Source of the DNA: Methanolobus chelungpuianus
GTDB lineage: Archaea; Halobacteriota; Methanosarcinia; Methanosarcinales; Methanosarcinaceae
Assembly (NCBI RefSeq): GCF_024500045.1
Contig: NZ_JTEO01000004.1
Coordinates: 372,001-436,000, forward strand
DNA length: 64,000 nucleotides
Direction of reading: 5' to 3'
The notes below the pieces were generated by a model. That model was given only the letters and a program-made list of their open reading frames with translations. It made no database searches and was not told the DNA's origin. Below, one piece after another: positions 1 to 64,000 of this stretch (the stretch's first letter is position 1; each line of letters opens with the position of its first letter). The translations under genes and the position numbers were made by a program.

Positions 1-1857
1 CTGTGTTTCGCTCAGGGGTCCCGCATAGCCTTCTGCAAGCATGTCCGAGAAGCCTATTATGGAGTTAAGTGGTGTCCGCAGTTCGTGGCTCATGCTGGCA
101 AGGAACTCGCTCTTGATACGGTTTGCCGACTCAGCCTCCACCTTTGCCCGGAGCATGGCCTCTTCTGCTCTCTTTCTCTCTGTAATGTCCCTGACAACAG
201 CCTGGGTAATATCCCTATATCCGTCAAGGAGTGATGCATTGATCTCAACATCGATGATATCGCCTTTTCCGGTAAGGTACTTTGTTTCCCCATGAATGAA
301 GCTCTGTACCTTGAGCAGTTCCATTACCTTCTCCCCCTCCGGTCTCAGTTCCGGTATCAGAAGGTCTACAACCGACATCTGTTTAAGCTGCTCCTTTGTA
401 TACCCCATGATCTCGCAGGCCTTGCTGTTGACCTCAACGATCTGTCCATCTGTCCTGTTTATAAAAATCCCGTCGCTTGACTGTTCTACGAGTGACCTGT
501 ATCTCTTCTCACTCCTGGCAAGTTCCTCTTCAGCAAGTTTTTGTTTTGTAATGTTGCGGGCGGTGCCCAGCAGTTGTACATTCCCGTTTTCTAGTACATA
601 GGCGGTTCCTGTGGAGTTCACCCACTGGATACTGCCATCGCCGCACACCAGCCGGTAATCTACGTTCTTTGTGACTCCGGCGTGTAGAACAGTATATTGT
701 ATTATATTAAAGAGCTCATCCTTGTCCTCCGGATGTATGCAGGCGAAATAGTCGTCCCAGCTATGGATGGTTGTTTCAGGCAGGCCGAGTACTTTGTCAG
801 CAGGCGCGGAGATTTGAGGGTTGATATAATTCCACTTCTCATCAATATCCGTTCTCCAGATGAGGGTGTCTATTGAAGTGACAAGTTTCCTGTAATCCTC
901 CTCTTTACCTATGAGGCGGCTTTCTGTATACTTGCGCTCAAGAAGACTTGTTATCATTTCCCCTACAAGCTTCACCAGATAGATGCCAGATTCGTTCCAT
1001 TGCCTTTTTTCACCGACCGTGTTTATTTCAAGAAAGCCCTTGAAAGTAGATTTATAATATAAGGGAACCACCAGTACTGAAGCAATATCCATTTTTCTGA
1101 GGCTTTCTTTGATCCCTTTCCCTTCATCATTGAACTCTTCAAGGTCCGGTATATCGATGATGGCCCGTCTGTGGAATTGTTCTGATGCCCATTTGTTGTT
1201 CTTGACAGTCTCCTCTATGCCCATGCAAGAAGCGATGTTCTGTGTATTCCATCCATAGGTCCTTGTCATGCAGTCCTGGCTTTTGCTGTCAGAGTACAGG
1301 ACAGCATGGTGTGCATCCAGGAACCGGGCTACTTCCCCGAGGGCTTTTCTAATTTCACCATCTATCTCATTCAAGGTGCTATTTATCAGCCGGCTGGAGA
1401 TATGTGATATCAGTTTTTCCTTACGCAACTTCCTTTCAAGCGCTTCTTTAGCCTCTATCACTTTTGTGGCGTCCTCGACGATGCAACAGCAACCTATAAT
1501 GTTTCCCGTACTGTCGTGCAGAGGCGTTGTCTTCAAATGCATGAAAAGGGATTTTCCCCATATGGAGTAGTAAGGGATCTCTATTGTATTGATAGTTCCA
1601 TTTTCCAGAGTTTTCCTTATGGGTGCAGATATCCCTGACTCGATTATTGCCGGTGATGACAGCATATTAATTCTGCTTTTTGATTTTTCGGCAGAAGGAG
1701 ACCCCATCAGGTTAAGAAGGAATCTATTTACATATACTATATTTCCTTCCCTGTCACATGAAAGTATCCCGACGGGTAATTCTTCCATAAGTTTCAGGTA
1801 ATTATCCTCTAAGGCATACTGCTGTAACAAGGATTTCTCATGCTGCTTATCTATCAT
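1..1857 (-). CDS. PAS/GAF sensor histidine kinase, truncated by window edge
   Basis: The frame is open from an ATG at 1857 to base 1, giving 619 residues without the C-terminal part. No membrane segment is visible, so it is probably a cytoplasmic sensor. Reading the translation, a PAS-like domain (about residues 15-120) is followed by a GAF-like region (about 140-290), two further PAS/PAC units (about 300-545, with [11 protein letters not shown] and [10 protein letters not shown] linkers), and a HisKA start with [19 protein letters not shown]. The phospho-acceptor is His591. The ATPase domain lies outside the window. A TATA-like stretch on the minus strand near 1942-1953 suggests a leader of about 70 nt. 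The ligand is unknown. Confidence 0.93.
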
Positions 1858-2185
1858 GATCTGATTAACCCGGAAGTTCCCGTTCCCACAATTGACTTCT
1901 GGAAAGCGTATTCTGTATATACACAAAATTATTATATTACAAGATATTTATAATTTGACATCATACGCTTCTTTGACACTGGGAACTAGAATAAGCAGGA
2001 AAATGTAAAATACTACAGCTCTCAGGCAATATTCATTCTTGAACCTACCAGGAAATATAAGGCCACATTACTGCGGCCAATGGCATAAGCAGGTAGGATT
2101 AAAGGCATGCAGTAGAACATCCACTGATATCATCCGAATAATAACTCCTTTCCCGGACAGCAGGCATGCACTATGCATCTCCTGT
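1858..2185. other. Intergenic stretch without a supported gene
   Basis: About 330 bases lie between the kinase start and the acetyltransferase stop. The part next to the kinase (about 1915-1960) is AT-rich and holds its probable promoter. A rightward frame starting at 2039 runs into the acetyltransferase gene on the opposite strand and has no recognisable protein signature, so it is not called. No RNA gene was recognised. Confidence 0.6.
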
Positions 2186-2713
2186 CTAGAGCCGCTTACG
2201 CATCACTATCCCGTTATATCTCTTTTCCTCACTGAAAAAGCCGGGGATCCTGCGCAGTTCCACAAAGCCGTTCCTCTCATAGATCTTCCTTGCAGCAGGC
2301 CAGCTCTCGGAGACCAGTAATATTATACTGGAAATCGGATATCTTTTGCTCACTCTTCCGGACAGTTCTGTGAACAGCAGGTCCCCATAACCTTTCCCAC
2401 GATGTTTTTTAAGGATTCCTACGGAAGAAACGTATAGCTCTTTTCCCGCAGTGGTGTGCACCTCGCTGATCCTGTGGCTCAGGGCGAAGCTGTCCTCAGT
2501 AATATTCTCCGGATGATCCCATATCTCGGAGGAGATATATCCGCACACCTTGCTGTTAATTTCAAGAAGCAGGAAGCCTTCCGGAAAGTGTGCTATCCTT
2601 TCCAGGAAAGCAGCCTTGCTCTCGCGGATGTTCTCATGAAAGGATTCATCTTCTATCAGCATAATCTGATTGACGTCTGCGGATCCGGCTTCCCTGATAG
2701 TTATTTTTTCCAT
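2186..2713 (-). CDS. GNAT-family N-acetyltransferase (RimI-like)
   Basis: A 175-residue single-domain GNAT protein. The acetyl-CoA pyrophosphate-binding motif KHRGKGYG is at residues 103-110, preceded by the strand ELYVSSVGIL. The C-terminal half has the usual ARKIYERNGF helix and strand. Family members move an acetyl group from acetyl-CoA to an amine, often a protein N-terminus or small molecule, but the substrate cannot be read from sequence. The gene stands alone, divergent from the RGG/zinc-protein gene starting at 2983; their promoters share the interval 2714-2790. Confidence 0.88.
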   Translation of the reverse strand: MEKITIREAGSADVNQIMLIEDESFHENIRESKAAFLERIAHFPEGFLLLEINSKVCGYISSEIWDHPENITEDSFALSHRISEVHTTAGKELYVSSVGILKKHRGKGYGDLLFTELSGRVSKRYPISSIILLVSESWPAARKIYERNGFVELRRIPGFFSEEKRYNGIVMRKRL

Positions 2714-2760
2714 GGTAAAGAACTTGTACTTAATACTGATAAGATAAGCCGTAACATACT

Positions 2761-2770
2761 CTTATATATG
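2761..2770 (+). promoter_or_regulatory. TATA box of first RGG/CxxC gene
   Basis: The sequence cttatatatg is a good archaeal TATA box. It lies 33 bases before the conserved leader start AGTTCGATTGCTCA (2794-2807), so transcription should begin about there. The second copy of this gene has ctttatattg at 8967-8976 with 32-base spacing to the same leader block, which supports both calls. Confidence 0.65.
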
Positions 2771-2793
2771 ATGGTGTTCTCTATTTATCTATC

Positions 2794-2982
2794 AGTTCGA
2801 TTGCTCAACGATTTAATAAAGAATTATCATTATTTATGTGCTTCTTTTAGTGAATTGCTTGGACAGTAAAGAGTAAACCGTATCGAAAACCAGATTTGAT
2901 CAAAGTCAGATTGGATTCTTCATGCGCAATTCTCGATCCCGTTCACAGCGGGACGAACTAGACAATATAAAGGAAATGAAAT
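2794..2982 (+). promoter_or_regulatory. Conserved structured 5' leader, copy 1
   Basis: An untranslated leader of about 189 nt precedes the RGG/zinc protein. It shares ordered blocks with the leader at 8999-9192: AGTTCGATTGCTCA, AATAAAG, GCTTCTTTTA, GGACA, CGTATC, CATGCG, ATTCTCGAT and GAACTA. AGTTCG (2794-2799) is complementary to CGAACT (2954-2959), which would close a large domain. Just inside the 3' arm is a hairpin TCCCG/CGGGA. The ribosome-binding sequence AAAGGA (2968-2973) follows. It is probably a cis-regulatory RNA; the signal it senses is not known. Confidence 0.6.
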
Positions 2983-3174
2983 ATGAGATTCGATAACAGA
3001 GGCGGCAACAGCAGAGGCGGAAGCGGTGGTTTCAGATCAACAGGTCCAAGAGAGATGCACAAGGCAACTTGCTCCGACTGCAAACAGGAAACCGAAGTAC
3101 CTTTCGTTCCTGCCCCTGACAGACCTGTATACTGCAGGGAATGCTACCAGAAGCACAAGCCACAGAGATATTAA
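2983..3174 (+). CDS. RGG-box CxxC-x17-CxxC zinc-ribbon protein, copy 1
   Basis: A 63-residue protein. Residues 5-20 are an RGG/GGF-rich tail of the kind that binds RNA. Residues 30-52 hold CSDC, seventeen residues, then CREC, the CxxC-x17-CxxC arrangement that should bind one zinc. It is 75-80% identical to the protein at 9193-9420 in the shared core, with a shorter glycine-rich tail. Function is unknown; RNA chaperoning or translation control is an inference from composition and from the long leader. The start is set by AAAGGA upstream and by alignment with the second copy. Confidence 0.85.
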   Translation: MRFDNRGGNSRGGSGGFRSTGPREMHKATCSDCKQETEVPFVPAPDRPVYCRECYQKHKPQRY

Positions 3175-3432
3175 GATTCATATCTAAGATTTGAATCCCC
3201 CATAAGCGGGCAAATATCAAAATCCAGGTACCCATAACAGGATTTCCTGGTTCCGCATTTTTTGCCTGCAGTGGGATTTTTGGCCTATTTTTCAATTGTT
3301 TTGATCCGATATATTGCCTTTCTTCTAAAAAAGTGGCATATTGACTTGAAAATTGAAAATGTACTGTTCCCATTATGAGGGGCCCGGATTCTTGCGACCA
3401 TACCTTTAGGGCGGCACATCGTATGCGTTTCA

Positions 3433-3612
3433 ATGGATGCACGGGTTCCGGCCAATCTCGGAGCCACTTATAAGTCCACATCCAGGTGTGGCAGCTGCAG
3501 GAAGAGCTTTGTGTGCTATGCAAGCAATGGTAAAAGCCATATGATCATAAAAACCCCCTGGATGTGTTCTTCAATAAATCTCCTTCACCCTGCCAACGCT
3601 TCCGTCCTGTAA
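3433..3612 (+). CDS. Possible small cysteine-containing protein (tentative)
   Basis: A 59-codon frame from ATG 3433 to TAA 3610-3612. It contains RCGSCRKSFVCY, so three cysteines in a CxxC plus C pattern, in an otherwise gene-free stretch of almost 400 bases (3175-3570). Against it: no clear promoter or ribosome-binding site, no recognised family, and a 42-base overlap with the ywbE-like gene on the other strand. The remainder of 3175-3432 shows only weak inverted repeats (AAATCC near 3220 with GGATTT near 3241). Confidence 0.25.
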   Translation: MDARVPANLGATYKSTSRCGSCRKSFVCYASNGKSHMIIKTPWMCSSINLLHPANASVL

Positions 3613-3765
3613 TTCCACCTTTATCCCATGGGGGTGGGTGGATGAGTTCGTCAGGATCCTCTTCACAATGCCACGGGTGATCTTCCCGCTTCCCTGATCC
3701 TGCTTCAGGACAATCCCAACGCTTGCCCCTACCTTGATGTTATTTCTTGCAGTGCCGCTGTTCAT
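3571..3765 (-). CDS. YwbE-family protein (DUF2196)
   Basis: A 64-residue protein that matches the YwbE family over its full length: the VGIVLKQDQGSGKITRGIVK segment, the ILTNSSTHPHGIKVEL signature (about residues 37-52) and the GSVGRVKEI end. The family is small, widespread in bacteria and archaea, and has no firmly established role; its KOW/SH3-like barrel appearance is compatible with nucleic-acid binding. It lies 10 bases after the TrmB-type regulator on the same strand and may be the last gene of that unit. Confidence 0.88.
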   Translation of the reverse strand: MNSGTARNNIKVGASVGIVLKQDQGSGKITRGIVKRILTNSSTHPHGIKVELQDGSVGRVKEIY

Positions 3766-3775
3766 GATAAACCTG

Positions 3776-4567
3776 TCAGTACTCTATGGGCTTTGAGTTT
3801 TCCCATTCTGCGTCTATGAAATGTTTAAAGATGTCTACCTGCTCTTTCCCGTTGTACCAGGTAGCCGTCAGGCTCGGGGGGACACTGTCGTCCTTTATGG
3901 TGACGACAAGTATCTCCCTGTCATCGATGACAAGTATTCCTCCTTTCAGGGGATGGGAACTTTCTGCATCATAAGACCTGGCTTCAACGCCCGGAAACTG
4001 CTTTGTGATGTCCGCTACCACGTCCTTGCTTCGCCCTGTCATCCTCATTCTCACTCCCTCACTGATCTTTTTGAGGACCGTCTCTTTTATGCCTTCCATT
4101 ATAGGATATACCCCGATCACCCGGTCAAGGGGCTGGTAAGAGGAAGCAAATATGATCTCCTCTCTGGCCGATTCCAGCATCTGGACGATCTTGTCATTGA
4201 CGTTCTTCACACCGCTGATGTTCCAGACCGCATCCTCTTCCGTCTGTTCCGACATTGCATGATAGATCACTTCAAGCTGCTCCCGGGAATACAGTATGGC
4301 CTTCTCATAGTCCTCCTTCAGGATATTGATGACTCTCTCGGGAGGAATCGATTTGTAACGCATGGGCTTTGTATTCTGTATCTCGATTATCCCTTTGTCC
4401 TTCAGCTTGGTGATCACGCCGTACACTGCAGAGCGCGGGATGCCGGAAAGCGCATGAATATCCGCTGCAGTCCCGCTCCCATACCGTGTGAGTGCTATAA
4501 GCACTTTCGCCTCGTAGGAAGTAAGGCCGAGCTGTTGAAGTGATTCTATCAGTTCATTCATTACCAT
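3776..4567 (-). CDS. TrmB-family transcriptional regulator
   Basis: A 263-residue protein with an N-terminal winged helix (about residues 5-75: LTSYEAKVLIALTRYG, then SGIPRSAVYGVITKLKDKGII) and a C-terminal phospholipase-D-like effector region (about 115-250), the layout of the TrmB family. Such regulators bind sugars or other ligands and repress or activate nearby genes. It sits 17 bases after the secreted partner of the RND exporter and is probably co-transcribed, so autoregulation of the exporter is likely. Start may be ATG 4567 or ATG 4561. Confidence 0.88.
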   Translation of the reverse strand: MVMNELIESLQQLGLTSYEAKVLIALTRYGSGTAADIHALSGIPRSAVYGVITKLKDKGIIEIQNTKPMRYKSIPPERVINILKEDYEKAILYSREQLEVIYHAMSEQTEEDAVWNISGVKNVNDKIVQMLESAREEIIFASSYQPLDRVIGVYPIMEGIKETVLKKISEGVRMRMTGRSKDVVADITKQFPGVEARSYDAESSHPLKGGILVIDDREILVVTIKDDSVPPSLTATWYNGKEQVDIFKHFIDAEWENSKPIEY

Positions 4568-4584
4568 GTTTAGCTGTCGTTAAT

Positions 4585-5667
4585 TTATTTATTGTTTCTC
4601 TTCCTTTTTGAGACCATGTAAGCGGGTGTGCCTATAATGCCCACCATTAACATAAGCCCGGTTATTGTGGTTGCGTTGTCCTTCACCTTCTCTCCTAGGG
4701 GAGTGGCCGGACCGACATCCGCAGTCACCTTGAGGGCATCAGAGTACTGACTCTTGTCGTGTACGTCCTTATATTTGACCTCGCTGCTGATCGAGTATTC
4801 CTTTGGGGTTGCATCAGCTGCAACATTTACCACGAACGTCGCATTTCTGGACTCGCTTGGCCGCATGTCCCCGAGATAGGCCTGGTCATCTGTTGTGGTG
4901 AATGGATCGACTACGCTTATCCTTGCAATACATTCCCTGGCTAGCTGGTCTCCTGTGTTCATATATGTGACAGTGATCGTTTCCCTGTCGCCCGCCTGCA
5001 GGTCTGATTCGGTGTGCAGCACCTTGAAGTATGGTTCCTCCTCGATAACTATCGGCAGGTACATGGTCTGGTTGAGGTCCTCATACCAGTAGTATGTATC
5101 GCCGTAGGGAGGGGTGACAGCCGAATCTCTCTGGTGCCTGTAGGCTATATCCAGCCGGAGTGTATATGTGCCTGCTTTTGCATTGTCATATATCTCGATG
5201 GGGAAGGCTGCAGGTGATGCAAGGGACTTGCCTGTGCTCAGTGAGCCCAGCAGCAGGGTATCAAGCTTTATCTTTATGGGGGCGTCCTGGTCAACCAGTG
5301 AAAGTGTGGCGGTCATGGAATCTGCTGTCGTGATGGCCCTGTCCGAGAGAAGTTCGGCGGACATAAAACTGCGGGTAAGACTCTCACCGTACTGGGCGAT
5401 GTCATCATCTATCTCTTTCTGGTCCGCTTCATAGCCCGTGATCTGGCCGTTGTTCATTACATTAACGTAAAGGACGGCACTCTCTCCTCTCTGGAACACC
5501 TTGTCACATGCAAGGTTTGCCTTCAGGTTGGGAGCTCCGTACACATCGTAGTAATCACTTGCAATTTCAGAGACGACCTCCTCGTTTATTCCTGCAGATG
5601 CTACCTGCATATAACTTAGCAGGAGTATCGTGATCATAAGCAGCTTTACATTTTTAATTGGTATCAT
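4585..5667 (-). CDS. Secreted, membrane-anchored partner of RND exporter (COG1361-like)
   Basis: A 360-residue protein with a signal peptide (about residues 1-26, VKLLMITILLLSYMQVASA), an extracellular part of beta-rich CARDB/S-layer-like repeats (PYFKVLHTESDLQAGDRETITVTYMNTGDQ is typical) and one C-terminal membrane segment (about 335-353) followed by KRKRNNK. No PGF-CTERM sorting motif is seen. Its ATG overlaps the stop of the RND gene (ATGA), so the two are translationally coupled. In methanogens such COG1361-type proteins often accompany HAE3-family exporters; the exported substrate is unknown. Confidence 0.85.
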   Translation of the reverse strand: MIPIKNVKLLMITILLLSYMQVASAGINEEVVSEIASDYYDVYGAPNLKANLACDKVFQRGESAVLYVNVMNNGQITGYEADQKEIDDDIAQYGESLTRSFMSAELLSDRAITTADSMTATLSLVDQDAPIKIKLDTLLLGSLSTGKSLASPAAFPIEIYDNAKAGTYTLRLDIAYRHQRDSAVTPPYGDTYYWYEDLNQTMYLPIVIEEEPYFKVLHTESDLQAGDRETITVTYMNTGDQLARECIARISVVDPFTTTDDQAYLGDMRPSESRNATFVVNVAADATPKEYSISSEVKYKDVHDKSQYSDALKVTADVGPATPLGEKVKDNATTITGLMLMVGIIGTPAYMVSKRKRNNK

Positions 5668-7964
5668 ATACTCACCTTATTATTCTCTAGATGTTTTTCT
5701 GATGTCTTGCGGGCTGATCTCCAGCTGTCCAGGTTGACCATTATGGGTGGCAGGACAACGATCGTGCTGAACAGGGAGAAAGCCACGGCTATTACTGTAA
5801 CTATTCCAAAATCGCGTATCATCGGGAACGACGAGATGATGAGGGCTGAAAAGCCGAAGATCACGGTGAAGCCGGATGCAAGGATCGCAGGTCCTACCTT
5901 GGAGGCAGCCGTCTCCATTGCATCAAAAGGCTCCAGTCCTTTCTCACGCTCCTCGAAATAGCGCTCCAGCATAAGTATCGTGAATTCGGCGCCTATTCCT
6001 ATGGCAAGGGCGCCCAGGGTGGCTGTCAGAGGATTATATTTCATGTCCAGAAGATACATCACACCTCCAAGCCATCCGGTTACCATCACTATAGGCAGTA
6101 TTGTTGCCAGGGATTTCATCCAGTCCCTGTAGATGACAAGCATACCGATGAAGATTATAGCCATACCCAGGTAACCCATGGCTGTCCTTCCGGATGTCAG
6201 GGCGCCTATGATAGAAGTGGATGTGACCTTTGACCCCGTTACGGTCACGGTGACTCCGGGAGGCGGTGCGTACCACTGTAGGTCGTTCTCAACCTTATAG
6301 ATGGTACTTGCGACCTGGGTTGATGTTAGTTCGCTCTCGAGATTGAGGTTGAGGACACCAAGGTTACTACCTTCGATATACCGGTCAGTCACTATCGGGG
6401 ACATGCCATCGGTAATTGAGACAATGGTATCCCTGTCCGCAGGCACCGAACCATAGGCTGAATAGATCAGCGAACCGATGCTGCTCGATCCTGTGATATG
6501 GGAGTGCCTTTCTTCTTCCAGTTCCCCGAAATCGACCATCCACTGTATCAGGTCCGGGTCCAGGATGTCATCGGCTCTGATAATGACATTGATCTGGTCA
6601 GAGCCGCCCATTATCCTGTTCAGTTTGTTCAGATCCTGCAGCGCTTCCATATCCTGCGGAACGAAATCCTTGGTATCGGTCTGCACTCCCACATGTTCGT
6701 CAAAATACAGTCCTGCAACTGCCAGGATAGCCGCAAGTGCAATCACGACTGCAGGATGTCTTGCAGTCAGGAGGGATGTCCTGGAAAGGAATTGCCCGAA
6801 GGATGAGCCTGCCTCCTTTTTCTGCTTTTCAGGATCGTCTCCTCCATTGCATTTCTTCTTCACAGCCCTCCTGTCAAGGATATACAGCAGGGGAACGAGT
6901 ACGAACATGGAGACAAGATAACACAGTATGGCTCCTACAAGGCTCATCTTTCCGAAGTCCTGTATCATCGGGACCGGTGAGATGAAAAGGGCAATAAATC
7001 CCAGTGAGGTTGCCGCCACTGCAGTTCCCACTGCAGGGCCTGTGTGCTTGATCGTGTCGATGATGGCCTCTTCGACACACTCCCCCTTCGCAAGTTCTTC
7101 CTCCACACGGTTGTGGAACTGAATGGCGTAGTCGGCGCCAAGCCCTATGAGTATGGGGAATACTGCCATGGATGCCATGGTCATCGGGATGCTCAGGAAT
7201 CCCATGGCCCCAAAGGTCCAGATCAGTCCTATAACGACTACGGGTATCGGAAGCAAGCACCACCTGACATGGCGGAATACCATGAGCAGTGCGAATATCA
7301 TCAGGATGAAGGCAAGAGCAAGCATGCTGGTGAGGCTCGAGCTCATTTCCTCGGACATTGCTATGACGAAAGCAGGCTCACCTGTTGCAGTGGCAGTTGT
7401 CCCTGCAGGGAAGTCCACCACTCGCAGGGTCCTCTCGACCTCTGCCAGAAGCCTCTTCTTGTTGGTCTCGTCGATGTTTCCCGGCATCTGGATCATGATT
7501 ATGGCATGCTGCTCATCAGGCATCAGCTGCTCGACATATGCTTCCGGCAGATAGCTCCTGAGGGCATCTATGGTGACATCGCCGGGTATCTCGGAACGTC
7601 CAGTTGCAGAGTAGCTTGCGCTTTTGATAAGCGTTGCTACGCTCATCGTATTCTCAACGTCCTTGTCCCTTTGAATGATCAGTTCGAAGTTATCAATGGC
7701 CCTGAGTACCTCTGCATCCAGCACCTTGTCCGATTCCACCAGAACGACTATCACTTCGCTGCCGAAGTTCTGCTTGTACAGGTGATCATAATTCTGGTAG
7801 GTCTCCGAATCCTTCTTCACGAACGTATCGGTACCGCTCTTGTGCTCGATCATGCCTGCACCATAAAGAGACACGAACATCAAGACGATAGCTAACAGAA
7901 CAATTAGCTTGGGGCTTTTCTCGATTAGTTCCCCTATTTTTTTATAGATTGTTTTTGCAGACAT
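5664..7964 (-). CDS. RND-superfamily (HAE3/MMPL) exporter
   Basis: A 766-residue polytopic membrane protein with two repeats, each made of one membrane helix, a large extracytoplasmic loop and a bundle of about five helices. The helices carry the acidic residues usual in the family (ILIGLGADYAIQFHNR in repeat 1, ALAIGIGAEFTILMLERYFEERE in repeat 2). HAE3-type transporters export hydrophobic or amphiphilic molecules using an ion gradient; the substrate is not predictable here. It is the first gene of the exporter, secreted partner, TrmB-regulator set. Confidence 0.9.
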   Translation of the reverse strand: MSAKTIYKKIGELIEKSPKLIVLLAIVLMFVSLYGAGMIEHKSGTDTFVKKDSETYQNYDHLYKQNFGSEVIVVLVESDKVLDAEVLRAIDNFELIIQRDKDVENTMSVATLIKSASYSATGRSEIPGDVTIDALRSYLPEAYVEQLMPDEQHAIIMIQMPGNIDETNKKRLLAEVERTLRVVDFPAGTTATATGEPAFVIAMSEEMSSSLTSMLALAFILMIFALLMVFRHVRWCLLPIPVVVIGLIWTFGAMGFLSIPMTMASMAVFPILIGLGADYAIQFHNRVEEELAKGECVEEAIIDTIKHTGPAVGTAVAATSLGFIALFISPVPMIQDFGKMSLVGAILCYLVSMFVLVPLLYILDRRAVKKKCNGGDDPEKQKKEAGSSFGQFLSRTSLLTARHPAVVIALAAILAVAGLYFDEHVGVQTDTKDFVPQDMEALQDLNKLNRIMGGSDQINVIIRADDILDPDLIQWMVDFGELEEERHSHITGSSSIGSLIYSAYGSVPADRDTIVSITDGMSPIVTDRYIEGSNLGVLNLNLESELTSTQVASTIYKVENDLQWYAPPPGVTVTVTGSKVTSTSIIGALTSGRTAMGYLGMAIIFIGMLVIYRDWMKSLATILPIVMVTGWLGGVMYLLDMKYNPLTATLGALAIGIGAEFTILMLERYFEEREKGLEPFDAMETAASKVGPAILASGFTVIFGFSALIISSFPMIRDFGIVTVIAVAFSLFSTIVVLPPIMVNLDSWRSARKTSEKHLENNKVSI

Positions 7965-7974
7965 AAGCAGTCAG

Positions 7975-7987
7975 TAGTAGAGTACTA
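7975..7987. promoter_or_regulatory. Possible operator of exporter operon
   Basis: TAGTAGAGTACTA is a 5-bp inverted repeat with a 3-base centre. It lies about ten bases before the exporter ATG and about where transcription would begin downstream of a minus-strand TATA-like CTATTTAT (8000-7993). A repressor bound here would block the promoter; the TrmB-type protein of the same unit is the obvious candidate. Short repeats occur by chance, so this is tentative. Confidence 0.35.
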
Positions 7988-8136
7988 ACAAAATAAATAG
8001 TTAATGCATAACAACAGAATATCAGGAATGTGTAACTGCCCATATTTGACAAAAATCATGAATTTTTTTAAAGATGCTGCTGAGAACAGCTTGATAAAAA
8101 TGACGCTAAAATAAAAGTGACTACATTTTCCTGCTC

Positions 8137-8896
8137 TTACCTGAGGATATATTTCAGATCATATGATATGATTGGGTATGCGAACACGGTAGACCTGAGC
8201 TGCGTTGCAGTCACGCCGCAGTTCATGGCGACTGCAAATATATTTATGAGTTCCTCCGCCTCAGGGGCGAGGATGTGAGCTCCCAGTATCCTGTCAGTAG
8301 CTTCATCTATGATGACTTTGGATGCCGTGTTCCTGAGTTTCATCCTCTTTGTAAAGAATCATTGTTCCATATCGTGGAAAAGCACTTTCTGACCGGAGGA
8401 TGATTCTTTCTCTGAGGTCCCGACACCCGCGAGAGGAGGGATAGTGAACAAGGCTGACGGTATCATACTATAATCGGCAGTGTACCTGTTCCTGCCTATG
8501 ATATTGCCTGCGGCGATATCTGCCTGCATACTTACTGCAGGGATAAGGAGAGGTCCGGAGCGTATGCAGTCGCCTGCAGCATAGACCCTTGGATTTGAGA
8601 CGCTCTGGAAGTATTCGTTAAGGGCGATATTGCCCATCTCCAGTGCAACATTAGCTTTTTCAAGTTGCAGCTCCTCAAGGGCCGGCACCCTTCCGAGGCC
8701 GTATGTTATGGGCGTCAACTATGCTGGCCACACCTGTGAGCACTTTTTTAGGAACGCATCCCCGGAGGGCACAGGTCCCGCCTAACTCCCGGCAGTCAGC
8801 TATCCCTACTTTCATTCCCGAGTCCCTCCGCCTATATGCAAAAGTGGTCCCTGCAGCTCCTGTTCCTATTATAAAAGCGTTGTAAATGTCTGTCAT
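8137..8896 (-). pseudogene. Decayed FAD-dependent pyridine nucleotide-disulfide oxidoreductase
   Basis: Three fragments of one flavoprotein of the dihydrolipoamide dehydrogenase/mercuric reductase class are present in order. The N-terminus (8896-8675) has the FAD motif IGTGAAG and the redox-active GGTCALRGCVPKK. The middle (8718-8359) has the second FAD motif VYAAGDC. The C-terminal dimer domain begins after an in-frame TGA (8361-8359), where homologues usually have a tryptophan, and runs to 8137. The first junction combines a frameshift with loss of about 200 residues, removing most of the NAD-binding domain. The remnants cannot make an active enzyme. Confidence 0.85.
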
Positions 8897-8966
8897 TTCC
8901 CTCTCCCTTAAAAGGGTTTTTTTACTGCTATTTATTTCTTGTCCGGGGGAGGATTGGCAGCATCGG

Positions 8967-8976
8967 CTTTATATTG
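8967..8976 (+). promoter_or_regulatory. TATA box of second RGG/CxxC gene
   Basis: The sequence ctttatattg lies 32 bases before the conserved leader start at 8999, nearly the same spacing as in copy 1 (33 bases). This pairing of box and conserved leader start argues that both transcripts begin close to AGTTCGATTGCTCA. Confidence 0.65.
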
Positions 8977-8998
8977 TATGAGGTTGTTTGACTATCAT

Positions 8999-9192
8999 AG
9001 TTCGATTGCTCAGGAATTCAATAAAGGGTTAGTACATTTGTATCTGCTTCTTTTAAAGATTACTCGGACAATTAGAGTTAGTCGTATCATAATGAGATAT
9101 CTGGATAATTCCGGGTAAACCCCATCATGCGAATATTCTCGATCTCGGCTCTGCTGAGCGAACTAAATGCAATATATAAGGAGACAAAAAAT
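8999..9192 (+). promoter_or_regulatory. Conserved structured 5' leader, copy 2
   Basis: A leader of about 194 nt with the same ordered blocks as 2794-2982. TAGTTCG (8998-9004) is complementary to CGAACTA (9159-9165). A hairpin CTCGGC-TCT-GCTGAG stands where copy 1 has TCCCG/CGGGA, so both arms changed while pairing was kept. CTCAG (9009-9013) could instead pair with CTGAG of the hairpin, giving two competing folds. GGAG (9180-9183) precedes the start codon. Confidence 0.6.
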
Positions 9193-9420
9193 ATGGGATT
9201 CAATGACAGAGGCGGAAACAGCAGAGGCGGAAACAGGGGCGGCAGCGGTGGCTTTAGAGGCGGCGGAAGCGGTGGTTTCAGGCCAAGCGGTCCGAGAGAG
9301 ATGCACAAGGCAACCTGCTCCGACTGCAAACAGGAAACTGAGGTTCCTTTCGTGCCATCCGGTGACAGGCCTGTATACTGCAGGGAATGCTACCAGAAGC
9401 ACAGACCGGCAAGATATTAG
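9193..9420 (+). CDS. RGG-box CxxC-x17-CxxC zinc-ribbon protein, copy 2
   Basis: A 75-residue paralogue of the protein at 2983-3174. The N-terminal 33 residues are glycine/arginine-rich with several RGG and GGF units, longer than in copy 1. The zinc part is nearly identical: CSDC, seventeen residues, CREC, ending in YQKHRPARY. The start at 9193 is chosen over an upstream ATG at 9127 because AAGGAG lies just before it, because it aligns with copy 1, and because the upstream codons fall inside the conserved leader. Role unknown; RNA binding is inferred from composition. Confidence 0.87.
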   Translation: MGFNDRGGNSRGGNRGGSGGFRGGGSGGFRPSGPREMHKATCSDCKQETEVPFVPSGDRPVYCRECYQKHRPARY

Positions 9421-9458
9421 AATTGATGTAATACCTCTATTCTAAAGTATTTACAAAA

Positions 9459-9520
9459 GGCAGGCATGCAGGACCGCTTTGGCTGGTCCGTGCCTGTCTG
9501 ATATTTTGCAATTGTTTTTT
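9459..9520 (+). terminator. Hairpin plus T-run after second RGG/CxxC gene
   Basis: GGCAGGCA (9459-9466) pairs with TGCCTGTC (9491-9498) with one G-T pair, and inside it GGACC (9471-9475) pairs with GGTCC (9485-9489) around a nine-base loop. A T-rich stretch ending in TTTTTT (9515-9520) follows. This is a strong terminator-like structure for a small abundant transcript. Confidence 0.6.
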
Positions 9521-9672
9521 CTCAGGTAAAGGCATTATAATCATCCTTGAACTGAAACCTGGTTTGAGATTGTCCTGACTCTTCTGTTGTGCTTGATTTG
9601 CTTGTTGTACTTAGTCCGTTTACTTATATCAGAACGAGTTGAGCCATAGCGTACAATTAATAAAGGATTAGA

Positions 9673-9746
9673 AGCCCCGGGCGTGATTTGAACACGCGGC
9701 CTAGTGATTACAAGTCACTCGCTCTGCCGGGCTGAGCCACCGAGGC
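9673..9746 (-). tRNA. tRNA-Thr (anticodon TGT)
   Basis: All cloverleaf arms can be drawn on the minus strand: acceptor GCCTCGG with CCGGGGC, D stem GCTC/GAGC, anticodon stem AGTGA/TCACT with loop CTTGTAA (anticodon TGT, reads ACA), and T arm GCGTG-TTCAAAT-CACGC. The discriminator base is T, usual for threonine tRNA in archaea. CCA is not encoded and there is no intron. It stands alone between the terminator of the RGG/zinc gene and the aldolase gene. Confidence 0.95.
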
Positions 9747-9847
9747 ATTCTGTCAGAAATGTGCTCCGCACTTATTTATGCGATGCACTCCCTTACATAG
9801 CATGATAGCAGATAAATTTTATGGTTATCCGGGACCGGAGGTGTCCT

Positions 9848-10420
9848 ATGTGGCGTGAGATATCCAGGATAGGTAAAAAACTTGTGGACAGCGGGCTAGT
9901 GGAATCCCACTTCGGGAACATCAGTGTAAGGGTAGGGAACCGGATGGTGATCACACGCAGCGGCAGTGCCCTGGATGAGATAGGCGAGGATAGTGTGGTC
10001 GAGGTCAGGCTTGATGGCACCTGCGCCCTGGATATCATAGCATCCTCCGAAACTATCGTGCACAGGGCCATCTATAAGAATACCCATGCCCTTGCCATTG
10101 TGCATGCGCACTGTCCCTTTGCTGTCGTTATGTCCCTGCTCGCGCATGAGGATTCTGTCCGGCCGGCAGACAGTGAAGGGCAATACTTCCTGGGCAATAT
10201 CCCTATCGTAAGGGGCGGCATCGGCTCGGAGGAGCTTGCCGCCAACATGTCCCAGGCGCTCGCTTCCCATAAGGCGGCCATCCTGTACAGCCACGGGACC
10301 TTCGCCATCGGGCGTGTGCTGGACGAAGCGTATGTTCTCACAACCCAGGTGGAGCACTCCTGCAAGATCAGATACTGGTACGACCTGGCAACCAAAACTC
10401 AGGCTCCTGTCACTCCCTGA
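9848..10420 (+). CDS. Class II aldolase/adducin-family aldolase (fuculose-phosphate aldolase-like)
   Basis: A 190-residue zinc aldolase. The metal-binding histidines are visible as VHAHCPFAV and, near the end, YSHGTFAIG with TQVEHSCKI; the phosphate-binding SHFGNISVR and ITRSGSALDE lie in the first third. In methanogens the homologue MJ1418 is linked to lactaldehyde formation for coenzyme F420, so that role is possible. The start at 9848 is preferred over 9821 because GGAGGTG (9837-9843) lies five bases upstream. Confidence 0.87.
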   Translation: MWREISRIGKKLVDSGLVESHFGNISVRVGNRMVITRSGSALDEIGEDSVVEVRLDGTCALDIIASSETIVHRAIYKNTHALAIVHAHCPFAVVMSLLAHEDSVRPADSEGQYFLGNIPIVRGGIGSEELAANMSQALASHKAAILYSHGTFAIGRVLDEAYVLTTQVEHSCKIRYWYDLATKTQAPVTP

Positions 10421-10467
10421 CTCTGGAAAGGATTAAATCGGAATAGAAGACATTTGGTACAATATTC

Positions 10468-11121
10468 ATGACCTCTAACGCCCTCAGACCGCTTGCCCTC
10501 AAATACCTTGAACCAATGGCAAGAGCAGCAGCAGACGCAGGCTTATCTCCTAACTCGGTTTCCATCCTGTCACTTCTGTTTGCCGCTATCTCAGGTCTGC
10601 TATTCTATTATTCCGGTCGTGATCCGGAGTCAGGCCCACTGCTGGTACTTGCCGCAGGCACACTGGTAGCACTCAACTCCCTGCTCGATGCAATGGACGG
10701 CGTGATGGCGCGCTACATGGGAGTATCAAGCCCGAAGGGCGACTTTCTGGACCATGTCATTGACCGCTATGCAGACTCTTTTATAATATGCGGTATTTTC
10801 TTCGGAGGCCACGTACAGTGGCAGATAGGGGTCATAACTATCGTGGGTGTCCTCATAACAAGCTACCTGGGAACCCAGGCGCAGGCGCTTAACCTGGGGA
10901 GATACTACGGCGGCATAATCGGAAGGGCTGACCGCCTTATACTTATAATGCTGGCCACACTGGTGTATGCCCTGTATCCGGCCCCGGTCCATGGCCTGTC
11001 CATCCTTGGCTGGATCATACTGGTAATAGGTGTGGGTAGCCACATAACTGCATTCCAGAGGATATTCTACATCTGGAAGCAACTCAATGCACCTGTATCG
11101 GATGCCGGCCAGAAGGATTGA
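10468..11121 (+). CDS. CDP-alcohol phosphatidyltransferase, probably archaetidylinositol-phosphate synthase
   Basis: A 217-residue membrane enzyme with about six helices and a complete CDP-alcohol phosphotransferase motif: D74, D77-G78, A81-R82, G91, D95 and D99. Archaeal members of this subgroup join CDP-archaeol to inositol-1-phosphate, making the precursor of archaetidylinositol. The substrate is inferred from resemblance to the archaeal AIP-synthase group; a different polar alcohol is possible. The archease start lies about 45 bases after the stop. Confidence 0.82.
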   Translation: MTSNALRPLALKYLEPMARAAADAGLSPNSVSILSLLFAAISGLLFYYSGRDPESGPLLVLAAGTLVALNSLLDAMDGVMARYMGVSSPKGDFLDHVIDRYADSFIICGIFFGGHVQWQIGVITIVGVLITSYLGTQAQALNLGRYYGGIIGRADRLILIMLATLVYALYPAPVHGLSILGWIILVIGVGSHITAFQRIFYIWKQLNAPVSDAGQKD

Positions 11122-11167
11122 ACCGGCAACAATACAGTTCAAATCGGTAAGGAGCGTTCTTTCCCTA

Positions 11168-11599
11168 ATGGACAAGAGATACGAATATCTGGAACACACG
11201 GCGGATGCCAGATTCAGGGCTTACGGAGAGTCCCTCGAAGAAGCTTTTGAGAATGCAGCGTATGCCATGTTCAATGTCATGATAGACACTTCAACAGTTT
11301 CGGCAGAAACCTCCTATGAAATAGAGCTGACCTCGGAGGATATTGAAGGCCTGCTGTTCAACTGGCTATCGGAAATACTGTTTGTTTTTGAGGTTGAGAG
11401 CCTTGCTTTTGCAAAATTTGCAGTTGACAGGCTTGAGCAGGATAAAGATAACTTCAGGCTTGTAGCAAGGGCCCTGGGAGAGGAGATCGATCTTTCCAGG
11501 CACAGGTTCGGCACCGAGGTCAAAGCGGCCACATATAATGACATGAGAATAGAGAGAACGCCTGAAGGCTGGATGATACAGGCAACAGTCGACACATGA
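11168..11599 (+). CDS. Archease
   Basis: A 143-residue archease, the protein cofactor that stimulates guanylylation and turnover of the RNA ligase RtcB. The family's start YEYLEHTADARFRAYG and the conserved metal-site end (TYNDMRIERTPEGW) are present. The start at 11168 is preferred over 11087 because the extra N-terminus matches no archease and GGTAAGGAG stands before the internal ATG. The rtcB gene follows at 11758. Confidence 0.93.
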   Translation: MDKRYEYLEHTADARFRAYGESLEEAFENAAYAMFNVMIDTSTVSAETSYEIELTSEDIEGLLFNWLSEILFVFEVESLAFAKFAVDRLEQDKDNFRLVARALGEEIDLSRHRFGTEVKAATYNDMRIERTPEGWMIQATVDT

Positions 11600-11757
11600 C
11601 AATTGTGTTCTCTGTCTTCGTCTCCATGGAGGGCCCTGCCGGCGGCCTGCACTTTTAGGTACGCAGGCGATTGTTATCCATTCACTCTATCATCAACATG
11701 TTCATACGTTTACAGCATATAGTTCAAATCACACACTTTTACCAAGAGGAAAGATCA

Positions 11758-13224
11758 ATGTCAGAGGAAACTGAAATCTCAGTATTTGATATACTTATAA
11801 AAATAGATGATAACACCTGGGAGGTGCCGATAGGATACAAAGCTGGAATGCACGTTCCGGGGAGGATATTCGTATCAGGGCACCTGCTGGGCATCCTGGA
11901 AAAGGAGACCATCGACCAGGTGGCGAATGTCGCGATGCTGCCCGGCATACAGAAATATTCTATGGCAATGCCGGATGCCCACCTGGGATATGGTTTCTCT
12001 ATAGGCGGCGTTGCTGCATTCGACAAGGAGAATGGGATCATCAGTCCCGGGGGAGTGGGCTTTGACATAAACTGCGGAGTTCGCCTTATACGCACCAACC
12101 TTCTGGAGAACGATGTGCGTCCGAAGCTCTCCCAGCTGCTTGATGACCTCTTCGAGGCCATTCCCACCGGGGTGGGTTCCAAGAGCCGCCTGAGGGTATC
12201 CGATGCAGAACTGGATGATATCTTCATTAACGGTGTCCAGTGGGCTGTGGATAAGGGATACGGCGTGAAGGAAGATCTTGACCACTGTGAAAGCGGAGGA
12301 AAGATACCCGGCGCAGATCCCTCCAAAGTAAGTGCCAAGGCCCGCAAGAGGGGAAGACCGCAGCTCGGGACGCTGGGAAGCGGCAACCACTTCCTGGAAG
12401 TGCAGTATGTGGATGAGATATACGACGAAGAGCTGGCCTCTGTTTTTGGCCTCCATAAAGGTCAGGTCACGTTCATGATCCACTGCGGATCACGCGGTGC
12501 CGGTCACCAGATATGCACGGACCACCTGCAGGTACTGACGCAAGCCTCAAGGAAATATAATATTGCCTTACCCGACAAACAGCTTGCATGTGCTCCGGCG
12601 CAGTCTCCCGAGGCACAGGACTACTTCAAGGCGATGCTGTGTGCCGCAAACTACGCATGGGTGAACAGGCATGTGATTATGCACTGGACCCGCGAAGTAT
12701 TCGAGAAGACATTTGCAGAGGAGTTCGGCGACCTGGGCATGCATCTGGTCTATGATGTGGCGCATAATATCGCCAAGCTTGAAGAACACACAGTGGACGG
12801 GAAGAAGACAGAGGTTTATGTACATCGCAAGGGAGCTACCCGTGCCTTCTCACCGGGACATCCAGACCTCCCCGATGACTATCGTGTCACAGGCCAGCCG
12901 GTGATCATTCCCGGCAGTATGGGGACCGCGTCCTACGTGCTGTGCGGTACTAAAGAGTCAATGGAAATCAGCTTTGGAAGTGCATGCCATGGGGCAGGGC
13001 GCGTGATGAGCCGCAAGAGTGCAAAAAGTGAGCTCCATGGAGAGCAGGTCCGTGAGGAACTGAGCCTTAAGGGTATCCAGGTACGTGCCTCCCAGCCGTC
13101 CCTTATTGCAGAAGAGGCTCCCGAGGTCTACAAGTCCAGCAGTGAGGTGGTGGACGTTGTGCACGATCTGGGGATAGCCAAAAAAGTTGCAAAGCTTCTG
13201 CCTATGGGAGTGATCAAAGGTTAA
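11758..13224 (+). CDS. rtcB: RNA-splicing ligase RtcB
   Basis: A 488-residue RtcB, which joins 2',3'-cyclic phosphate and 5'-hydroxyl RNA ends using GTP and manganese, chiefly for tRNA splicing. Visible motifs: [14 protein letters not shown] with the metal-binding cysteine, [25 protein letters not shown], and [11 protein letters not shown] near the C-terminus with the guanylylated histidine. No intein interrupts it. The start at 11758 follows AAGAGGAAAG and gives the family's usual N-terminus; the longer 11671 frame adds an unrelated 29 residues. Confidence 0.96.
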
Positions 13225-13272
13225 TGGTCCCGAAATAGGTCGGAGAAAACACGGTTGGTAAAGAAGACAATT

Positions 13273-13288
13273 CTGACCGGGTAGTCAG
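13273..13288 (+). terminator. Possible rtcB terminator
   Basis: CTGAC (13273-13277) pairs with GTCAG (13284-13288) around a short loop and is followed by about 40 bases of pyrimidine-rich sequence (cttctactcttactttcttac and on). The stem is short, and the T-rich tail may be what matters, as is common for archaeal termination. Confidence 0.4.
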
Positions 13289-13410
13289 TCTTGGCTTCTA
13301 CTCTTACTTTCTTACTTACTTTTGTTTTAAACTGCAGGCCAGGAACTAAAGAACTAATATAGGGCCACGCCTCAGCCACGATATTCTAAAGAGGATCAGA
13401 AGATGAGCAA

Positions 13411-13506
13411 TGAGGAAACGAGAGTGTTTGAGGGGATGAATGGTTTTGCTTGGTTACAGTTACTATACCTTTGAATACAGCTACAAGCAGTTTTCTCGTT
13501 TCCTCA
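13411..13506. repeat. 13-bp perfect inverted repeat enclosing 70 bases
   Basis: TGAGGAAACGAGA at 13411-13423 and its exact reverse complement TCTCGTTTCCTCA at 13494-13506 enclose 70 bases. The pair could close a stable RNA hairpin domain or mark the ends of a small non-coding element. A TATA-like box lies about 60 bases upstream. No box C/D or H/ACA signature was found. Confidence 0.5.
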
Positions 13507-13634
13507 GGATATAATTGGTCATTATTATATATAAATCTGTTCGATATTCTTTATATACTATTTTTGATTTGCCCTTCATTTTCTGCCGAACGGACCGCTA
13601 TGAATTTAATACTTATATCGTATTTATAGTTCCT

Positions 13635-14108
13635 ATGCAGACAAATGATAAAAATCTTGCCAGGGTTCGCATAATGGCAGACTTCCAGTTTGGAAAGGGG
13701 TGTGGGGACATCCTTTTCCCCGACAGTGTCACTTTCAGGCTTTCAAAGACCAAGCGCGTAAGGCAGGTTTTCAATAGCAATGATCACATTGCAACAGTGC
13801 GTGCAAGCGACGGAATGTTCACTCTTGGAATTGAGGGTGCACGTAGTCTGCATGATTTCCTCCCCGGACCCCATAAGAGGGTTGTGGTATGCGAAGATGC
13901 TGTCCCTTTCGTGTCTCAGGGAAAGACCACCTTTGCAAAACACGTGACCTCAATAGATCCTGAGCTCCGGGCAGGCGATGAGGTCATTGTTGTAAGCGGC
14001 TCCGATGAACTGCTGGCAACCGGCCAACTGCTTCTCTCTCCTGAAGAGATCCTTGTTCTTGACAGGGGAATGGCTGTTGATGTCAGGCGTGGCAGGGATC
14101 AGGCATAG
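13635..14108 (+). CDS. PUA-domain protein, predicted RNA-binding
   Basis: A 157-residue protein whose C-terminal 75 residues form a PUA domain (RVVVCEDAVPFVSQGKTTFAKHVTSIDPELRAGDEVIVV, then LLATGQLLLSPEEI). The N-terminal half (ADFQFGKGCGDILFP...SKTKRVRQVF) resembles the domain that precedes PUA in archaeal tRNA-guanine transglycosylase-related proteins, but without catalytic residues. It probably binds structured RNA such as tRNA. The start at 13635 sits about 20 bases after a TATA box (13611-13618), so the messenger may be almost leaderless; the longer 13515 frame is rejected because it would cross that promoter. Confidence 0.82.
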   Translation: MQTNDKNLARVRIMADFQFGKGCGDILFPDSVTFRLSKTKRVRQVFNSNDHIATVRASDGMFTLGIEGARSLHDFLPGPHKRVVVCEDAVPFVSQGKTTFAKHVTSIDPELRAGDEVIVVSGSDELLATGQLLLSPEEILVLDRGMAVDVRRGRDQA

Positions 14109-14185
14109 GTATGTATTAATATATCTGAACGTATTAAATATGAGAAAAATAATATAAGCAAAAGCTTATATTATGCACCAGAGCC

Positions 14186-15106
14186 ATGAACCCGACAGAA
14201 GCAAGCCAGTCTCCGGAACGCGAGAGTACAGAAGGGGAAGTTTTCAAGACATTCGTTATCCCTGACAGGACACGGATGGAAGAACATACTATCGTCGTAG
14301 AAGGGGATGTGATCATAGGCAACCATTCCGAGATAAAGTACGGTATAATCTCCAACTCCGCCATACTCGGCGAAAGGGTGGAAGTGTCAGGAGACCTTAT
14401 ATCCAGATTTGATGTGAGGGTCGATATATGGTCCCATATCAGCGGTAATATCAAAACGGATACTAATGCCTACATCGGTGAGTTCGTCACCATAGACGGC
14501 AAATTGGTTGTAAAGGGAGATCTCGATGTCGGCAACGACGTCAAGATAAACGGAGGCTTTGAGGCCAAAGGCTGGATAGTGGTGCGTAATCCTGTTCCTG
14601 TCATTGTCTATCTTTATCTTTACATCAGTGAACTGTTAAGGCTTGGCAAGGACGAGGAAGTGGAAAAAGCCCTTAGCGAACTGTTCGATGATGAAGTTGG
14701 GGCTGTGAGTATCAACAGCATGATAATCCCGAATGGCTCCAGGATATCCATGGACTCCATCAGGGTGCCCTCAAAAGCACTTATCGGGAGTGGCTGCAGG
14801 CTTGTTGGTAACATACGTGCGACCTCCCTGGAAATGGCAAACGATACAACCCTTTATGGCAGCATCCGCACTATCCAGGACATCGCATTGGGTAAGAATA
14901 ACATAATCCATGGGAATATTGTTTCAAGAGGCAATGTGTACATAAATGAAAAGACCCACGTGCTGGGTGAGATCAATGCACAGGCCATCAGGATCCACGA
15001 AAGCGCCCGTGTGGACGGCGTGATGCGTGCTTCAGGTGGTATTGTGTTCGAACGAGAGGAAGATAAAGTTCTCAGCGAAAAGGAACTGATGCAACTTAAT
15101 ATTTAA
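14186..15106 (+). CDS. Bactofilin-like polymer-forming protein
   Basis: A 306-residue protein built of short repeating beta strands (VVEGDVIIGNHSEIKYGIISNSAILGERVEVSGDLISRF and similar through both halves), the right-handed parallel beta-helix pattern of the polymer-forming cytoskeletal (bactofilin, DUF583) family. A helical insert (about residues 140-175) divides two helix segments. Bacterial relatives polymerise into membrane-associated filaments; the role in methanogens is unknown. A TATA-like cttatatt (14165-14172) close to the ATG suggests a leaderless messenger. A small membrane protein gene follows 51 bases later and may supply the membrane anchor. Confidence 0.82.
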   Translation: MNPTEASQSPERESTEGEVFKTFVIPDRTRMEEHTIVVEGDVIIGNHSEIKYGIISNSAILGERVEVSGDLISRFDVRVDIWSHISGNIKTDTNAYIGEFVTIDGKLVVKGDLDVGNDVKINGGFEAKGWIVVRNPVPVIVYLYLYISELLRLGKDEEVEKALSELFDDEVGAVSINSMIIPNGSRISMDSIRVPSKALIGSGCRLVGNIRATSLEMANDTTLYGSIRTIQDIALGKNNIIHGNIVSRGNVYINEKTHVLGEINAQAIRIHESARVDGVMRASGGIVFEREEDKVLSEKELMQLNI

Positions 15107-15157
15107 TAGGATGTACCTGTTTAGGACTATGGTTAAAACGAATATTGAGGGCTGTTT

Positions 15158-15502
15158 ATGAGCTCCAGTGAATTACTAGACTTTCTTGATCTTGTACTTC
15201 GGTTGTGCATTTTCCTGATGGCATTAATGATATCCAGTTTGCTTGTCAGGATAGATGCAGACGTGATCCGTTCCAGGATCTACGTATCCTTCAGGAAACT
15301 GAAAGGAGCGTTCGTATTGCTTACAGTGGGTTTTATGTTCTATCTTGCAGAAATCTTCATAGATCTCAGTGGTCCGGTAGCGTCAGCCAGTGGCAATGAC
15401 CTGCTCACCGGAGTGCTGTCCATTACTTTCCAGGCACTGGTCCTCTTTTTCCTGTATCATCTGTACGTGGCTATAAGAGTCCCGGACAGAAGAATACTCT
15501 GA
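15158..15502 (+). CDS. Small three-helix membrane protein, unknown function
   Basis: A 114-residue protein with three predicted membrane helices (about residues 8-28, 46-68 and 82-106) separated by short, partly basic loops. No family was recognised. It follows the bactofilin-like gene on the same strand and is closed by a terminator-like hairpin, so the pair probably forms one transcript. Confidence 0.65.
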   Translation: MSSSELLDFLDLVLRLCIFLMALMISSLLVRIDADVIRSRIYVSFRKLKGAFVLLTVGFMFYLAEIFIDLSGPVASASGNDLLTGVLSITFQALVLFFLYHLYVAIRVPDRRIL

Positions 15503-15504
15503 AG

Positions 15505-15524
15505 GCCCTATTTTTAGGGCTTTT
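15505..15524 (+). terminator. Hairpin terminator after small membrane protein
   Basis: GCCCTA (15505-15510), a TTTT loop and TAGGGC (15515-15520) are followed by TTTT. It lies directly after the stop codon at 15502. Confidence 0.6.
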
Positions 15525-15555
15525 ACCTTCTTTGTTTTGTTTGCAGTTGAATAAG

Positions 15556-15581
15556 GTTTATATCTATGGATTCAATCCATA
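15556..15581 (+). promoter_or_regulatory. argD promoter with 17-bp palindromic operator candidate
   Basis: A TATA box (gtttatat, about 15556-15564) is followed at once by TATGGATTCAATCCATA (15565-15581), an 8-bp perfect inverted repeat around one base. Its place between TATA and the transcription start is that of a repressor site. Two copies of AAAATAAGTT follow (about 15591-15610). It may control the amino-acid synthesis genes argD-hisC. Confidence 0.5.
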
Positions 15582-15640
15582 AGCAGATCTAAAATAAGTT
15601 AAAATAAGTTTGTACATTATATAGCGCACAAGGTGTTTAC

Positions 15641-16816
15641 ATGACAGATCATTTAATCTCACGATCCTCATCCCACGAGACCGTGGTCCGGAAAGATGCG
15701 AAGTACGTGATGCAGAACTATGGCCGGCAGCCCCTGGTACTGGAAAGCGGCAGTGGCTGTATGGTCCGTGATATCGACGGCAACGAATACATTGACTGTG
15801 TCGCGGGCATCGCAGTGAACAATGTAGGGCACAGCCACCCCAAACTGGTGGAAGCGATAAAGAAGCAGGCAGAAAAGCTGATGCACGTTTCCAACATCTA
15901 TTACACCGTTCCCCAGGCAGAACTTGCCGAAAAGCTCGTCCAGCTTACAGGCATGTCCCGCGTGTTCTTCTGTAACTCAGGGACTGAAGCAGTGGAGGCT
16001 GCAATGAAGCTTGCACGCGCCAAGACCGGGAAGACCGAATTCGTGGCGGTCGAGCATGCATTCCACGGGCGTACCATGGGCGCGCTATCGCTCACGTACA
16101 AGGAAATGTATCGTGCGCCCTTCAAGCCGCTTGTCCAGGAGGAGAAGTTCGTGCCCAGCAATGATGCACAGGCGGTTGCGGATGCTATCACTGGCAAGAC
16201 CGCAGCGGTTATCGTGGAGCCTATCCAGGGTGAGGGCGGGATAAACATCCATAGCGATGCATACCTCAAGGAAGTCCGTAAGATATGTGACGATACAGGA
16301 ACCCTCCTCATCTTTGACGAGGTACAGACCGGCTTCGGCCGGACCGGCAAGTGGTTCTGTAAGGAGCACTCCGGCGTCGAGCCTGACATAATGACAATGG
16401 CAAAAGCAATGGCCGGCGGTTTCCCCATGGGCGCCATAGCAGCCCGTGAAGGTATCTCCTTTGAGCGCGGCCAGCACGCAGCTACCTTTGGCGGCAATCC
16501 TCTTGCATGTGCAGCAGCTCTCGCTTCAATCGATATCATTGAAAAGGAAGGTCTTCTCGGGCATGCAACCGAAATGGGCAACTACTTCATGAACCGCCTG
16601 AAGAAGATTCCTCTGGAAGGCGTTGTAGACGTGCGTGGCCGCGGGCTTATGATAGGTGTCGAGCTGGACCGCAAGTGTGCCGACATCGTGGATTTTGCCA
16701 TGAAGAAAGGCGTGCTGCTCAACTGCACCTCCGAGAAGGTATTGCGTATCGCTCCTCCGCTGGTAATAACCAAAGAGCAGATCGACTCGGTGGTGGCTGT
16801 GCTTGAGCAGGCCTGA
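15641..16816 (+). CDS. argD: Acetylornithine aminotransferase
   Basis: A 391-residue class III PLP-dependent aminotransferase. The PLP lysine lies in [35 protein letters not shown] holds the PLP-binding aspartate; [15 protein letters not shown] and EPIQGEGG are the other family motifs. It moves the amino group from acetylornithine to 2-oxoglutarate in arginine synthesis and may also accept related substrates. The hisC frame begins inside its last codons, so the two aminotransferases are coupled. Confidence 0.92.
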
Positions 16817-17894
16817 GCTGGTAAAGAAGGAGATAGCCGGCATAGCCGAGTATGTCCCTGGCAAGTCCATTGAGGAGATAGCCCGCAAGTACGGCCTTGA
16901 GCCTGCTTCCATTATAAAGCTGGGCTCAAATGAAAATGTCCTGGGGCCTTCCCCCCGGGCCATCGCAGCTGTCGCTGCAGCTACAAAGGCTATGAACATC
17001 TATCCCTCGGCCGATGCTTCGGAACTGGTGGAGGCAGTTTCCGTCTATACCGGCATCCCGGCAGAGAACATCTGTGCAGCAGGTCCTGGCATGGACGGCC
17101 TGCTTGACAACCTCATGAGGCTGCTGATATCTCCCGGCGACGAGGTGATAATACCTCTGCCCACATTCTCATACTATGAGATAGCGGCCCGTGCGAACGG
17201 TGCGGTCCCGGTCTTTGTGCGGTCCGCTGAGGACTATGCTTTCGATATCGAAGGTATAATCAATGCAGAATCGGAAAGGACCAAGATAATATTCCTCTGT
17301 TCCCCTAACAATCCTACAGGAAGGCTTGTGAGCGAAACCGACCTGCGCAGGATACTTGAGCACACGCGGGGCCTGGTCTTTGTGGACGAGGCCTACGTGG
17401 AATTTGCAGACCGTAACCAGTCCCGTCTTCTGGAAGAATATGACAATATCGTCATTGGAAGGACTCTCTCCAAAGCCTTTGGCCTTGCAGGCATGCGCCT
17501 GGGCTATGGCCTGATGCCTTCCTGGCTCAGGTCCCAGTACATGAAGATAGCAACCCCTTTTAACATCAGTGTGCCTTCCATAGCAGCAGGTGTCGCTGCA
17601 CTCTCCGATGATGCCTACCTGCAGGAAAGCATCAGGTTCACACGCGAGGGGCGCGCCTTCCTTCTGAAGAACATTCCTTTCCGGGTATATGACTCGCAGG
17701 CCAATTTCGTGCTTGTGGACGTTGCTCCACTGAAATCCAGGGATGTCAGTGAGGCCCTGCTGAAAAAAGGAATAATTATCAGGGACTGCAAGTCTTTCAG
17801 GGATGCAGGCGACTCTCTCATACGTGTGACAGTGGGTACGCCTGAGCAGAACGAAAAGCTTATTGCAGCCTTTAAAGAGGTTTCAGTTCTCTGA
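16803..17894 (+). CDS. hisC: Histidinol-phosphate aminotransferase
   Basis: A 363-residue class I/II PLP aminotransferase. Key signs: [13 protein letters not shown] near the N-terminus, [22 protein letters not shown] and the PLP lysine in [19 protein letters not shown]. It makes histidinol phosphate in histidine synthesis. The start is a TTG overlapping the last 14 bases of argD; it gives the normal N-terminus ([21 protein letters not shown]), and no ATG lies near, so translational coupling is likely. Its 3' end overlaps the convergent mptD by 12 bases. Confidence 0.92.
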
Positions 17895-18245
17895 ACTGTA
17901 AACCTTCTCTATTTTCATTAGCGGATAGTTCAATCCCGCATCATATGCAAGTCTTACGTCCGCAAGCACTGAATTGTAACTGACGGTGATCCTTACGTCC
18001 AGCATCCTGCCCTCAAGCTCGCAGTAACCGAACTCGCTGTTCAGTTTTGAACGGACCATGCTCCTGTCAATGGAGACCCTGATGCTCTTTACGAAAGGCT
18101 GTACTGAGATGCTATCCTGTATTGCTCTCTCCAGGCTGTCTGCGGTTCTCAGGCTGATGGGCGAGCCCGTGAACTGATGATAGAGTGCACCAAGCTTGAT
18201 ACCGGCCTCAAAAAGGGCATTGTCCCTGTCTGTGATGTTTTCCAT
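17883..18245 (-). CDS. mptD: Dihydroneopterin aldolase MptD
   Basis: A 120-residue protein matching the archaeal MptD family (MJ1585-like) over its length: [34 protein letters not shown] and [10 protein letters not shown]. The enzyme cleaves 7,8-dihydroneopterin in the pathway to tetrahydromethanopterin (tetrahydrosarcinapterin in Methanosarcinales), the C1 carrier of methanogenesis. Its ATG overlaps the stop of the archaetidylserine synthase gene by one base, so it is the last gene of the artA operon although its pathway is different. Confidence 0.92.
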
Positions 18246-18940
18246 CAGGCATCAACCTTCCTTTCTCCGTTTCTCCTGAAAACCGGCGAGATCACATAGA
18301 TCATCATGACTGCCATCAGCAGGGACGCCAGTGTATGCGTGTATTCTGTATTAATGGGGTAAGAGAGCACTGTAATAGTGAAGAGCAAGCCGACTGGCCC
18401 TACATGCACGGGCTTCCTTGCCTTCATATATGTCACTTTGCTGATCATCAGCAGCCCGATAATAAATGAAAGCAGGATCATAAGTCCGCTGTGGAAATAT
18501 CTCTCTCCTGCCAGTACGTATGCGGAAAGAATGATCCCTCCTGCCGTTATAGGAAGCCCTTTAAAGGAAGGAAGTCCCTGGTGGGCGGTGTTGAATCTTG
18601 CCAGCCTGAGAATGCCACAGAAGAAGTAAAAGCAAAGTGCTGCAAGCAAAAGATATGATGCCTCTGTGCCAGCTGCGGCATATACTATTGCTACAGGGGC
18701 AAGCCCGAAAGAGATGACGTCTGCAAGGGAATCCAGATTCGCACCTATCTCGCTGCCGGAGAAAAGCCTTGACAGGTAACCATCAGCACCATCTGCGACA
18801 GCGGCCGCCAGTATAAGCACGGGTGCAAAGTATGTAAAACCATTCTGTACAAGTATCACAGCCAGTAACCCTAAGAGGGAATTGAGCAGTGTTACCAGAT
18901 CAGCTACTTTTAAAGTCCGTATTATTATGTTCACTTCCAT
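18245..18940 (-). CDS. pssA: Archaetidylserine synthase (PssA type)
   Basis: A 231-residue membrane protein with about seven helices and the CDP-alcohol phosphotransferase motif: D50, D53-G54, R58, G66, D70 and D74, in the serine-transferase form SLADVISFG. It attaches L-serine to CDP-archaeol, giving archaetidylserine. The decarboxylase gene is directly upstream. In Haloferax volcanii, PssA and PssD are needed for archaeosortase-dependent lipid anchoring, and the same genes are here beside artA. Confidence 0.92.
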   Translation of the reverse strand: MEVNIIIRTLKVADLVTLLNSLLGLLAVILVQNGFTYFAPVLILAAAVADGADGYLSRLFSGSEIGANLDSLADVISFGLAPVAIVYAAAGTEASYLLLAALCFYFFCGILRLARFNTAHQGLPSFKGLPITAGGIILSAYVLAGERYFHSGLMILLSFIIGLLMISKVTYMKARKPVHVGPVGLLFTITVLSYPINTEYTHTLASLLMAVMMIYVISPVFRRNGERKVDA

Positions 18941-18958
18941 TTTTTCTAGGGCTAGCTG

Positions 18959-19663
18959 TTATACCTGTGGTGACCTGCCGTTATTCATGCGCAGAATGTC
19001 AAAACCATCATGGGCAGCCAGGATATCGCTGCTTTCGATCTCGTGATCGCTCAAGTCGGTCTTGCGGGCTATGACAGTCATGCCTGCAGTAACCTTATCT
19101 CCTTTCTTGCAGAGGATATCGAAGTTATCGGGAACTGTCACATCAACCCTTGAGCCAAAGCGGATCATTCCCAGCCTTTCACCTCTGACCATGTGGTCTC
19201 CCACCTGTACATAGGAGACTATCCTTCTTGCTATGGTCCCGGCTATCTGCACGACCTCTACTATCCCATGTTCAGTCTCGATGAATATATGGTTGCGCTC
19301 GTTCCTCTCCGAATCCTTGAAAAATGCAGGGATGTATCCTCCTTTCTTATACTCTATAGCAACCACTTTGCCTGTCAGGGGTGCCCTGTTGACATGAACG
19401 TTGTGGACATTCATGAAGATACAAACCTTGCGTCCCCTGATATCCACAATTTTCCCGTCAGCAGGTGCTGTCATACTGCTGCAGGACTGCTCAACCTCTC
19501 TCTCGGGATCCCTGAAAAAAAAGACGAAGAAGATCAACCCTGCTATTCCTAGAACTGTGATCATGCCCATGTACGGCAGATACAAGGTTGTGTGTGCAAT
19601 GGCAGCAAGCGTGCTGATGACGACAAGGGCCATAATCCATGGAGCAGAGCCTTTAGCAAGCAT
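18959..19663 (-). CDS. asd: Archaetidylserine decarboxylase (Psd/PssD type)
   Basis: A 234-residue proenzyme with two N-terminal membrane helices (about residues 10-50), the NVHNVHVNRAPLTG motif and the self-cleavage site RFGS, where Gly170-Ser171 should be cut to make the pyruvoyl group. It decarboxylates archaetidylserine to archaetidylethanolamine. Its ATG follows the artA stop with no spacer (TAAATG), and the synthase gene is 18 bases downstream. Confidence 0.93.
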   Translation of the reverse strand: MLAKGSAPWIMALVVISTLAAIAHTTLYLPYMGMITVLGIAGLIFFVFFFRDPEREVEQSCSSMTAPADGKIVDIRGRKVCIFMNVHNVHVNRAPLTGKVVAIEYKKGGYIPAFFKDSERNERNHIFIETEHGIVEVVQIAGTIARRIVSYVQVGDHMVRGERLGMIRFGSRVDVTVPDNFDILCKKGDKVTAGMTVIARKTDLSDHEIESSDILAAHDGFDILRMNNGRSPQV

Positions 19664-20488
19664 TTAATCGTTCCCTGTTACTCTTTCATATATGCTGTGA
19701 ACGTATCCTGCCACCATATACCATATACCTTCTATAAGGTCGACAAGTTCGGGCAGTATACGCATGACCACGTATGCTATGGCAAAAAGGGCGATGCCGG
19801 ATCCTGCTTTTGCAATCGTGTGGTGTGCTATCTCAAAGCTGTTTGGGCCGAACCATTGGTAGGCATATGCGACAATCACAAATACATCTCTTATTATATT
19901 TAAAGCATATATTATAGGTACGGATACCATAAATGCTGCTGCCAGCTTTTTCAGTGGCGCATTCACGGAAGCAATAAGGCCTATGAACAGTGCAATGCTC
20001 TCTATTGCCGTGCAGGCAAGTATTATCTCTACCTTGTATCCATTCAGAGATATCTTGTTCCATGCAGCCATTTCCGCCGGATGTCCCAGGACCTGAAGTA
20101 CCCAGAACACATTATCCGTGACAAGGGATATTATCCACGTATTGAGGAACTCCATCTGTGCGAAGGGGAAATAGAACAAAGAGGCAAGTGCTGTTGCCGA
20201 GGTGGCCATGGATGTGACATCAACGGACCCGTCGCCTATAAGCCTTAACGACCTGTACTCCCTGAACATATTATAGGCCAGCAACAGGCAAATGATGCCC
20301 ACTAAGATGACCAGCACTACATTGACATAGTCCCCTATTTCGATAAAGTGCATTGGCTGATAGAACCAGTGTATGGAAAAGAATCCCCATCCTATAGCTC
20401 CAAGCAATTTACGTATTCTTCTTTTTTTGGATAGCAGTGAGCAGGCTAACATGAACGCCACCGCAACCCATAGTACATTTTCTATCAT
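19664..20488 (-). CDS. artA: Archaeosortase A
   Basis: A 274-residue polytopic membrane protein of the exosortase/archaeosortase family. The catalytic triad is in place: Cys159 in LACTAIES, Arg200 in NIIRDVFV and a histidine at 222 or 223 in FEIAHHTIAKAGS. ArtA processes PGF-CTERM surface proteins such as S-layer glycoproteins and promotes their lipid attachment. It heads the artA-asd-pssA-mptD operon, divergent from the Nudix gene. No PGF-CTERM substrate was seen in this window. Confidence 0.93.
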   Translation of the reverse strand: MIENVLWVAVAFMLACSLLSKKRRIRKLLGAIGWGFFSIHWFYQPMHFIEIGDYVNVVLVILVGIICLLLAYNMFREYRSLRLIGDGSVDVTSMATSATALASLFYFPFAQMEFLNTWIISLVTDNVFWVLQVLGHPAEMAAWNKISLNGYKVEIILACTAIESIALFIGLIASVNAPLKKLAAAFMVSVPIIYALNIIRDVFVIVAYAYQWFGPNSFEIAHHTIAKAGSGIALFAIAYVVMRILPELVDLIEGIWYMVAGYVHSIYERVTGND

Positions 20489-20552
20489 TTACAAGCACCT
20501 TTAATAGGTATGCCTGTATATATGAAATGTAGCGTATTAATCTTTTGTTCGT

Positions 20553-20969
20553 ATGTGTGCAGATACTCCAAAACTGACAGTGGATGCTGTTATTATTTAC
20601 GATGGCAGGATCGTTCTGGTTCAACGCAAAAACCCGCCTTTTGAGGGAAAGTTCGCTTTGCCAGGTGGTTTTGTGGACATAGGTGAAACTGTGGAAAGCG
20701 CAGTGGTCCGCGAGGCACGGGAGGAAACCGGCCTCTCAATAGAAATAGTTAAGTTACTTGGGGTATATTCTGACCCTCTGCGCGATCCGAGGGGACATAC
20801 GGTAAGTATATGCTATCTTTCACAGGGCCACGGAACCCTGGAGGCCGGCTCTGATGCAAAGGATGTGTTCCTGTTCGACGTTAATGATTTGCCTGAAATG
20901 GCTTTTGATCATAATATGATACTAGAGCAGGCAAGAGGTGATATCAATGGAATTCTGTCCAAAATGTAA
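20553..20969 (+). CDS. Nudix hydrolase (ADP-ribose pyrophosphatase-like)
   Basis: A 138-residue Nudix protein with the full box GGFVDIGETVESAVVREAREETGL (about residues 39-62), including the REAREE metal-binding core. Its relatives hydrolyse ADP-ribose or oxidised and dinucleotide substrates; the exact one is not known. Its last 23 bases overlap the start of the TFS gene, so they are coupled. The 64-base divergent space to artA carries AT-rich promoter-like sequence. Confidence 0.9.
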   Translation: MCADTPKLTVDAVIIYDGRIVLVQRKNPPFEGKFALPGGFVDIGETVESAVVREAREETGLSIEIVKLLGVYSDPLRDPRGHTVSICYLSQGHGTLEAGSDAKDVFLFDVNDLPEMAFDHNMILEQARGDINGILSKM

Positions 20970-21267
20970 GACTATGATGGTTCCTGTAAAAGGTGCGTTC
21001 AAGTGCAGGAATGCAAAATGCGGATATGTGAAAGAGAAAGATGCTGGCCAGGAATCACTGCTGTCAAAGGCAGCACGTTCAGACAGAGAGGTCACGGTGC
21101 TTGAAGGCAACACGGACCAGGGCCTGCCCACCACGTCAGTAAGATGTGAGGAGTGCGGTCATAATGTAGCATACTGGTGGCTTCGCCAGCTCAGGTCGGC
21201 AGATGAATCGGAAACCCGTTTCTTCAAGTGCACAAAATGTGGTGCCACCTGGCGTGAGTATGATTAA
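20947..21267 (+). CDS. tfs: Transcription factor S (TFIIS-like cleavage factor)
   Basis: A 106-residue protein with an N-terminal zinc ribbon (CPKC ... CRNAKCGY) and a C-terminal TFIIS-type ribbon (CEECGHNVAYWW ... CTKCGATWREYD). The catalytic acidic pair DE is kept in RSADESETRFFKC. TFS rescues backtracked RNA polymerase by RNA cleavage. The start at 20947 is preferred over GTG 20938 because GAGGTGAT (20935-20942) is its ribosome-binding site. Confidence 0.94.
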   Translation: MEFCPKCKTMMVPVKGAFKCRNAKCGYVKEKDAGQESLLSKAARSDREVTVLEGNTDQGLPTTSVRCEECGHNVAYWWLRQLRSADESETRFFKCTKCGATWREYD

Positions 21268-21422
21268 TATATCACTAATATCTATAACAGTGTATAATAA
21301 CCACGTGATAAAATAGCTTGTATCTGAAGGTCTTTACAGGCTTTCTGTTTATAAAAACAAAGCTTTTATTAGTTAATGGATATAATGACCTAGAAATCCA
21401 ATTTATTTAGCGGAGAATCCAG

Positions 21423-22160
21423 ATGTTCAAGGCAACAATCGATGCAGATATCTTAAAGACTTCCATAGAGACGCTTTCCGTTCTTGTCGATGAGGCAAGG
21501 TTCAGAATATCTCCTGAAGGCATTACCGTCAGGGCCGTTGATCCTGCCAACGTGGCAATGGTCAGCTTCGAGCTAGGCTCCGACGCATTTGACGAATACA
21601 GCGCCGATGACTGTGAGATAGGCCTGGACCTCTCCAAGATCAACGATATCTTCGGTGTTGCCGGCAAGGAGGACAAGCTCAGCATGGAACTTGACGAGAT
21701 GTCCCAGAAGATGTCCCTTCATATAGGGGGCCTCTCCTATACTCTGGCACTGCTCGATCCTTCAACTATCAGGGCAGAGCCAAGGATCCCGCAGCTTGAA
21801 CTTCCCGCAGAGGTCGTCCTTAACGGCAAGGACCTTCTCAAGGCTGTTAAAGCCGCCGAGAAGATAAGCGACCACATGTTGCTGGGTATTGAGGATGACA
21901 CCTTCTATATGGAAGCCGAGGGAGACACTGACCGTGTGAGGCTGGATATAACCCGTGACCAGCTCATCGACCTCAAGGCAGGGGATGCTCGCTCATTATT
22001 CTCGCTGGATTATCTCTCCGACATAGTTAAGCCCGCTTCCAGGTCCAATGAGGTCACTGTAGAGCTGGGCAAGGATTTCCCTGTAAAGATAGGCTTCACT
22101 ATAGCAAACGGCACAGGCAGGATCGGATATTTGCTGGCACCACGCATTGAATCAGATTAA
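21423..22160 (+). CDS. pcn: DNA polymerase sliding clamp (PCNA)
   Basis: A 245-residue PCNA: MFKATIDADILKTSIETLSVLVDEARF at the start, an interdomain region around residues 120-130 and LAPRIESD at the end. As a trimeric ring it tethers DNA polymerases, ligase and FEN1. TATA-like sequence (gtttataaaa, about 21348) lies upstream. The primase large-subunit gene begins five bases after the stop, so replication genes are grouped. Confidence 0.96.
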   Translation: MFKATIDADILKTSIETLSVLVDEARFRISPEGITVRAVDPANVAMVSFELGSDAFDEYSADDCEIGLDLSKINDIFGVAGKEDKLSMELDEMSQKMSLHIGGLSYTLALLDPSTIRAEPRIPQLELPAEVVLNGKDLLKAVKAAEKISDHMLLGIEDDTFYMEAEGDTDRVRLDITRDQLIDLKAGDARSLFSLDYLSDIVKPASRSNEVTVELGKDFPVKIGFTIANGTGRIGYLLAPRIESD

Positions 22161-22165
22161 GGCCT

Positions 22166-23248
22166 ATGGATAACAAGGACTTTGCATTATATCCGTATAC
22201 TACAGAGGCTGCCAGATATGTGGCAAGCCTTGATTTTTCCCTTGACAGCCTTATATCCTCCCGTGCAATGGACTCAGCGAGGGCGCGCGGCAAGGAGCGC
22301 GTACTGCAATCGATCGCAGGGGAAATCCTCAAACCTGTGCTGTCCAACTCCGATGAGAGGAAACTGCTCATCGAACTCCTGTCCTATCCTTTCTCCAGGA
22401 TCCTGGTCTCATGCATAGACGATCCTTTTCTCACAAGGCGCTACTCACTGGCCGAGGCGGTGGCATCCTACAGGTCCCTCAGGACCATGGGCGCTGCCTT
22501 TCTCGGTGAGTTCTCCCTTGATTTCAGCATCCATGCCGAAGTAAAGGATTCGGTGGTCAGGATCCACTTCACAGACTACATCAGGCTTGCCAGTTCCCTC
22601 AAGGCTATGGAATGGAAGCTTGTGAACCGAAAGCTTGACCACGGCTATGTGACCGTATCCAGGGAGGAGTTTGCCCGCCTCCTGCAGGAAGGTATCAGGC
22701 ACAGGATAGAAAGCACTCTTCCCATGCAGGTGCCTGAGGGTGTATGCGAGTCATGCCGGCCATATATAGCAGATATCATGGATGCCCTGAACGAGCGCAA
22801 GAGCCGTTTTGAGGGCTCTGAGTTCCAGACCGTTGAAGCCGGCCTTTTCCCGCCCTGCATCACCCGTGCCATATCACAATCCCAAGCAGGTGTCAACCTC
22901 GCACACTCCATGAGATTTGCAATGACCTCCTTTATGCTCGGGATTGGCATGTCAGTGGATGATATCATGAATCTTTTCACATCATCCCCGGATTTTGACG
23001 CTGAGAAAGCCAGATACCAGGTGGAGCATATAGCAGGCTCATCAGGCACCAGTTATAAGCCCCCTTCCTGTGCAACCATGCAGACCTACGGCAACTGCTA
23101 CGCACCCGATGAGACCTGTAAGAGGATAAGCCATCCTCTGAACTACTATCGCCGTAAGATGTGGTTCAGGAACAGGGACGCGGTCAAAGAAAAAGAAGAG
23201 CAGTCTTCGGAAGGGACTGAGGCACTTCCCGATGCTGCCCGCAATTAG
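22166..23248 (+). CDS. priL: DNA primase large subunit PriL
   Basis: A 360-residue PriL. Its C-terminal iron-sulfur domain keeps the four expected cysteines: FPPCITRA, then PPSCATMQTYGNCYAP and ETCKRISHPLNYYRR. PriL works with the catalytic subunit PriS (not in this window) to make primers for replication. Its place directly after pcn supports the call. Confidence 0.94.
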   Translation: MDNKDFALYPYTTEAARYVASLDFSLDSLISSRAMDSARARGKERVLQSIAGEILKPVLSNSDERKLLIELLSYPFSRILVSCIDDPFLTRRYSLAEAVASYRSLRTMGAAFLGEFSLDFSIHAEVKDSVVRIHFTDYIRLASSLKAMEWKLVNRKLDHGYVTVSREEFARLLQEGIRHRIESTLPMQVPEGVCESCRPYIADIMDALNERKSRFEGSEFQTVEAGLFPPCITRAISQSQAGVNLAHSMRFAMTSFMLGIGMSVDDIMNLFTSSPDFDAEKARYQVEHIAGSSGTSYKPPSCATMQTYGNCYAPDETCKRISHPLNYYRRKMWFRNRDAVKEKEEQSSEGTEALPDAARN

Positions 23249-23271
23249 CCCTTAGTAAGTCATGATTCGGA

Positions 23272-24588
23272 CTATCGGCGCTTGTATTCCCTGCACTTGT
23301 CCACAAAGGCCTTCACAGGGAAAGCAGCCGGATGCGCATGCGTGTAGCTTGCAAGTGAGTTATGTTCGGTGATGCCGTCTTTTCCGTCCCTGATGCCCTT
23401 GCCTCTTTTCATCTCGTAGGCCAGTTTTGCATCGCTGGCACAGCTGGTGACAGAGTAGTGGAACTCGTGGCCTCTTATAGTCCCCTTGATAAAGTCCCCT
23501 TTTGCGATCCCTTCTGTATAACCCAGGGCCTGTAGTTTCTTTGTCATGACAGTCTCAGCCGGGAAAAGGTCTGCGGTCCTGTAGATCCGTCCTTCCACTT
23601 CATACGATGTGGAGAGGTACTGGAGTCCGCCGCATTCCCCATAAATGGGCATGCCGTCCGCTGAAATGTCCTTAAGGACCTTTGTAGTTCTTGAGTTTTC
23701 AAGCTCTTCCAGGTGTAGTTCCGGATAACCGCCGCCAAAATACATGCCGTCAACTTCGGGAACTTCCCCCTTGATGGGACTGAAGGGCACGATCTCTGCG
23801 CCTGCCTCCCTGAATGAATCGAACATTTCCTGGTAGTAGAAACAGAATGCACTGTCCATAGCCACGCCTATCCTCACATCCGCTGCAGGCAGCTCTTCCC
23901 GTGGCATGGCTTCTATGTCGGGTGCGCTCTGCGCAATGGAAATGATAGCGTCAAGGTCGATGTTCTGTTCTATGAACTCTGCAAGTTTTGTCGTGTCAAA
24001 ATCCTGCTCGTGTGCCATGTATAGTCCCAGGTGGCGCGAAGGCACGCTGATATCCTGATTGCGTGGGAGGGTGCCCACGACAGGTATGTCGGGAATGCAG
24101 TCCATGATCATTTTTGCATGCCTGGGGCTGCCTACCCTGTTAAGGATGACTCCTGCGATATTGACATCCCTGTCAAACTCCGAGAATCCCTTGACAAGGG
24201 CGGCAGCACTGCGTGACATGCCGTGGACGTTAACAACAAGGATGACAGGCACTTCGAGAGTCTTGGCCACATGCGCGGAACTGGCTATCTCCGTGGAGTC
24301 CATGCCGTCAAAAAGTCCCATGACACCTTCGATCACATTGATGTCGTTGTCCCCGGCATGTCCGGAGAATGTGCGCCTGACCCCTTCCACCTGCATCATG
24401 AAGGTGTCCAGGTTCCTTGATGGCTTGCCGCATATGGCGGTATGGTAGGTGGGGTCTATGTAATCGGGCCCTACCTTATATGGTTGTACATCCATCTGTC
24501 TCTTTTTGAGGGCCGCCATTATTCCCATGGACACCGTCGTCTTCCCAACGCCGCTATGTGTCCCGGCGAGCAGTACAGCTTTTGTCAT
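23272..24588 (-). CDS. CbiA/CfbB-type a,c-diamide synthase
   Basis: A 438-residue ATP-dependent amidase with an N-terminal dethiobiotin-synthetase-like domain (AGTHSGVGKTTVSMGI P-loop, YKVGPDYIDPTYH) and a C-terminal class I glutamine amidotransferase domain (MYFGGGYPELHLEEL; YGECGGLQYLS with the nucleophile cysteine). It amidates the a and c side chains of either cobyrinic acid (CbiA, B12 synthesis) or Ni-sirohydrochlorin (CfbB, coenzyme F430). Context does not decide, as no other cob or cfb genes are near. The 24588 ATG is used because the longer frame adds 16 unrelated residues. Confidence 0.9.
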   Translation of the reverse strand: MTKAVLLAGTHSGVGKTTVSMGIMAALKKRQMDVQPYKVGPDYIDPTYHTAICGKPSRNLDTFMMQVEGVRRTFSGHAGDNDINVIEGVMGLFDGMDSTEIASSAHVAKTLEVPVILVVNVHGMSRSAAALVKGFSEFDRDVNIAGVILNRVGSPRHAKMIMDCIPDIPVVGTLPRNQDISVPSRHLGLYMAHEQDFDTTKLAEFIEQNIDLDAIISIAQSAPDIEAMPREELPAADVRIGVAMDSAFCFYYQEMFDSFREAGAEIVPFSPIKGEVPEVDGMYFGGGYPELHLEELENSRTTKVLKDISADGMPIYGECGGLQYLSTSYEVEGRIYRTADLFPAETVMTKKLQALGYTEGIAKGDFIKGTIRGHEFHYSVTSCASDAKLAYEMKRGKGIRDGKDGITEHNSLASYTHAHPAAFPVKAFVDKCREYKRR

Positions 24589-24673
24589 GCAGGGTAGTTC
24601 GTCAAATACGTATATATGTATTATTCCTGCAGTCATTCAAAATGGTTAAATAAAGAATGTCTATCTACCTACT

Positions 24674-25606
24674 ATGAATTCCTCCGGGTCGCACAGGACA
24701 CTTACCGATCCATTCGGGCGCACGGTAAGAAGTCTGCGGATGTCCATTACTAACAGGTGTAACCTTAACTGCATCTATTGCCATAATGAAGGAGACCATG
24801 GAAGCACCGGGGAGATGTCGGTGGAGACCATTGTCAATATCGTGAAGGCGGCAGCAGATTTTGGTGTGGACCGGCTCAAGATATCCGGAGGAGAGCCTCT
24901 TATAAGACAGGATCTCGAGGAGATACTCTCATCGCTGCCTCCGCTGAGGGATGTGTCCCTGACCACCAATGCGACATTGCTCAAGGGAAGGGCAAGCTCC
25001 CTGAAGGAAGCAGGGCTGGACAGGATCAATGTGAGCCTGGACACGCTGGATCCGGGCAAGTTCAGGATGATAACCCGATGCAAGCGTGATATTCTCCCCT
25101 CTGTCCTCGAAGGTATTGATGAGGCTGTAAGGGTGGGCCTCACGCCTGTAAAGATCAATATGGTGCTTTTGAAGGATATTAACGAGGCAGAGATCGAGAA
25201 AATGCTCGCGTTCACAAAAAGATATAAGGGCGATGTGATACTGCAGCTCATCGAGCTCATGAACTTCCGCGATGCAGCCCCTTATCATGTGGATGCGGAT
25301 AAGGTGGAGGAAGAACTATTGCACCATGCCACCGATGTAAGCACACGCACCATGCACCACCGGAAGAAATACATCATCAATGGTGCGGAGGTCGAGTTCG
25401 TCCGCCCGGTCGATAATACCGAATTCTGTGCAAACTGCAACCGCCTGCGTGTAACTGCGGACGGTAAGCTCAAGCCATGTTTGCTTGTTAACGATGATCT
25501 TGTGGATGTCTCCCATGCAAGCCCCGGGGAACTCCCCGATCTGTTCCGGCTTGCAGTGAGCAGGAGAGTGCCCTTCTACGGGCATGAAAGATGCAGCCTG
25601 GAGTGA
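24674..25606 (+). CDS. moaA: GTP 3',8-cyclase (molybdenum/tungsten cofactor)
   Basis: A 310-residue radical SAM enzyme. The SAM cluster motif is C29, C33, C36 (CNLNCIYC), followed by KISGGEPLIR; the second cluster is in the C-terminal part (CANCNRLRVTADGKLKPC). It starts molybdopterin synthesis, needed here for formylmethanofuran dehydrogenase. It is divergent from the CbiA-type gene. GGAGTGAT at its stop codon serves as the ribosome-binding site of the next small gene. Confidence 0.94.
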   Translation: MNSSGSHRTLTDPFGRTVRSLRMSITNRCNLNCIYCHNEGDHGSTGEMSVETIVNIVKAAADFGVDRLKISGGEPLIRQDLEEILSSLPPLRDVSLTTNATLLKGRASSLKEAGLDRINVSLDTLDPGKFRMITRCKRDILPSVLEGIDEAVRVGLTPVKINMVLLKDINEAEIEKMLAFTKRYKGDVILQLIELMNFRDAAPYHVDADKVEEELLHHATDVSTRTMHHRKKYIINGAEVEFVRPVDNTEFCANCNRLRVTADGKLKPCLLVNDDLVDVSHASPGELPDLFRLAVSRRVPFYGHERCSLE

Positions 25607-25611
25607 TAAAA

Positions 25612-25761
25612 ATGGAAGTAGAACTGATAGTCGACGGGAAAGTGATCGAGATCAACCGCTTTGTCCAGGAATTCCTGGGAAGTACTGTAGCGGGTGCTGC
25701 GGGCACCCTCCGGGGTGTTGAGGACGATTGCAGGGAGATCCGGATAACAGTTAAGAAGTGA
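25612..25761 (+). CDS. Small conserved-looking protein downstream of moaA
   Basis: A 49-residue frame starting five bases after the moaA stop, with GGAGTGAT four bases before its ATG. The sequence begins MEVELIVDGKVIEINRFVQ, continues EFLGSTVAGAAGTLRGVED and ends in REIRITVKK: two beta strands, a helix and a final strand. This resembles a family of very short archaeal proteins that occur beside metabolic genes, but I cannot name it with certainty. Tight coupling suggests a role with moaA or simple hitch-hiking. Confidence 0.7.
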   Translation: MEVELIVDGKVIEINRFVQEFLGSTVAGAAGTLRGVEDDCREIRITVKK

Positions 25762-25807
25762 ATCCGGCCTGCGTACCCTGTTGTTCTTGTCACTTCAAAA
25801 TATCAGC

Positions 25808-26596
25808 CTAGATAAGGCGCTCGATATCCGAGAGATCTATGGGTGATGTGGAATCCAGTGATAGCGGCGTAACGGATATGTGTCCTTTCTGCACCAGCGC
25901 ATTGACATCCGTGCCCTCCTCGTCAACCATGGAAAGGTCGCCGGCTATCCAGTAATATGGCCTGCCTCTGGGGTCGTGCCTTTCTTCCACTTCGGTCCTG
26001 AACAGCTTCCTGGCAAGCCGGGTGATCTCTACCTCGGTATCTGTCTCAACAGTGTATGGTATGTTCACGTTAAGCAGGTCTACTTTTTCAGGAAGGCCAT
26101 ATCTGAGCACATTGCGCGCTATCCTGTTCACCACCTTGATGGCAACCTCAAAGTCGTGTTCATAGTCCCGGTTGTCATCGAACTTCAGCCCCTCCTCCTT
26201 TACCTGGACCGAAGCTGCAATGGCAGGTATGCCGTGACTGGCCCCCTCAAGCGCCGCGCCTATAGTGCCTGAGGTGGTCACTGTGTCGGTGCTGATATTC
26301 TCTCCGATGTTAAAGCCTGACAGGATGAGGTCCGGCTTTTGCTTCATGATCGTGAACATGCCGATTATTACGGAATCGGTGGGAGTGCCGCCTACCGCAT
26401 TGACCTCAATGCCGTCCACCTTTGTCTTGGTGACCCTGAGCGGCTCAAAAATGGATATGGAGCGGCCTACCCCGCTCTGCTGCATCATGGGTGCAGCCAC
26501 GGTAACATCTCCGAGATCTGCCACGCTCCTGTAGGCAGCCCTTATTCCTGCGGAGTATACTCCGTCATCATTGGTCAGCAGAATCTTACTGGACAT
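25808..26596 (-). CDS. surE: 5'/3'-nucleotidase SurE
   Basis: About 262 residues, matching SurE from the N-terminal LLTNDDGVYSAGIRA through AAPMMQQSGVGRSIS, VGGTPTDSVIIG and SGFNIGENISTDTVTTSGTIGAALEG, which hold the metal-site aspartates and asparagine. SurE removes phosphate from nucleoside monophosphates. The ATG at 26596 is preferred over 26602 because AAAGGT lies at a good distance from it, but two extra residues are possible. Confidence 0.93.
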   Translation of the reverse strand: MSSKILLTNDDGVYSAGIRAAYRSVADLGDVTVAAPMMQQSGVGRSISIFEPLRVTKTKVDGIEVNAVGGTPTDSVIIGMFTIMKQKPDLILSGFNIGENISTDTVTTSGTIGAALEGASHGIPAIAASVQVKEEGLKFDDNRDYEHDFEVAIKVVNRIARNVLRYGLPEKVDLLNVNIPYTVETDTEVEITRLARKLFRTEVEERHDPRGRPYYWIAGDLSMVDEEGTDVNALVQKGHISVTPLSLDSTSPIDLSDIERLI

Positions 26597-26674
26597 GAGC
26601 ATACCTTTGCTGATATGTATATTAAAACTAATGGCTAAAAACAGGGAAGTAAGGACAACGGGAAGCTTTCGCTG

Positions 26675-27091
26675 TCATACGTTGGCGAAGACCCTCTTCT
26701 TATCCTTTGATTTGAGACAGGCATCAGAGCCTTCAGGAAGGTCTGCAAGGGCTTTTACCTTCTCAATGACCTCAATGTCCTCGCTCATTGCGTCGAGCTT
26801 GCTTATTATGTCGCAGATTGCCGCGTTCTGCTCCTCGCTGAGGCACTTGTTATCTTTTACGATCTCCAGGAGTATTGAAGCGTCGTCCAGCACCTGGGCA
26901 GCGATCGTCCTTTCCATGTACTGTCTGGCGGTTGCGGAGTCACTTGCCTTGAGAGTAAGGTTGAACTCATTGAGTTGAGTTTCGAACAACCCGACATCGT
27001 AATGGGCACTCCTGAAGATCTTTTTTACATAGTCTTCCCTGTAGACCTGTTTTGAGTTCTTCAGGACTTTAAGGAGCTTTTTATAATCCAT
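26675..27091 (-). CDS. Helical protein of unknown function (138 residues)
   Basis: Not recognised. The sequence is almost wholly alpha-helical and highly charged, without cysteine motifs or membrane segments: YKKLLKVLKNSKQVYREDYVKKIF, a middle region (TARQYMERTIAAQVLDDASILLEIV) and ISKLDAMSEDIEVIEKVKALADLPEG. It has the look of a soluble helical-bundle protein. It lies on the same strand as the 97-residue unknown protein 53 bases upstream, so they may be co-transcribed. The frame is open and codon use resembles the neighbours. Confidence 0.7.
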   Translation of the reverse strand: MDYKKLLKVLKNSKQVYREDYVKKIFRSAHYDVGLFETQLNEFNLTLKASDSATARQYMERTIAAQVLDDASILLEIVKDNKCLSEEQNAAICDIISKLDAMSEDIEVIEKVKALADLPEGSDACLKSKDKKRVFANV

Positions 27092-27144
27092 TATCTCTCG
27101 TCCGTTTTCAAACCCGGCTTGCAGGTTAGTATTATCAACTGTTC

Positions 27145-27438
27145 TCAGATGCTCTTATTGAGTGATCTGCGCTTGAACTCCAGATTGATCTCAGACTCGG
27201 CAGAAACAGTCGGGACGGCCATTAATGCGGTGTATGGCTCACTGAACTGTGCGCCATTGACATCGTAGTCGGATTCAACATCGATACCATAGTCCTTGTT
27301 CTCTTCAATGATGGGATCGCAAAGATATACCTGCAGGTTACCGCCCGCGTCCATGAATACAGAAGGCCTTACTCCGAAGTTGTTGTACTCTTCGACCAAT
27401 CCTCTAAAGATTAAAGACATGTACCGCATTGATTCCAT
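27145..27438 (-). CDS. Protein of unknown function (97 residues)
   Basis: Not recognised. A small acidic protein with RYMSLIFRGLVEEYNNFGVRPSVF at the N-terminus, then a beta-rich part (GNLQVYLCDPIIEENKDYGIDVE) and a basic end (FKRRSLNKSI). It is divergent from alaS, whose 280-base upstream space holds AT-rich promoter-like sequence (tatatttatataag, about 27598-27611). Confidence 0.65.
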   Translation of the reverse strand: MESMRYMSLIFRGLVEEYNNFGVRPSVFMDAGGNLQVYLCDPIIEENKDYGIDVESDYDVNGAQFSEPYTALMAVPTVSAESEINLEFKRRSLNKSI

Positions 27439-27718
27439 TAGGTCATCACCACTTATGCAATTTCCTGACCATGCATTTATAGGTAATGTCCTCGATTTTC
27501 GACTTATGTACTTTTATCTGGCATGTCATGTTCATAAAACTATTAATTAAGATCAGTTTCTGCAATAGATACGATAGTCAGGTGCTCAGGAAGGGATGTA
27601 TATTTATATAAGTGCTCTTATTATTCCTCCCGAATCTGCTGATAAGAAATGTTTTTAATCATTAGGTTGTACTTGGAAGAATTAATTTCATTAAACAATC
27701 ATCTAAGTTGGAGTAATT

Positions 27719-30496
27719 ATGCTTGAGGATGAGTATCAACTTGATTTTTTTTCCGAAAACGGTTTTGTCCGTAAGCAATGTTCAAAATGCGGAAAGTTCT
27801 ACTGGACAAGGGATCCTGAAAGGAACACATGCGGGGATGCCCCGTGTGACCCCTATTCCTTCATAGGCAGCCCTGTCTTTAACAGGAAGTTCGATCTTGC
27901 CGGGATGAGGGAATATTACCTCAAGTTCTTCGAGGATCGTGGCCACACAAGACTTGAGAGGTATCCTGTAGTTGCCAGGTGGAGGGACGACATCTATCTT
28001 ACCATTGCATCCATCGCAGACTTCCAGCCCTTCGTCACATCGGGCCAGGTTCCGCCTCCGGCCAATCCCCTGACCATATCCCAGCCATGCATACGTCTCT
28101 CGGACCTTGATGCAGTGGGAAGGAGCGGCCGCCACCTCACGACCTTTGAGATGATGGCTCATCACGCCTTCAATAAAAAGGGGGAGGAGATCTACTGGAA
28201 GGAAAGGACAATGGGACTGTGCGACGAGCTGTTCAACTCACTGGGAGTTGACCCTCTTGCAGTCACCTACAAGGAAGAGCCCTGGGCAGGAGGCGGGAAT
28301 GCCGGTCCCTGCGTAGAGGCGCTCATAGGCGGCCTTGAGGTCGCCACACTGGTGTTCATGGATCTCCAGCAATCAAAGGACGGGACCATCCCTATCAAGG
28401 GCGAGACCTACCGTAAGATGGACAACTATATAGTGGACACGGGATACGGCCTTGAGCGCTTTGTATGGGCTTCCAAGGGTTCGCCCACTATATACGATGC
28501 AGTCTTCCCGGGAATCGTGAGCGAGCTAATGCAGCTTGCAGGCCTTGAGCATGAGATCGATGATCCAGAGTATGCCAATATCCTTGCCCAGAATGCACGC
28601 CTTGCAGGGCTCATGGACGTGAGCGAGAAGGCAAACCTGCTTCAGCTACGCAAGCAGGTGGCATCCAGCATCGGGACTTCCGTAGAGAAGCTCTCTGCCA
28701 TCATGGAGCCGGTGGAGAACGTTTACGCTATCACCGACCACACCCGCTGCCTGACATTCATGCTTGCTGACGGCGTGATCCCGTCAAACGTGAAAGCAGG
28801 CTACCTTGCCCGTCTTGTGCTGCGCAGGACCCTCAGGATGATGAAGGATATGGACATCGACGCCTCGCTGGCCGATATCGTGAACATGCACATCAGGAAC
28901 CTGCCTGAATATCCTGAGTTCTCCGAGAAGTTCGATGTCATCGAAGATATCCTTGCCCATGAGGAAAAGAAGTTCGACGAGACACTTGAGCGCGGCAGGC
29001 GCATGATCCAGAAATCCGCCAAGCACTACAAGTCAACCGGCGAGAAGATACCTCTGGCAACACTCATCGAGATGTACGACAGCCACGGAATCCCTCCTGA
29101 GATATCCAGGGAAGCTGCTTCCGGGATGGGTGTCGAGGTAGAGCTCCCTGATAACTTCTACTCACTTGTGGCAGAGGGCCACAGCAAGGCAGAGGCAAAG
29201 GAAGAGAAGGTGTTCCCGTACATGGAGCGCGTGGAGAAGCTGCCAAAGACGAAGCGCCTATTCTACGACGAACCCACCAGGATGAAGTTCGAAGCTGTGG
29301 TGCTTGATGTTTTCGACAACCACCTTGTGCTTGACAGCACGCTCTTCTATCCCGAGGGCGGCGGGCAGCCTGCGGACCACGGGACCATAACGGTGTACGA
29401 CAATGTCCTGAAAGTCATCGATGTGCAGGTGGTCAATGGCGTGATCGTGCACATCATCGACAAGCTAGAGGATGAACTCCACCTGCGCAAAGGCGATCTG
29501 GTTGTCGGTAAAGTGGACGAGGAAAGGAGGATGGCCCACGCCTGCCATCACACTGCGACACACATCGTCAACGATGCTGCAAGAAAGGTACTTGGTGATC
29601 ATGTCTGGCAGGCAGGTGCGCAGAAGAGCACTGACCGTGCCCGCCTGGACATATCCCATTACAAACGCATCATCCCTGAAGAGCTGAATCGCATAGAGCT
29701 CATAGCAAACCGTACTGTAATGGAGAACCAGCGTGTTACGGCCGAGTGGCTTGACAGGATAGAAGCGGAGAAGAAGTACGGCTTTAAGCTGTACCAGGGA
29801 GGAGTTCCCCCGGGAAACAGGATACGTGTGCTCAAGGTAGCTGATGACGTGGAGGCCTGCGGAGGTACCCACTGCACCAGCACAGGTCTTGTGGGGCCCA
29901 TAAAGATCCTCAAGACTGAGCGCATCCAGGATGGTGTTGAGCGTATAGAATATGCTGCCGGTCTTGCTGCAGTGAGGGCCACTCAGAGAATGGAGGAATG
30001 CCTGAACCAGTCCGCGGAGGCCCTGAGAGTTCTGCCGGAGCACCTGCCAGCAACTATCGACCGCTTCTTCAGCGAATGGAAGGAGTTCAAGAAGGACAAT
30101 GAGCGCCTGAAAGAAGAGCTGGCACGTATGCGTGTGAGCCGGATGGCGGACAGCGCCTGCGTTATCGGTGGCATGCGGGTCGTAGCAGAACTGGTGCCAA
30201 ATGCGGACGCTGACGAGCTTGTCAAGATAGCAGGCGAACTTACCGGGAACAAGGATGTCATTGCCATTCTTGCAAGCGACTGTAGCGGTGTCAAGATAGT
30301 GGCAGCCGCAGGCGAGGATGCGCTTAAGGCCGGCGCAGATGCCGGGAAGATCGTTTCCACGATGTCCAGGGCAGTTGGCGGTGGCGGCGGCGGCCGTCCG
30401 AACATGGCTCGCGGCGGCGGTCCTGAGTCCCTCCGGATCAATGACTCCATGCAAACTGGTATCGACCTGCTCAAACAGCAGTTGAAGGCAAACTGA
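27719..30496 (+). CDS. alaS: Alanyl-tRNA synthetase
   Basis: A 925-residue archaeal AlaS. The archaeal N-terminal zinc extension (CSKCGKFYW ... CGDAPC) precedes the class II catalytic core. The editing domain has HACHHTATHIV (about residue 611) and CGGTHC (about 713). A C-terminal oligomerisation part ends with the glycine-rich GGGGGRPNMARGGG loop. It charges tRNA-Ala and clears mischarged Ser/Gly. A KaiC-like ATPase gene begins eight bases after the stop. Confidence 0.97.
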   Translation: MLEDEYQLDFFSENGFVRKQCSKCGKFYWTRDPERNTCGDAPCDPYSFIGSPVFNRKFDLAGMREYYLKFFEDRGHTRLERYPVVARWRDDIYLTIASIADFQPFVTSGQVPPPANPLTISQPCIRLSDLDAVGRSGRHLTTFEMMAHHAFNKKGEEIYWKERTMGLCDELFNSLGVDPLAVTYKEEPWAGGGNAGPCVEALIGGLEVATLVFMDLQQSKDGTIPIKGETYRKMDNYIVDTGYGLERFVWASKGSPTIYDAVFPGIVSELMQLAGLEHEIDDPEYANILAQNARLAGLMDVSEKANLLQLRKQVASSIGTSVEKLSAIMEPVENVYAITDHTRCLTFMLADGVIPSNVKAGYLARLVLRRTLRMMKDMDIDASLADIVNMHIRNLPEYPEFSEKFDVIEDILAHEEKKFDETLERGRRMIQKSAKHYKSTGEKIPLATLIEMYDSHGIPPEISREAASGMGVEVELPDNFYSLVAEGHSKAEAKEEKVFPYMERVEKLPKTKRLFYDEPTRMKFEAVVLDVFDNHLVLDSTLFYPEGGGQPADHGTITVYDNVLKVIDVQVVNGVIVHIIDKLEDELHLRKGDLVVGKVDEERRMAHACHHTATHIVNDAARKVLGDHVWQAGAQKSTDRARLDISHYKRIIPEELNRIELIANRTVMENQRVTAEWLDRIEAEKKYGFKLYQGGVPPGNRIRVLKVADDVEACGGTHCTSTGLVGPIKILKTERIQDGVERIEYAAGLAAVRATQRMEECLNQSAEALRVLPEHLPATIDRFFSEWKEFKKDNERLKEELARMRVSRMADSACVIGGMRVVAELVPNADADELVKIAGELTGNKDVIAILASDCSGVKIVAAAGEDALKAGADAGKIVSTMSRAVGGGGGGRPNMARGGGPESLRINDSMQTGIDLLKQQLKAN

Positions 30497-30504
30497 GGTG
30501 CGGC

Positions 30505-31845
30505 ATGATCCCCGGGGAAATCAGGCAGTTCTTCTCTTCCCAGTTCGGGAAGTCCCTTGTGGTCAAGGGCAAGCCCGGAACCGGCAAGACCACTTTCGTA
30601 TTCGGGATACTGCATGAATTATGCCCCGGCGGGAACTGCATCTATATTTCCCCCCGGATAGATAAGTCCTCATCATACGGGAAGTTCCCCTGGATAGAGG
30701 GAGATTTCAACAACAATGAGGATTTCCTGAGGATGCTCGCTTCCCGCATCAAGGCGATATGGGAATCAAGCGACTCAAAACCCATGATAGTTGTGGACTC
30801 CATTGATTCTCTCAGTATTGCCACCACAAGGTCTGTACACTGGGAGGAGAACAAGTTCGAGCTGGAACGCCTTCTCATGGATTTCTCAAGGAAGGTCAAT
30901 GCCGACCTTGTGATGATCACAGAAAAGACCGATATCGACTCACTGGACTATCTAGTCGACGGGGTTGTCTCTGTCGAGATATCCGAAATGGCGGGAAGCG
31001 ATATCCGCAAGATCCATCTGCTCAAGCTCCGCGGTGTTGGCATGTCCCAGTCCAGGTACCTGTTCACGCTGCACAATGGAACGTTTACCAGTTTCGAGCC
31101 TTTCAGGGTCTCATTTCCAGAACACACTCTGATCCCCTCTCCTGTGACGGACCCTGCCCACAGTAAGATATCCACCGGCAGCCCTGACTTTGACGAGATA
31201 CTGGGTGGTGGCTACCAGAAGGGAAGTTTCAACCTATTCGAGATCACAAGCGGTGTAGGAGATTCATTTTACAGTATCCTGCTACCGACCTTCATAAACC
31301 ACCTGAACATGGGCAGGGCCATGCTTAGCATCCCCACTGAAGGAACCAGTGTTGAGACAGAAAAAAGGATGATATCTCCCTTCACCAATGAGGCCAATTT
31401 CCCCCGCCAGTTCAAGGGATTCGAGATACGTGACCAGAAGGGCCGCATGCCTGCTTATGTGGAAGCGTTCTCCGGAAACCTCTACAAGGATATGGAGATA
31501 TTCTATCAGTCAAAGCACGAGATGATGCGCCAGCTCGGATCTCCTCTTCTTGACTATATAGGACTTGACAGCATGGAGTACAGTTATGGCTGGGAGAACA
31601 TAGGCGCTGTGATAGGACAGATCGCTTCCGTTACAAAGACCACTGAGAACATAGTTGTCGCCGTTGCAAAACACGGCCAGAAGATCACTGACTCCGTGGC
31701 TCACATGGCCACCACCCACTGGAAGTTCGAGAACGTGGACAAGACCCTTGTGATGTACGGGATCGTCCCAAAGACCGGGATGTATGTGGCCCAGATGGAT
31801 TTCAGCTCGGGCTATCCCCAAGTCAGGCTCGTTCCGATCAAGTGA
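30505..31845 (+). CDS. Two-domain KaiC/RAD55-like ATPase
   Basis: A 446-residue protein with two RecA-fold domains. The first has a good Walker A (KGKPGTGKTTFVFG, about residues 22-35) and Walker B (PMIVVDSIDSLS, about 92-103), as in the GvpD/RAD55 group. The second, from about residue 220 (ISTGSPDFDEILGGGYQKGS), has the KaiC entry sequence but EITSGVGDSF in place of a P-loop, so it probably does not hydrolyse ATP. Archaeal single-domain relatives include FlaH. It is followed by two receiver-domain genes and sits near the archaellum operon, so a role in signal-controlled motility is inferred, not shown. Confidence 0.82.
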   Translation: MIPGEIRQFFSSQFGKSLVVKGKPGTGKTTFVFGILHELCPGGNCIYISPRIDKSSSYGKFPWIEGDFNNNEDFLRMLASRIKAIWESSDSKPMIVVDSIDSLSIATTRSVHWEENKFELERLLMDFSRKVNADLVMITEKTDIDSLDYLVDGVVSVEISEMAGSDIRKIHLLKLRGVGMSQSRYLFTLHNGTFTSFEPFRVSFPEHTLIPSPVTDPAHSKISTGSPDFDEILGGGYQKGSFNLFEITSGVGDSFYSILLPTFINHLNMGRAMLSIPTEGTSVETEKRMISPFTNEANFPRQFKGFEIRDQKGRMPAYVEAFSGNLYKDMEIFYQSKHEMMRQLGSPLLDYIGLDSMEYSYGWENIGAVIGQIASVTKTTENIVVAVAKHGQKITDSVAHMATTHWKFENVDKTLVMYGIVPKTGMYVAQMDFSSGYPQVRLVPIK

Positions 31846-31930
31846 TTCTTTGTCTCCTCTTTTTTCCACTACACCCCAAACATTAATATGAATATAGCAC
31901 TAATATTTACAAAACAAGTTTAAAAGGTAA

Positions 31931-32995
31931 ATGATAATGGATGATCAGACTAAGGAAATCCTGGCAACTCTAAGGGACGAGTTATCAGATAAGAGTTCAC
32001 TGTTCTTTGCTCAGGTTGACAGTTCTGTCGAGCGTTTAGTCTATCTTCATATTTACGATGTACTCCGGAACGACCCTGCAAGAAATGTCGTGTGGCTGTG
32101 CCTCAATTATCCGCGTGATAAGGTGCTGGGGAAGTTCAAGGATTTCGGTTTCGATATCATTGGACTTCAGGACCGTTTGTTCTTCATTGATGTTGAAGTG
32201 CCAGGCAAGCCGCCACAGCAGGGGACCTTTTACTGCAGCTCGGTGGCGGACTACACCAAGATGGCATCCCATATATCAAACCTATTTGAGAGGGATGCCC
32301 GCACCCTGTTGGTAATGGACAACATGAATGTGCTGGCTACCGATACCATGCAGGTGGTCGAGACCTTCATGCAGTTCGTGGAGAAGAAAGTGCGTGAGAA
32401 TGAAGGTGCAATCGCCTCCATGCTTCTGAAGGATATACTCTCCCAGGAGAATGAGATGCTGGTAAAGTCCTTTTTTGATGTGATCCTCGACGTGACCAGC
32501 ATCGGTGAGGTGCATACCCAGATAGGGCTCAAGGATTTCGACTTCAGGTACATGGTGGAGGATGGCTCCATCAGGCTGGAATATGCCCGCAGGAAAGTCA
32601 AAAGGGACCGGCTGAAGATCCTCATAGTGGATGACGAGCCTGACATACCGGAACTGCTCAAGCTATCCCTTATCAGTGAGCCCTACGATTTCCTGGTAGC
32701 TTATAACGGTCAGGAGGCGATCGATATCACTCTGAAGGAACATCCCGACCTGATATTGCTTGATATCATGATGCCTGACATGGACGGATATGAGGTTGTC
32801 GAGCAGCTCAAGAACAGCAAGACAGCCAATGATATTCCTGTTATCATGATCTCCGCGAAGACCGCGATAGAGGACAAGGTGAAAGGCATGGAGCTTGGCA
32901 TTGATGATTACATATCCAAGCCCTTTGATAAAAGGGAAGTGAAAGCCCGGATAAAAATGGTGATGAGGCGGCTTGGATGGGCTCTAGAGGAATAA
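31931..32995 (+). CDS. Degenerate RecA-like domain fused to response-regulator receiver
   Basis: A 354-residue fusion. Residues 1-215 look like a RecA/KaiC-type fold that has lost its P-loop: LFFAQVDSSVERLVYLHIYDVL where Walker A would stand, while TLLVMDNMNVLAT resembles Walker B. Residues 230-345 are a complete CheY-type receiver (ILIVDDEPD; phospho-acceptor Asp in LILLDIMMPDMDGYE; ISAKT; DDYISKPF). No DNA-binding domain is present, so output must be by protein contact. It lies between the KaiC-like ATPase and a stand-alone receiver. Start is ATG 31931 or 31937. Confidence 0.85.
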   Translation: MIMDDQTKEILATLRDELSDKSSLFFAQVDSSVERLVYLHIYDVLRNDPARNVVWLCLNYPRDKVLGKFKDFGFDIIGLQDRLFFIDVEVPGKPPQQGTFYCSSVADYTKMASHISNLFERDARTLLVMDNMNVLATDTMQVVETFMQFVEKKVRENEGAIASMLLKDILSQENEMLVKSFFDVILDVTSIGEVHTQIGLKDFDFRYMVEDGSIRLEYARRKVKRDRLKILIVDDEPDIPELLKLSLISEPYDFLVAYNGQEAIDITLKEHPDLILLDIMMPDMDGYEVVEQLKNSKTANDIPVIMISAKTAIEDKVKGMELGIDDYISKPFDKREVKARIKMVMRRLGWALEE

Positions 32996-33056
32996 TTATA
33001 TATTTCAGTTCTATATTATTCTCTAGCGTAGAGCATTTCTTTAACAGGAGTATACG

Positions 33057-33437
33057 ATGCATCCAAAAATCATGGTGGTAGACGATGAGCCGGATACCAT
33101 AGACCTTGTAAAGATAATCCTTGAGTCTGAGAATATAGAGGTCATCGGCGCAAGCAGCGGATTTGAGTGCCTTGAGCTGATGGACGTGGAAAAGCCCGAT
33201 CTCATTCTACTGGACATCATGATGCCTGATATGAACGGCTGGGAGACCTTCCATAAGATCAAGGAAAAGGATCCGGGCCTGCCTGTTGCAATGCTCACTG
33301 TCAAGAGCCAGGAATTCGATAAAATGCTCGGCCTGCATGTGCTCAAGGCGGATGACTACATTACAAAGCCTTTCAGCAGGAAAGAACTGATAAAAAGGAC
33401 CAAGGAACTGCTTGGAACAAAGATCCCTAACTCCTGA
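33057..33437 (+). CDS. Stand-alone response-regulator receiver protein
   Basis: A 126-residue single receiver domain: VVDDEPDTID at the start, the phospho-acceptor aspartate in LILLDIMMPDMNGWE, LTVKS and DDYITKPFSRKEL at the end. No output domain is attached, so it should act like CheY or as a phosphorelay carrier. It resembles the receiver half of the upstream protein, which suggests duplication. The kinase partner is not in this cluster. Confidence 0.92.
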   Translation: MHPKIMVVDDEPDTIDLVKIILESENIEVIGASSGFECLELMDVEKPDLILLDIMMPDMNGWETFHKIKEKDPGLPVAMLTVKSQEFDKMLGLHVLKADDYITKPFSRKELIKRTKELLGTKIPNS

Positions 33438-33455
33438 TCCCGGGCTCATTAAGCC

Positions 33456-34514
33456 TCACAATGTCTCGCACAGGATCGCTACTCCTTCCTTCAGGAATAC
33501 GTGCGCTTTGCGATCCCCGCTAAGGTCATCTTCAAGCTGCCTGCGAATATCCCAGTACTCTTTTGGCTCTACCGCAGCTCTTAATATCACAGTTCCGAAC
33601 CCGCTTCTCCTGAGGAAAGCATTGATCTGCCCGGTGTCAAAATCCAGAGTTGACAGCACTTTATACCTGTTTTTGAACATGGGATGTTCCACGGCCCGAT
33701 CGGATGTAAGGAAAAGGCGTTTCCGGTCTATGACGAAAAGGCTGATGTCTGAAGCCTGTTCTGACAGGTCCTTTGCCAGTTGCGGGAGCAGTCCTGCTCT
33801 TTCGACAGCTTCCTCGGGTTCGTAGGCAAAGGAAGCAAGCCTTTCGGCAGTTTTGAGCTCACATGTGGCTGGGGATGACTCAATACGTGATCCCGATGGC
33901 AGGGATACTGCCGATGTGCCACACTTCATCAGGCTGCCAAAGTACAGGTCGAGCCTGTTGAGCTTCCCCTCAAGGGAAATATATTCCTTTTCACACTCAA
34001 AGGGTATCCTTTCAGGGGTGAGCTGCGGAGGCGCCTCAAAAGCAAAGCCTGAAGCTATGGGACTGTATGCTGCTATGACTTCTGGTATGGCAGGCCGCAG
34101 GCTGGCGATGTCGCGCATGTCCTCGGTTGGAGGCCTTGCAGGATCGGAAAAGACAATATCAAGTTCCGGTAACTGCCGGATAACTTCAGGTGATAGCGCG
34201 TCTCCGCAAATGAATTCCACATTGTCGATACCAAGAAGCCTGCAGTTCTTCTTGGCATAGGCTATCTTCTTCGGGTCTATCTCCACTGCATAGACCTGGT
34301 CACATTCTCTTGCAAAATATATGGTCTGCCCGCCAACACCGCAGCTGATATCTGCGATGGTGCTGCATTTCAGTCTTCCGGCCCTGTATCTTGCGACATC
34401 CTCGGGTGTTGCGAATCTGACCCCGTCACTGTCGGATATGATATTGTGTTCGAACTTCTTCTTGCGTGGCACTCTTATCCCCGGAAAAAGTGATCTCAAA
34501 TGATTTAAAGCCAT
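33456..34514 (-). CDS. Class I SAM-dependent methyltransferase with THUMP-like C-terminus
   Basis: A 352-residue protein from ATG 34514. The SAM site is ADISCGVGGQTIYFAREC (about residues 60-77) followed by VYAVEIDPKKIAYAKKNC and the catalytic-type IVFSDPARPP. The C-terminal 100 residues (RYKVLSTLDFDTGQINAFLRRSGFGTVILRAAVEPKEYW) look like the THUMP-like domain found in rRNA or tRNA methyltransferase relatives. The target RNA or protein is unknown. An open frame reaches 34616, but a minus-strand TATA (about 34572-34564) lies inside it, which favours the 34514 start. It is divergent from the archaellum operon. Confidence 0.82.
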   Translation of the reverse strand: MALNHLRSLFPGIRVPRKKKFEHNIISDSDGVRFATPEDVARYRAGRLKCSTIADISCGVGGQTIYFARECDQVYAVEIDPKKIAYAKKNCRLLGIDNVEFICGDALSPEVIRQLPELDIVFSDPARPPTEDMRDIASLRPAIPEVIAAYSPIASGFAFEAPPQLTPERIPFECEKEYISLEGKLNRLDLYFGSLMKCGTSAVSLPSGSRIESSPATCELKTAERLASFAYEPEEAVERAGLLPQLAKDLSEQASDISLFVIDRKRLFLTSDRAVEHPMFKNRYKVLSTLDFDTGQINAFLRRSGFGTVILRAAVEPKEYWDIRRQLEDDLSGDRKAHVFLKEGVAILCETL

Positions 34515-34565
34515 CTCTGTGAGAGTAGGATAAGCTTCGGTAAATACACCACTATTATTCAATAT

Positions 34566-34610
34566 TTTTATATAATATCGCATGTATATTGAAGTATCTA
34601 TAGATACTTC
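34566..34610 (+). promoter_or_regulatory. Archaellum operon promoter with 20-bp palindrome
   Basis: TATA-like tttatataat (34568-34577) is followed by GAAGTATCTATAGATACTTC (34591-34610), a perfect 20-bp palindrome that falls where transcription should begin, about 27 bases before the flaCE start codon. The place and symmetry are those of a dimeric regulator's operator. The same TATA region can also serve the divergent methyltransferase gene, so one site may control both. Confidence 0.6.
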
Positions 34611-34637
34611 CAACAAACTGTCTTATAATGTGAAACC

Positions 34638-35921
34638 ATGTCCGGCCTGAGCGACACCATAAAAAAAGTAACCGGCCTCTTGGGAAAAAAGGATGCAGGT
34701 AAAGGTGGCAGCTCGCCCTTTGGTTCCGGCGACCTTCCTTTCTCTCCCGGTATCCCTGACCTGAACGCCCTGCCGGATCTGACTGCCGGTTTCCCTGGTT
34801 CGAAATTCCCATCTCCAGGAATGGGCCCGGCTCCTGGTATGCCTCCATCTCCTCCTGGCATGGGTGGCCCAGGAGGGTTCCCTGGCGCCTCCCAGCCAGT
34901 CAATAACGAGCAGAAGGAAGCGATAGAATCAAATGCCAAAAGGATCAAGGAAGTTGAATCGAAGCTCTCCAAGGCCGATGTGACCCTGAACATGGTACAG
35001 CGTGATAACGAGGAGATCAGGAAGACCGTTGACAAGATAGACCAGAGCGTGCTCGAACTGCTATCTCTCTATGAGATCGTATCCAATCAGGTCAATCCCT
35101 TCGTAGGTGATGATGTTGGTTCCCGTGCCACGATAGAGAGATTCGAGAAGACCGAGAAGAGGATAACAGAACTTGCGGACCTGCTTGTCATATTCAAGAA
35201 TGACATGGATACCGTGGCCCATAAGCTCAACATGCCCGGCATCCCTAAGGAGATCGGCGCAAAGATGCAGGATATCGAGTCCAAGCTTAATGCATTTGCT
35301 GATGCGATGTCCATGCTGCATGAAAGTATAGAACAGTTGAATGCCAGGACAGAGGAACTTACAGGCAAGACCGGGGCGATCGACCAGAATATCCTCGAAC
35401 TGGCAGAATCCACAAGCAACATCTCAGCCAGGGTTGATGAGCTGGAGCGGAAAAGTGCCCTTCAGTCCATTAATCATGCAAAGGATGAGCTGGAGGATGC
35501 TTCCGACGAGGGATCAGATGGTCAGGATAAGGATAGTTCCAGGAAGAACACTAAAAAAGGACTTCCACTGGTGCGCCTGGAGAACCTGAGGACCGATCCT
35601 ACCAGTGTGGTGGTCCTGCTCAACTGGATAGAGTTCCTGATGGAGCGTGTGGGAAGGAACAATCTAATGGACGCGCTTGATTATTACGTGGACATAGGCT
35701 GGATCAGTGAGGATGTCCGTTCAGAGGTAATGGCATACGCCCGCGGCATCGACTACTATGTGGAGAAGCCTACATGGCGCTTGCTGCCTGAAGACCACAC
35801 CAAGTCACTTCTTTTCATAGAAAGGCTCTGCGGACGCAAGATAGACCGCAATATGCTCAGTTCCATTGACCGTGAGATGTCAAAAGTAAAGCACGGCCTG
35901 GAGGAACTCTATGGGATTTGA
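34638..35921 (+). CDS. flaCE: Archaellum motor accessory protein, FlaC-FlaD/E fusion
   Basis: A 427-residue protein. After a short start and a Pro/Gly-rich linker (about residues 20-85), coiled-coil sequence leads into a FlaC-like part (VLELLSLYEIVSNQVNPFVG, about 140-160), more coiled coil, an acidic linker, and a C-terminal FlaD/E domain (from about 315: LPLVRLENLRTDPTSVVVLLNWIEFLMERVG). Such proteins form the cytoplasmic ring of euryarchaeal archaella and link it to taxis proteins. It is the first gene of the motor operon and overlaps flaF by 11 bases. Confidence 0.9.
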   Translation: MSGLSDTIKKVTGLLGKKDAGKGGSSPFGSGDLPFSPGIPDLNALPDLTAGFPGSKFPSPGMGPAPGMPPSPPGMGGPGGFPGASQPVNNEQKEAIESNAKRIKEVESKLSKADVTLNMVQRDNEEIRKTVDKIDQSVLELLSLYEIVSNQVNPFVGDDVGSRATIERFEKTEKRITELADLLVIFKNDMDTVAHKLNMPGIPKEIGAKMQDIESKLNAFADAMSMLHESIEQLNARTEELTGKTGAIDQNILELAESTSNISARVDELERKSALQSINHAKDELEDASDEGSDGQDKDSSRKNTKKGLPLVRLENLRTDPTSVVVLLNWIEFLMERVGRNNLMDALDYYVDIGWISEDVRSEVMAYARGIDYYVEKPTWRLLPEDHTKSLLFIERLCGRKIDRNMLSSIDREMSKVKHGLEELYGI

Positions 35922-36342
35922 GGTCGCAGTGGTCACGGCCATATTCTTCATTTCGGCTCTGGTTGTAGGCACCTTCTCTTATACCGCTCTAAGTACATCA
36001 TCGGATCTTGTAAATGATGCAGCGGCAGAGCAGTATCAACTGCAAACGAGTCGCATGCATACATCGGTGAATATCGATTATTCAGTCCCGGCTGCTTCAG
36101 GTAGTATTTATGAGCTGACCGTGACGCTCACAAATACAGGCAGTGAGACACTCAGGTTCGATGAGCTGAATATCCTCATAGACGGGCATCTGGAGCCCTA
36201 TACTTTTAACGGGACTGCTGCTGTCTGGGTGCCCGCTGAGACACGCAGTCTTACAGTGGCAGGTCTCACAGGTGCCGGGCAGCACCGTGTCAAGGTCGTG
36301 ACCGGGAATGGTGTCCCGGCTTATGACACTTACCAGGTGTGA
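35911..36342 (+). CDS. flaF: Archaellum stator protein FlaF
   Basis: A 143-residue protein with one N-terminal membrane helix (about residues 4-26, VVTAIFFISALVVGTFSYTA) and an immunoglobulin-like exterior domain (YELTVTLTNTGSETLRFDELNILIDG). FlaF sits outside the membrane and binds the S-layer as part of the stator with FlaG. It overlaps the end of flaCE. Confidence 0.88.
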   Translation: MGFEVAVVTAIFFISALVVGTFSYTALSTSSDLVNDAAAEQYQLQTSRMHTSVNIDYSVPAASGSIYELTVTLTNTGSETLRFDELNILIDGHLEPYTFNGTAAVWVPAETRSLTVAGLTGAGQHRVKVVTGNGVPAYDTYQV

Positions 36343-36359
36343 CCGGAAGCAGTGTCAGA

Positions 36360-36401
36360 CTTATATAGTATTGTCAATATATTATCCTTCAAATTATATT
36401 G
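36360..36401 (+). promoter_or_regulatory. Possible internal promoter before flaG
   Basis: An 87-base gap separates flaF from flaG, wide for this operon. It holds two TATA-like boxes (cttatatag, 36360-36368; attatatt, about 36393-36400). The second lies a little over 30 bases before the flaG start, as for an archaeal promoter with a short leader. Confidence 0.4.
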
Positions 36402-36429
36402 TCATAACACGACCAGACGGTACGAAAGC

Positions 36430-36936
36430 ATGAAGAGCCGACATATTTCCCGGAATGATTCCTTTTGCAGGTGCCAGAGAGCAGAAACTGCTATCACGCA
36501 CATGATCTTTTTCATCGCTGCCATGATCCTGGCAATGGGGGTCATCACTGTCCTTTCTGCTGACGTGCAGTCTATCGTCTCCTCCTCCTCTGCAAACAGC
36601 AAACTGGTAGCACAGCAGATGAGGACCGATATAACTATCGTTAACGACCCTCTCATGGTCCCTTACGACAGCTCCGGCAATACGTACACCTTCTATGCCA
36701 AGAACACAGGCAGGACCGAGCTGACGCCTGATTTTATAACAGTACTTGTAGACGGTATTCTTGTGGAGCCGGATAACATGGAAGTTGAGATACTTGATGG
36801 CGACGTTGTATGGAGGCCCGGGGATATCCTGGTGCTGCATGTGATTCCCAGCCCCAGCCCCCTCGGTTCCGGGGACCATCGCATCCTTGTAGCCGCAGAG
36901 AACGGGAAGTCAGGCAGCATGAGCTTTAGAACTTAG
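36430..36936 (+). CDS. flaG: Archaellum stator protein FlaG
   Basis: A 168-residue protein with a basic start, one membrane helix (about residues 22-44, ITHMIFFIAAMILAMGVITVL) and an exterior beta domain (GNTYTFYAKNTGRTELTPDFITVLVDG) like that of FlaF. The two form the stator complex. The start at 36430 is chosen because the longer frame from 36352 would run through the promoter-like gap and adds no FlaG sequence. Confidence 0.88.
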   Translation: MKSRHISRNDSFCRCQRAETAITHMIFFIAAMILAMGVITVLSADVQSIVSSSSANSKLVAQQMRTDITIVNDPLMVPYDSSGNTYTFYAKNTGRTELTPDFITVLVDGILVEPDNMEVEILDGDVVWRPGDILVLHVIPSPSPLGSGDHRILVAAENGKSGSMSFRT

Positions 36937-36947
36937 CGGAGTAAAAA

Positions 36948-37643
36948 ATGGTAAAGATATGTTCGTTCGAGATTCCCCGGGATGAGCTCAATGCAAAGCT
37001 GGGCGGAGGTTTTCCTGCAGGATCGCTTGTGGTCATAGAAGGCGGGAGCGGCGGCGGTAAGAGTTCCATCTCCCAGCGCCTTTCCTTCGGGCTGAATGAG
37101 AATAAGGTCAGTGTGACTCTCATTTCCACCCAGATGACAACAAAGGGTTTCATCAACCAGATGTATTCAATGGACTACCCCATCGCTCCTTACCTGCTGA
37201 ACGGCTCTCTTCTTTATATCCCTGTGATCCCGCTGGTCCAGGCTGCAAAGTCCCGTTTCGATTTCCTTGAGAGGCTTATGGCTGCGGAGGAACTGTTCGA
37301 GAAGGATGTTGTCATAATCGACACCATTTCCTCACTGATCAAATACAGCGCGAACACTGAAAAGAGCCTCGATCTCATATCGTTCTTCAAGAAGCTCAAT
37401 GGAATGGGAAAGGTGATCATCCTCACAATAGAGCCCAACCAGCTGGATGAAGATATTGCTTCCATGTTCAGGTCATCATGTGATATTTACATCACCCTGA
37501 AATCGAGGCCTCTCGGAAGTGAGGTAAAACGCACGATCGTTGTGAACAAGTTCACAGGGGCAAAAGGCCCTGTGGGGCAGATGATCGGTTTCAGGATAGA
37601 ACCGAGGGTAGGCCTTGTAGTGGAGATAGCATCTGTTTCATGA
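36948..37643 (+). CDS. flaH: Archaellum KaiC-like regulator FlaH
   Basis: A 231-residue RecA-fold protein. Walker A is EGGSGGGKSS (residues 31-40) and Walker B is KDVVIIDTISSL. FlaH binds ATP, forms a ring beneath FlaI and controls assembly and rotation; ATP binding rather than turnover is thought to matter. It is the single-domain relative of the two-domain ATPase at 30505-31845. Confidence 0.94.
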   Translation: MVKICSFEIPRDELNAKLGGGFPAGSLVVIEGGSGGGKSSISQRLSFGLNENKVSVTLISTQMTTKGFINQMYSMDYPIAPYLLNGSLLYIPVIPLVQAAKSRFDFLERLMAAEELFEKDVVIIDTISSLIKYSANTEKSLDLISFFKKLNGMGKVIILTIEPNQLDEDIASMFRSSCDIYITLKSRPLGSEVKRTIVVNKFTGAKGPVGQMIGFRIEPRVGLVVEIASVS

Positions 37644-37663
37644 GAACAGGGAGATGTGACTGA

Positions 37664-39325
37664 ATGGACCTGGAATTCGAGAAAGCCATACAAAGGAATC
37701 CGCATCTGGGTGAATACGTGCGCAAGTTCATGCGGGATAACGGTGCGGACGAGCCTACTTTCATGATCAAGCTTTCCAAGGACATCAGTAAGGATAATGT
37801 AAATATCATCCTTCCTGTTGGTGATCCTGTCTTTATTCACCTGTATGGCACCCCGGAGCTGGGAGAGGTACGCTACTACAGCATAGAGCCATTGCTGAGT
37901 GACCTGGAGAAACAGAAGTATGATTCCGTGCTGAGCATCATCCTTGAAAAATCCGCAAGCGAGGCTGTCCCCAACTCAGAGGCCGAACTGAAAGAGCTTA
38001 TAATCAAGCTTCTTAACGAGTCTGTAGACATTGGTGCCGGAGGGAGTCTCGAAGCTGATGTCAGTGAAAACAAGTTCGATATATTGCACAAATTGATGCC
38101 CGTGCAGAGAAAAGTTCCTGTGACCCAGGGAGAGTACAACAAACTGCTTTACCATATAGAGAGGAACATCATCGGTTCCGGTCCCATAGAACCTATCATC
38201 AGGGATCCCTATCTTGAAGATATCAGCAGTATCGGTGTTGATAATGTATTCATCGTCCACAAGATATTCGACACCATGAAGACAGACCTGACCTTCGGGG
38301 ACGAGAAAGGCCTTGACAGCTGGCTCAGGAGCATGAGCGAACGTATAGGCCGTCCTGTGAGCGATGCCCGCCCCATTGCCGATGGTGCACTGCCGGACGG
38401 CTCACGCATCAACATCATCTACAGTATGGATATCAGCAGGCGCGGCAGCAGTTTCACCATGCGTAAGTTCAGTGAGGTCCCTGTCAGCATCATCCAGCTG
38501 ATAAGCTGGGGTGCGGTGAACGCCGAGATGGCTGCCTACATGTGGATGTGTCTTGAGAACGGTATGAGTGTCTTCTTCAGTGGTGAGACTGCCAGCGGGA
38601 AGACAACAATGCTGAATGCCTGTCTTGCATTCGTCAATCCCAAGGCAAAGGTTTTCAGTGCGGAAGATACGGCTGAGGTCCAGCCTCCTCAGCCTGTGTG
38701 GCAGCAGCTGATCACCCGTGAGGAAGGGCCAGTTGACTCCCGTGTGGACACCTTTGCCCTGCTCAAGGCTGCGCTGCGTTCCAGGCCAAACTATATCATT
38801 GTGGGTGAGATCCGTGGAGCCGAAGGCAACGTGGCTTTCCAGGGCATGCAGACCGGGCATCCGGTCATGGCCACTTTCCACGCATCGGCTGTCAGTAAGA
38901 TGATACAGCGACTCACTGCCGATCCTATCAATGTGCCTGTTACCTTCATCGACAACCTTAACGTGGCAATGATACTGTCCGCAGTTTACCGTAAGGGGAA
39001 ATTCCTCCGCCGCTGCCTTGCCATCGAGGAAATCGAGGGCTACTATGAGGAAGTAGGAGGCGTGGTCACAAGGGCAGTCTTCCAGTGGGACCCCGAAAGT
39101 GACAAGCACAGCTTCAGGGGCCTGAACAACAGTTACATCCTCGAGAACAAGATAGCCACTAAGCTGGGTTATGAGGATAAGAGGCAGATATACCAGGATC
39201 TCTTCCTCCGGGCCAAGATACTGGAAGAAATGCGGTCAAGGGGTATAGAGGATTACTACGATGTACTGGAAATAATTGTTAATTTCTACAAGCACGGTGT
39301 TGACGGCCTGCCATTTGTCGTGTAG
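37664..39325 (+). CDS. flaI: Archaellum motor ATPase FlaI
   Basis: A 553-residue type II/IV secretion ATPase. Walker A is GETASGKTT (about residues 306-314), the Asp box follows at VFSAEDTAEVQ, Walker B at NYIIVGEIRGAEG and the His box at GMQTGHPVMATFHA. FlaI hexamers power both archaellin export and rotation. It is 20 bases after flaH and 8 bases before flaJ. Confidence 0.96.
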   Translation: MDLEFEKAIQRNPHLGEYVRKFMRDNGADEPTFMIKLSKDISKDNVNIILPVGDPVFIHLYGTPELGEVRYYSIEPLLSDLEKQKYDSVLSIILEKSASEAVPNSEAELKELIIKLLNESVDIGAGGSLEADVSENKFDILHKLMPVQRKVPVTQGEYNKLLYHIERNIIGSGPIEPIIRDPYLEDISSIGVDNVFIVHKIFDTMKTDLTFGDEKGLDSWLRSMSERIGRPVSDARPIADGALPDGSRINIIYSMDISRRGSSFTMRKFSEVPVSIIQLISWGAVNAEMAAYMWMCLENGMSVFFSGETASGKTTMLNACLAFVNPKAKVFSAEDTAEVQPPQPVWQQLITREEGPVDSRVDTFALLKAALRSRPNYIIVGEIRGAEGNVAFQGMQTGHPVMATFHASAVSKMIQRLTADPINVPVTFIDNLNVAMILSAVYRKGKFLRRCLAIEEIEGYYEEVGGVVTRAVFQWDPESDKHSFRGLNNSYILENKIATKLGYEDKRQIYQDLFLRAKILEEMRSRGIEDYYDVLEIIVNFYKHGVDGLPFVV

Positions 39326-39333
39326 GTGAGCTC

Positions 39334-40995
39334 ATGGGTAACAGTTATGAGAAGGCATTCAAGAACCTCGGCATGGATCCCAGGGACTATGCCCGGAAAT
39401 TCGCTTTACCCATCATTGTTTTCGGCATTGTGTTCGCAGTGCTCATGCAGATCCTGCTGCCGACACTTTTTGTAGGCCCGGCAAGCTACATACCTGCACT
39501 TGTTGCTTTCATATGTGTCTTTTTTGCCTTCTCATATCCCCTGTCCGTTCTAGCTTCAAAGGCAGCGCGCATGGACAACAACATGCACTACTATATCACC
39601 CAGATGGGTTCCATAGCCACCGCAGAGACCCCAAGGCTTGATATTATCCGCATCGTGTCGGAGAATGAGGATTACCGTGAACTTGCGCATGAGACAAGGA
39701 AGATTTATGACCTTGTGACTGTCTGGAACATGAGCCTGGCAGATGCATGCAGGTTCATATCAAAAAGAACTCCATCTGTCATATTTGAGGATTTCCTTGA
39801 CCGCTTTGCCCATGCGCTCCAGTCGGGAGAGGATGTGAAGAGCTTCCTTTTTGCCGAGCAGAACGTGGTAATGAACGAATATGAGGCTATGTATAACGGT
39901 GCCCTCTACTCTGTGGAGATAGTCAAGGAGCTTTTCGTTTCCCTTGTAATGTCCCTCATATTCCTGGCCTCCTTTGCGGTCATCATGCCTGTGATAACAG
40001 GTATGAACGCGGAACTGCTCATGGCCATCGTGGTCGTGGTCTTCCTTGTCACGGACCTTGTACTTGTTATGTTCACCAGGAGCAAGGTGCCGCAGGACCC
40101 GGCATGGAGCAGGTCAAAAGCGCTGACCAAAGACAAGATCAGGTTGTATCGCTCCATCCCCGTATCCCTGGCAGGCTGCCTCATTGTAGGCGTAGCTCTC
40201 CTTCTCTACGGGAAGGTCAACACTTCAATAGCTGTTGCGATGTTCTTCACTCCTCTTGTTTATACAGGATACGTCGCGCGTAAGATCGAAAAGAGTATTC
40301 GCAGGAAGGATGAGAACTTTCCGGCTTTCATCCGCTCCCTGGGCAGCTCCGCAGGTGCAAGGGGCGGCATGATAGATGACGCATTAAGGGCTCTGCGTGC
40401 TCATGATTTCGGACCCCTGACAAAAGATGTCAACAACCTCTACAAGATGCTGGCAACAAGGATCGATAAGTTCTCTTCCTGGAACCACTTCTCAGCAAAC
40501 ACCGGAAGTAACCTTATAAGCAGGTTCTGTGTGATGTTCGTGGAGGCAACCAACCTTGGAGGGCAGCCTGAGATCATCGGCGACATAATAGCAAGCAATT
40601 TTCACAGGATAGTCAACCTGAGGAAAAAAAGGACCCAGTCCGCAAGCAGCCTTGTGGGTGTCCTCTACGGCCTGACAGGAGGCATAGGTTTTACCATGTA
40701 CATTTCCCTTGGTGTGGTGGGACTGATGCAGGAGATGTTCGCAACTGTGGAGATGCCTGCAGGTATGTCCATAGGCATGGTGCTGTACACCAATGTGGGT
40801 AACATGACAACTCTTGAGAACATGGTTCTCGGCATAATGATAGGCCACTCGTTCATGTCTGCGCTTCTCATTCGCATAGTTGACGGGGGACACATGCTTA
40901 GCTCAACCATCGACTTCGTCGTCATGGTGTGGATATCTGCAATAAGTGCAGTGGTAACGATAGCAGCAGTGTCATCTCTTCTTGGAATGGGTTGA
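39334..40995 (+). CDS. flaJ: Archaellum membrane platform protein FlaJ
   Basis: A 553-residue polytopic protein with two T2SF/GspF-like units: helices at about residues 25-75, then a long cytoplasmic region (STEMGSIATAETPRL-like helices, FEDFLDRFAHALQSGEDVKSFL), helices around 200-250 and 275-315, a second cytoplasmic unit (ENFPAFIRSLGSSAGARGG) and final helices at 440-553. FlaJ anchors FlaI in the membrane. It ends the operon; leuB converges from the other side with a weak TTCCG-AAATA-CGGAA hairpin (41036-41050) between them. Confidence 0.94.
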   Translation: MGNSYEKAFKNLGMDPRDYARKFALPIIVFGIVFAVLMQILLPTLFVGPASYIPALVAFICVFFAFSYPLSVLASKAARMDNNMHYYITQMGSIATAETPRLDIIRIVSENEDYRELAHETRKIYDLVTVWNMSLADACRFISKRTPSVIFEDFLDRFAHALQSGEDVKSFLFAEQNVVMNEYEAMYNGALYSVEIVKELFVSLVMSLIFLASFAVIMPVITGMNAELLMAIVVVVFLVTDLVLVMFTRSKVPQDPAWSRSKALTKDKIRLYRSIPVSLAGCLIVGVALLLYGKVNTSIAVAMFFTPLVYTGYVARKIEKSIRRKDENFPAFIRSLGSSAGARGGMIDDALRALRAHDFGPLTKDVNNLYKMLATRIDKFSSWNHFSANTGSNLISRFCVMFVEATNLGGQPEIIGDIIASNFHRIVNLRKKRTQSASSLVGVLYGLTGGIGFTMYISLGVVGLMQEMFATVEMPAGMSIGMVLYTNVGNMTTLENMVLGIMIGHSFMSALLIRIVDGGHMLSSTIDFVVMVWISAISAVVTIAAVSSLLGMG

Positions 40996-41058
40996 AGCGA
41001 TAGGCAGGTGAGTAAGGGTAAAGAGAAGACCCGTTTTCCGAAATACGGAAGGGTTTCC

Positions 41059-42066
41059 CTACTCCGTTCTTTCCTTTTCCCTTCTGATGTAATCTACAAC
41101 GGCACAGGTCATTTCCTTGGTTGTATAGGTCCCTCCAAGGTCGGGAGTGGTAATCCCTTCTGTGAGGGCGGCATCGACAGCCTCTTCCACCAATGCGGCT
41201 TCGGGCATCTTCCCATACCATTCCAGCATCATCCTCAGGCTCAGTATGGCTGCGATGGGATTTGCAATGCCCTTTCCTGCGATGTCGGGTGCGCTCCCGT
41301 GCACAGGTTCAAAGAAAGCGTGCCGTGAACCGATATTGGCACTGGGAAGCAGTCCGAGGCTGCCCACAAGGGCCGCAGACATATCGCTGAGTATATCCCC
41401 GAAAAGATTGGTTGTGACTATTACATCGTATCTCTCAGGCGACCTGATGAGCTTATATGCCATCGAATCCACAAGCTCGTCAGTATACTCCACGCCTTTT
41501 GAACCTGCAACTTCGCGGCAGACATCCAGGAAGAGCTTGTCCGACTTCATGACATTGGATTTGTGAACGATCACAAGCTGGCTCTTTCTGCTCTTTGCCA
41601 GCTTGCAGGCATATTCGGCTATTCGTTCGGAGCCCTTGCGTGTGATGATCCGCTTTGTCCAGGATATGTCCTGCCCTATCTCCTCTATTCCGGAGTATAG
41701 CCCCTCGGTATTCTCCCTGACTATCACGAAATTGAAATTGCTCCTTCCTAGAATGCCCTTTACGGAAGGCAGGGGCCTTATCGGGCGGATATTTGCATAC
41801 ATATCAAGCTCTTTCCTGATGGTAAGGAGCACGCTTTTGTAATTGGGGTCAGGCGGGGTCGTTATGGCCCCGAAAAGTATGCAGTCACATCCTTTGAGGA
41901 CCTTCAGGTCGTCTTCGGTTATCGCCTGTCCTGTCCTCTCCCACTTGCCGTATCCCAGCTCCACCGGGACCTTCTCGACATCAAGCCCGAGTGCATCAAG
42001 CACTTCCACAGCTGCCGGGATCACTTCTTTTCCGATCCCGTCACCCTCTACAATAGCAAGCCTCAA
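41059..42066 (-). CDS. leuB: 3-isopropylmalate / homoisocitrate dehydrogenase family
   Basis: A 335-residue NAD-dependent beta-decarboxylating dehydrogenase: EGDGIGKEVIPAAVEVL, the arginines in RKELDMYANIRPIRPL, VRENTEGLYSGIE, NLFGDILSDMSAALVGSLGLLPSANIG and EPVHGSAPDIAGKG. It could serve leucine synthesis (LeuB), the 2-oxosuberate chain for coenzyme B (AksF), or both. The AksE-like small subunit nearby (42980-43465) makes the coenzyme B role plausible. Confidence 0.88.
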   Translation of the reverse strand: MRLAIVEGDGIGKEVIPAAVEVLDALGLDVEKVPVELGYGKWERTGQAITEDDLKVLKGCDCILFGAITTPPDPNYKSVLLTIRKELDMYANIRPIRPLPSVKGILGRSNFNFVIVRENTEGLYSGIEEIGQDISWTKRIITRKGSERIAEYACKLAKSRKSQLVIVHKSNVMKSDKLFLDVCREVAGSKGVEYTDELVDSMAYKLIRSPERYDVIVTTNLFGDILSDMSAALVGSLGLLPSANIGSRHAFFEPVHGSAPDIAGKGIANPIAAILSLRMMLEWYGKMPEAALVEEAVDAALTEGITTPDLGGTYTTKEMTCAVVDYIRREKERTE

Positions 42067-42087
42067 CTTCTCACCTCGATCATCAGT

Positions 42088-42957
42088 TCAGGAATTCTCC
42101 GGCCTTCTCAGTTCCCTGACAAGGTCCCATACAGCTCCCGCCACGAAGAACTCGGATGCGCCCCAGTGTACCACAGCTCCTCTGACGCCATTGATCGTTA
42201 CGATGCCTGACTTTTCCGAACGGCAGCATCTTGTTATAAATGGCTTTGAAGGTTTAAATACATCCGACCTGAAGGGGCAGATATTCACAAAAGAATAAGC
42301 AATTCCCGGAAATCTCGACTCGAAGAGACTTCTCGATATTTCGCATCCCACCAGCAGGGACCCATCCTCTGTGATGACATCGGAATCCAGGCATTTCCCC
42401 CGCAGTCCCGACGATGAACAGGGAAACACCGTTCCCTCACCCTCGAACTGTCTAAGATCCGTCAGGTTCTCTGAGAATCTTATCGCAAGGTCACCGAAAA
42501 TGCCGCTATCCTCAAGCCGCCGGATAACGCTTGAAAGCCAGGATGGCTCAGGAGGCACCACATCCACGATCTCAATGTCTAGTATCGCAGAGAGCTCCGG
42601 TTTGTGCACGAAGGTCACATGCTTGTCAATGCCGGTGAATATGACCGTATTGACATTGCCTTTGCATAATTGATGCGCTGTCCCTATCAGGAGTGCGCGG
42701 TCCTTGATGTTCAGTTCCCTGTCGTACTTTATGACTTTCTCTCCGGAGGATATCAGCTCAAGTGAGCTGACGTCTCTCAGGAGCTGGTCCCCTGTCTTGA
42801 TGACCTTGTAGAGAGAATATGAACAGTTGCCATCCTCCGTTGAACAGTCCTCTTCTATCATATATTCTGTAAGGAAGTAGATGCGCCTGTCGGCATCTGC
42901 AGGCATGGGGTGCGTGAGGCCCACATTCTTGTATTCTGGTGGAAAGATCATACTCAT
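42088..42957 (-). CDS. Unknown protein between leuB and leuD (289 residues)
   Basis: No family recognised with certainty. A soluble mixed alpha/beta protein: KVIKYDRELNIKDRALLIGTAHQLCKGNVNTVIFTGIDKHVTFVHK at about residues 75-120, then IEIVDVVPPEPSWLSSVIRRL. The C-terminal half has several cysteines (FPCSSSGLRGKCLDSD, VGCE, INICP, RCCRSEKSG), which could bind metal, though spacing fits no standard motif. It lies 21 bases upstream of leuB and 22 bases after leuD on one strand, so it belongs to their operon and may have to do with 2-oxoacid chain extension. Confidence 0.72.
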   Translation of the reverse strand: MSMIFPPEYKNVGLTHPMPADADRRIYFLTEYMIEEDCSTEDGNCSYSLYKVIKTGDQLLRDVSSLELISSGEKVIKYDRELNIKDRALLIGTAHQLCKGNVNTVIFTGIDKHVTFVHKPELSAILDIEIVDVVPPEPSWLSSVIRRLEDSGIFGDLAIRFSENLTDLRQFEGEGTVFPCSSSGLRGKCLDSDVITEDGSLLVGCEISRSLFESRFPGIAYSFVNICPFRSDVFKPSKPFITRCCRSEKSGIVTINGVRGAVVHWGASEFFVAGAVWDLVRELRRPENS

Positions 42958-42979
42958 AATAATCAGTGCAGTGGATTGT

Positions 42980-43465
42980 TCACTTCTGCTGCGCAGCCTT
43001 CCTGTGTGCTACAAGTCCGCCGTCTGTCAGTATCTCGAGCAGGAAGTCGGGCAGTCTGTTTCCCCGGTAGGTCTGTCCGTTGACCCTGACTGTGCCCTCA
43101 AGAAGGTTTATCTCCATCTCGTCCCCTTCCCTGCATTCAACATCGGCCTCTATCAAAGGAAGTCCCACATTGATCGCGTTCCTGAAGAATATCCTGGCAA
43201 AGTACCTGGCCACAACACAGGACACTCCTGCATGTTTTAACGCAAGGGGCGCCTGCTCCCGTGAGGAGCCGCAGCCGAAGTTATCCCCGGCAACTATGAT
43301 ATCTCCCTTCCCTACCTTGCGGGGGAATTCCGGGTCTATTCCTTCCATTGCATGGTCGGCAAACACCTGCATATCGGTTGTACGAAGGTACTTCCCGGGT
43401 ATGATGACATCCGTATCGACATCGTTGCCGAAAACCCATACTTTTCCTTTGATAACGCTGTCCAA
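42980..43465 (-). CDS. leuD: Aconitase-family small subunit, homoaconitase/isopropylmalate isomerase
   Basis: A 161-residue swivel-domain subunit: [41 protein letters not shown] and [19 protein letters not shown]. The substrate-deciding loop reads YLRT (residues 26-29). In Methanocaldococcus jannaschii YLRT marks the homoaconitase small subunit (AksE, MJ1271), while the leucine enzyme has a YLV-type loop. This subunit thus probably serves coenzyme B synthesis, with or without leucine. The large subunit is outside the window. Confidence 0.9.
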
Positions 43466-43590
43466 TATATCACCTTGAATTCAGGTTTAACAAACAAGTT
43501 TTACCATAAAAATGTATTCCGGAAATATCTTAGAAGCAACTTACGTAGCCAGCTGGAGAAAAAAATCAAAAAAGGATGAAATGTGACAGG

Positions 43591-46098
43591 TCAAACCTCT
43601 ATCACATTTCCATTCAGCACGTCCGGTTCACTGACACTGACCTGCTGTGTCGTGTTGCCGTAACTTATCGTATATGGCCCGGTGGGCCTTACATCGAACT
43701 GTGTCTCTCCGGGGATTGGCCCCTCCGTGGAATAAGGCACTGTGAACGAGTATGCGCCGTCAGATATGGCAGACTGGGAGTATGTAAATGACCTGCCCTG
43801 ATTCGTTTCAATGGTGTTGCTGATGGTCACGGTCTCTCCCGTTGGTGCATTACCTGTGATGGTTGCGCCTTCAACATACTCGAACACCTTGACATAACCC
43901 GTGTCTGTGAGTTCAAGGTTGCCGCCATAGAGTACGTTGTACACGTTCTTGTAGCCCGTCTCACTCGTATACCCTGTTGGAGCTTCAGGCGACTCGTGTA
44001 CAAGACGGTACTGCTGAAGTCCATCGCCGTCAAAGATGTGCAGCCTTGCCTCCATTGAGTTGTAGTATCTTTCCCCGGGCACGTACTGGGCACCGCTGTC
44101 AGTCTGCACTGACACATAGTACCCCTCGGTGTCCATGGTCCAGGCGGTCATGGCGTAGAACTTACCGGTTGCCATTTCCACATCGGATATTATGTAGCGT
44201 GCTGCAGCCTTGTCGGGGTCCGGATGAATAGCCTCGAGGACTGCGGTTGCCTCTTCCTCCGAGGGTGCTGTGAAGAACGGTGCAGCGCCAGGTCTGTTCT
44301 CTTCATCAATGCTTGCAGAGCGTCCTCCTATACCTGCCTGGAATGGGTTGGCATTCGGCAGCCGCCGTGCAATGGCCTCTATCTCATGGCCGTAGTCCCA
44401 CCAGGACATGACTCCATATGCGCTGTCAGGATAGCCGAATCTTTCCCCGCTTTCAGGTGCTTCGTATATCTGGAGGAAGTCTATACCAGGATCCGGGGTG
44501 TTGTCCCTCATCCAGAAGAGCGACTCAAGCCAGTAGCCATTTGCCCCGCTGGCATACTGTGACTGCTCCATGGCAAGGCTATAGCTTGGATAAGCGACGA
44601 GCAGTAAGAGGATGAAAATGGTCAGCAGATGGCCTGCCTTGACGTTCTTGCTTAAGAAGTGTGGCAGCTCTCCTACAGAGTGGACCTTTTCATGGTAGGC
44701 GGTCTCAATTTTTCTCCAGCCCACCATGTCAAGGACCTTTGCTGCAAAATACCCGGAAAGGAGTGCAACGTTGATCGCATAATAATATGCGAAACGGTTC
44801 TGGCCGTATATGGCAAGCAGCATTATGAAGGTCCAGACCAGGACGAGCAGTTGTTCCGGTCTCTTTTCCTTCCTTATACTGTAGGCCAGCATGAACATCG
44901 CTATTATTGAGATGAAGAATCCCATGGCGAAGTTATACCAGACCGAGCTCAGAGTGAAGGAACCGCCGCGGTAGAAGATGGAGGAGACTTCGCCTACTGT
45001 TGAAAAACCGCCGGTCTGCACCTTAAATATCGCTGCAGGGGTTGCAATGATCATATAGTACACTGAGGGTGAAACAATCCTTAGTGCTATAAGTGCAACT
45101 ATAATAGTTACCATGAGCACCAGGGGGTAATACAGAGGATTTAATTTCCTCCTGTTAATCTCTTTGTGAACCAGGCTCATGTATACAAAAGCAGCCATTG
45201 CTGCCAGAGCTGATAAAAGATGGAACCAGGAGTAGTAGTAGATGGATACTCCCATATCAAAATGGATGAATGGAAGGACCAGCAAGAGACCCACCAGAAA
45301 AGTTATTATGCCTACTATCCCAAGGTAATCGGTGGACCTGTTATTCACATGATCGATTGAATACTGGATTGCAGCAAAGATGACAATGATCATTCCAAAT
45401 AGCGGTGCTCCCGCCCACGTTAACTGATATGCGGCATACATCACTCCTGCAAGGATCGCATATACCAAAGGCTTGGCAAGCTGTTTATCCATGTGCTCAA
45501 GCATCTTCACCGAAAGATTAGCTTTCTTTGCCTGGATCATTGCAAGCATAAAGAATAAAATGAAAAGTGTACTGAAGAGCGTCTCTGCAACGTGATGATC
45601 AGTGAATATGATCATGGAACGGTTCAGGAACTGTCCGGGAGTTATGGATATAAGAATGGCCGCAATAACTCCTGTTTTTCTGTCCTTCAGATGCTTCCCG
45701 AGGAAATATACCGGAAACACAAGCAATGCACCCAGCACTGTAGGGAAGTAAGCCCCAATGGTATTCAGAAGCCCAGTGCCCGGATTCCCAAGGCCTATCA
45801 CCAGTGCAGTTATTGCGATCATGTGATCGAAAAGTGGACCGAAGTGGATAAAAGATCCCTGGGGATAATTGGTCAACGGGTTATAAAACATTCCCTGCGG
45901 ATAATTGTGCAGGAGCACTTCGACCATACGCATATGGTACAGGGGATCGTTACTGAACCTAACGAAACCGTTTGGCAAAAACACACTGTCAGCAGGCCTT
46001 ATTCTTATGCTCAGTGCGACAAAAAAAGCAACTGATACAATGACCAGGGACATTAAGTCCTCTTTTGCCTTACCAAGCAGCGATCTAACATTATTCAT
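43591..46098 (-). CDS. aglB: Oligosaccharyltransferase AglB (STT3)
   Basis: An 835-residue membrane enzyme. About a dozen helices fill residues 15-500; the first exterior loop has the catalytic acidic motif in FSNDPLYHMRMVEVLLHNYP. The soluble C-terminal domain carries the WWDYGHE signature (about residue 566). It moves a lipid-linked glycan to Asn in N-X-S/T sequons of surface proteins such as S-layer protein and archaellins. The glycan-synthesis genes that follow support the role. Start is at 46098 (MNNVRSLLG). Confidence 0.95.
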   Translation of the reverse strand: MNNVRSLLGKAKEDLMSLVIVSVAFFVALSIRIRPADSVFLPNGFVRFSNDPLYHMRMVEVLLHNYPQGMFYNPLTNYPQGSFIHFGPLFDHMIAITALVIGLGNPGTGLLNTIGAYFPTVLGALLVFPVYFLGKHLKDRKTGVIAAILISITPGQFLNRSMIIFTDHHVAETLFSTLFILFFMLAMIQAKKANLSVKMLEHMDKQLAKPLVYAILAGVMYAAYQLTWAGAPLFGMIIVIFAAIQYSIDHVNNRSTDYLGIVGIITFLVGLLLVLPFIHFDMGVSIYYYSWFHLLSALAAMAAFVYMSLVHKEINRRKLNPLYYPLVLMVTIIVALIALRIVSPSVYYMIIATPAAIFKVQTGGFSTVGEVSSIFYRGGSFTLSSVWYNFAMGFFISIIAMFMLAYSIRKEKRPEQLLVLVWTFIMLLAIYGQNRFAYYYAINVALLSGYFAAKVLDMVGWRKIETAYHEKVHSVGELPHFLSKNVKAGHLLTIFILLLLVAYPSYSLAMEQSQYASGANGYWLESLFWMRDNTPDPGIDFLQIYEAPESGERFGYPDSAYGVMSWWDYGHEIEAIARRLPNANPFQAGIGGRSASIDEENRPGAAPFFTAPSEEEATAVLEAIHPDPDKAAARYIISDVEMATGKFYAMTAWTMDTEGYYVSVQTDSGAQYVPGERYYNSMEARLHIFDGDGLQQYRLVHESPEAPTGYTSETGYKNVYNVLYGGNLELTDTGYVKVFEYVEGATITGNAPTGETVTISNTIETNQGRSFTYSQSAISDGAYSFTVPYSTEGPIPGETQFDVRPTGPYTISYGNTTQQVSVSEPDVLNGNVIEV

Positions 46099-46135
46099 GT
46101 TTCTCTATTCCCTCGTAAGAATATATTCTATTCTG

Positions 46136-47296
46136 TTAATCAAATAATTTGGCTATTATTTCGTTATAGTATTTTAAAGTTGTATCCCATGTCCGTTCAG
46201 GAGTTTCATACTTTTCTTCTGATCCGAACTGTTTTGCAATCTCGGTAGTGATCTCCCGTACATTTCCGGGTTCCACAAAAAAGGTTCCATCATAATCGGC
46301 CATTGACTCCTGAAGGCCGCCTACCCGTGAGACTACTACCGGTTTCCCGAATACCATCGCTATATGGGCTATCCCGCTCTGCGATGCCCTGAGGTATGGG
46401 AGGACTACTACATCTGCAGCACTGAAATATAGAGCAACCTTATCATCCGGGATATACTCATCAATAAGCGTTATCTTATCTTTGAATGAGGACGCGGCGA
46501 TCTGATCTGTTATCTCCCTGCGATCATCCCATATTTCCCCTACAATAAGCAGCCTGCTGTTCTGCAGGATCTCATCAGGCAGTTGTTCGAAGGCTTTTAT
46601 CAGGTGATTGACTCCTTTATACTTTCTGATGAGGCCAAAGGAGAGTATTACAAAATCTTCCTCAATGGACAATTGACTTTTAGCCTTCTCATTATCCAGA
46701 GGTGATCCGTATTGGTCGTAAAGGCCATGAGGAACAACGTATATACTGGAGGGGTCGATGTTGTATCTTTGGGCAACAAGTTCCTTATCCGATTCAGAGT
46801 GTGCTATATAGGCATTAAGGTTCTTCCGGAGCAGTTTGCCCGTGAACTTCGAATAAATGCGGATAGGCAAGACCGACTCTTCAAAAGGGTCAACCACTTC
46901 ATGGAATTCTATAATTATCTTTGGTTTGCAGGTCAGACGGGCGAATAACTTTAACAGAATATGCATATGTGCAACCGAAGATGTCCACCACTGAAGAACC
47001 ACAACATCGGGTTTTTGCTGCTTTAGGAATTTATATGCGCCCAGCCAGGTAAAAGGATTGTTGTAGTCCATCCCGTCAAATACAGTGACTTTGGAGTTAA
47101 ATTCAAGAGAGGATATATTTTTACCTACGTGATCCTTTCCCGGGAAAAGAAAAGTTGGGAGCAGCTGCCTGAAGCAGATGGCCGATACCTGGTAAGGATC
47201 TGACATTGCGTTTGCCAGCTTGATCGTGTAATAACTGATGCCGCTGGTGAACCGCTTTGAGGGACCAGCTATACATACTCTCTTATGGTATTTCAT
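46136..47296 (-). CDS. GT4-family glycosyltransferase
   Basis: A 386-residue GT-B enzyme with the usual glycine-rich acceptor loop at the N-terminus (CIAGPSKRFTSGISYYTIKLANAM) and the C-terminal sugar-nucleotide site (VVLPYLRASQSGIAHIAMVFGKPVVVSRVGGLQE). Sugar and acceptor are not predictable. It is on the aglB strand 37 bases upstream of it, so both are probably one transcript and serve N-glycan assembly. Confidence 0.9.
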   Translation of the reverse strand: MKYHKRVCIAGPSKRFTSGISYYTIKLANAMSDPYQVSAICFRQLLPTFLFPGKDHVGKNISSLEFNSKVTVFDGMDYNNPFTWLGAYKFLKQQKPDVVVLQWWTSSVAHMHILLKLFARLTCKPKIIIEFHEVVDPFEESVLPIRIYSKFTGKLLRKNLNAYIAHSESDKELVAQRYNIDPSSIYVVPHGLYDQYGSPLDNEKAKSQLSIEEDFVILSFGLIRKYKGVNHLIKAFEQLPDEILQNSRLLIVGEIWDDRREITDQIAASSFKDKITLIDEYIPDDKVALYFSAADVVVLPYLRASQSGIAHIAMVFGKPVVVSRVGGLQESMADYDGTFFVEPGNVREITTEIAKQFGSEEKYETPERTWDTTLKYYNEIIAKLFD

Positions 47297-47336
47297 TTTA
47301 TATGATTACTACAGCATCTTTATATTAAAATAATGC

Positions 47337-48443
47337 ATGGGTACTTCAAGAGGAAAGTATTTGGAAAAGGTATTAAGGATTGCACAGGTATGTCCCCGTT
47401 ACTCTCCTGATATCGGGGGAGTGGAAACCCATGTCCGGGAAATAAGCGAGAGGCTTGTAAAGAGCGGACATCAGGTGGAGGTCATTACAACAGATCCTAC
47501 CGGAGAATTAAAAGAAAGTGAAGTCCTCAACGGCGTCAAAGTGACAAGATTCAGGTCTCTTGCCCCAGGGAATGCATACTATCTGGCTCCGCAAATCTAT
47601 ACTTATCTACGACAGAATGACTTCGATATCGTGCATGCCCATAGTTATCATGCTCTGCCTGCACTTTTCGCAATCCTAGCTAAACCCAAGGGTAAATTGA
47701 TCTTTACTCCGCATTATCATCGCAGTGGACATACACAATTCAGGAATGTCTTACATAAGCCATACCGTTCACTAGGTAAGCTTATGTTCTCTAGGGCTGA
47801 CAAAGTAATCTGTGTATCAGAATATGAGAGGGAATTGCTTTGTGAGGATTTCCGGATATCTGACAAGGTTGTAAAAATCCCAAACGGGGTCAATCTTGAT
47901 GAATTTAAGCACTTACAAAGGAAGCAAAAAGAAACCGACGAAAAGGTTCTTCTGTATATAGGCAGGCTGGAGGAATACAAAGGTGTGCAGTATGCTATCA
48001 GTGCCCTGCCCTCCCTGCCCGGGTTCAGGCTGCAGATAGTAGGAAAGGGTCCGTATGAGGATGATCTCCGAGAACAGGCAGAAGAGCTTCATGTGAGTGA
48101 ACGCATACAGTGGCTGAAGGATCTGTCCAGAGAGGATATCCTGCATTGTTATGCTCAGGCGGATGTGTTTTTGATGCTCTCCAGGCATGAGGCATATGGG
48201 ATTACTGTTGCAGAGGCTCTGGCTGCTGGGACTCCGTGTGTTGTGGCTAGGGGGAGTGCGCTGGATGAGTTTGTGGATGGGGAGATGTGTCTGGGTATCC
48301 AGCTGATGCATTTAAAGTGTAGTACTCTGGCTGCATCTGTCTATAGCGTAGAGAGGCAAGCATTTGATAAAACAAGGAACAACATAAATCTGTTTGATTG
48401 GAACCATGTAGTAGGAAGCATAAACGCTGTTTATTGTGAGTAA
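47337..48443 (+). CDS. GT4-family glycosyltransferase
   Basis: A 368-residue GT-B enzyme (PRYSPDIGGVETHVREISERL; KIPNGVNLDEF; LYIGRLEEYKGVQ; SRHEAYGITVAEALAAGTPCVVA). It is divergent from the previous glycosyltransferase; a TATA-like ctttatatt (47318-47326) close to the start codon suggests a leaderless or very short messenger. Base composition is like the core genome, unlike the following genes. The start at 47337 could be slightly too far upstream, as the TATA is close. Confidence 0.9.
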   Translation: MGTSRGKYLEKVLRIAQVCPRYSPDIGGVETHVREISERLVKSGHQVEVITTDPTGELKESEVLNGVKVTRFRSLAPGNAYYLAPQIYTYLRQNDFDIVHAHSYHALPALFAILAKPKGKLIFTPHYHRSGHTQFRNVLHKPYRSLGKLMFSRADKVICVSEYERELLCEDFRISDKVVKIPNGVNLDEFKHLQRKQKETDEKVLLYIGRLEEYKGVQYAISALPSLPGFRLQIVGKGPYEDDLREQAEELHVSERIQWLKDLSREDILHCYAQADVFLMLSRHEAYGITVAEALAAGTPCVVARGSALDEFVDGEMCLGIQLMHLKCSTLAASVYSVERQAFDKTRNNINLFDWNHVVGSINAVYCE

Positions 48444-48534
48444 TGATTTACCTAAAAAGAACCAACTTATTAACTATATTATATATATTATTAATATAAC
48501 CACAGAACTCATATTCCTATTTAAGGTGAAACAG

Positions 48535-49590
48535 ATGGAAATAGATTATATAAATGGTTTGAAGACGGACGAAATATATGGCATGTCCAAATATCAAAAA
48601 GGAATCCTTCAAAATATCAATACTATTCAATTAAACAGGATAGAGTACCCAAACGTGAATCCAGTTATCAATACTCTTACTAGATACTCTGTTTATCCTT
48701 TTATTGTTAAAAAAGACTTGAAGAAAGAAAATATAAAACATATCACAAGCCAGGATTTAGCATATATACTTAAATTCGTAAAAATGGAACGAAGTGTTGT
48801 CACATGCCATGATTTAATACCAGTGGTCTACGATAAGACACGTTCACCTGTTTGGAAACTTAATATGGAAGGGTTAAAGAAGTCAGATAGGATTATTACA
48901 ATATCAGATTTTTCTAAAACTGATATTGTAAAACACTTAGATTATCCAGAGGATCAAATCAGAATAGCTTCTCCAGCAGTAAATCATTCTACTTACTTTG
49001 AGAAGAGGGATAGGGGTGTTTTAGCTAAACATAATATTAAGGATAATGAAAAAGTTATATTATATGTAGGTTCGGAACAGCCAAGGAAAAATGTTCCTAA
49101 TTTGATAAAAGCATTCAGTAAGCTGAAGAATAAGTTTCCCTACGTAAAACTATTGAAAATAGGAAAACCGCAGCATCCTAGTGCTCGAAAAGAACTCTTG
49201 GAGCTAATTGACTTATTAAAACTTAATAAAGATGTGGTTTTCATTGGTTATATCTCAGAAGAAGAACTGACTAAATATTACAACGCTGCAGACTTGTTTA
49301 TTTTTCCATCACTCTATGAAGGATTTGGTCTCCCTCCCTTAGAAGCAATGGCATGCGGTACACCTGTTATTACTTCAAATACATCTTCTTTACCCGAAGT
49401 GGTGGACGATAGTGGCATTATGGTCGATCCATTTGATATCGATTCAATGGCAACACAGATGTATGATATACTTACAAATGAAGCATTACATGAAAGTTTA
49501 GTTAAAAAAGGATTAAAGAGAGCAAGGATGTTTACTTGGAAAGATACTGCAAAAAAGACTATGGAAGTCTATAATGAACTGTCTATGTGA
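48535..49590 (+). CDS. GT4-family glycosyltransferase (mannosyltransferase-like)
   Basis: A 351-residue GT-B enzyme with the CHDLIPVVYDKT acceptor-side motif, SDFSKTDIVKHL, and FPSLYEGFGLPPLEAMACGTPVITSNTSSLPEVV at the donor site, typical of the mannosyl/rhamnosyl group. The start at 48535 is chosen because AAGGTGA (48523-48529) lies before it and TATA-like sequence fills 48472-48500. A GTG at 48436 overlapping the previous stop would add 33 AT-rich-encoded residues and is less likely. AT-rich codon use begins here. Confidence 0.87.
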   Translation: MEIDYINGLKTDEIYGMSKYQKGILQNINTIQLNRIEYPNVNPVINTLTRYSVYPFIVKKDLKKENIKHITSQDLAYILKFVKMERSVVTCHDLIPVVYDKTRSPVWKLNMEGLKKSDRIITISDFSKTDIVKHLDYPEDQIRIASPAVNHSTYFEKRDRGVLAKHNIKDNEKVILYVGSEQPRKNVPNLIKAFSKLKNKFPYVKLLKIGKPQHPSARKELLELIDLLKLNKDVVFIGYISEEELTKYYNAADLFIFPSLYEGFGLPPLEAMACGTPVITSNTSSLPEVVDDSGIMVDPFDIDSMATQMYDILTNEALHESLVKKGLKRARMFTWKDTAKKTMEVYNELSM

Positions 49591-49628
49591 ATCTTTAGTT
49601 TTGTTACAAGTGGGACGCAGGATGATTT

Positions 49629-50768
49629 ATGAATATTCTAATTTCTGTTGAGAATTTTTACCCCGCAATAGGCGGTGCTGAAATTTCCTTGGCTGCCCTA
49701 GCTCAAAAGTTGGCGGAAAAACATAAGGTTTACGTTGTCCAACCTGGAGAAAAAGACGAGACAATTTGCCTCAATGAAATTCATGTTGTTAAAAAAATGA
49801 TACCCTCTTTTTTCTCCAGATGGTTAGTTCGATCATACCAGATACTGAAATCGTCTTATTGGGCAAAGAATCTGGAGGTAGAGATTAATAAAATAAGACC
49901 AGATCTCATTATAACACAACTTAATTTTGCTCCTGTGAGTATTGATATGGCTGTTAAGCATGGAGTGCCTTCCATTTTATTTATAAGGAGCTATGAGCAC
50001 TTTTGCCCAATTGGTTTCATCAACGGAACAGATTGTAATAAAAAGTGCAATAGCTGCATACCTTTAAAAAGCAAACATCACTTTTTATGCCTTACTAGGT
50101 GGTTAAAATGGAACAGTAATGCAATAAGAAATGCGGACCTCGTAATAGCTAATAGTTATTTTGTTTCGTCCTTAACAAAAATGTGGTATGGAGTAGAACC
50201 ATCAGTTGTGTATCCTACTATAAAAAATGAAAGATATCAAAGTGATTTCGAATCAAAGCAGTATATTTCTATTATAAAACCGACACAAGCAAAAGGTGCC
50301 GGCATATTTTTAAAGATTGCAGAAACACTTCCTGACAAAAAGTTCATTGCAGTCGGCGGTGATGGAACTGTGATGAACAAAAAGATTATTTCATCACATA
50401 GGAATGTTGAGTTCATTGAATGGACCAGCAATATGGGAGAAATATACGCAAAAACAAAGATTCTGCTTGCACCCGCAGAATGGCCTGAGCCTTTTGGAAG
50501 GGTTATTATAGAAGCAGGAATAAACGGAATTCCTTCAATTGCCAGCAAAAGAGGAGGACTGCCTGAGGCTGTGGGGAAGGGAGGTACTCTGGTTGACAAT
50601 ATTTACGATATAGGTGAGTGGGTGAAGGCAATCAAGTGTTTGGATGATAATGGGACATATGATTGTCTTTCCAAAAATGCAATTTTGCATGCTCAAGAGT
50701 TTGAGTTTGAAGCCAATTATAGTCGATTTATACATGTTGTAAAAGAAAAACTTGGTCTTACTATCTGA
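49629..50768 (+). CDS. GT4-family glycosyltransferase with cysteine motif
   Basis: A 379-residue GT-B enzyme (NFYPAIGGAEISLAALAQKL; LLAPAEWPEPFGRVIIEAGINGIPSIASKRGGLPEAV). After HFCPIGFINGTD it has CNKKCNSC and a further cysteine in KHHFLCLTRWL (about residues 138-160), a pattern seen in some glycan-cluster transferases and possibly metal-binding. GGATGAT precedes the ATG. AT-rich like its neighbours. Confidence 0.87.
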   Translation: MNILISVENFYPAIGGAEISLAALAQKLAEKHKVYVVQPGEKDETICLNEIHVVKKMIPSFFSRWLVRSYQILKSSYWAKNLEVEINKIRPDLIITQLNFAPVSIDMAVKHGVPSILFIRSYEHFCPIGFINGTDCNKKCNSCIPLKSKHHFLCLTRWLKWNSNAIRNADLVIANSYFVSSLTKMWYGVEPSVVYPTIKNERYQSDFESKQYISIIKPTQAKGAGIFLKIAETLPDKKFIAVGGDGTVMNKKIISSHRNVEFIEWTSNMGEIYAKTKILLAPAEWPEPFGRVIIEAGINGIPSIASKRGGLPEAVGKGGTLVDNIYDIGEWVKAIKCLDDNGTYDCLSKNAILHAQEFEFEANYSRFIHVVKEKLGLTI

Positions 50769-50774
50769 ACTACT

Positions 50775-52220
50775 ATGTCAATAGCTAAAAAAGCAGTACA
50801 TGGAATAGCTTGGGTTACTTTAACAGCTCTCCTCATAAGAATATTTGAGACTATCGCTCAACTGGTTTTGGCGAGGCTACTTGACCCTGCTGATTTTGGA
50901 TTAATTGCAATAGGACTTTTGGCAATAAACACTATGTCTATTTTTCGAGATATGGGTTTTGGAGCAGCTCTTATTCATAGAAAAGAAGATCCCGATTACA
51001 TCGCTGCAAATACTTCTTTTATTTTAATACCTATATTTGCGACCATACTTTTGGTTATTGCATACTTTTCTGCTCCTTACATGGCTGTATTTTTTGATAA
51101 CTCTGAAGTTAGTCCGATAATCCGGGTTCTTGCATTAACTTTTCTTATATCTTCATTCGGAACAGTCCCATCAATTTTGCTCGAAAAAGAACTTGAATTT
51201 AAGAAAAAAGTAATTCCTGAAACTTTACCCCGATTAGGGTATGCTATTGTAGCTATCTTATTTGCATTCTATGGATATGGAGTATGGAGTTTAGTATATG
51301 GACAGATCACATCTGCTGTACTAACTACTGCTTTAATCTGGATTGTTTCGGACTGGAGACCGCATCTTATGTTTGATAAGAATGTGACAAAAGAGCTATT
51401 TAAGTACGGGAAGCATATTTTGGGTGCCAGTATCATCATATTTTTGATTACCAATGTTGATGATGCACTAGTGGGGAGAGTTCTTGGAATAGAAGAACTT
51501 GGTTTTTACACACTTGCCTATACAATATCCAATCTTCCAGCTACACAGATAACACATCTTATTGGTAGAGTTATGTTTCCAACATACTCAAAACTGCAGC
51601 ATGATATAGATAAATTAAAGAGTATATATTTAAAAAGTATAACTTTTATATCTATGCTCTCTATCCCAACGTCGATAGGAATCTTGCTTATTGCACCAAG
51701 TTTTATTACATTCATTCTTGGAGAAAAATGGACTCCTGCAATTCCCGCGCTACAAATATTATGCTTTTATGGTTTGTTTAGATCAATAGCTGCTACAAGT
51801 GGAAGTCTTTTTCAGGCAATTGGAAAACCTATAGTATTAATGAAAACAAGCATAATGCAACTAGTATTGATGTTGTTATTATTTCCTGTGTTCTATAGAT
51901 ATGGCATCACTGGGATAAGTGTGGCGGTTACTATACCACTTTTCATAATAACCTTACTTCAACTTCATATAATTACCACAGTTTTGAAAATAAGTTTAAA
52001 TGATATTGCCAGCATTTTAGCTTTTAACTTTAGTAGTGCATTCTTTATGGTTATTTGGTTTGTAGTTGCAGATAGTGTACTATTATCAACCCTTAACGAA
52101 AAACCTATTATAAAAATGAGTTCTCTTATTATTACTTCTGTAGTAATATACTTCTTAAGTATATACATTTTGAATAAGAAATCTTTAGAAGAACTTAAAA
52201 CAATGTTTAAAAGCATTTAA
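50775..52220 (+). CDS. Wzx-like polysaccharide flippase (MOP superfamily)
   Basis: A 481-residue membrane protein with about 12-14 helices. The start SIAKKAVHGIAWVTLTALLIRIFETIAQLVLARLLDPADFGLIAIG is typical of the lipopolysaccharide/O-antigen exporter group. It probably flips lipid-linked oligosaccharide across the membrane before AglB uses it, or exports a surface polysaccharide. Seven bases separate it from the previous gene. Confidence 0.9.
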   Translation: MSIAKKAVHGIAWVTLTALLIRIFETIAQLVLARLLDPADFGLIAIGLLAINTMSIFRDMGFGAALIHRKEDPDYIAANTSFILIPIFATILLVIAYFSAPYMAVFFDNSEVSPIIRVLALTFLISSFGTVPSILLEKELEFKKKVIPETLPRLGYAIVAILFAFYGYGVWSLVYGQITSAVLTTALIWIVSDWRPHLMFDKNVTKELFKYGKHILGASIIIFLITNVDDALVGRVLGIEELGFYTLAYTISNLPATQITHLIGRVMFPTYSKLQHDIDKLKSIYLKSITFISMLSIPTSIGILLIAPSFITFILGEKWTPAIPALQILCFYGLFRSIAATSGSLFQAIGKPIVLMKTSIMQLVLMLLLFPVFYRYGITGISVAVTIPLFIITLLQLHIITTVLKISLNDIASILAFNFSSAFFMVIWFVVADSVLLSTLNEKPIIKMSSLIITSVVIYFLSIYILNKKSLEELKTMFKSI

Positions 52221-52225
52221 TAAAT

Positions 52226-52948
52226 TTAATCATTTTTACCCTCTTTATTTGTTTTCTTATAAATATAGAAATCTGCGAAAGATGTTTCTTTTTCGTTTGT
52301 AGAATCAAAAGGATATTTGTTTACAAGATGACTAATAAGAATCCAATCAGGCTTATTAACTTCAATCCATTTGGTAAAACAGCGGTGTTTTACATGTTCA
52401 GTATCATTATATATTCCCTCACAGTTCGAAGAATATATTATCACATAGTTTATAGCGGATTTAAATAAATTACTTAAGTATGATTCGTAAATTTCATCTT
52501 CTATTAAATGATAAATTACATCTAACGAAAGGGCAAGATGTGCACTAAAGATTTGTGCATTGTCAATAAAATAAAAAGGATCATAATAAAAGAAACTTTT
52601 GGTTAAATCATTTTGAAACTTCTTTTGGCAAATACCAATTGCTTTTTTTGAAACATCTAACCCAATATAAAGCTTATAGTTTGCTAGAGATAACTGATTT
52701 CCATCTCCACAACCATATTCAATAACAGATATGACATTATTTTTCTCGCAGAAGTCGTTTAGAACCTCAGCTTTAAATAAAGCAAGCTTGTTGTAAGAAC
52801 CTGAACCTGAATTTCCACCCTGAGTGTATCGTTCTTCCCAGTATTTTATTGAGCCTGGAAATCGATTAGTAATTTTATAATATATAAAATCATTTATATT
52901 TTTAACAAAAGGTACTTTTTGAATATTATTTATAATAGTTAGTTTCAT
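52226..52948 (-). CDS. Class I SAM-dependent methyltransferase
   Basis: A 240-residue protein. The SAM motif is VIEYGCGDGNQL (about residues 74-85), followed by LYIGLDVSKKAIGICQKKF and a post-motif LALSLDVIYHLIEDE. Such enzymes in glycan clusters often methylate sugars. The ATG overlaps the stop of the upstream glycosyltransferase by four bases. The gene converges on the flippase. Confidence 0.82.
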   Translation of the reverse strand: MKLTIINNIQKVPFVKNINDFIYYKITNRFPGSIKYWEERYTQGGNSGSGSYNKLALFKAEVLNDFCEKNNVISVIEYGCGDGNQLSLANYKLYIGLDVSKKAIGICQKKFQNDLTKSFFYYDPFYFIDNAQIFSAHLALSLDVIYHLIEDEIYESYLSNLFKSAINYVIIYSSNCEGIYNDTEHVKHRCFTKWIEVNKPDWILISHLVNKYPFDSTNEKETSFADFYIYKKTNKEGKND

Positions 52949-54147
52949 AAAAACTCCTTTTTATCTGAATAAATATTAATCCATTCTCTGGTCTGATTTT
53001 CTACTTGGCACTTTATGTTGAATTCATGAATTATTTTTCTCCTTCCACCTTTACCTAATTTTTCCCTCAGTTGGGTATTGTCCAATAGCTCAATTACTGC
53101 CCGAGCAATTTCTTTTTCACTATTTGGATTCACTAATATACCTGATACTTTGTGATCAATAAGCTCTGGTATACTATGCACATTTGTAGAGACAACTGGC
53201 AACTCCATAGACATTGCTTCCTGCAATGTAAGGGGGCACACATCACGATCGCCAGTCTCTGTAATTATGCAGGGCAATACTGCAATAATGCTGTTTTCCA
53301 GTTCGTTATAATATTCGTCATCTGGAAGAGAGCCCCGAAATACTACATTATTGGTGAGATTATTTTCCCTTACTAGGTCCATTAACTCACTCTTCAGAGG
53401 TCCTTCTCCAATTACTTTTAGTAATGCTTCAGGATGCTTAGAGAGGATATCTTTCATGGCTAAAATCATGTATTTCATGCCTTTCTTTTCAACAAGCCTG
53501 CCAGCCATTATAATTTGTTTGCTTGTATTATTAGTATCAGCTTTACGAGTAAATTTATCTGGATCTATTGTAGCATGAATGACCTTGATTTTGCTTTCGC
53601 GACAGCCTGTGATCTCTGATAAGTATCTTTTATTGTAATTCGAAGGCGTGAAAACTTTATTTGCATCAAAGATTGCTCTTTTTATATCTTTCAATCGAGG
53701 ATTACTATAAATCTCAAAAGCGTGAGATGTCATTGTATATTTTCTATTTGTGCAGAAAGCCAGTTTTCGTGCAAGATCACCTCTGAAGTGAGTGTGTATT
53801 ATATCTACGTCTATATCTTCACTTAAAACAGAGAAATATGCAATCTTCAAGTTAACGTTGGCTATATTACGATGCACATTAAAGTCCAATAGATCCCTTA
53901 CAACTCCTTTAGCAAAATATTTAAACAATCTCCTCTTTGTTACATTTTGCAAGTTGTTTTTTTTGTAGTAATGTACTTTATTATTTAAGTTTAAAGCACT
54001 AAACTCGTGATGCACAAGTTCTTCAGTAGGTAAAGAAACAGAAAATATGTGAAGATTATGACCATTTCTTATCAGTTGTACTATTTCGTTAAGTACAAAG
54101 GTTTCTGAAAGTTTTGGGAAGACATCTAGGATATATATTATTTTCAT
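52945..54147 (-). CDS. GT4-family glycosyltransferase (WcaL-like)
   Basis: A 400-residue GT-B enzyme: FPKLSETFVLNEIVQLIRNGHNLHIFS at the start and ETGDRDVCPLTLQEAMSMELPVVSTNVHSIPELI at the donor site, in the pattern of the colanic-acid WcaL group. Acceptor and sugar are unknown. It forms a leftward pair with the methyltransferase. The 124 bases between it and manC hold no recognised feature beyond AT-rich sequence. Confidence 0.88.
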   Translation of the reverse strand: MKIIYILDVFPKLSETFVLNEIVQLIRNGHNLHIFSVSLPTEELVHHEFSALNLNNKVHYYKKNNLQNVTKRRLFKYFAKGVVRDLLDFNVHRNIANVNLKIAYFSVLSEDIDVDIIHTHFRGDLARKLAFCTNRKYTMTSHAFEIYSNPRLKDIKRAIFDANKVFTPSNYNKRYLSEITGCRESKIKVIHATIDPDKFTRKADTNNTSKQIIMAGRLVEKKGMKYMILAMKDILSKHPEALLKVIGEGPLKSELMDLVRENNLTNNVVFRGSLPDDEYYNELENSIIAVLPCIITETGDRDVCPLTLQEAMSMELPVVSTNVHSIPELIDHKVSGILVNPNSEKEIARAVIELLDNTQLREKLGKGGRRKIIHEFNIKCQVENQTREWINIYSDKKEFL

Positions 54148-54271
54148 ATGAGCTTAATTTTCCTTTTTCTATTTTTATTCGATAAGAGATGGAGTAGAAA
54201 GGTAATATCCAATAGTAACTGAGGACTAATAAAAATCTATGATGTCGTATGGATAAGGTCTTAACATCTCT

Positions 54272-55645
54272 TCAGGCTCTCCCATACTCATCGTCAAATC
54301 TCACAATGTCGTCCTCTTCCACATACTCGCCCAGCTGCACCTCAATGATCTCCAGCGGCAGTTTCCCCGGGTTTGACAGCCTGTGCTTTGCGCCTGCCTT
54401 GATGAAAGTGCTCTCTCCCTGTCTGAGGAAGAAGCTCTGGCCGTCATTCTCCACCTGCGCCATTCCCTTGACGACCACCCAGTGCTCGCTCCTGTGATGA
54501 TGCAACTGCAGGCTCAGCTTTTTTCCTGGAAGGACTGCTATGTTCTTTATCTTATGTCCGCCTGAATTCTCCAGCAGCGTATAGGATCCCCAGGGGCGAT
54601 AGACAGTCTCGTGGATATTTATGCGCTCGTCGTTTCTCTTTTTAAGGAGGTTGACAACTTCCTTTACCTTCTCACTGCTCTTCCGGGGGCAGATCATCAG
54701 GGCATCAGTGGTATCAACTACTATCATGTCATTTATATCGATCAGCGAGACCAACTTCTTGGCATTGGAGTGGATAAAATTATTGTTTGAGTCAACGAGA
54801 ACATTCTGGCATGAAAGCGTGCAGTTATTGGCCTTGTCCTTTTCAGATTCAGCATAGAATGCATCAAAGTTCCCAAGGTCGCTCCATTTGCATCCGAGCT
54901 TCACAACGCCAACCCTGGAGGATTTCTCCATGATGCCATAATCAATGGAGATGTTTGGCACTTTGGAATAGGTTTCCTGAATTGTGCCGGCATTCTCAAA
55001 AGCATTCCACACGTCAGGAGCCAGGGTTTGCACTTCTTCTGAAAAGATGTCCGTGCCCATCAGGAACATCCCGCTGTTCCAGAGACATCCTTCTGCAATG
55101 TATTTTTTTGCGTCTTCCATACAGGGCTTCTCTCTGAACTCCCGGACCCTGTTACCAACTTCAAGCTCCTCTCCCGGCTTGATATATCCGTATCCGGTAT
55201 GCGGGGATGAAGGAACTATCCCGAACGTCACAAGATATTCGGATGCTATTTTTTCTGCACCGGATATAGTTTCCATTGCAACAGGGTCAAGCACGTGGTC
55301 AGAAGAGAATACGCCGACGACCGATTTTCCAAAAGCCTTGTCGATCTCCCTTATCCCGTAACATATGGCAGGAAGTGTGTTCCTGCCTTCAGGTTCAAGC
55401 AGGAGGTTCTCGGGAGGCATGTCATATCCAAGCTCCTCAACCTGGCTGATAACAAAATACTTGTGCACTTCATTCGTGACTACATAGATCTCCGAAATGT
55501 CTGAAACCTGCAGGCATCTTGACACAGTGTCCTGAAAAAGGGATCTGTTCCTGATCTTCAGGAATTGTTTAGGGTAAAGTTCCCGGCTCAATGGCCACAG
55601 ACGTGTTCCCGAGCCGCCTGCAAGAATTATGGATTTTATGCACAT
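54272..55645 (-). CDS. manC: Mannose-1-phosphate guanylyltransferase / mannose-6-phosphate isomerase
   Basis: A 457-residue bifunctional enzyme. The N-terminal nucleotidyltransferase has ILAGGSGTRLWPLSRELYPKQFLKI; the C-terminal cupin isomerase has YRPWGSYTLLENSGGHKIKNIAVLPGKKLSLQLHHHRSEHWVVVKG. It makes GDP-mannose, the donor for mannosylated glycans, and so feeds the glycosyltransferases before it. GGAGG stands only one base before the ATG, unusually close; see findings. Confidence 0.94.
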   Translation of the reverse strand: MCIKSIILAGGSGTRLWPLSRELYPKQFLKIRNRSLFQDTVSRCLQVSDISEIYVVTNEVHKYFVISQVEELGYDMPPENLLLEPEGRNTLPAICYGIREIDKAFGKSVVGVFSSDHVLDPVAMETISGAEKIASEYLVTFGIVPSSPHTGYGYIKPGEELEVGNRVREFREKPCMEDAKKYIAEGCLWNSGMFLMGTDIFSEEVQTLAPDVWNAFENAGTIQETYSKVPNISIDYGIMEKSSRVGVVKLGCKWSDLGNFDAFYAESEKDKANNCTLSCQNVLVDSNNNFIHSNAKKLVSLIDINDMIVVDTTDALMICPRKSSEKVKEVVNLLKKRNDERINIHETVYRPWGSYTLLENSGGHKIKNIAVLPGKKLSLQLHHHRSEHWVVVKGMAQVENDGQSFFLRQGESTFIKAGAKHRLSNPGKLPLEIIEVQLGEYVEEDDIVRFDDEYGRA

Positions 55646-55767
55646 TCCTCCGCTTTAACTAAGTGGAAATTGTTTGCTTTGTATAAATAAACATACGAAT
55701 ATATAAGGCGTGTTATGTGAATACGCTCTATCGGCTCAATGCGAAGGACCCTTTCCAAGTCCGGGAG

Positions 55768-55818
55768 TACAGTCCGCTTCCTACTACCTCTACTTAAATC
55801 TTAAGTACTAGGACTGTA
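55768..55818. promoter_or_regulatory. Nested inverted repeats upstream of nfnAB
   Basis: TACTTAAATCTTAAGTA (55791-55807) is a 7-bp inverted repeat with a 3-base centre. It lies inside a larger one formed by TACAGTCC (55768-55775) and GGACTGTA (55811-55818). The whole is about 50 bases before the nfnA start codon. It could be an operator with two half-site pairs or a hairpin in the leader. Confidence 0.5.
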
Positions 55819-55869
55819 ATCATATGCACATTTCCATCAATCCTTACCAACATATAATAGTGTGATCAC

Positions 55870-56712
55870 ATGTCATATACAATTCTTGAAAAGAAGCAGA
55901 TAGCACCCCAGGTGCATCTGATGAAGGTGCTTGCCCCGGATGTTGCCAAAGCTGCAAAGGCAGGTCAGTTCATTATCCTGCGTATTGATGAAACCAGTGA
56001 GCGCATCCCTCTTACGATCGCAGATTTCGATGCTGATGAAGGTTATGTCACCATTATCTTCCAGGAGATGGGTAAGACCACAAAACAGCTTGCACAGATG
56101 ACAGACAGGGATGTACTCCTGGATTTTGTCGGCCCTCTCGGAAAACCTGCTGACGTGAGGAAGCTGGGCACGGTCATCCTTGTAGGCGGAGGTGTCGGGA
56201 TTGCCCCTGTATATCCGCAGGTGAAGGCATATCGTGATGCAGGGAACAAGGTCATATCCGTCATAGGGGCGAGGAACAAGGATCTTCTCATACTCGAAGA
56301 CGAGATGCAGGCCGCAAGCGATGAACTGTACATAGCCACTGACGACGGTTCCAAGGGACACCACGGCTTCGTGACCGATGTCGCAAAGAAGATCCTTGAC
56401 AGTGGCGAGAAGATCGCGCGGATAGTCGTCATCGGCCCTCCTATTCTCATGAAGGTGGCAGCAGGCATGACAGCTCCCTACGGCGTGGAGACAATAGTGA
56501 GCCTCAATCCTATAATGATCGACGGCACAGGCATGTGCGGCGGTTGCCGTGTCTCCGTGGGTGGCGAGACGAAGTTCGCCTGTGTGGACGGACCTGAATT
56601 TGATGCGCATAAGGTCGATTTCAACCTGCTGATGAGTCGTCTTGGATTATACAGGCCGGAGGAGGCGCAATGCCAGGAGAACCACCAGTGCACATGCAGG
56701 AGTGGTAACTGA
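55870..56712 (+). CDS. nfnA: Ferredoxin:NADP oxidoreductase small subunit (NfnA/SudB type)
   Basis: A 280-residue flavoprotein of the ferredoxin-NADP reductase fold: FAD site in ERIPLTIADFD, NAD site in VILVGGGVGIAPVYPQ, and a [2Fe-2S] cluster motif near the C-terminus (GTGMCGGCRVSVGGETKFACVDGPEFD). With the large subunit it exchanges electrons between NAD(P)H and ferredoxin, or reduces polysulfide as in SudBA. Its stop overlaps the ATG of the next gene by one base. Confidence 0.9.
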   Translation: MSYTILEKKQIAPQVHLMKVLAPDVAKAAKAGQFIILRIDETSERIPLTIADFDADEGYVTIIFQEMGKTTKQLAQMTDRDVLLDFVGPLGKPADVRKLGTVILVGGGVGIAPVYPQVKAYRDAGNKVISVIGARNKDLLILEDEMQAASDELYIATDDGSKGHHGFVTDVAKKILDSGEKIARIVVIGPPILMKVAAGMTAPYGVETIVSLNPIMIDGTGMCGGCRVSVGGETKFACVDGPEFDAHKVDFNLLMSRLGLYRPEEAQCQENHQCTCRSGN

Positions 56713-58085
56713 TGGCAGCAAGACAGGCAATGCCTCACCAGGACGCAAAGGAGAGGACCCGAAACTTTGATGAGGTCGCACTGGGTTACACCGAAGAGCA
56801 GGCAATTGCGGAGGCCTCCCGCTGCCTTGAGTGCAGGAACCCTAAATGTGTCCAGGGCTGCCCGGTAGAGATTGATATCCCTGGCTTTATCGCGCAGATG
56901 AAGGCAGGCGATTTCGATGAGGCCATAGCGACCATCAAGCTGACAAACTCCCTGCCGGCAGTATGCGGCCGCGTATGTCCTCAGGAAGTCCAGTGTGAGG
57001 AACTGTGTGTCCTTGCAAAGAAAGGAGAGCCTGTTGCTATCGGCAGGCTTGAGCGCTTCTGTGCGGACCATGAGAGGAAGAAGGGTGTAGCAGCTCCTGT
57101 ACGCGCGCAGTCCACTGGCAAGCGAGTGGCGGTCGTGGGTGCAGGTCCTGCAAGCCTGACTGCTGCAGCTGATCTCGCAAAAGAAGGACATGCAGTGACA
57201 ATGTTCGAAGCACTCCACGATACAGGAGGAGTGCTGACCTACGGGATACCTGAGTTCAGGCTTCCAAAATCAATCGTGAGGGATGAGGTCGAGTACATAA
57301 AGCAGCTTGGGGTCGATGTCAAGGTGGATTATATCATCGGCAAGATAAAGACCCTGGAAGAGCTGAAGAATGACTTCGATGCGGTCTTCCTGGGTACGGG
57401 TGCGGGCCTTCCGAAGTTCATGGGTATCGAGGGCGAGAACCTTAACGGTGTGTACTCTGCCAACGAGTTCCTTACAAGGGTGAACCTGATGAAAGCTTAC
57501 CGTTTCCCTGACTACAGCACTCCCATCAAGAGAGGCAAGCATGTCATTGTGGTGGGAGGCGGCAACGTTGCAATGGATGCCGCCCGCAGTGCCCTGCGTC
57601 TTGGTGCCGAAGAGGTCAGCATTGTCTATCGCCGTGGTGAGGACGAGCTCCCTGCCAGGAAGGAAGAGGTGGAGAACGCAAAGGAGGAAGGCATTATCTT
57701 CAGGCTGCTTACCAATCCCGTCCGCATCCTTCAGGGTGATAACATGACCGTTAAAGGCGTTGAGTGCATCAGGATGGAACTCGGGGAGCCGGATGAGTCC
57801 GGACGCAGGAGCCCTGTCCCGAAAGCCGGTTCAGAGCATGTGATAGATGCCGATATAGTGATAATTGCCATTGGCACCTCGCCAAACCCGATGATACTCT
57901 CAGGCTCTGATGGATTGAAGGTGAGTCCACGGGGCACTATCGTTGTTGACGAGTCTGCGAAAACCTCAATTGGGAACGTATGTGCAGGCGGCGATGCAGT
58001 GACGGGTGCAGCGACTGTCATCAGTGCCATGGGCGCCGGCAAGCTTGCAGCCCAGACTATCAATGATTATCTCAGGAACAACTGA
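56712..58085 (+). CDS. nfnB: Ferredoxin:NADP oxidoreductase large subunit (NfnB/SudA, GltD-like)
   Basis: A 457-residue protein. The N-terminal iron-sulfur part has CLECRNPKCVQGCP and CGRVCPQEVQCEELC; then comes an FAD site (VAVVGAGPASLTAAADLAKEGH), an NADPH site (VIVVGGGNVAMDAARSALRLG) and a second FAD motif (GNVCAGGDAVTGAATVI). It resembles glutamate-synthase small subunits, but the paired nfnA gene marks it as the NfnAB/SudBA type, which can bifurcate electrons. A strong hairpin follows. Confidence 0.9.
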   Translation: MAARQAMPHQDAKERTRNFDEVALGYTEEQAIAEASRCLECRNPKCVQGCPVEIDIPGFIAQMKAGDFDEAIATIKLTNSLPAVCGRVCPQEVQCEELCVLAKKGEPVAIGRLERFCADHERKKGVAAPVRAQSTGKRVAVVGAGPASLTAAADLAKEGHAVTMFEALHDTGGVLTYGIPEFRLPKSIVRDEVEYIKQLGVDVKVDYIIGKIKTLEELKNDFDAVFLGTGAGLPKFMGIEGENLNGVYSANEFLTRVNLMKAYRFPDYSTPIKRGKHVIVVGGGNVAMDAARSALRLGAEEVSIVYRRGEDELPARKEEVENAKEEGIIFRLLTNPVRILQGDNMTVKGVECIRMELGEPDESGRRSPVPKAGSEHVIDADIVIIAIGTSPNPMILSGSDGLKVSPRGTIVVDESAKTSIGNVCAGGDAVTGAATVISAMGAGKLAAQTINDYLRNN

Positions 58086-58092
58086 AAGGACA

Positions 58093-58140
58093 GGTAAGCC
58101 CTCCTTGGCCGGATGTCCGGAGAGGCTTACCGATATCTTT
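58093..58140 (+). terminator. Long hairpin with T-run after nfnB
   Basis: GGTAAGCC (58093-58100) pairs with GGCTTACC (58124-58131). Inside, CTCC pairs with GGAG, and CCGG-ATGT-CCGG forms the tip. TTTTT follows at about 58138. It fits a terminator for the nfnAB transcript. Confidence 0.65.
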
Positions 58141-58184
58141 TTATGGTGGTAGACTTAATGCCGTCAACTAACTAGAACACTATA

Positions 58185-60200
58185 ATGGATAAAGATCGAT
58201 TCTCAAGAAAGCCTTCGAGGCGAAAGGACAGTCCCTCTTCTAAGAATGAAAATACAGGGGCCAGGGAGAAAAGCGGTCCCAGGCACGCGAGTTACGAGAA
58301 GGATTATATTTTCTGGTGCAATACCTGCAATGTACCGCTCATCGGGCAAAGATGCTGCACATGCGGCGGACAAGGACAGAAGCTGGTCCTGTCCCAGCCT
58401 GCCGATGTAAGGTTCTGTTCCCCATACGAGAGGTCCGTGCTCCGCGAACAGCTCGTATCCTCTTTTGGGTGTGATCCCATCGGGGAGCGTATCGTGCTGC
58501 TCAACAAGATACCGGGTGATGACAAGACTGACGAGGTGATCGTTGACGGCCTCTACTTTGGCGTGTTGGGCTTTGACCTGCAATCAATGAGTTACAGATT
58601 TGAGCCCATGGTCCAGGGTGCTAAGATCCTGATGGGAAATCCCGTCCCTGGGAAGCTTGTGGTCTTAAAGAAGAGCAGCAGGCACCTGAACGGCAAGAAG
58701 GTGGAAGCTGATTTGGTCCAGAGCATGTCCCTCGATATCAGGAAGGGTGACAGCGTGCTTGTTGTGTCAGGCGCCCTGGCAGGGTTTGGAGTTTCCTACT
58801 GTGATGCAGATGAACTTCAGGATTGCAGGGGTCCTGCCGTCAGGGTACGTAAGATCGACTCCCAGTCTGCCTCCCTCAATCCTAAGGTCTCATCCATGGG
58901 TGACGTCATTGCGGCAAATATCGATCACCTGCGCAGCCTTGGTAAGAATGCGATCAATACCATCAAGGGCATAGCGAACCAGAAGGATTTCAGGGACCTG
59001 CCTGTGCATGTGTCCTTCAGTGGAGGGAAGGACAGCCTGGCAGTGCTGGACCTTACCCGCAGCGCACTGAGGAACAGGGATGTGAAGGCGTTCTTCCTCA
59101 ACACAGGCATCGAATTCCCGGAAACCGTGGATTTCGTGCATGAGCACTGTGCTGAGAACAATATCGAGCTCATTGAGAAGAAAGCAGGGGACAGTTTCTG
59201 GGACAACGTGGTTACGTTTGGCCCCCCTGCCAAGGATTTCAGGTGGTGCTGCAAGACCTGCAAGCTTGCACCTGCAAATGCGGCTATTGAACAGTGCCTG
59301 GAAAATGCGCCCACGTGCCTGACCATTGACGGGAAGAGGAAGCATGAATCCTTCTCCCGGGCAAGGATCGCTGTCAGCGAGAAGAACCCCTTTGTTCCTG
59401 GTCAGCTGAACATATTCCCTATAAGGGACTGGAGAGCCATAGAGGTCTGGTTGTATATCTACTGGAGGGGCCTTAAGTATAATCCTCTTTACGACCAGGG
59501 ATTTGAAAGGGTTGGATGTTATCTTTGCCCTGCGGCCCTTTCTGCTGAATTCCAGAGGCTGCGGGATCTGCATCCGGAACTGTATAGTCGCTGGAACAGT
59601 TTCCTGAAAGACTGGGCAGAAGAATCAGGGTTCACCCCGGAGTTCATCGAGCACGGCCTCTGGCGATGGAAGGAGCTCCCGCCAAAAATGGTAAAGCTAT
59701 GTGAAGATGCGGGCATATCTATTTCAGGCAGGGAAACGACATCACAGTTCGCAATTGAGATGACTTCGGGAATATCCCCATGCAGGGCAGGCGGCTATTC
59801 GATCGAGGGAGCGGTACAGGGTCTTTCAATGAGGAAGGCCGGCAATATCCTCAATATTATCGGAAGCACTTCGTTCTCAGAAGAACTCGGGTTGCTGCTT
59901 GTAAAGAGTGGTGGGTCCACCGTGAAGCTGTTCTCCTCCGGGAGCCTGGTGGTTAACGCGGATAACAGGGAAGAGGCTGACAGGCTATTTGCTGCAGTTT
60001 CAGAACAGCTTCTGAGGAACCACAGATGCACAGGCTGTGGCATTTGCCTCAAAGCGTGCCCTGCGGGATCAATAAGCCTTGATGGGCAGGGTGGGGTGCT
60101 GATCAGTGAAAGCTGCATCCGATGCGGCAGGTGTAGTGGCTCCTGTTTTATTGTGAAGTATTCGGACAGGATGAATATAATTGGGTCTTCTCTGCGGTGA
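58185..60200 (+). CDS. Multidomain PAPS/APS-reductase-like protein with PUA and ferredoxin domains
   Basis: A 671-residue protein. Domains in order: a basic start; a zinc-ribbon-like CNTC ... CCTCGG (about residues 45-65); a PUA-like RNA-binding segment (about 160-225); a PP-loop ATP site FSGGKDSLAVLDL (about 276-288) with the APS-reductase cysteine signs WCCKTCKLAP and GCYLCPA; and a C-terminal two-cluster ferredoxin (CTGCGICLKACP, CIRCGRCSGSC, about 615-655). Such proteins are known in methanogens as putative sulfate-activating or sulfur-transfer enzymes. PUA plus PP-loop suggests RNA thiolation as another choice. Function is unproven. Confidence 0.85.
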   Translation: MDKDRFSRKPSRRKDSPSSKNENTGAREKSGPRHASYEKDYIFWCNTCNVPLIGQRCCTCGGQGQKLVLSQPADVRFCSPYERSVLREQLVSSFGCDPIGERIVLLNKIPGDDKTDEVIVDGLYFGVLGFDLQSMSYRFEPMVQGAKILMGNPVPGKLVVLKKSSRHLNGKKVEADLVQSMSLDIRKGDSVLVVSGALAGFGVSYCDADELQDCRGPAVRVRKIDSQSASLNPKVSSMGDVIAANIDHLRSLGKNAINTIKGIANQKDFRDLPVHVSFSGGKDSLAVLDLTRSALRNRDVKAFFLNTGIEFPETVDFVHEHCAENNIELIEKKAGDSFWDNVVTFGPPAKDFRWCCKTCKLAPANAAIEQCLENAPTCLTIDGKRKHESFSRARIAVSEKNPFVPGQLNIFPIRDWRAIEVWLYIYWRGLKYNPLYDQGFERVGCYLCPAALSAEFQRLRDLHPELYSRWNSFLKDWAEESGFTPEFIEHGLWRWKELPPKMVKLCEDAGISISGRETTSQFAIEMTSGISPCRAGGYSIEGAVQGLSMRKAGNILNIIGSTSFSEELGLLLVKSGGSTVKLFSSGSLVVNADNREEADRLFAAVSEQLLRNHRCTGCGICLKACPAGSISLDGQGGVLISESCIRCGRCSGSCFIVKYSDRMNIIGSSLR

Positions 60201-60265
60201 GTTATTAATACTCTTAGTATTATATTACCTTCTGGATATATGGCTTTAAGTTTTGGCGGATTATA

Positions 60266-61363
60266 ATGGTTCCAACAATAAAGGACGGAGTTTCCCGCAT
60301 AATTGATTCCAAGTGGAAGATTGCGGCAGTAATAGCAATTATCTTACTTCTTATTATCCAGGTGTTCATTTTCCTGCCTCTTGCAGACGGTATTATCCTG
60401 GGGCTTGTGTTCGCATACATATCGAGGCCTATTTTCTATAAGATGGACCGCTTTCCCCGACTGGGTGCTTTCGTGGCAACAATGTCCATTGTAGTGCCGG
60501 TGGTATTTATCATAGGATGGGGCCTGCTGGAAATAGTGCGCAAGATCGCATGGGTGTTTGATAACCAGACATACATGCTCAATCTCGTGTTCGATTACTC
60601 CAGGAGGGTCAATGTACCTGCAGAGTACAGTAACGATGTTAACCAGCTTTTATGGAACATTTCCACTTCCTTCGTCCCCCTGATCAGTGGGGCGGGCATA
60701 TTCTCTTATGCCTTTGACATTATGATGTTCGGTCTTAATCTTGTGGTCGCCGTATTTGTATGTTATTACCTTCTGGCTGACGGTCACAGGCTGTACCGGG
60801 CTATCGTGGCATTGTTCCCGGATAACTGTAAAAGCTCGGTGGTCAGGTACTTCGAGCATCTTGACGTTATCCTGCAGGGAGTCTTCGTAGGCAACGCATC
60901 AGCTGCGCTCATAGTAAGCATATTGTCCCTTATCGTGTTCTATGCGTTCGGCTTTTCGAACATACTGGCACTAGCGGCACTTATCTTCCTTGCCTCCGTT
61001 ATTCCCATGTTTGCAGGCTACATGGTGCTCCTGGCACTTTCGGCCTACAGGTATTTGGAATATGGCCCGGAAAGTGCTATCATATTCTTCTTAGTGTCGT
61101 CAATAGTCATCTATGTGCCACCGGAACTTTTCCTGCGCCCTTACCTTTCAAGCATAAAGTCCCATGTGCACCCTCTGCTGATACTTCTTGCGTTCCTCGG
61201 AGGGGCATTTGTGGGTGGTATCTCGGGTTTCTTTGCAGCTCCTATATTGCTTGGTGCGATCATAGCAGCTTACAGGGTGTACATGGATGATGTGTCTGCA
61301 GCCTGCCTTTTATCTGAGAAGAAGCATGTTTCCATCGAAGCTGAGCTTCCTGATCAGAGCTGA
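60266..61363 (+). CDS. AI-2E family (UPF0118) membrane protein
   Basis: A 365-residue polytopic protein with about eight helices and the family's GLVFAYISRPIFYKM, a PP-E-like VPPELFLRPYLSS and the C-terminal GISGFFAAPILLGAIIAAYRVY. Members transport ions or small molecules; the name from AI-2 export does not fix the substrate. It stands alone between the reductase-like gene and thrS. Confidence 0.88.
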   Translation: MVPTIKDGVSRIIDSKWKIAAVIAIILLLIIQVFIFLPLADGIILGLVFAYISRPIFYKMDRFPRLGAFVATMSIVVPVVFIIGWGLLEIVRKIAWVFDNQTYMLNLVFDYSRRVNVPAEYSNDVNQLLWNISTSFVPLISGAGIFSYAFDIMMFGLNLVVAVFVCYYLLADGHRLYRAIVALFPDNCKSSVVRYFEHLDVILQGVFVGNASAALIVSILSLIVFYAFGFSNILALAALIFLASVIPMFAGYMVLLALSAYRYLEYGPESAIIFFLVSSIVIYVPPELFLRPYLSSIKSHVHPLLILLAFLGGAFVGGISGFFAAPILLGAIIAAYRVYMDDVSAACLLSEKKHVSIEAELPDQS

Positions 61364-61476
61364 TCCATCCCCCGGGTATGCCCTGTTTCATTTTCCGTTT
61401 TTTCCCCGAAAGAGAACTGAAAAAGGTTAATAAGGATTGCTATAATTAAGTTAGCATTTATCTTAAGGTGAACCCC

Positions 61477-63381
61477 ATGCAACTTTTATTGATCCATTCT
61501 GATTACATTGAATACGAAGTTAAGAAAAGCACTCCTGTGGCCGAGAAGATCGAGGAGTCATTCAGGACCGGAAGGCTCGAGGAGGCGCTGACAGCCTTCA
61601 TGGCAGTGGAAAAAGCAGATGAGGCCGATGTAGAAGGCATTATCAGCAAGGCGGCAGCCGAGATAAGGAATGTGGCAGGACAGGTAAAGGCTGCCAACAT
61701 AATGCTGTACCCCTACGCGCACCTTAGTTCCGATCTCTCCTCCCCCAAGGCCGCTGTTGCTGTTCTCAAGGGCGTGGAAGCGGCACTGTCCGGGGAGTAC
61801 AACGTCAAGAGGGCTCCTTTTGGATGGTACAAGGCTTTCAGGATCAGTTGTAAGGGTCACCCGCTTTCCGAGCTTTCGCGCTCTATAGTCCCCGAGGGCA
61901 AGCCCGCAGTCTGCGGGGAGGCCGTAGCCGTGGAAAAGGAAGAGGTCGTATCCGAGGCCCTGAAGGCGGAGAGCACTGCAAGGTCCTACTGGCACATACT
62001 GACGCCTGACGGAGAGCTGCACAACACCGAGGGATTTGATTTCACAGGGCACGAGAACCTGCAGAAGTTCGTCAATTATGAGATATCAAAACAGAGAGCT
62101 GTCGAGAGGGCTCCGCCACATGTTGAGCTCATGCGCAGGCTGGAGATCGCTGATTACGAACCCGGGTCCGACTCAGGCAACATGCGTTACTACCCCAAGG
62201 GGCGCCTGATGAAATCCCTGCTTGAGAACTTCGTGCTTGAGGAGTCCTACAAGGTGGGCGCCATGGAAGTCGAGACTCCCCTGATGTATGATATGGAGCA
62301 CCCGACCCTGAAGAAGTATCTTGACAGGTTCCCTGCAAGGCAGTATTCTATCGAATCCGACAAGAGGCACATGTTCCTCAGGTTCGCGGCATGTTTCGGG
62401 CAGTTCCTCATGAACCACGACATGACCATCTCATACAAGAACCTGCCAATGAGGATGATCGAGATGACCAGGTACAGCTTCCGTAAGGAACAGCGCGGGG
62501 AACTGGTAGGCCTGCGGAGGCTGCGTGCCTTCACAATGCCTGACATGCACAGCCTGTGTACAGACATGCAGCAGGCTGTGGAGCAGTTTGATGCACAGTA
62601 TAACATGTGCATATCCGTGCTTGATAAGGTCGGCATCAAGGTAAGTGACTTCGAGGTGGCTGTAAGGTTCACCAGGGACTTCTACAATGAGAACAAGGAT
62701 TTCATCACAAACCTGGCCCGTACCGTCAACAAGCCCGTGCTTGTGGAGATGTGGGATACGAGGTTCTTCTATTTCGTGCTCAAGTTCGAGTTCAACTTCG
62801 TCGATGCCCTTGCAAAGGCAAGTGCTCTCTCCACTGTCCAGATCGATGTGGAGAACGCCGACAGGTATGATATCAATTATGTGGATACCGACGGCGTGGC
62901 AAAGAAGCCCGTTATCCTCCACTGCTCCCCGAGTGGGGCCATCGAGCGCTGTATCTACGGTCTCCTGGAGAAGGAGGCCATGAGAGCTGAGAAGGGTGGA
63001 GTGCCTATGCTTCCAGTATGGCTTTCCCCTACCCAGGTAAGGGTCATACCCATATCCGAGAAACACATGGGATTTGCAAAACAGGTTGCAGACCAGCTGC
63101 AGTGCCGCGTGGACATTGACGACAGGGAGGATACCGTGGGCAAGAAGGTCCGTGAGGCAGCCCGTGAATGGATACCTTATATTGTGGTCGTGGGTGACAA
63201 GGAGGCCGAGACCGGTAACATCAATGTGACTATCAGGGCTGAATCCGAGCCTGAGAAGCCGAAGAAGGTGGAAATGACCGCCGGGCAGCTTAATGCCAGG
63301 GTGCTTTCCGAGATAGAGGGCCTGCCTTACAAGGGCCTGCCTCTTGCAAAGATGCTGTCCGTAAGGCCAAAGTTCTTATAA
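61477..63381 (+). CDS. thrS: Threonyl-tRNA synthetase (archaeal type)
   Basis: A 634-residue archaeal ThrS. The N-terminal 140 residues are the archaeal editing domain ([17 protein letters not shown]; a D-aminoacyl-tRNA deacylase-like fold). The class II core shows motif 2 ([24 protein letters not shown]) and motif 3 ([17 protein letters not shown]), followed by the anticodon-binding domain. The start at 61477 follows AAGGTGA (61464-61470) and matches the family; GTG 61468 is less likely. It charges the tRNA-Thr also encoded in this window. Confidence 0.96.
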
Positions 63382-63403
63382 TCCGCATACGAAATATAAC
63401 CTT

Positions 63404-63706
63404 ATGCTGGATGAAAATACGGATGCAGGGGCTCCTGCCTCTGCAAACATCATTGTTTCCGGGAAGGTGCAGGGAGTCTATTACCGGAAGTTCACGCAGG
63501 AGAACGCCATCAGGCTCGGACTGGCGGGTTTTGCCCGCAACATGCCCGATGGCCGGGTGGAGGTGGTGGCCGAGGGTCCGCGTGGGAGTATTGAAACACT
63601 CATAGAGATGCTTCACAGAGGCCCCGCTTTTTCCCGGGTGAAGGATGTGGATGTCCGCTGGTCATCTCCTTCAGGTGAATTCTCTGCCTTCGGGATAAAG
63701 AGATAG
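63404..63706 (+). CDS. acyP: Acylphosphatase
   Basis: A 100-residue protein with the acylphosphatase fold: VSGKVQGVYYRKFTQENAIRLGLAGFARNMPDGRVEVVAEG, holding the catalytic arginine (YYRKF) and asparagine (RNMPDG). It hydrolyses acyl phosphates such as acetyl phosphate. The first dozen residues (LDENTDAGAPAS) are an acidic extension. It lies 22 bases after thrS. Confidence 0.92.
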   Translation: MLDENTDAGAPASANIIVSGKVQGVYYRKFTQENAIRLGLAGFARNMPDGRVEVVAEGPRGSIETLIEMLHRGPAFSRVKDVDVRWSSPSGEFSAFGIKR

Positions 63707-63751
63707 TGTCAGAAATTCCAGAACATATTCACAAACAAATTGGATTATCAC

Positions 63752-64000
63752 ATGATGAACGATATAGTCATTGTCAGGTATGGCGAACTTGCCCTCAAGA
63801 GCAGCAGCGTCAGGAACTGGTACGAGAAGACCTTGGTGAACAACATCGAGTCAATGCTGAAGCAATATGGTGTTCCCTATTCGGATATAAGCCGTGAGTG
63901 GGGCAGGATATTCATCCACAGTGCTGACCCCGACGCCCCAAAAGCAGCAGCGGATGTATTTGGTGTGGTTTCCACTTCCCCGGCAAGGACAACGGAAGCC
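63752..64000 (+). CDS. thiI: tRNA 4-thiouridine sulfurtransferase ThiI, 5' part
   Basis: An 83-codon open frame that runs off the window. The start (MNDIVIVRYGELALKSSSVRNWYEKTLVNNIESML) is the ThiI NFLD/THUMP N-terminus; later comes EWGRIFIHSADPDAPKAAADVFGVVSTSPA, the THUMP region. ThiI moves sulfur to uridine 8 of tRNA. Start is ATG 63752 or 63755. The PP-loop domain lies outside. Confidence 0.88.
   Translation, partial: MMNDIVIVRYGELALKSSSVRNWYEKTLVNNIESMLKQYGVPYSDISREWGRIFIHSADPDAPKAAADVFGVVSTSPARTTEA

Follow-up and report, generated by a model that had tools for sequence, protein, structure and literature searches.

A receiver-fused inactive KaiC protein and a GvpD-like protein in a conserved gene block beside the type-1 archaellum operon of Methanolobus

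Three consecutive genes in a genome of the methane-producing archaeon Methanolobus, which encode a GvpD-like protein (ORF 1), an inactivated KaiC-family domain fused to a receiver (ORF 2, hereafter iKaiC-REC) and a stand-alone receiver (ORF 3), form a block that is repeatedly conserved beside type-1 archaellum (arl) genes in the Methanosarcinaceae. We propose that this trio may be a small KaiC-family regulatory module under two-component control. The reading that we prefer, and to which we give roughly an even chance of being correct, is that a receiver-gated inactive KaiC protein and a GvpD-type ATP switch work together and probably affect the neighbouring archaellum in Methanolobus and two related genera.

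To our knowledge, the mode of action of most archaeal response regulators without output domains is unknown. KaiC-family hubs are a leading idea for such regulators and have little experimental support; these hubs are reportedly the subject of a 2017 mBio paper by Makarova et al. A conserved block beside a motility operon makes the hub idea testable with three genes and a swimming readout and, if our reading is true, GvpD-family proteins would gain a role outside gas vesicles. In the literature covered, which did not extend to the Makarova et al. 2017 KaiC-hub paper, we met no account of the trio or of a connection between it and type-1 arl genes. Hubs of this kind are known; it is the repeatedly conserved setting that is newly described, and the novelty is modest.

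Gene layout in the window

The window is the whole stretch of 64,000 nucleotides that was analysed, from a 2.6-Mb genome of Methanolobus (Methanosarcinaceae). The three plus-strand ORFs lie at positions 30505..31845 (ORF 1, 446 aa), 31931..32995 (ORF 2, 354 aa) and 33057..33437 (ORF 3, 126 aa), and as they are kept in 27 of 27 Methanolobus genomes they are not chance reading frames. ORF 1 starts 8 bp after the end of alaS, the plus-strand gene for alanyl-tRNA synthetase (27719..30496). On the other side, a minus-strand gene for a SAM methyltransferase (33456..34616; PF09445, 48 bits) stands between the trio and the arl genes; it occupies the same position in nearly all linked loci and is absent in genus g9. 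The arl operon then follows on the plus strand, beginning with arlCE, which encodes a fused switch-complex protein (34638..35921; PF04659 94 bits, PF05377 84 bits), and continuing with arlF and arlG (35911..36936; NF052590 115 bits, NF052591 113 bits), arlH (flaH) of type 1 (36948..37643; NF052589 275 bits), and arlI and arlJ (37664..40995; NF058587 771 bits, NF004704 679 bits). The initial annotation had placed FlaH 3.5 kb from the trio, which agrees with the start of arlH 3.5 kb beyond ORF 3; it had missed the 8-bp distance to alaS, the opposite-strand methyltransferase gene before arl and the membership of ORF 1 in the GvpD family.

Alignment of the spacer upstream of iKaiC-REC revealed a TATA-like block, CCCAAACATTAATA (31875..31888, plus strand), in 8 of 8 aligned sequences of the Methanolobus group, where L012 differs at one or two positions, and the remaining spacer had diverged. 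This block occurs once in the window and is probably the promoter of iKaiC-REC itself. Neither the window nor the separate archaellin locus of this genome showed a promoter element common to iKaiC-REC and other genes. The possibility that the trio and arl form one operon was rejected for this window, given the minus-strand gene between them and the conserved promoter-like block that iKaiC-REC has of its own.

Two further features of the region are recorded here. Downstream of arl, positions 43591-58085 of the window hold a surface-glycan region with an AglB oligosaccharyltransferase, a glycosyltransferase, a polysaccharide synthesis protein and a GDP-mannose enzyme, followed by a pyridine-nucleotide oxidoreductase. 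At 1.4 kb past the window end, a gene (L137:1421-4219) encodes a 932-aa protein with C-terminal FlaC-like and ArlD/E domains, a second large ArlCE paralogue that is present in most genomes with type-1 arl.

ORF 1 is a GvpD-family protein

ORF 1 is a GvpD-family protein by sequence. It passes the Pfam cut-offs for both GvpD_P-loop (PF07088, 71.2 bits against 24) and GvpD_bR2 (PF20440, 30.4 bits against 27.9), also matches the KaiC profile (PF06745, 39.7 bits), has GvpD as its best match and falls far under the ArlH/FlaH cut-offs. The first of its two KaiC/RecA-like halves has intact Walker A and B motifs, the Walker A motif G22-x-P-G-T-G-K-T-T being invariant in an alignment of 13 orthologues, and the second has lost Walker A and carries instead S249-G-V-G-D-S-F, equally invariant and without lysine. 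This confirms a two-domain KaiC-like protein with one intact and one degenerate ATP site, as initially annotated. The predicted structure of ORF 1 was poor (pLDDT 57).

The catalytic glutamate pair that follows strand 2 in KaiC is replaced in ORF 1 by YISPR, whereas canonical KaiC paralogues of the same genome keep it (SMEE, ATEE, TFEE). At this site ORF 1 reads SPR, ArlH reads STQ, and most inspected relatives, including haloarchaeal GvpD, read STR. Because the pair is replaced, ORF 1 may bind ATP and yet lack hydrolysis of the KaiC type. The same is reported for ArlH, a switch of the KaiC type to which ATP binds but is not hydrolysed (PMC8978795). ORF 1 thus resembles ArlH in its KaiC fold, its predicted ATP binding and the absence of the glutamate pair, but ArlH is a single-domain motor component and ORF 1 has two domains.

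The likeness to haloarchaeal GvpD, which extends to YxS(T/P)R in place of the KaiC glutamate pair, has clear limits. Identity is only about 24-30%, and the arginine-rich region 1 (RGRTRR in three haloarchaeal relatives) is missing from ORF 1, which has no Arg/Lys cluster. GvpD lowers the amount of GvpE, an activity that needs its P-loop, and requires the arginine-rich region for GvpE breakdown (PMC4390858). A gas vesicle function was considered and rejected: in addition to the missing arginine-rich region, none of the 33 genomes that carry the GvpD-like gene has a GvpA match, so gas vesicles are not the target, and ORF 1 is not a gas vesicle regulator.

A GvpD-like gene was also seen in another family of the phylum (L173:6958-10540), where it precedes a gene for a receiver without the usual phospho-Asp and then genes for a type IV pilus-type ATPase and a membrane protein. 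This is possibly an independent association of GvpD-like, receiver and pilus genes.

An inactive KaiC domain fused to a receiver, and a lone receiver

Residues 1-225 of ORF 2 adopt a KaiC/RecA fold without a P-loop in the AlphaFold2 model (mean pLDDT 87.5). Sequence searches with this region gave no significant solved homologue and fold comparison alone succeeded, with Foldseek matches that were KaiC chains besides receivers; GxxxxGK was found in 0 of 20 orthologues. Residues 230-342 form a receiver (PF00072, 107 bits) in which D234, D235, D278 and K330 are invariant across the 20-sequence alignment and S/T308 is conserved. ORF 3 consists of a receiver (PF00072, 101.7 bits) with all phosphorylation residues present (D9/D10, D53, T81 and K104). 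Both receivers carry the VDDEPD motif of OmpR/PhoB-type receivers, and neither receiver protein showed an output that binds DNA or has enzymatic activity. The proposal of a signalling module made up of a P-loop-less RecA-like/receiver fusion and a lone receiver, with no DNA-binding output, is therefore borne out by domain content.

The fusion itself is not new, although the initial annotation had put the trio forward as a possible new module. In the parts of their survey that concern these proteins, Galperin et al. (2018, PMC5847659) list iKaiC-REC response regulators of the same architecture, with an inactivated KaiC-family domain ahead of the receiver, for six Methanosarcinaceae genera, with Methanolobus named. 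Those parts differ from the present account in that a GvpD-like partner, a lone receiver and linkage to the type-1 archaellum go unmentioned in them.

Distribution across the family

Within the 112 Methanosarcinaceae genomes surveyed, iKaiC-REC is present in 65 (and in no g13 genome), the GvpD-like protein in 33, and a close ORF 3 orthologue (at least 69% identity, adjoining iKaiC-REC) in 36. Within the family, this occurrence of iKaiC-REC agrees with a restriction to Methanosarcinaceae other than Methanosarcina. All 33 genomes with the GvpD-like gene have both the fusion and the lone receiver. The ArlH tree divides into a type 1 and a type 2/3 clade, both supported at 100/100, with about 28% identity between them; the tree was sampled with 25 sequences, and the remaining genomes were typed by bit score. 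Of the 33 genomes that carry the GvpD-like gene, 32 have type-1 ArlH (partial in one draft); the exception is a 70% draft, in which arlCE is retained next to the trio.

Both iKaiC-REC and type-1 ArlH are present in 55 genomes, the fusion alone in 10, type-1 ArlH alone in 2 and neither in 45. The raw Fisher value for this co-occurrence, 6e-19, ignores shared ancestry, and the pattern across genera therefore carries more weight: all nine genera with iKaiC-REC include at least one member that has type-1 arl, and iKaiC-REC occurs in 0 of the 5 genera of this family without type-1 arl. The two genomes with type-1 ArlH and no fusion are G071 (98% complete) and G072 (a 72%-complete draft). G071 has archaellum genes and neither iKaiC-REC nor the lone receiver.

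The arl locus of G071, a member of g12, lacks arlCE as well as iKaiC-REC and the lone receiver (L124:8604-10264), and arlCE-like genes (PF04659) lie elsewhere in its genome, which is apparently a case of joint loss or relocation of all three. In two g12 genomes (L123:3741-7235 and L124:3943-7317) about 1.8 kb interrupts arlI at residue 397, as would fit an intein in this motor ATPase.

Gene order, selection and the possibility of an incidental neighbourhood

The prevailing order is alaS, (GvpD-like), iKaiC-REC, (receiver), (methyltransferase), arl, where the genes in brackets are not always present. It is seen in 26 of 27 Methanolobus genomes, with trio and arl on one contig, and the block adjoins type-1 arl in at least six GTDB genera (Methanolobus, g2, g9, g11, g12 and g14), with some members missing outside Methanolobus. 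The linkage to an archaellum locus that had been proposed is thus upheld by the neighbourhood survey, and rather than being common in genomes without archaella and never linked to them, the trio comes with arl genes in all 33 genomes that have the GvpD-like gene. In the ArlH tree, the full-trio genera g14 and g2 fall outside the other type-1 genera. This one gene tree suggests an ancestral position of the trio next to arl and several losses of the GvpD-like gene.

The link to the archaellum is not exclusive. Six genomes, comprising five of Methanohalophilus (one closed and 99% complete) and one of Methanococcoides, have iKaiC-REC without ArlH at the thresholds used, and their iKaiC-REC reading frames are intact. 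For close Methanohalophilus pairs without ArlH, dN/dS of iKaiC-REC is about 0.10-0.16, and in most close Methanococcoides pairs it is 0.03-0.05. iKaiC-REC is therefore under purifying selection in genomes of both genera without ArlH, which implies a role for the fusion that is independent of the archaellum, unless the losses are very recent. A motor component would occur only with, and always with, an archaellum; iKaiC-REC is kept in these six genomes and is absent from G071, and its retention without ArlH indicates that it is not a dedicated motor part and that its ancestral role need not be motility.

These observations lend weight to an alternative in which the trio acts as a general response regulator of the Methanosarcinaceae next to alaS, the neighbouring archaellum is a matter of history and the targets have nothing to do with it and lie in metabolism, the cell surface or stress. 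alaS is the constant upstream neighbour of iKaiC-REC even where arl is absent or lies elsewhere, as in Methanococcoides (g7) and Methanohalophilus (g10), so the linkage could be an inherited position; the selection just described acts without ArlH, and the 20 KaiC-domain matches in the host genome offer other possible partners. An incidental neighbourhood does not readily account, however, for the absence of any genome with the GvpD-like gene and no arl genes (0 of 33), for the lack of iKaiC-REC in every genus of the family without type-1 arl, or for the retention of block order in several genera. On this evidence we consider the alternative rather unlikely, while giving it serious weight.

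Proposed mechanism

In our preferred reading of a receiver-gated module, a histidine kinase encoded elsewhere, other than CheA, would phosphorylate the receiver of iKaiC-REC and the lone receiver. Since it has no P-loop for ATP, iKaiC-REC would serve as an adaptor, gated by phosphorylation, for a KaiC-family partner that is active, and in Methanolobus this partner would most likely be the adjoining GvpD-like ATP-binding switch. The output would pass through protein-protein contact, for example on the activity or stability of a regulator, comparable to the action of haloarchaeal GvpD on GvpE, and in this lineage would probably set the production or working state of the neighbouring type-1 archaellum. 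We infer the phosphotransfer, the partnership between the GvpD-like protein and iKaiC, and the archaellum as target.

The archaellum had been put forward as a possible target from the start, and its linkage and co-occurrence with the trio stand. The link is favoured by the retention of arl genes in every genome with the GvpD-like gene and by the adjoining position of the block in at least six genera, and is weakened by the fusion being kept without ArlH, by the absence of fusion and receiver from G071 and by the minus-strand gene between trio and arl. What has lost ground is dedication to the archaellum, given a fusion that persists without ArlH and two archaellate genomes, G071 and G072, without a fusion.

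There is precedent for KaiC-family proteins in this setting. Makarova et al. (2016, PMC4858521) note that KaiC-family ATPases adjoin archaellum and pilus loci, and in Haloferax volcanii the loss of either of two regulators, the KaiC-like CirA or CirD, changes archaellation and motility (PMC13286277). The likeness to CirA and CirD is one of description, and the account given of them there differs in describing no fused or neighbouring receiver.

Direct action of the trio on the motor is possible. A more specific version of the phosphorelay, in which CheA plays no part and a dead KaiC subunit gated by its receiver, together with the GvpD-type ATP switch, would determine how an archaellum type that lacks canonical CheF assembles or rotates, through contact with the ArlCE/ArlH complex, strikes us as improbable.

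Chemotaxis and the archaellum motor

In archaeal chemotaxis, phosphorylated CheY reaches the motor by way of CheF and ArlCDE (PMC9126983). Canonical CheF was absent from the host genome and from all genomes with type-1 arl only; the genomes that have it carry type-2 arl, apart from one draft in which no ArlH was scored. Together with the start of arlCE 1.2 kb from the lone receiver, this could point to the trio as the chemotaxis output arm of an archaellum that lacks canonical CheF, with the receivers as alternative CheYs and iKaiC-REC replacing CheF between CheA and ArlCE. The genome's own CheY (motif VDDAAFMR), however, sits in a CheY-CheB-CheA-CheC cluster, and alignment with it shows that the trio receivers have OmpR-type motifs and not those of CheY; ORF 3, with VDDEPDT, was rejected as the genome's CheY on both grounds. 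The trio also occurs in archaellate genomes without detectable CheA, among them G054 (99% completeness) and the g14 genomes; it is independent of CheA and is not the chemotaxis output. These genomes, and a half-length CheF-like protein encoded beside the archaellins, make chemotaxis unlikely as the main input and weaken the trio as a CheF replacement, which we judge decidedly improbable.

Least probable of all, and speculative, is the insertion of iKaiC-REC into a KaiC-type ring, of its own ATPase or of ArlH, from which it would signal phosphorylation directly to the motor: iKaiC has a KaiC fold without a P-loop, ArlH is KaiC-like with phosphorylation-dependent oligomerisation (PMC8978795) and the fusion is linked to and co-occurs with type-1 ArlH, but six genomes retain the fusion and have no ArlH, and ArlH occurs without the fusion in G071 and G072.

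CheF-like proteins were encountered in two other settings. The archaellin locus of the host genome (contig C5, L195:1805-17408; L196 and L197 are similar) is separate from the arl operon and contains tandem archaellins, two histone-deacetylase-family proteins, two GNAT-like acetyltransferases, a V4R protein, a ParA/MinD ATPase, the half-length CheF-like protein (195 aa) and a KaiC ATPase with intact motifs; this half-CheF beside a KaiC protein may be the real link from CheY to the motor of type-1 archaella. In two Methanolobus genomes, G059 (L178:2096-3301) and G060 (L179:1260-2462), 400-aa proteins with a CheF-like domain (PF04283, 28 bits) are encoded between the gene for a protein that has some 575 aa and looks PAS-like by eye and the gene for a KaiC-like ATPase of 232-235 aa.
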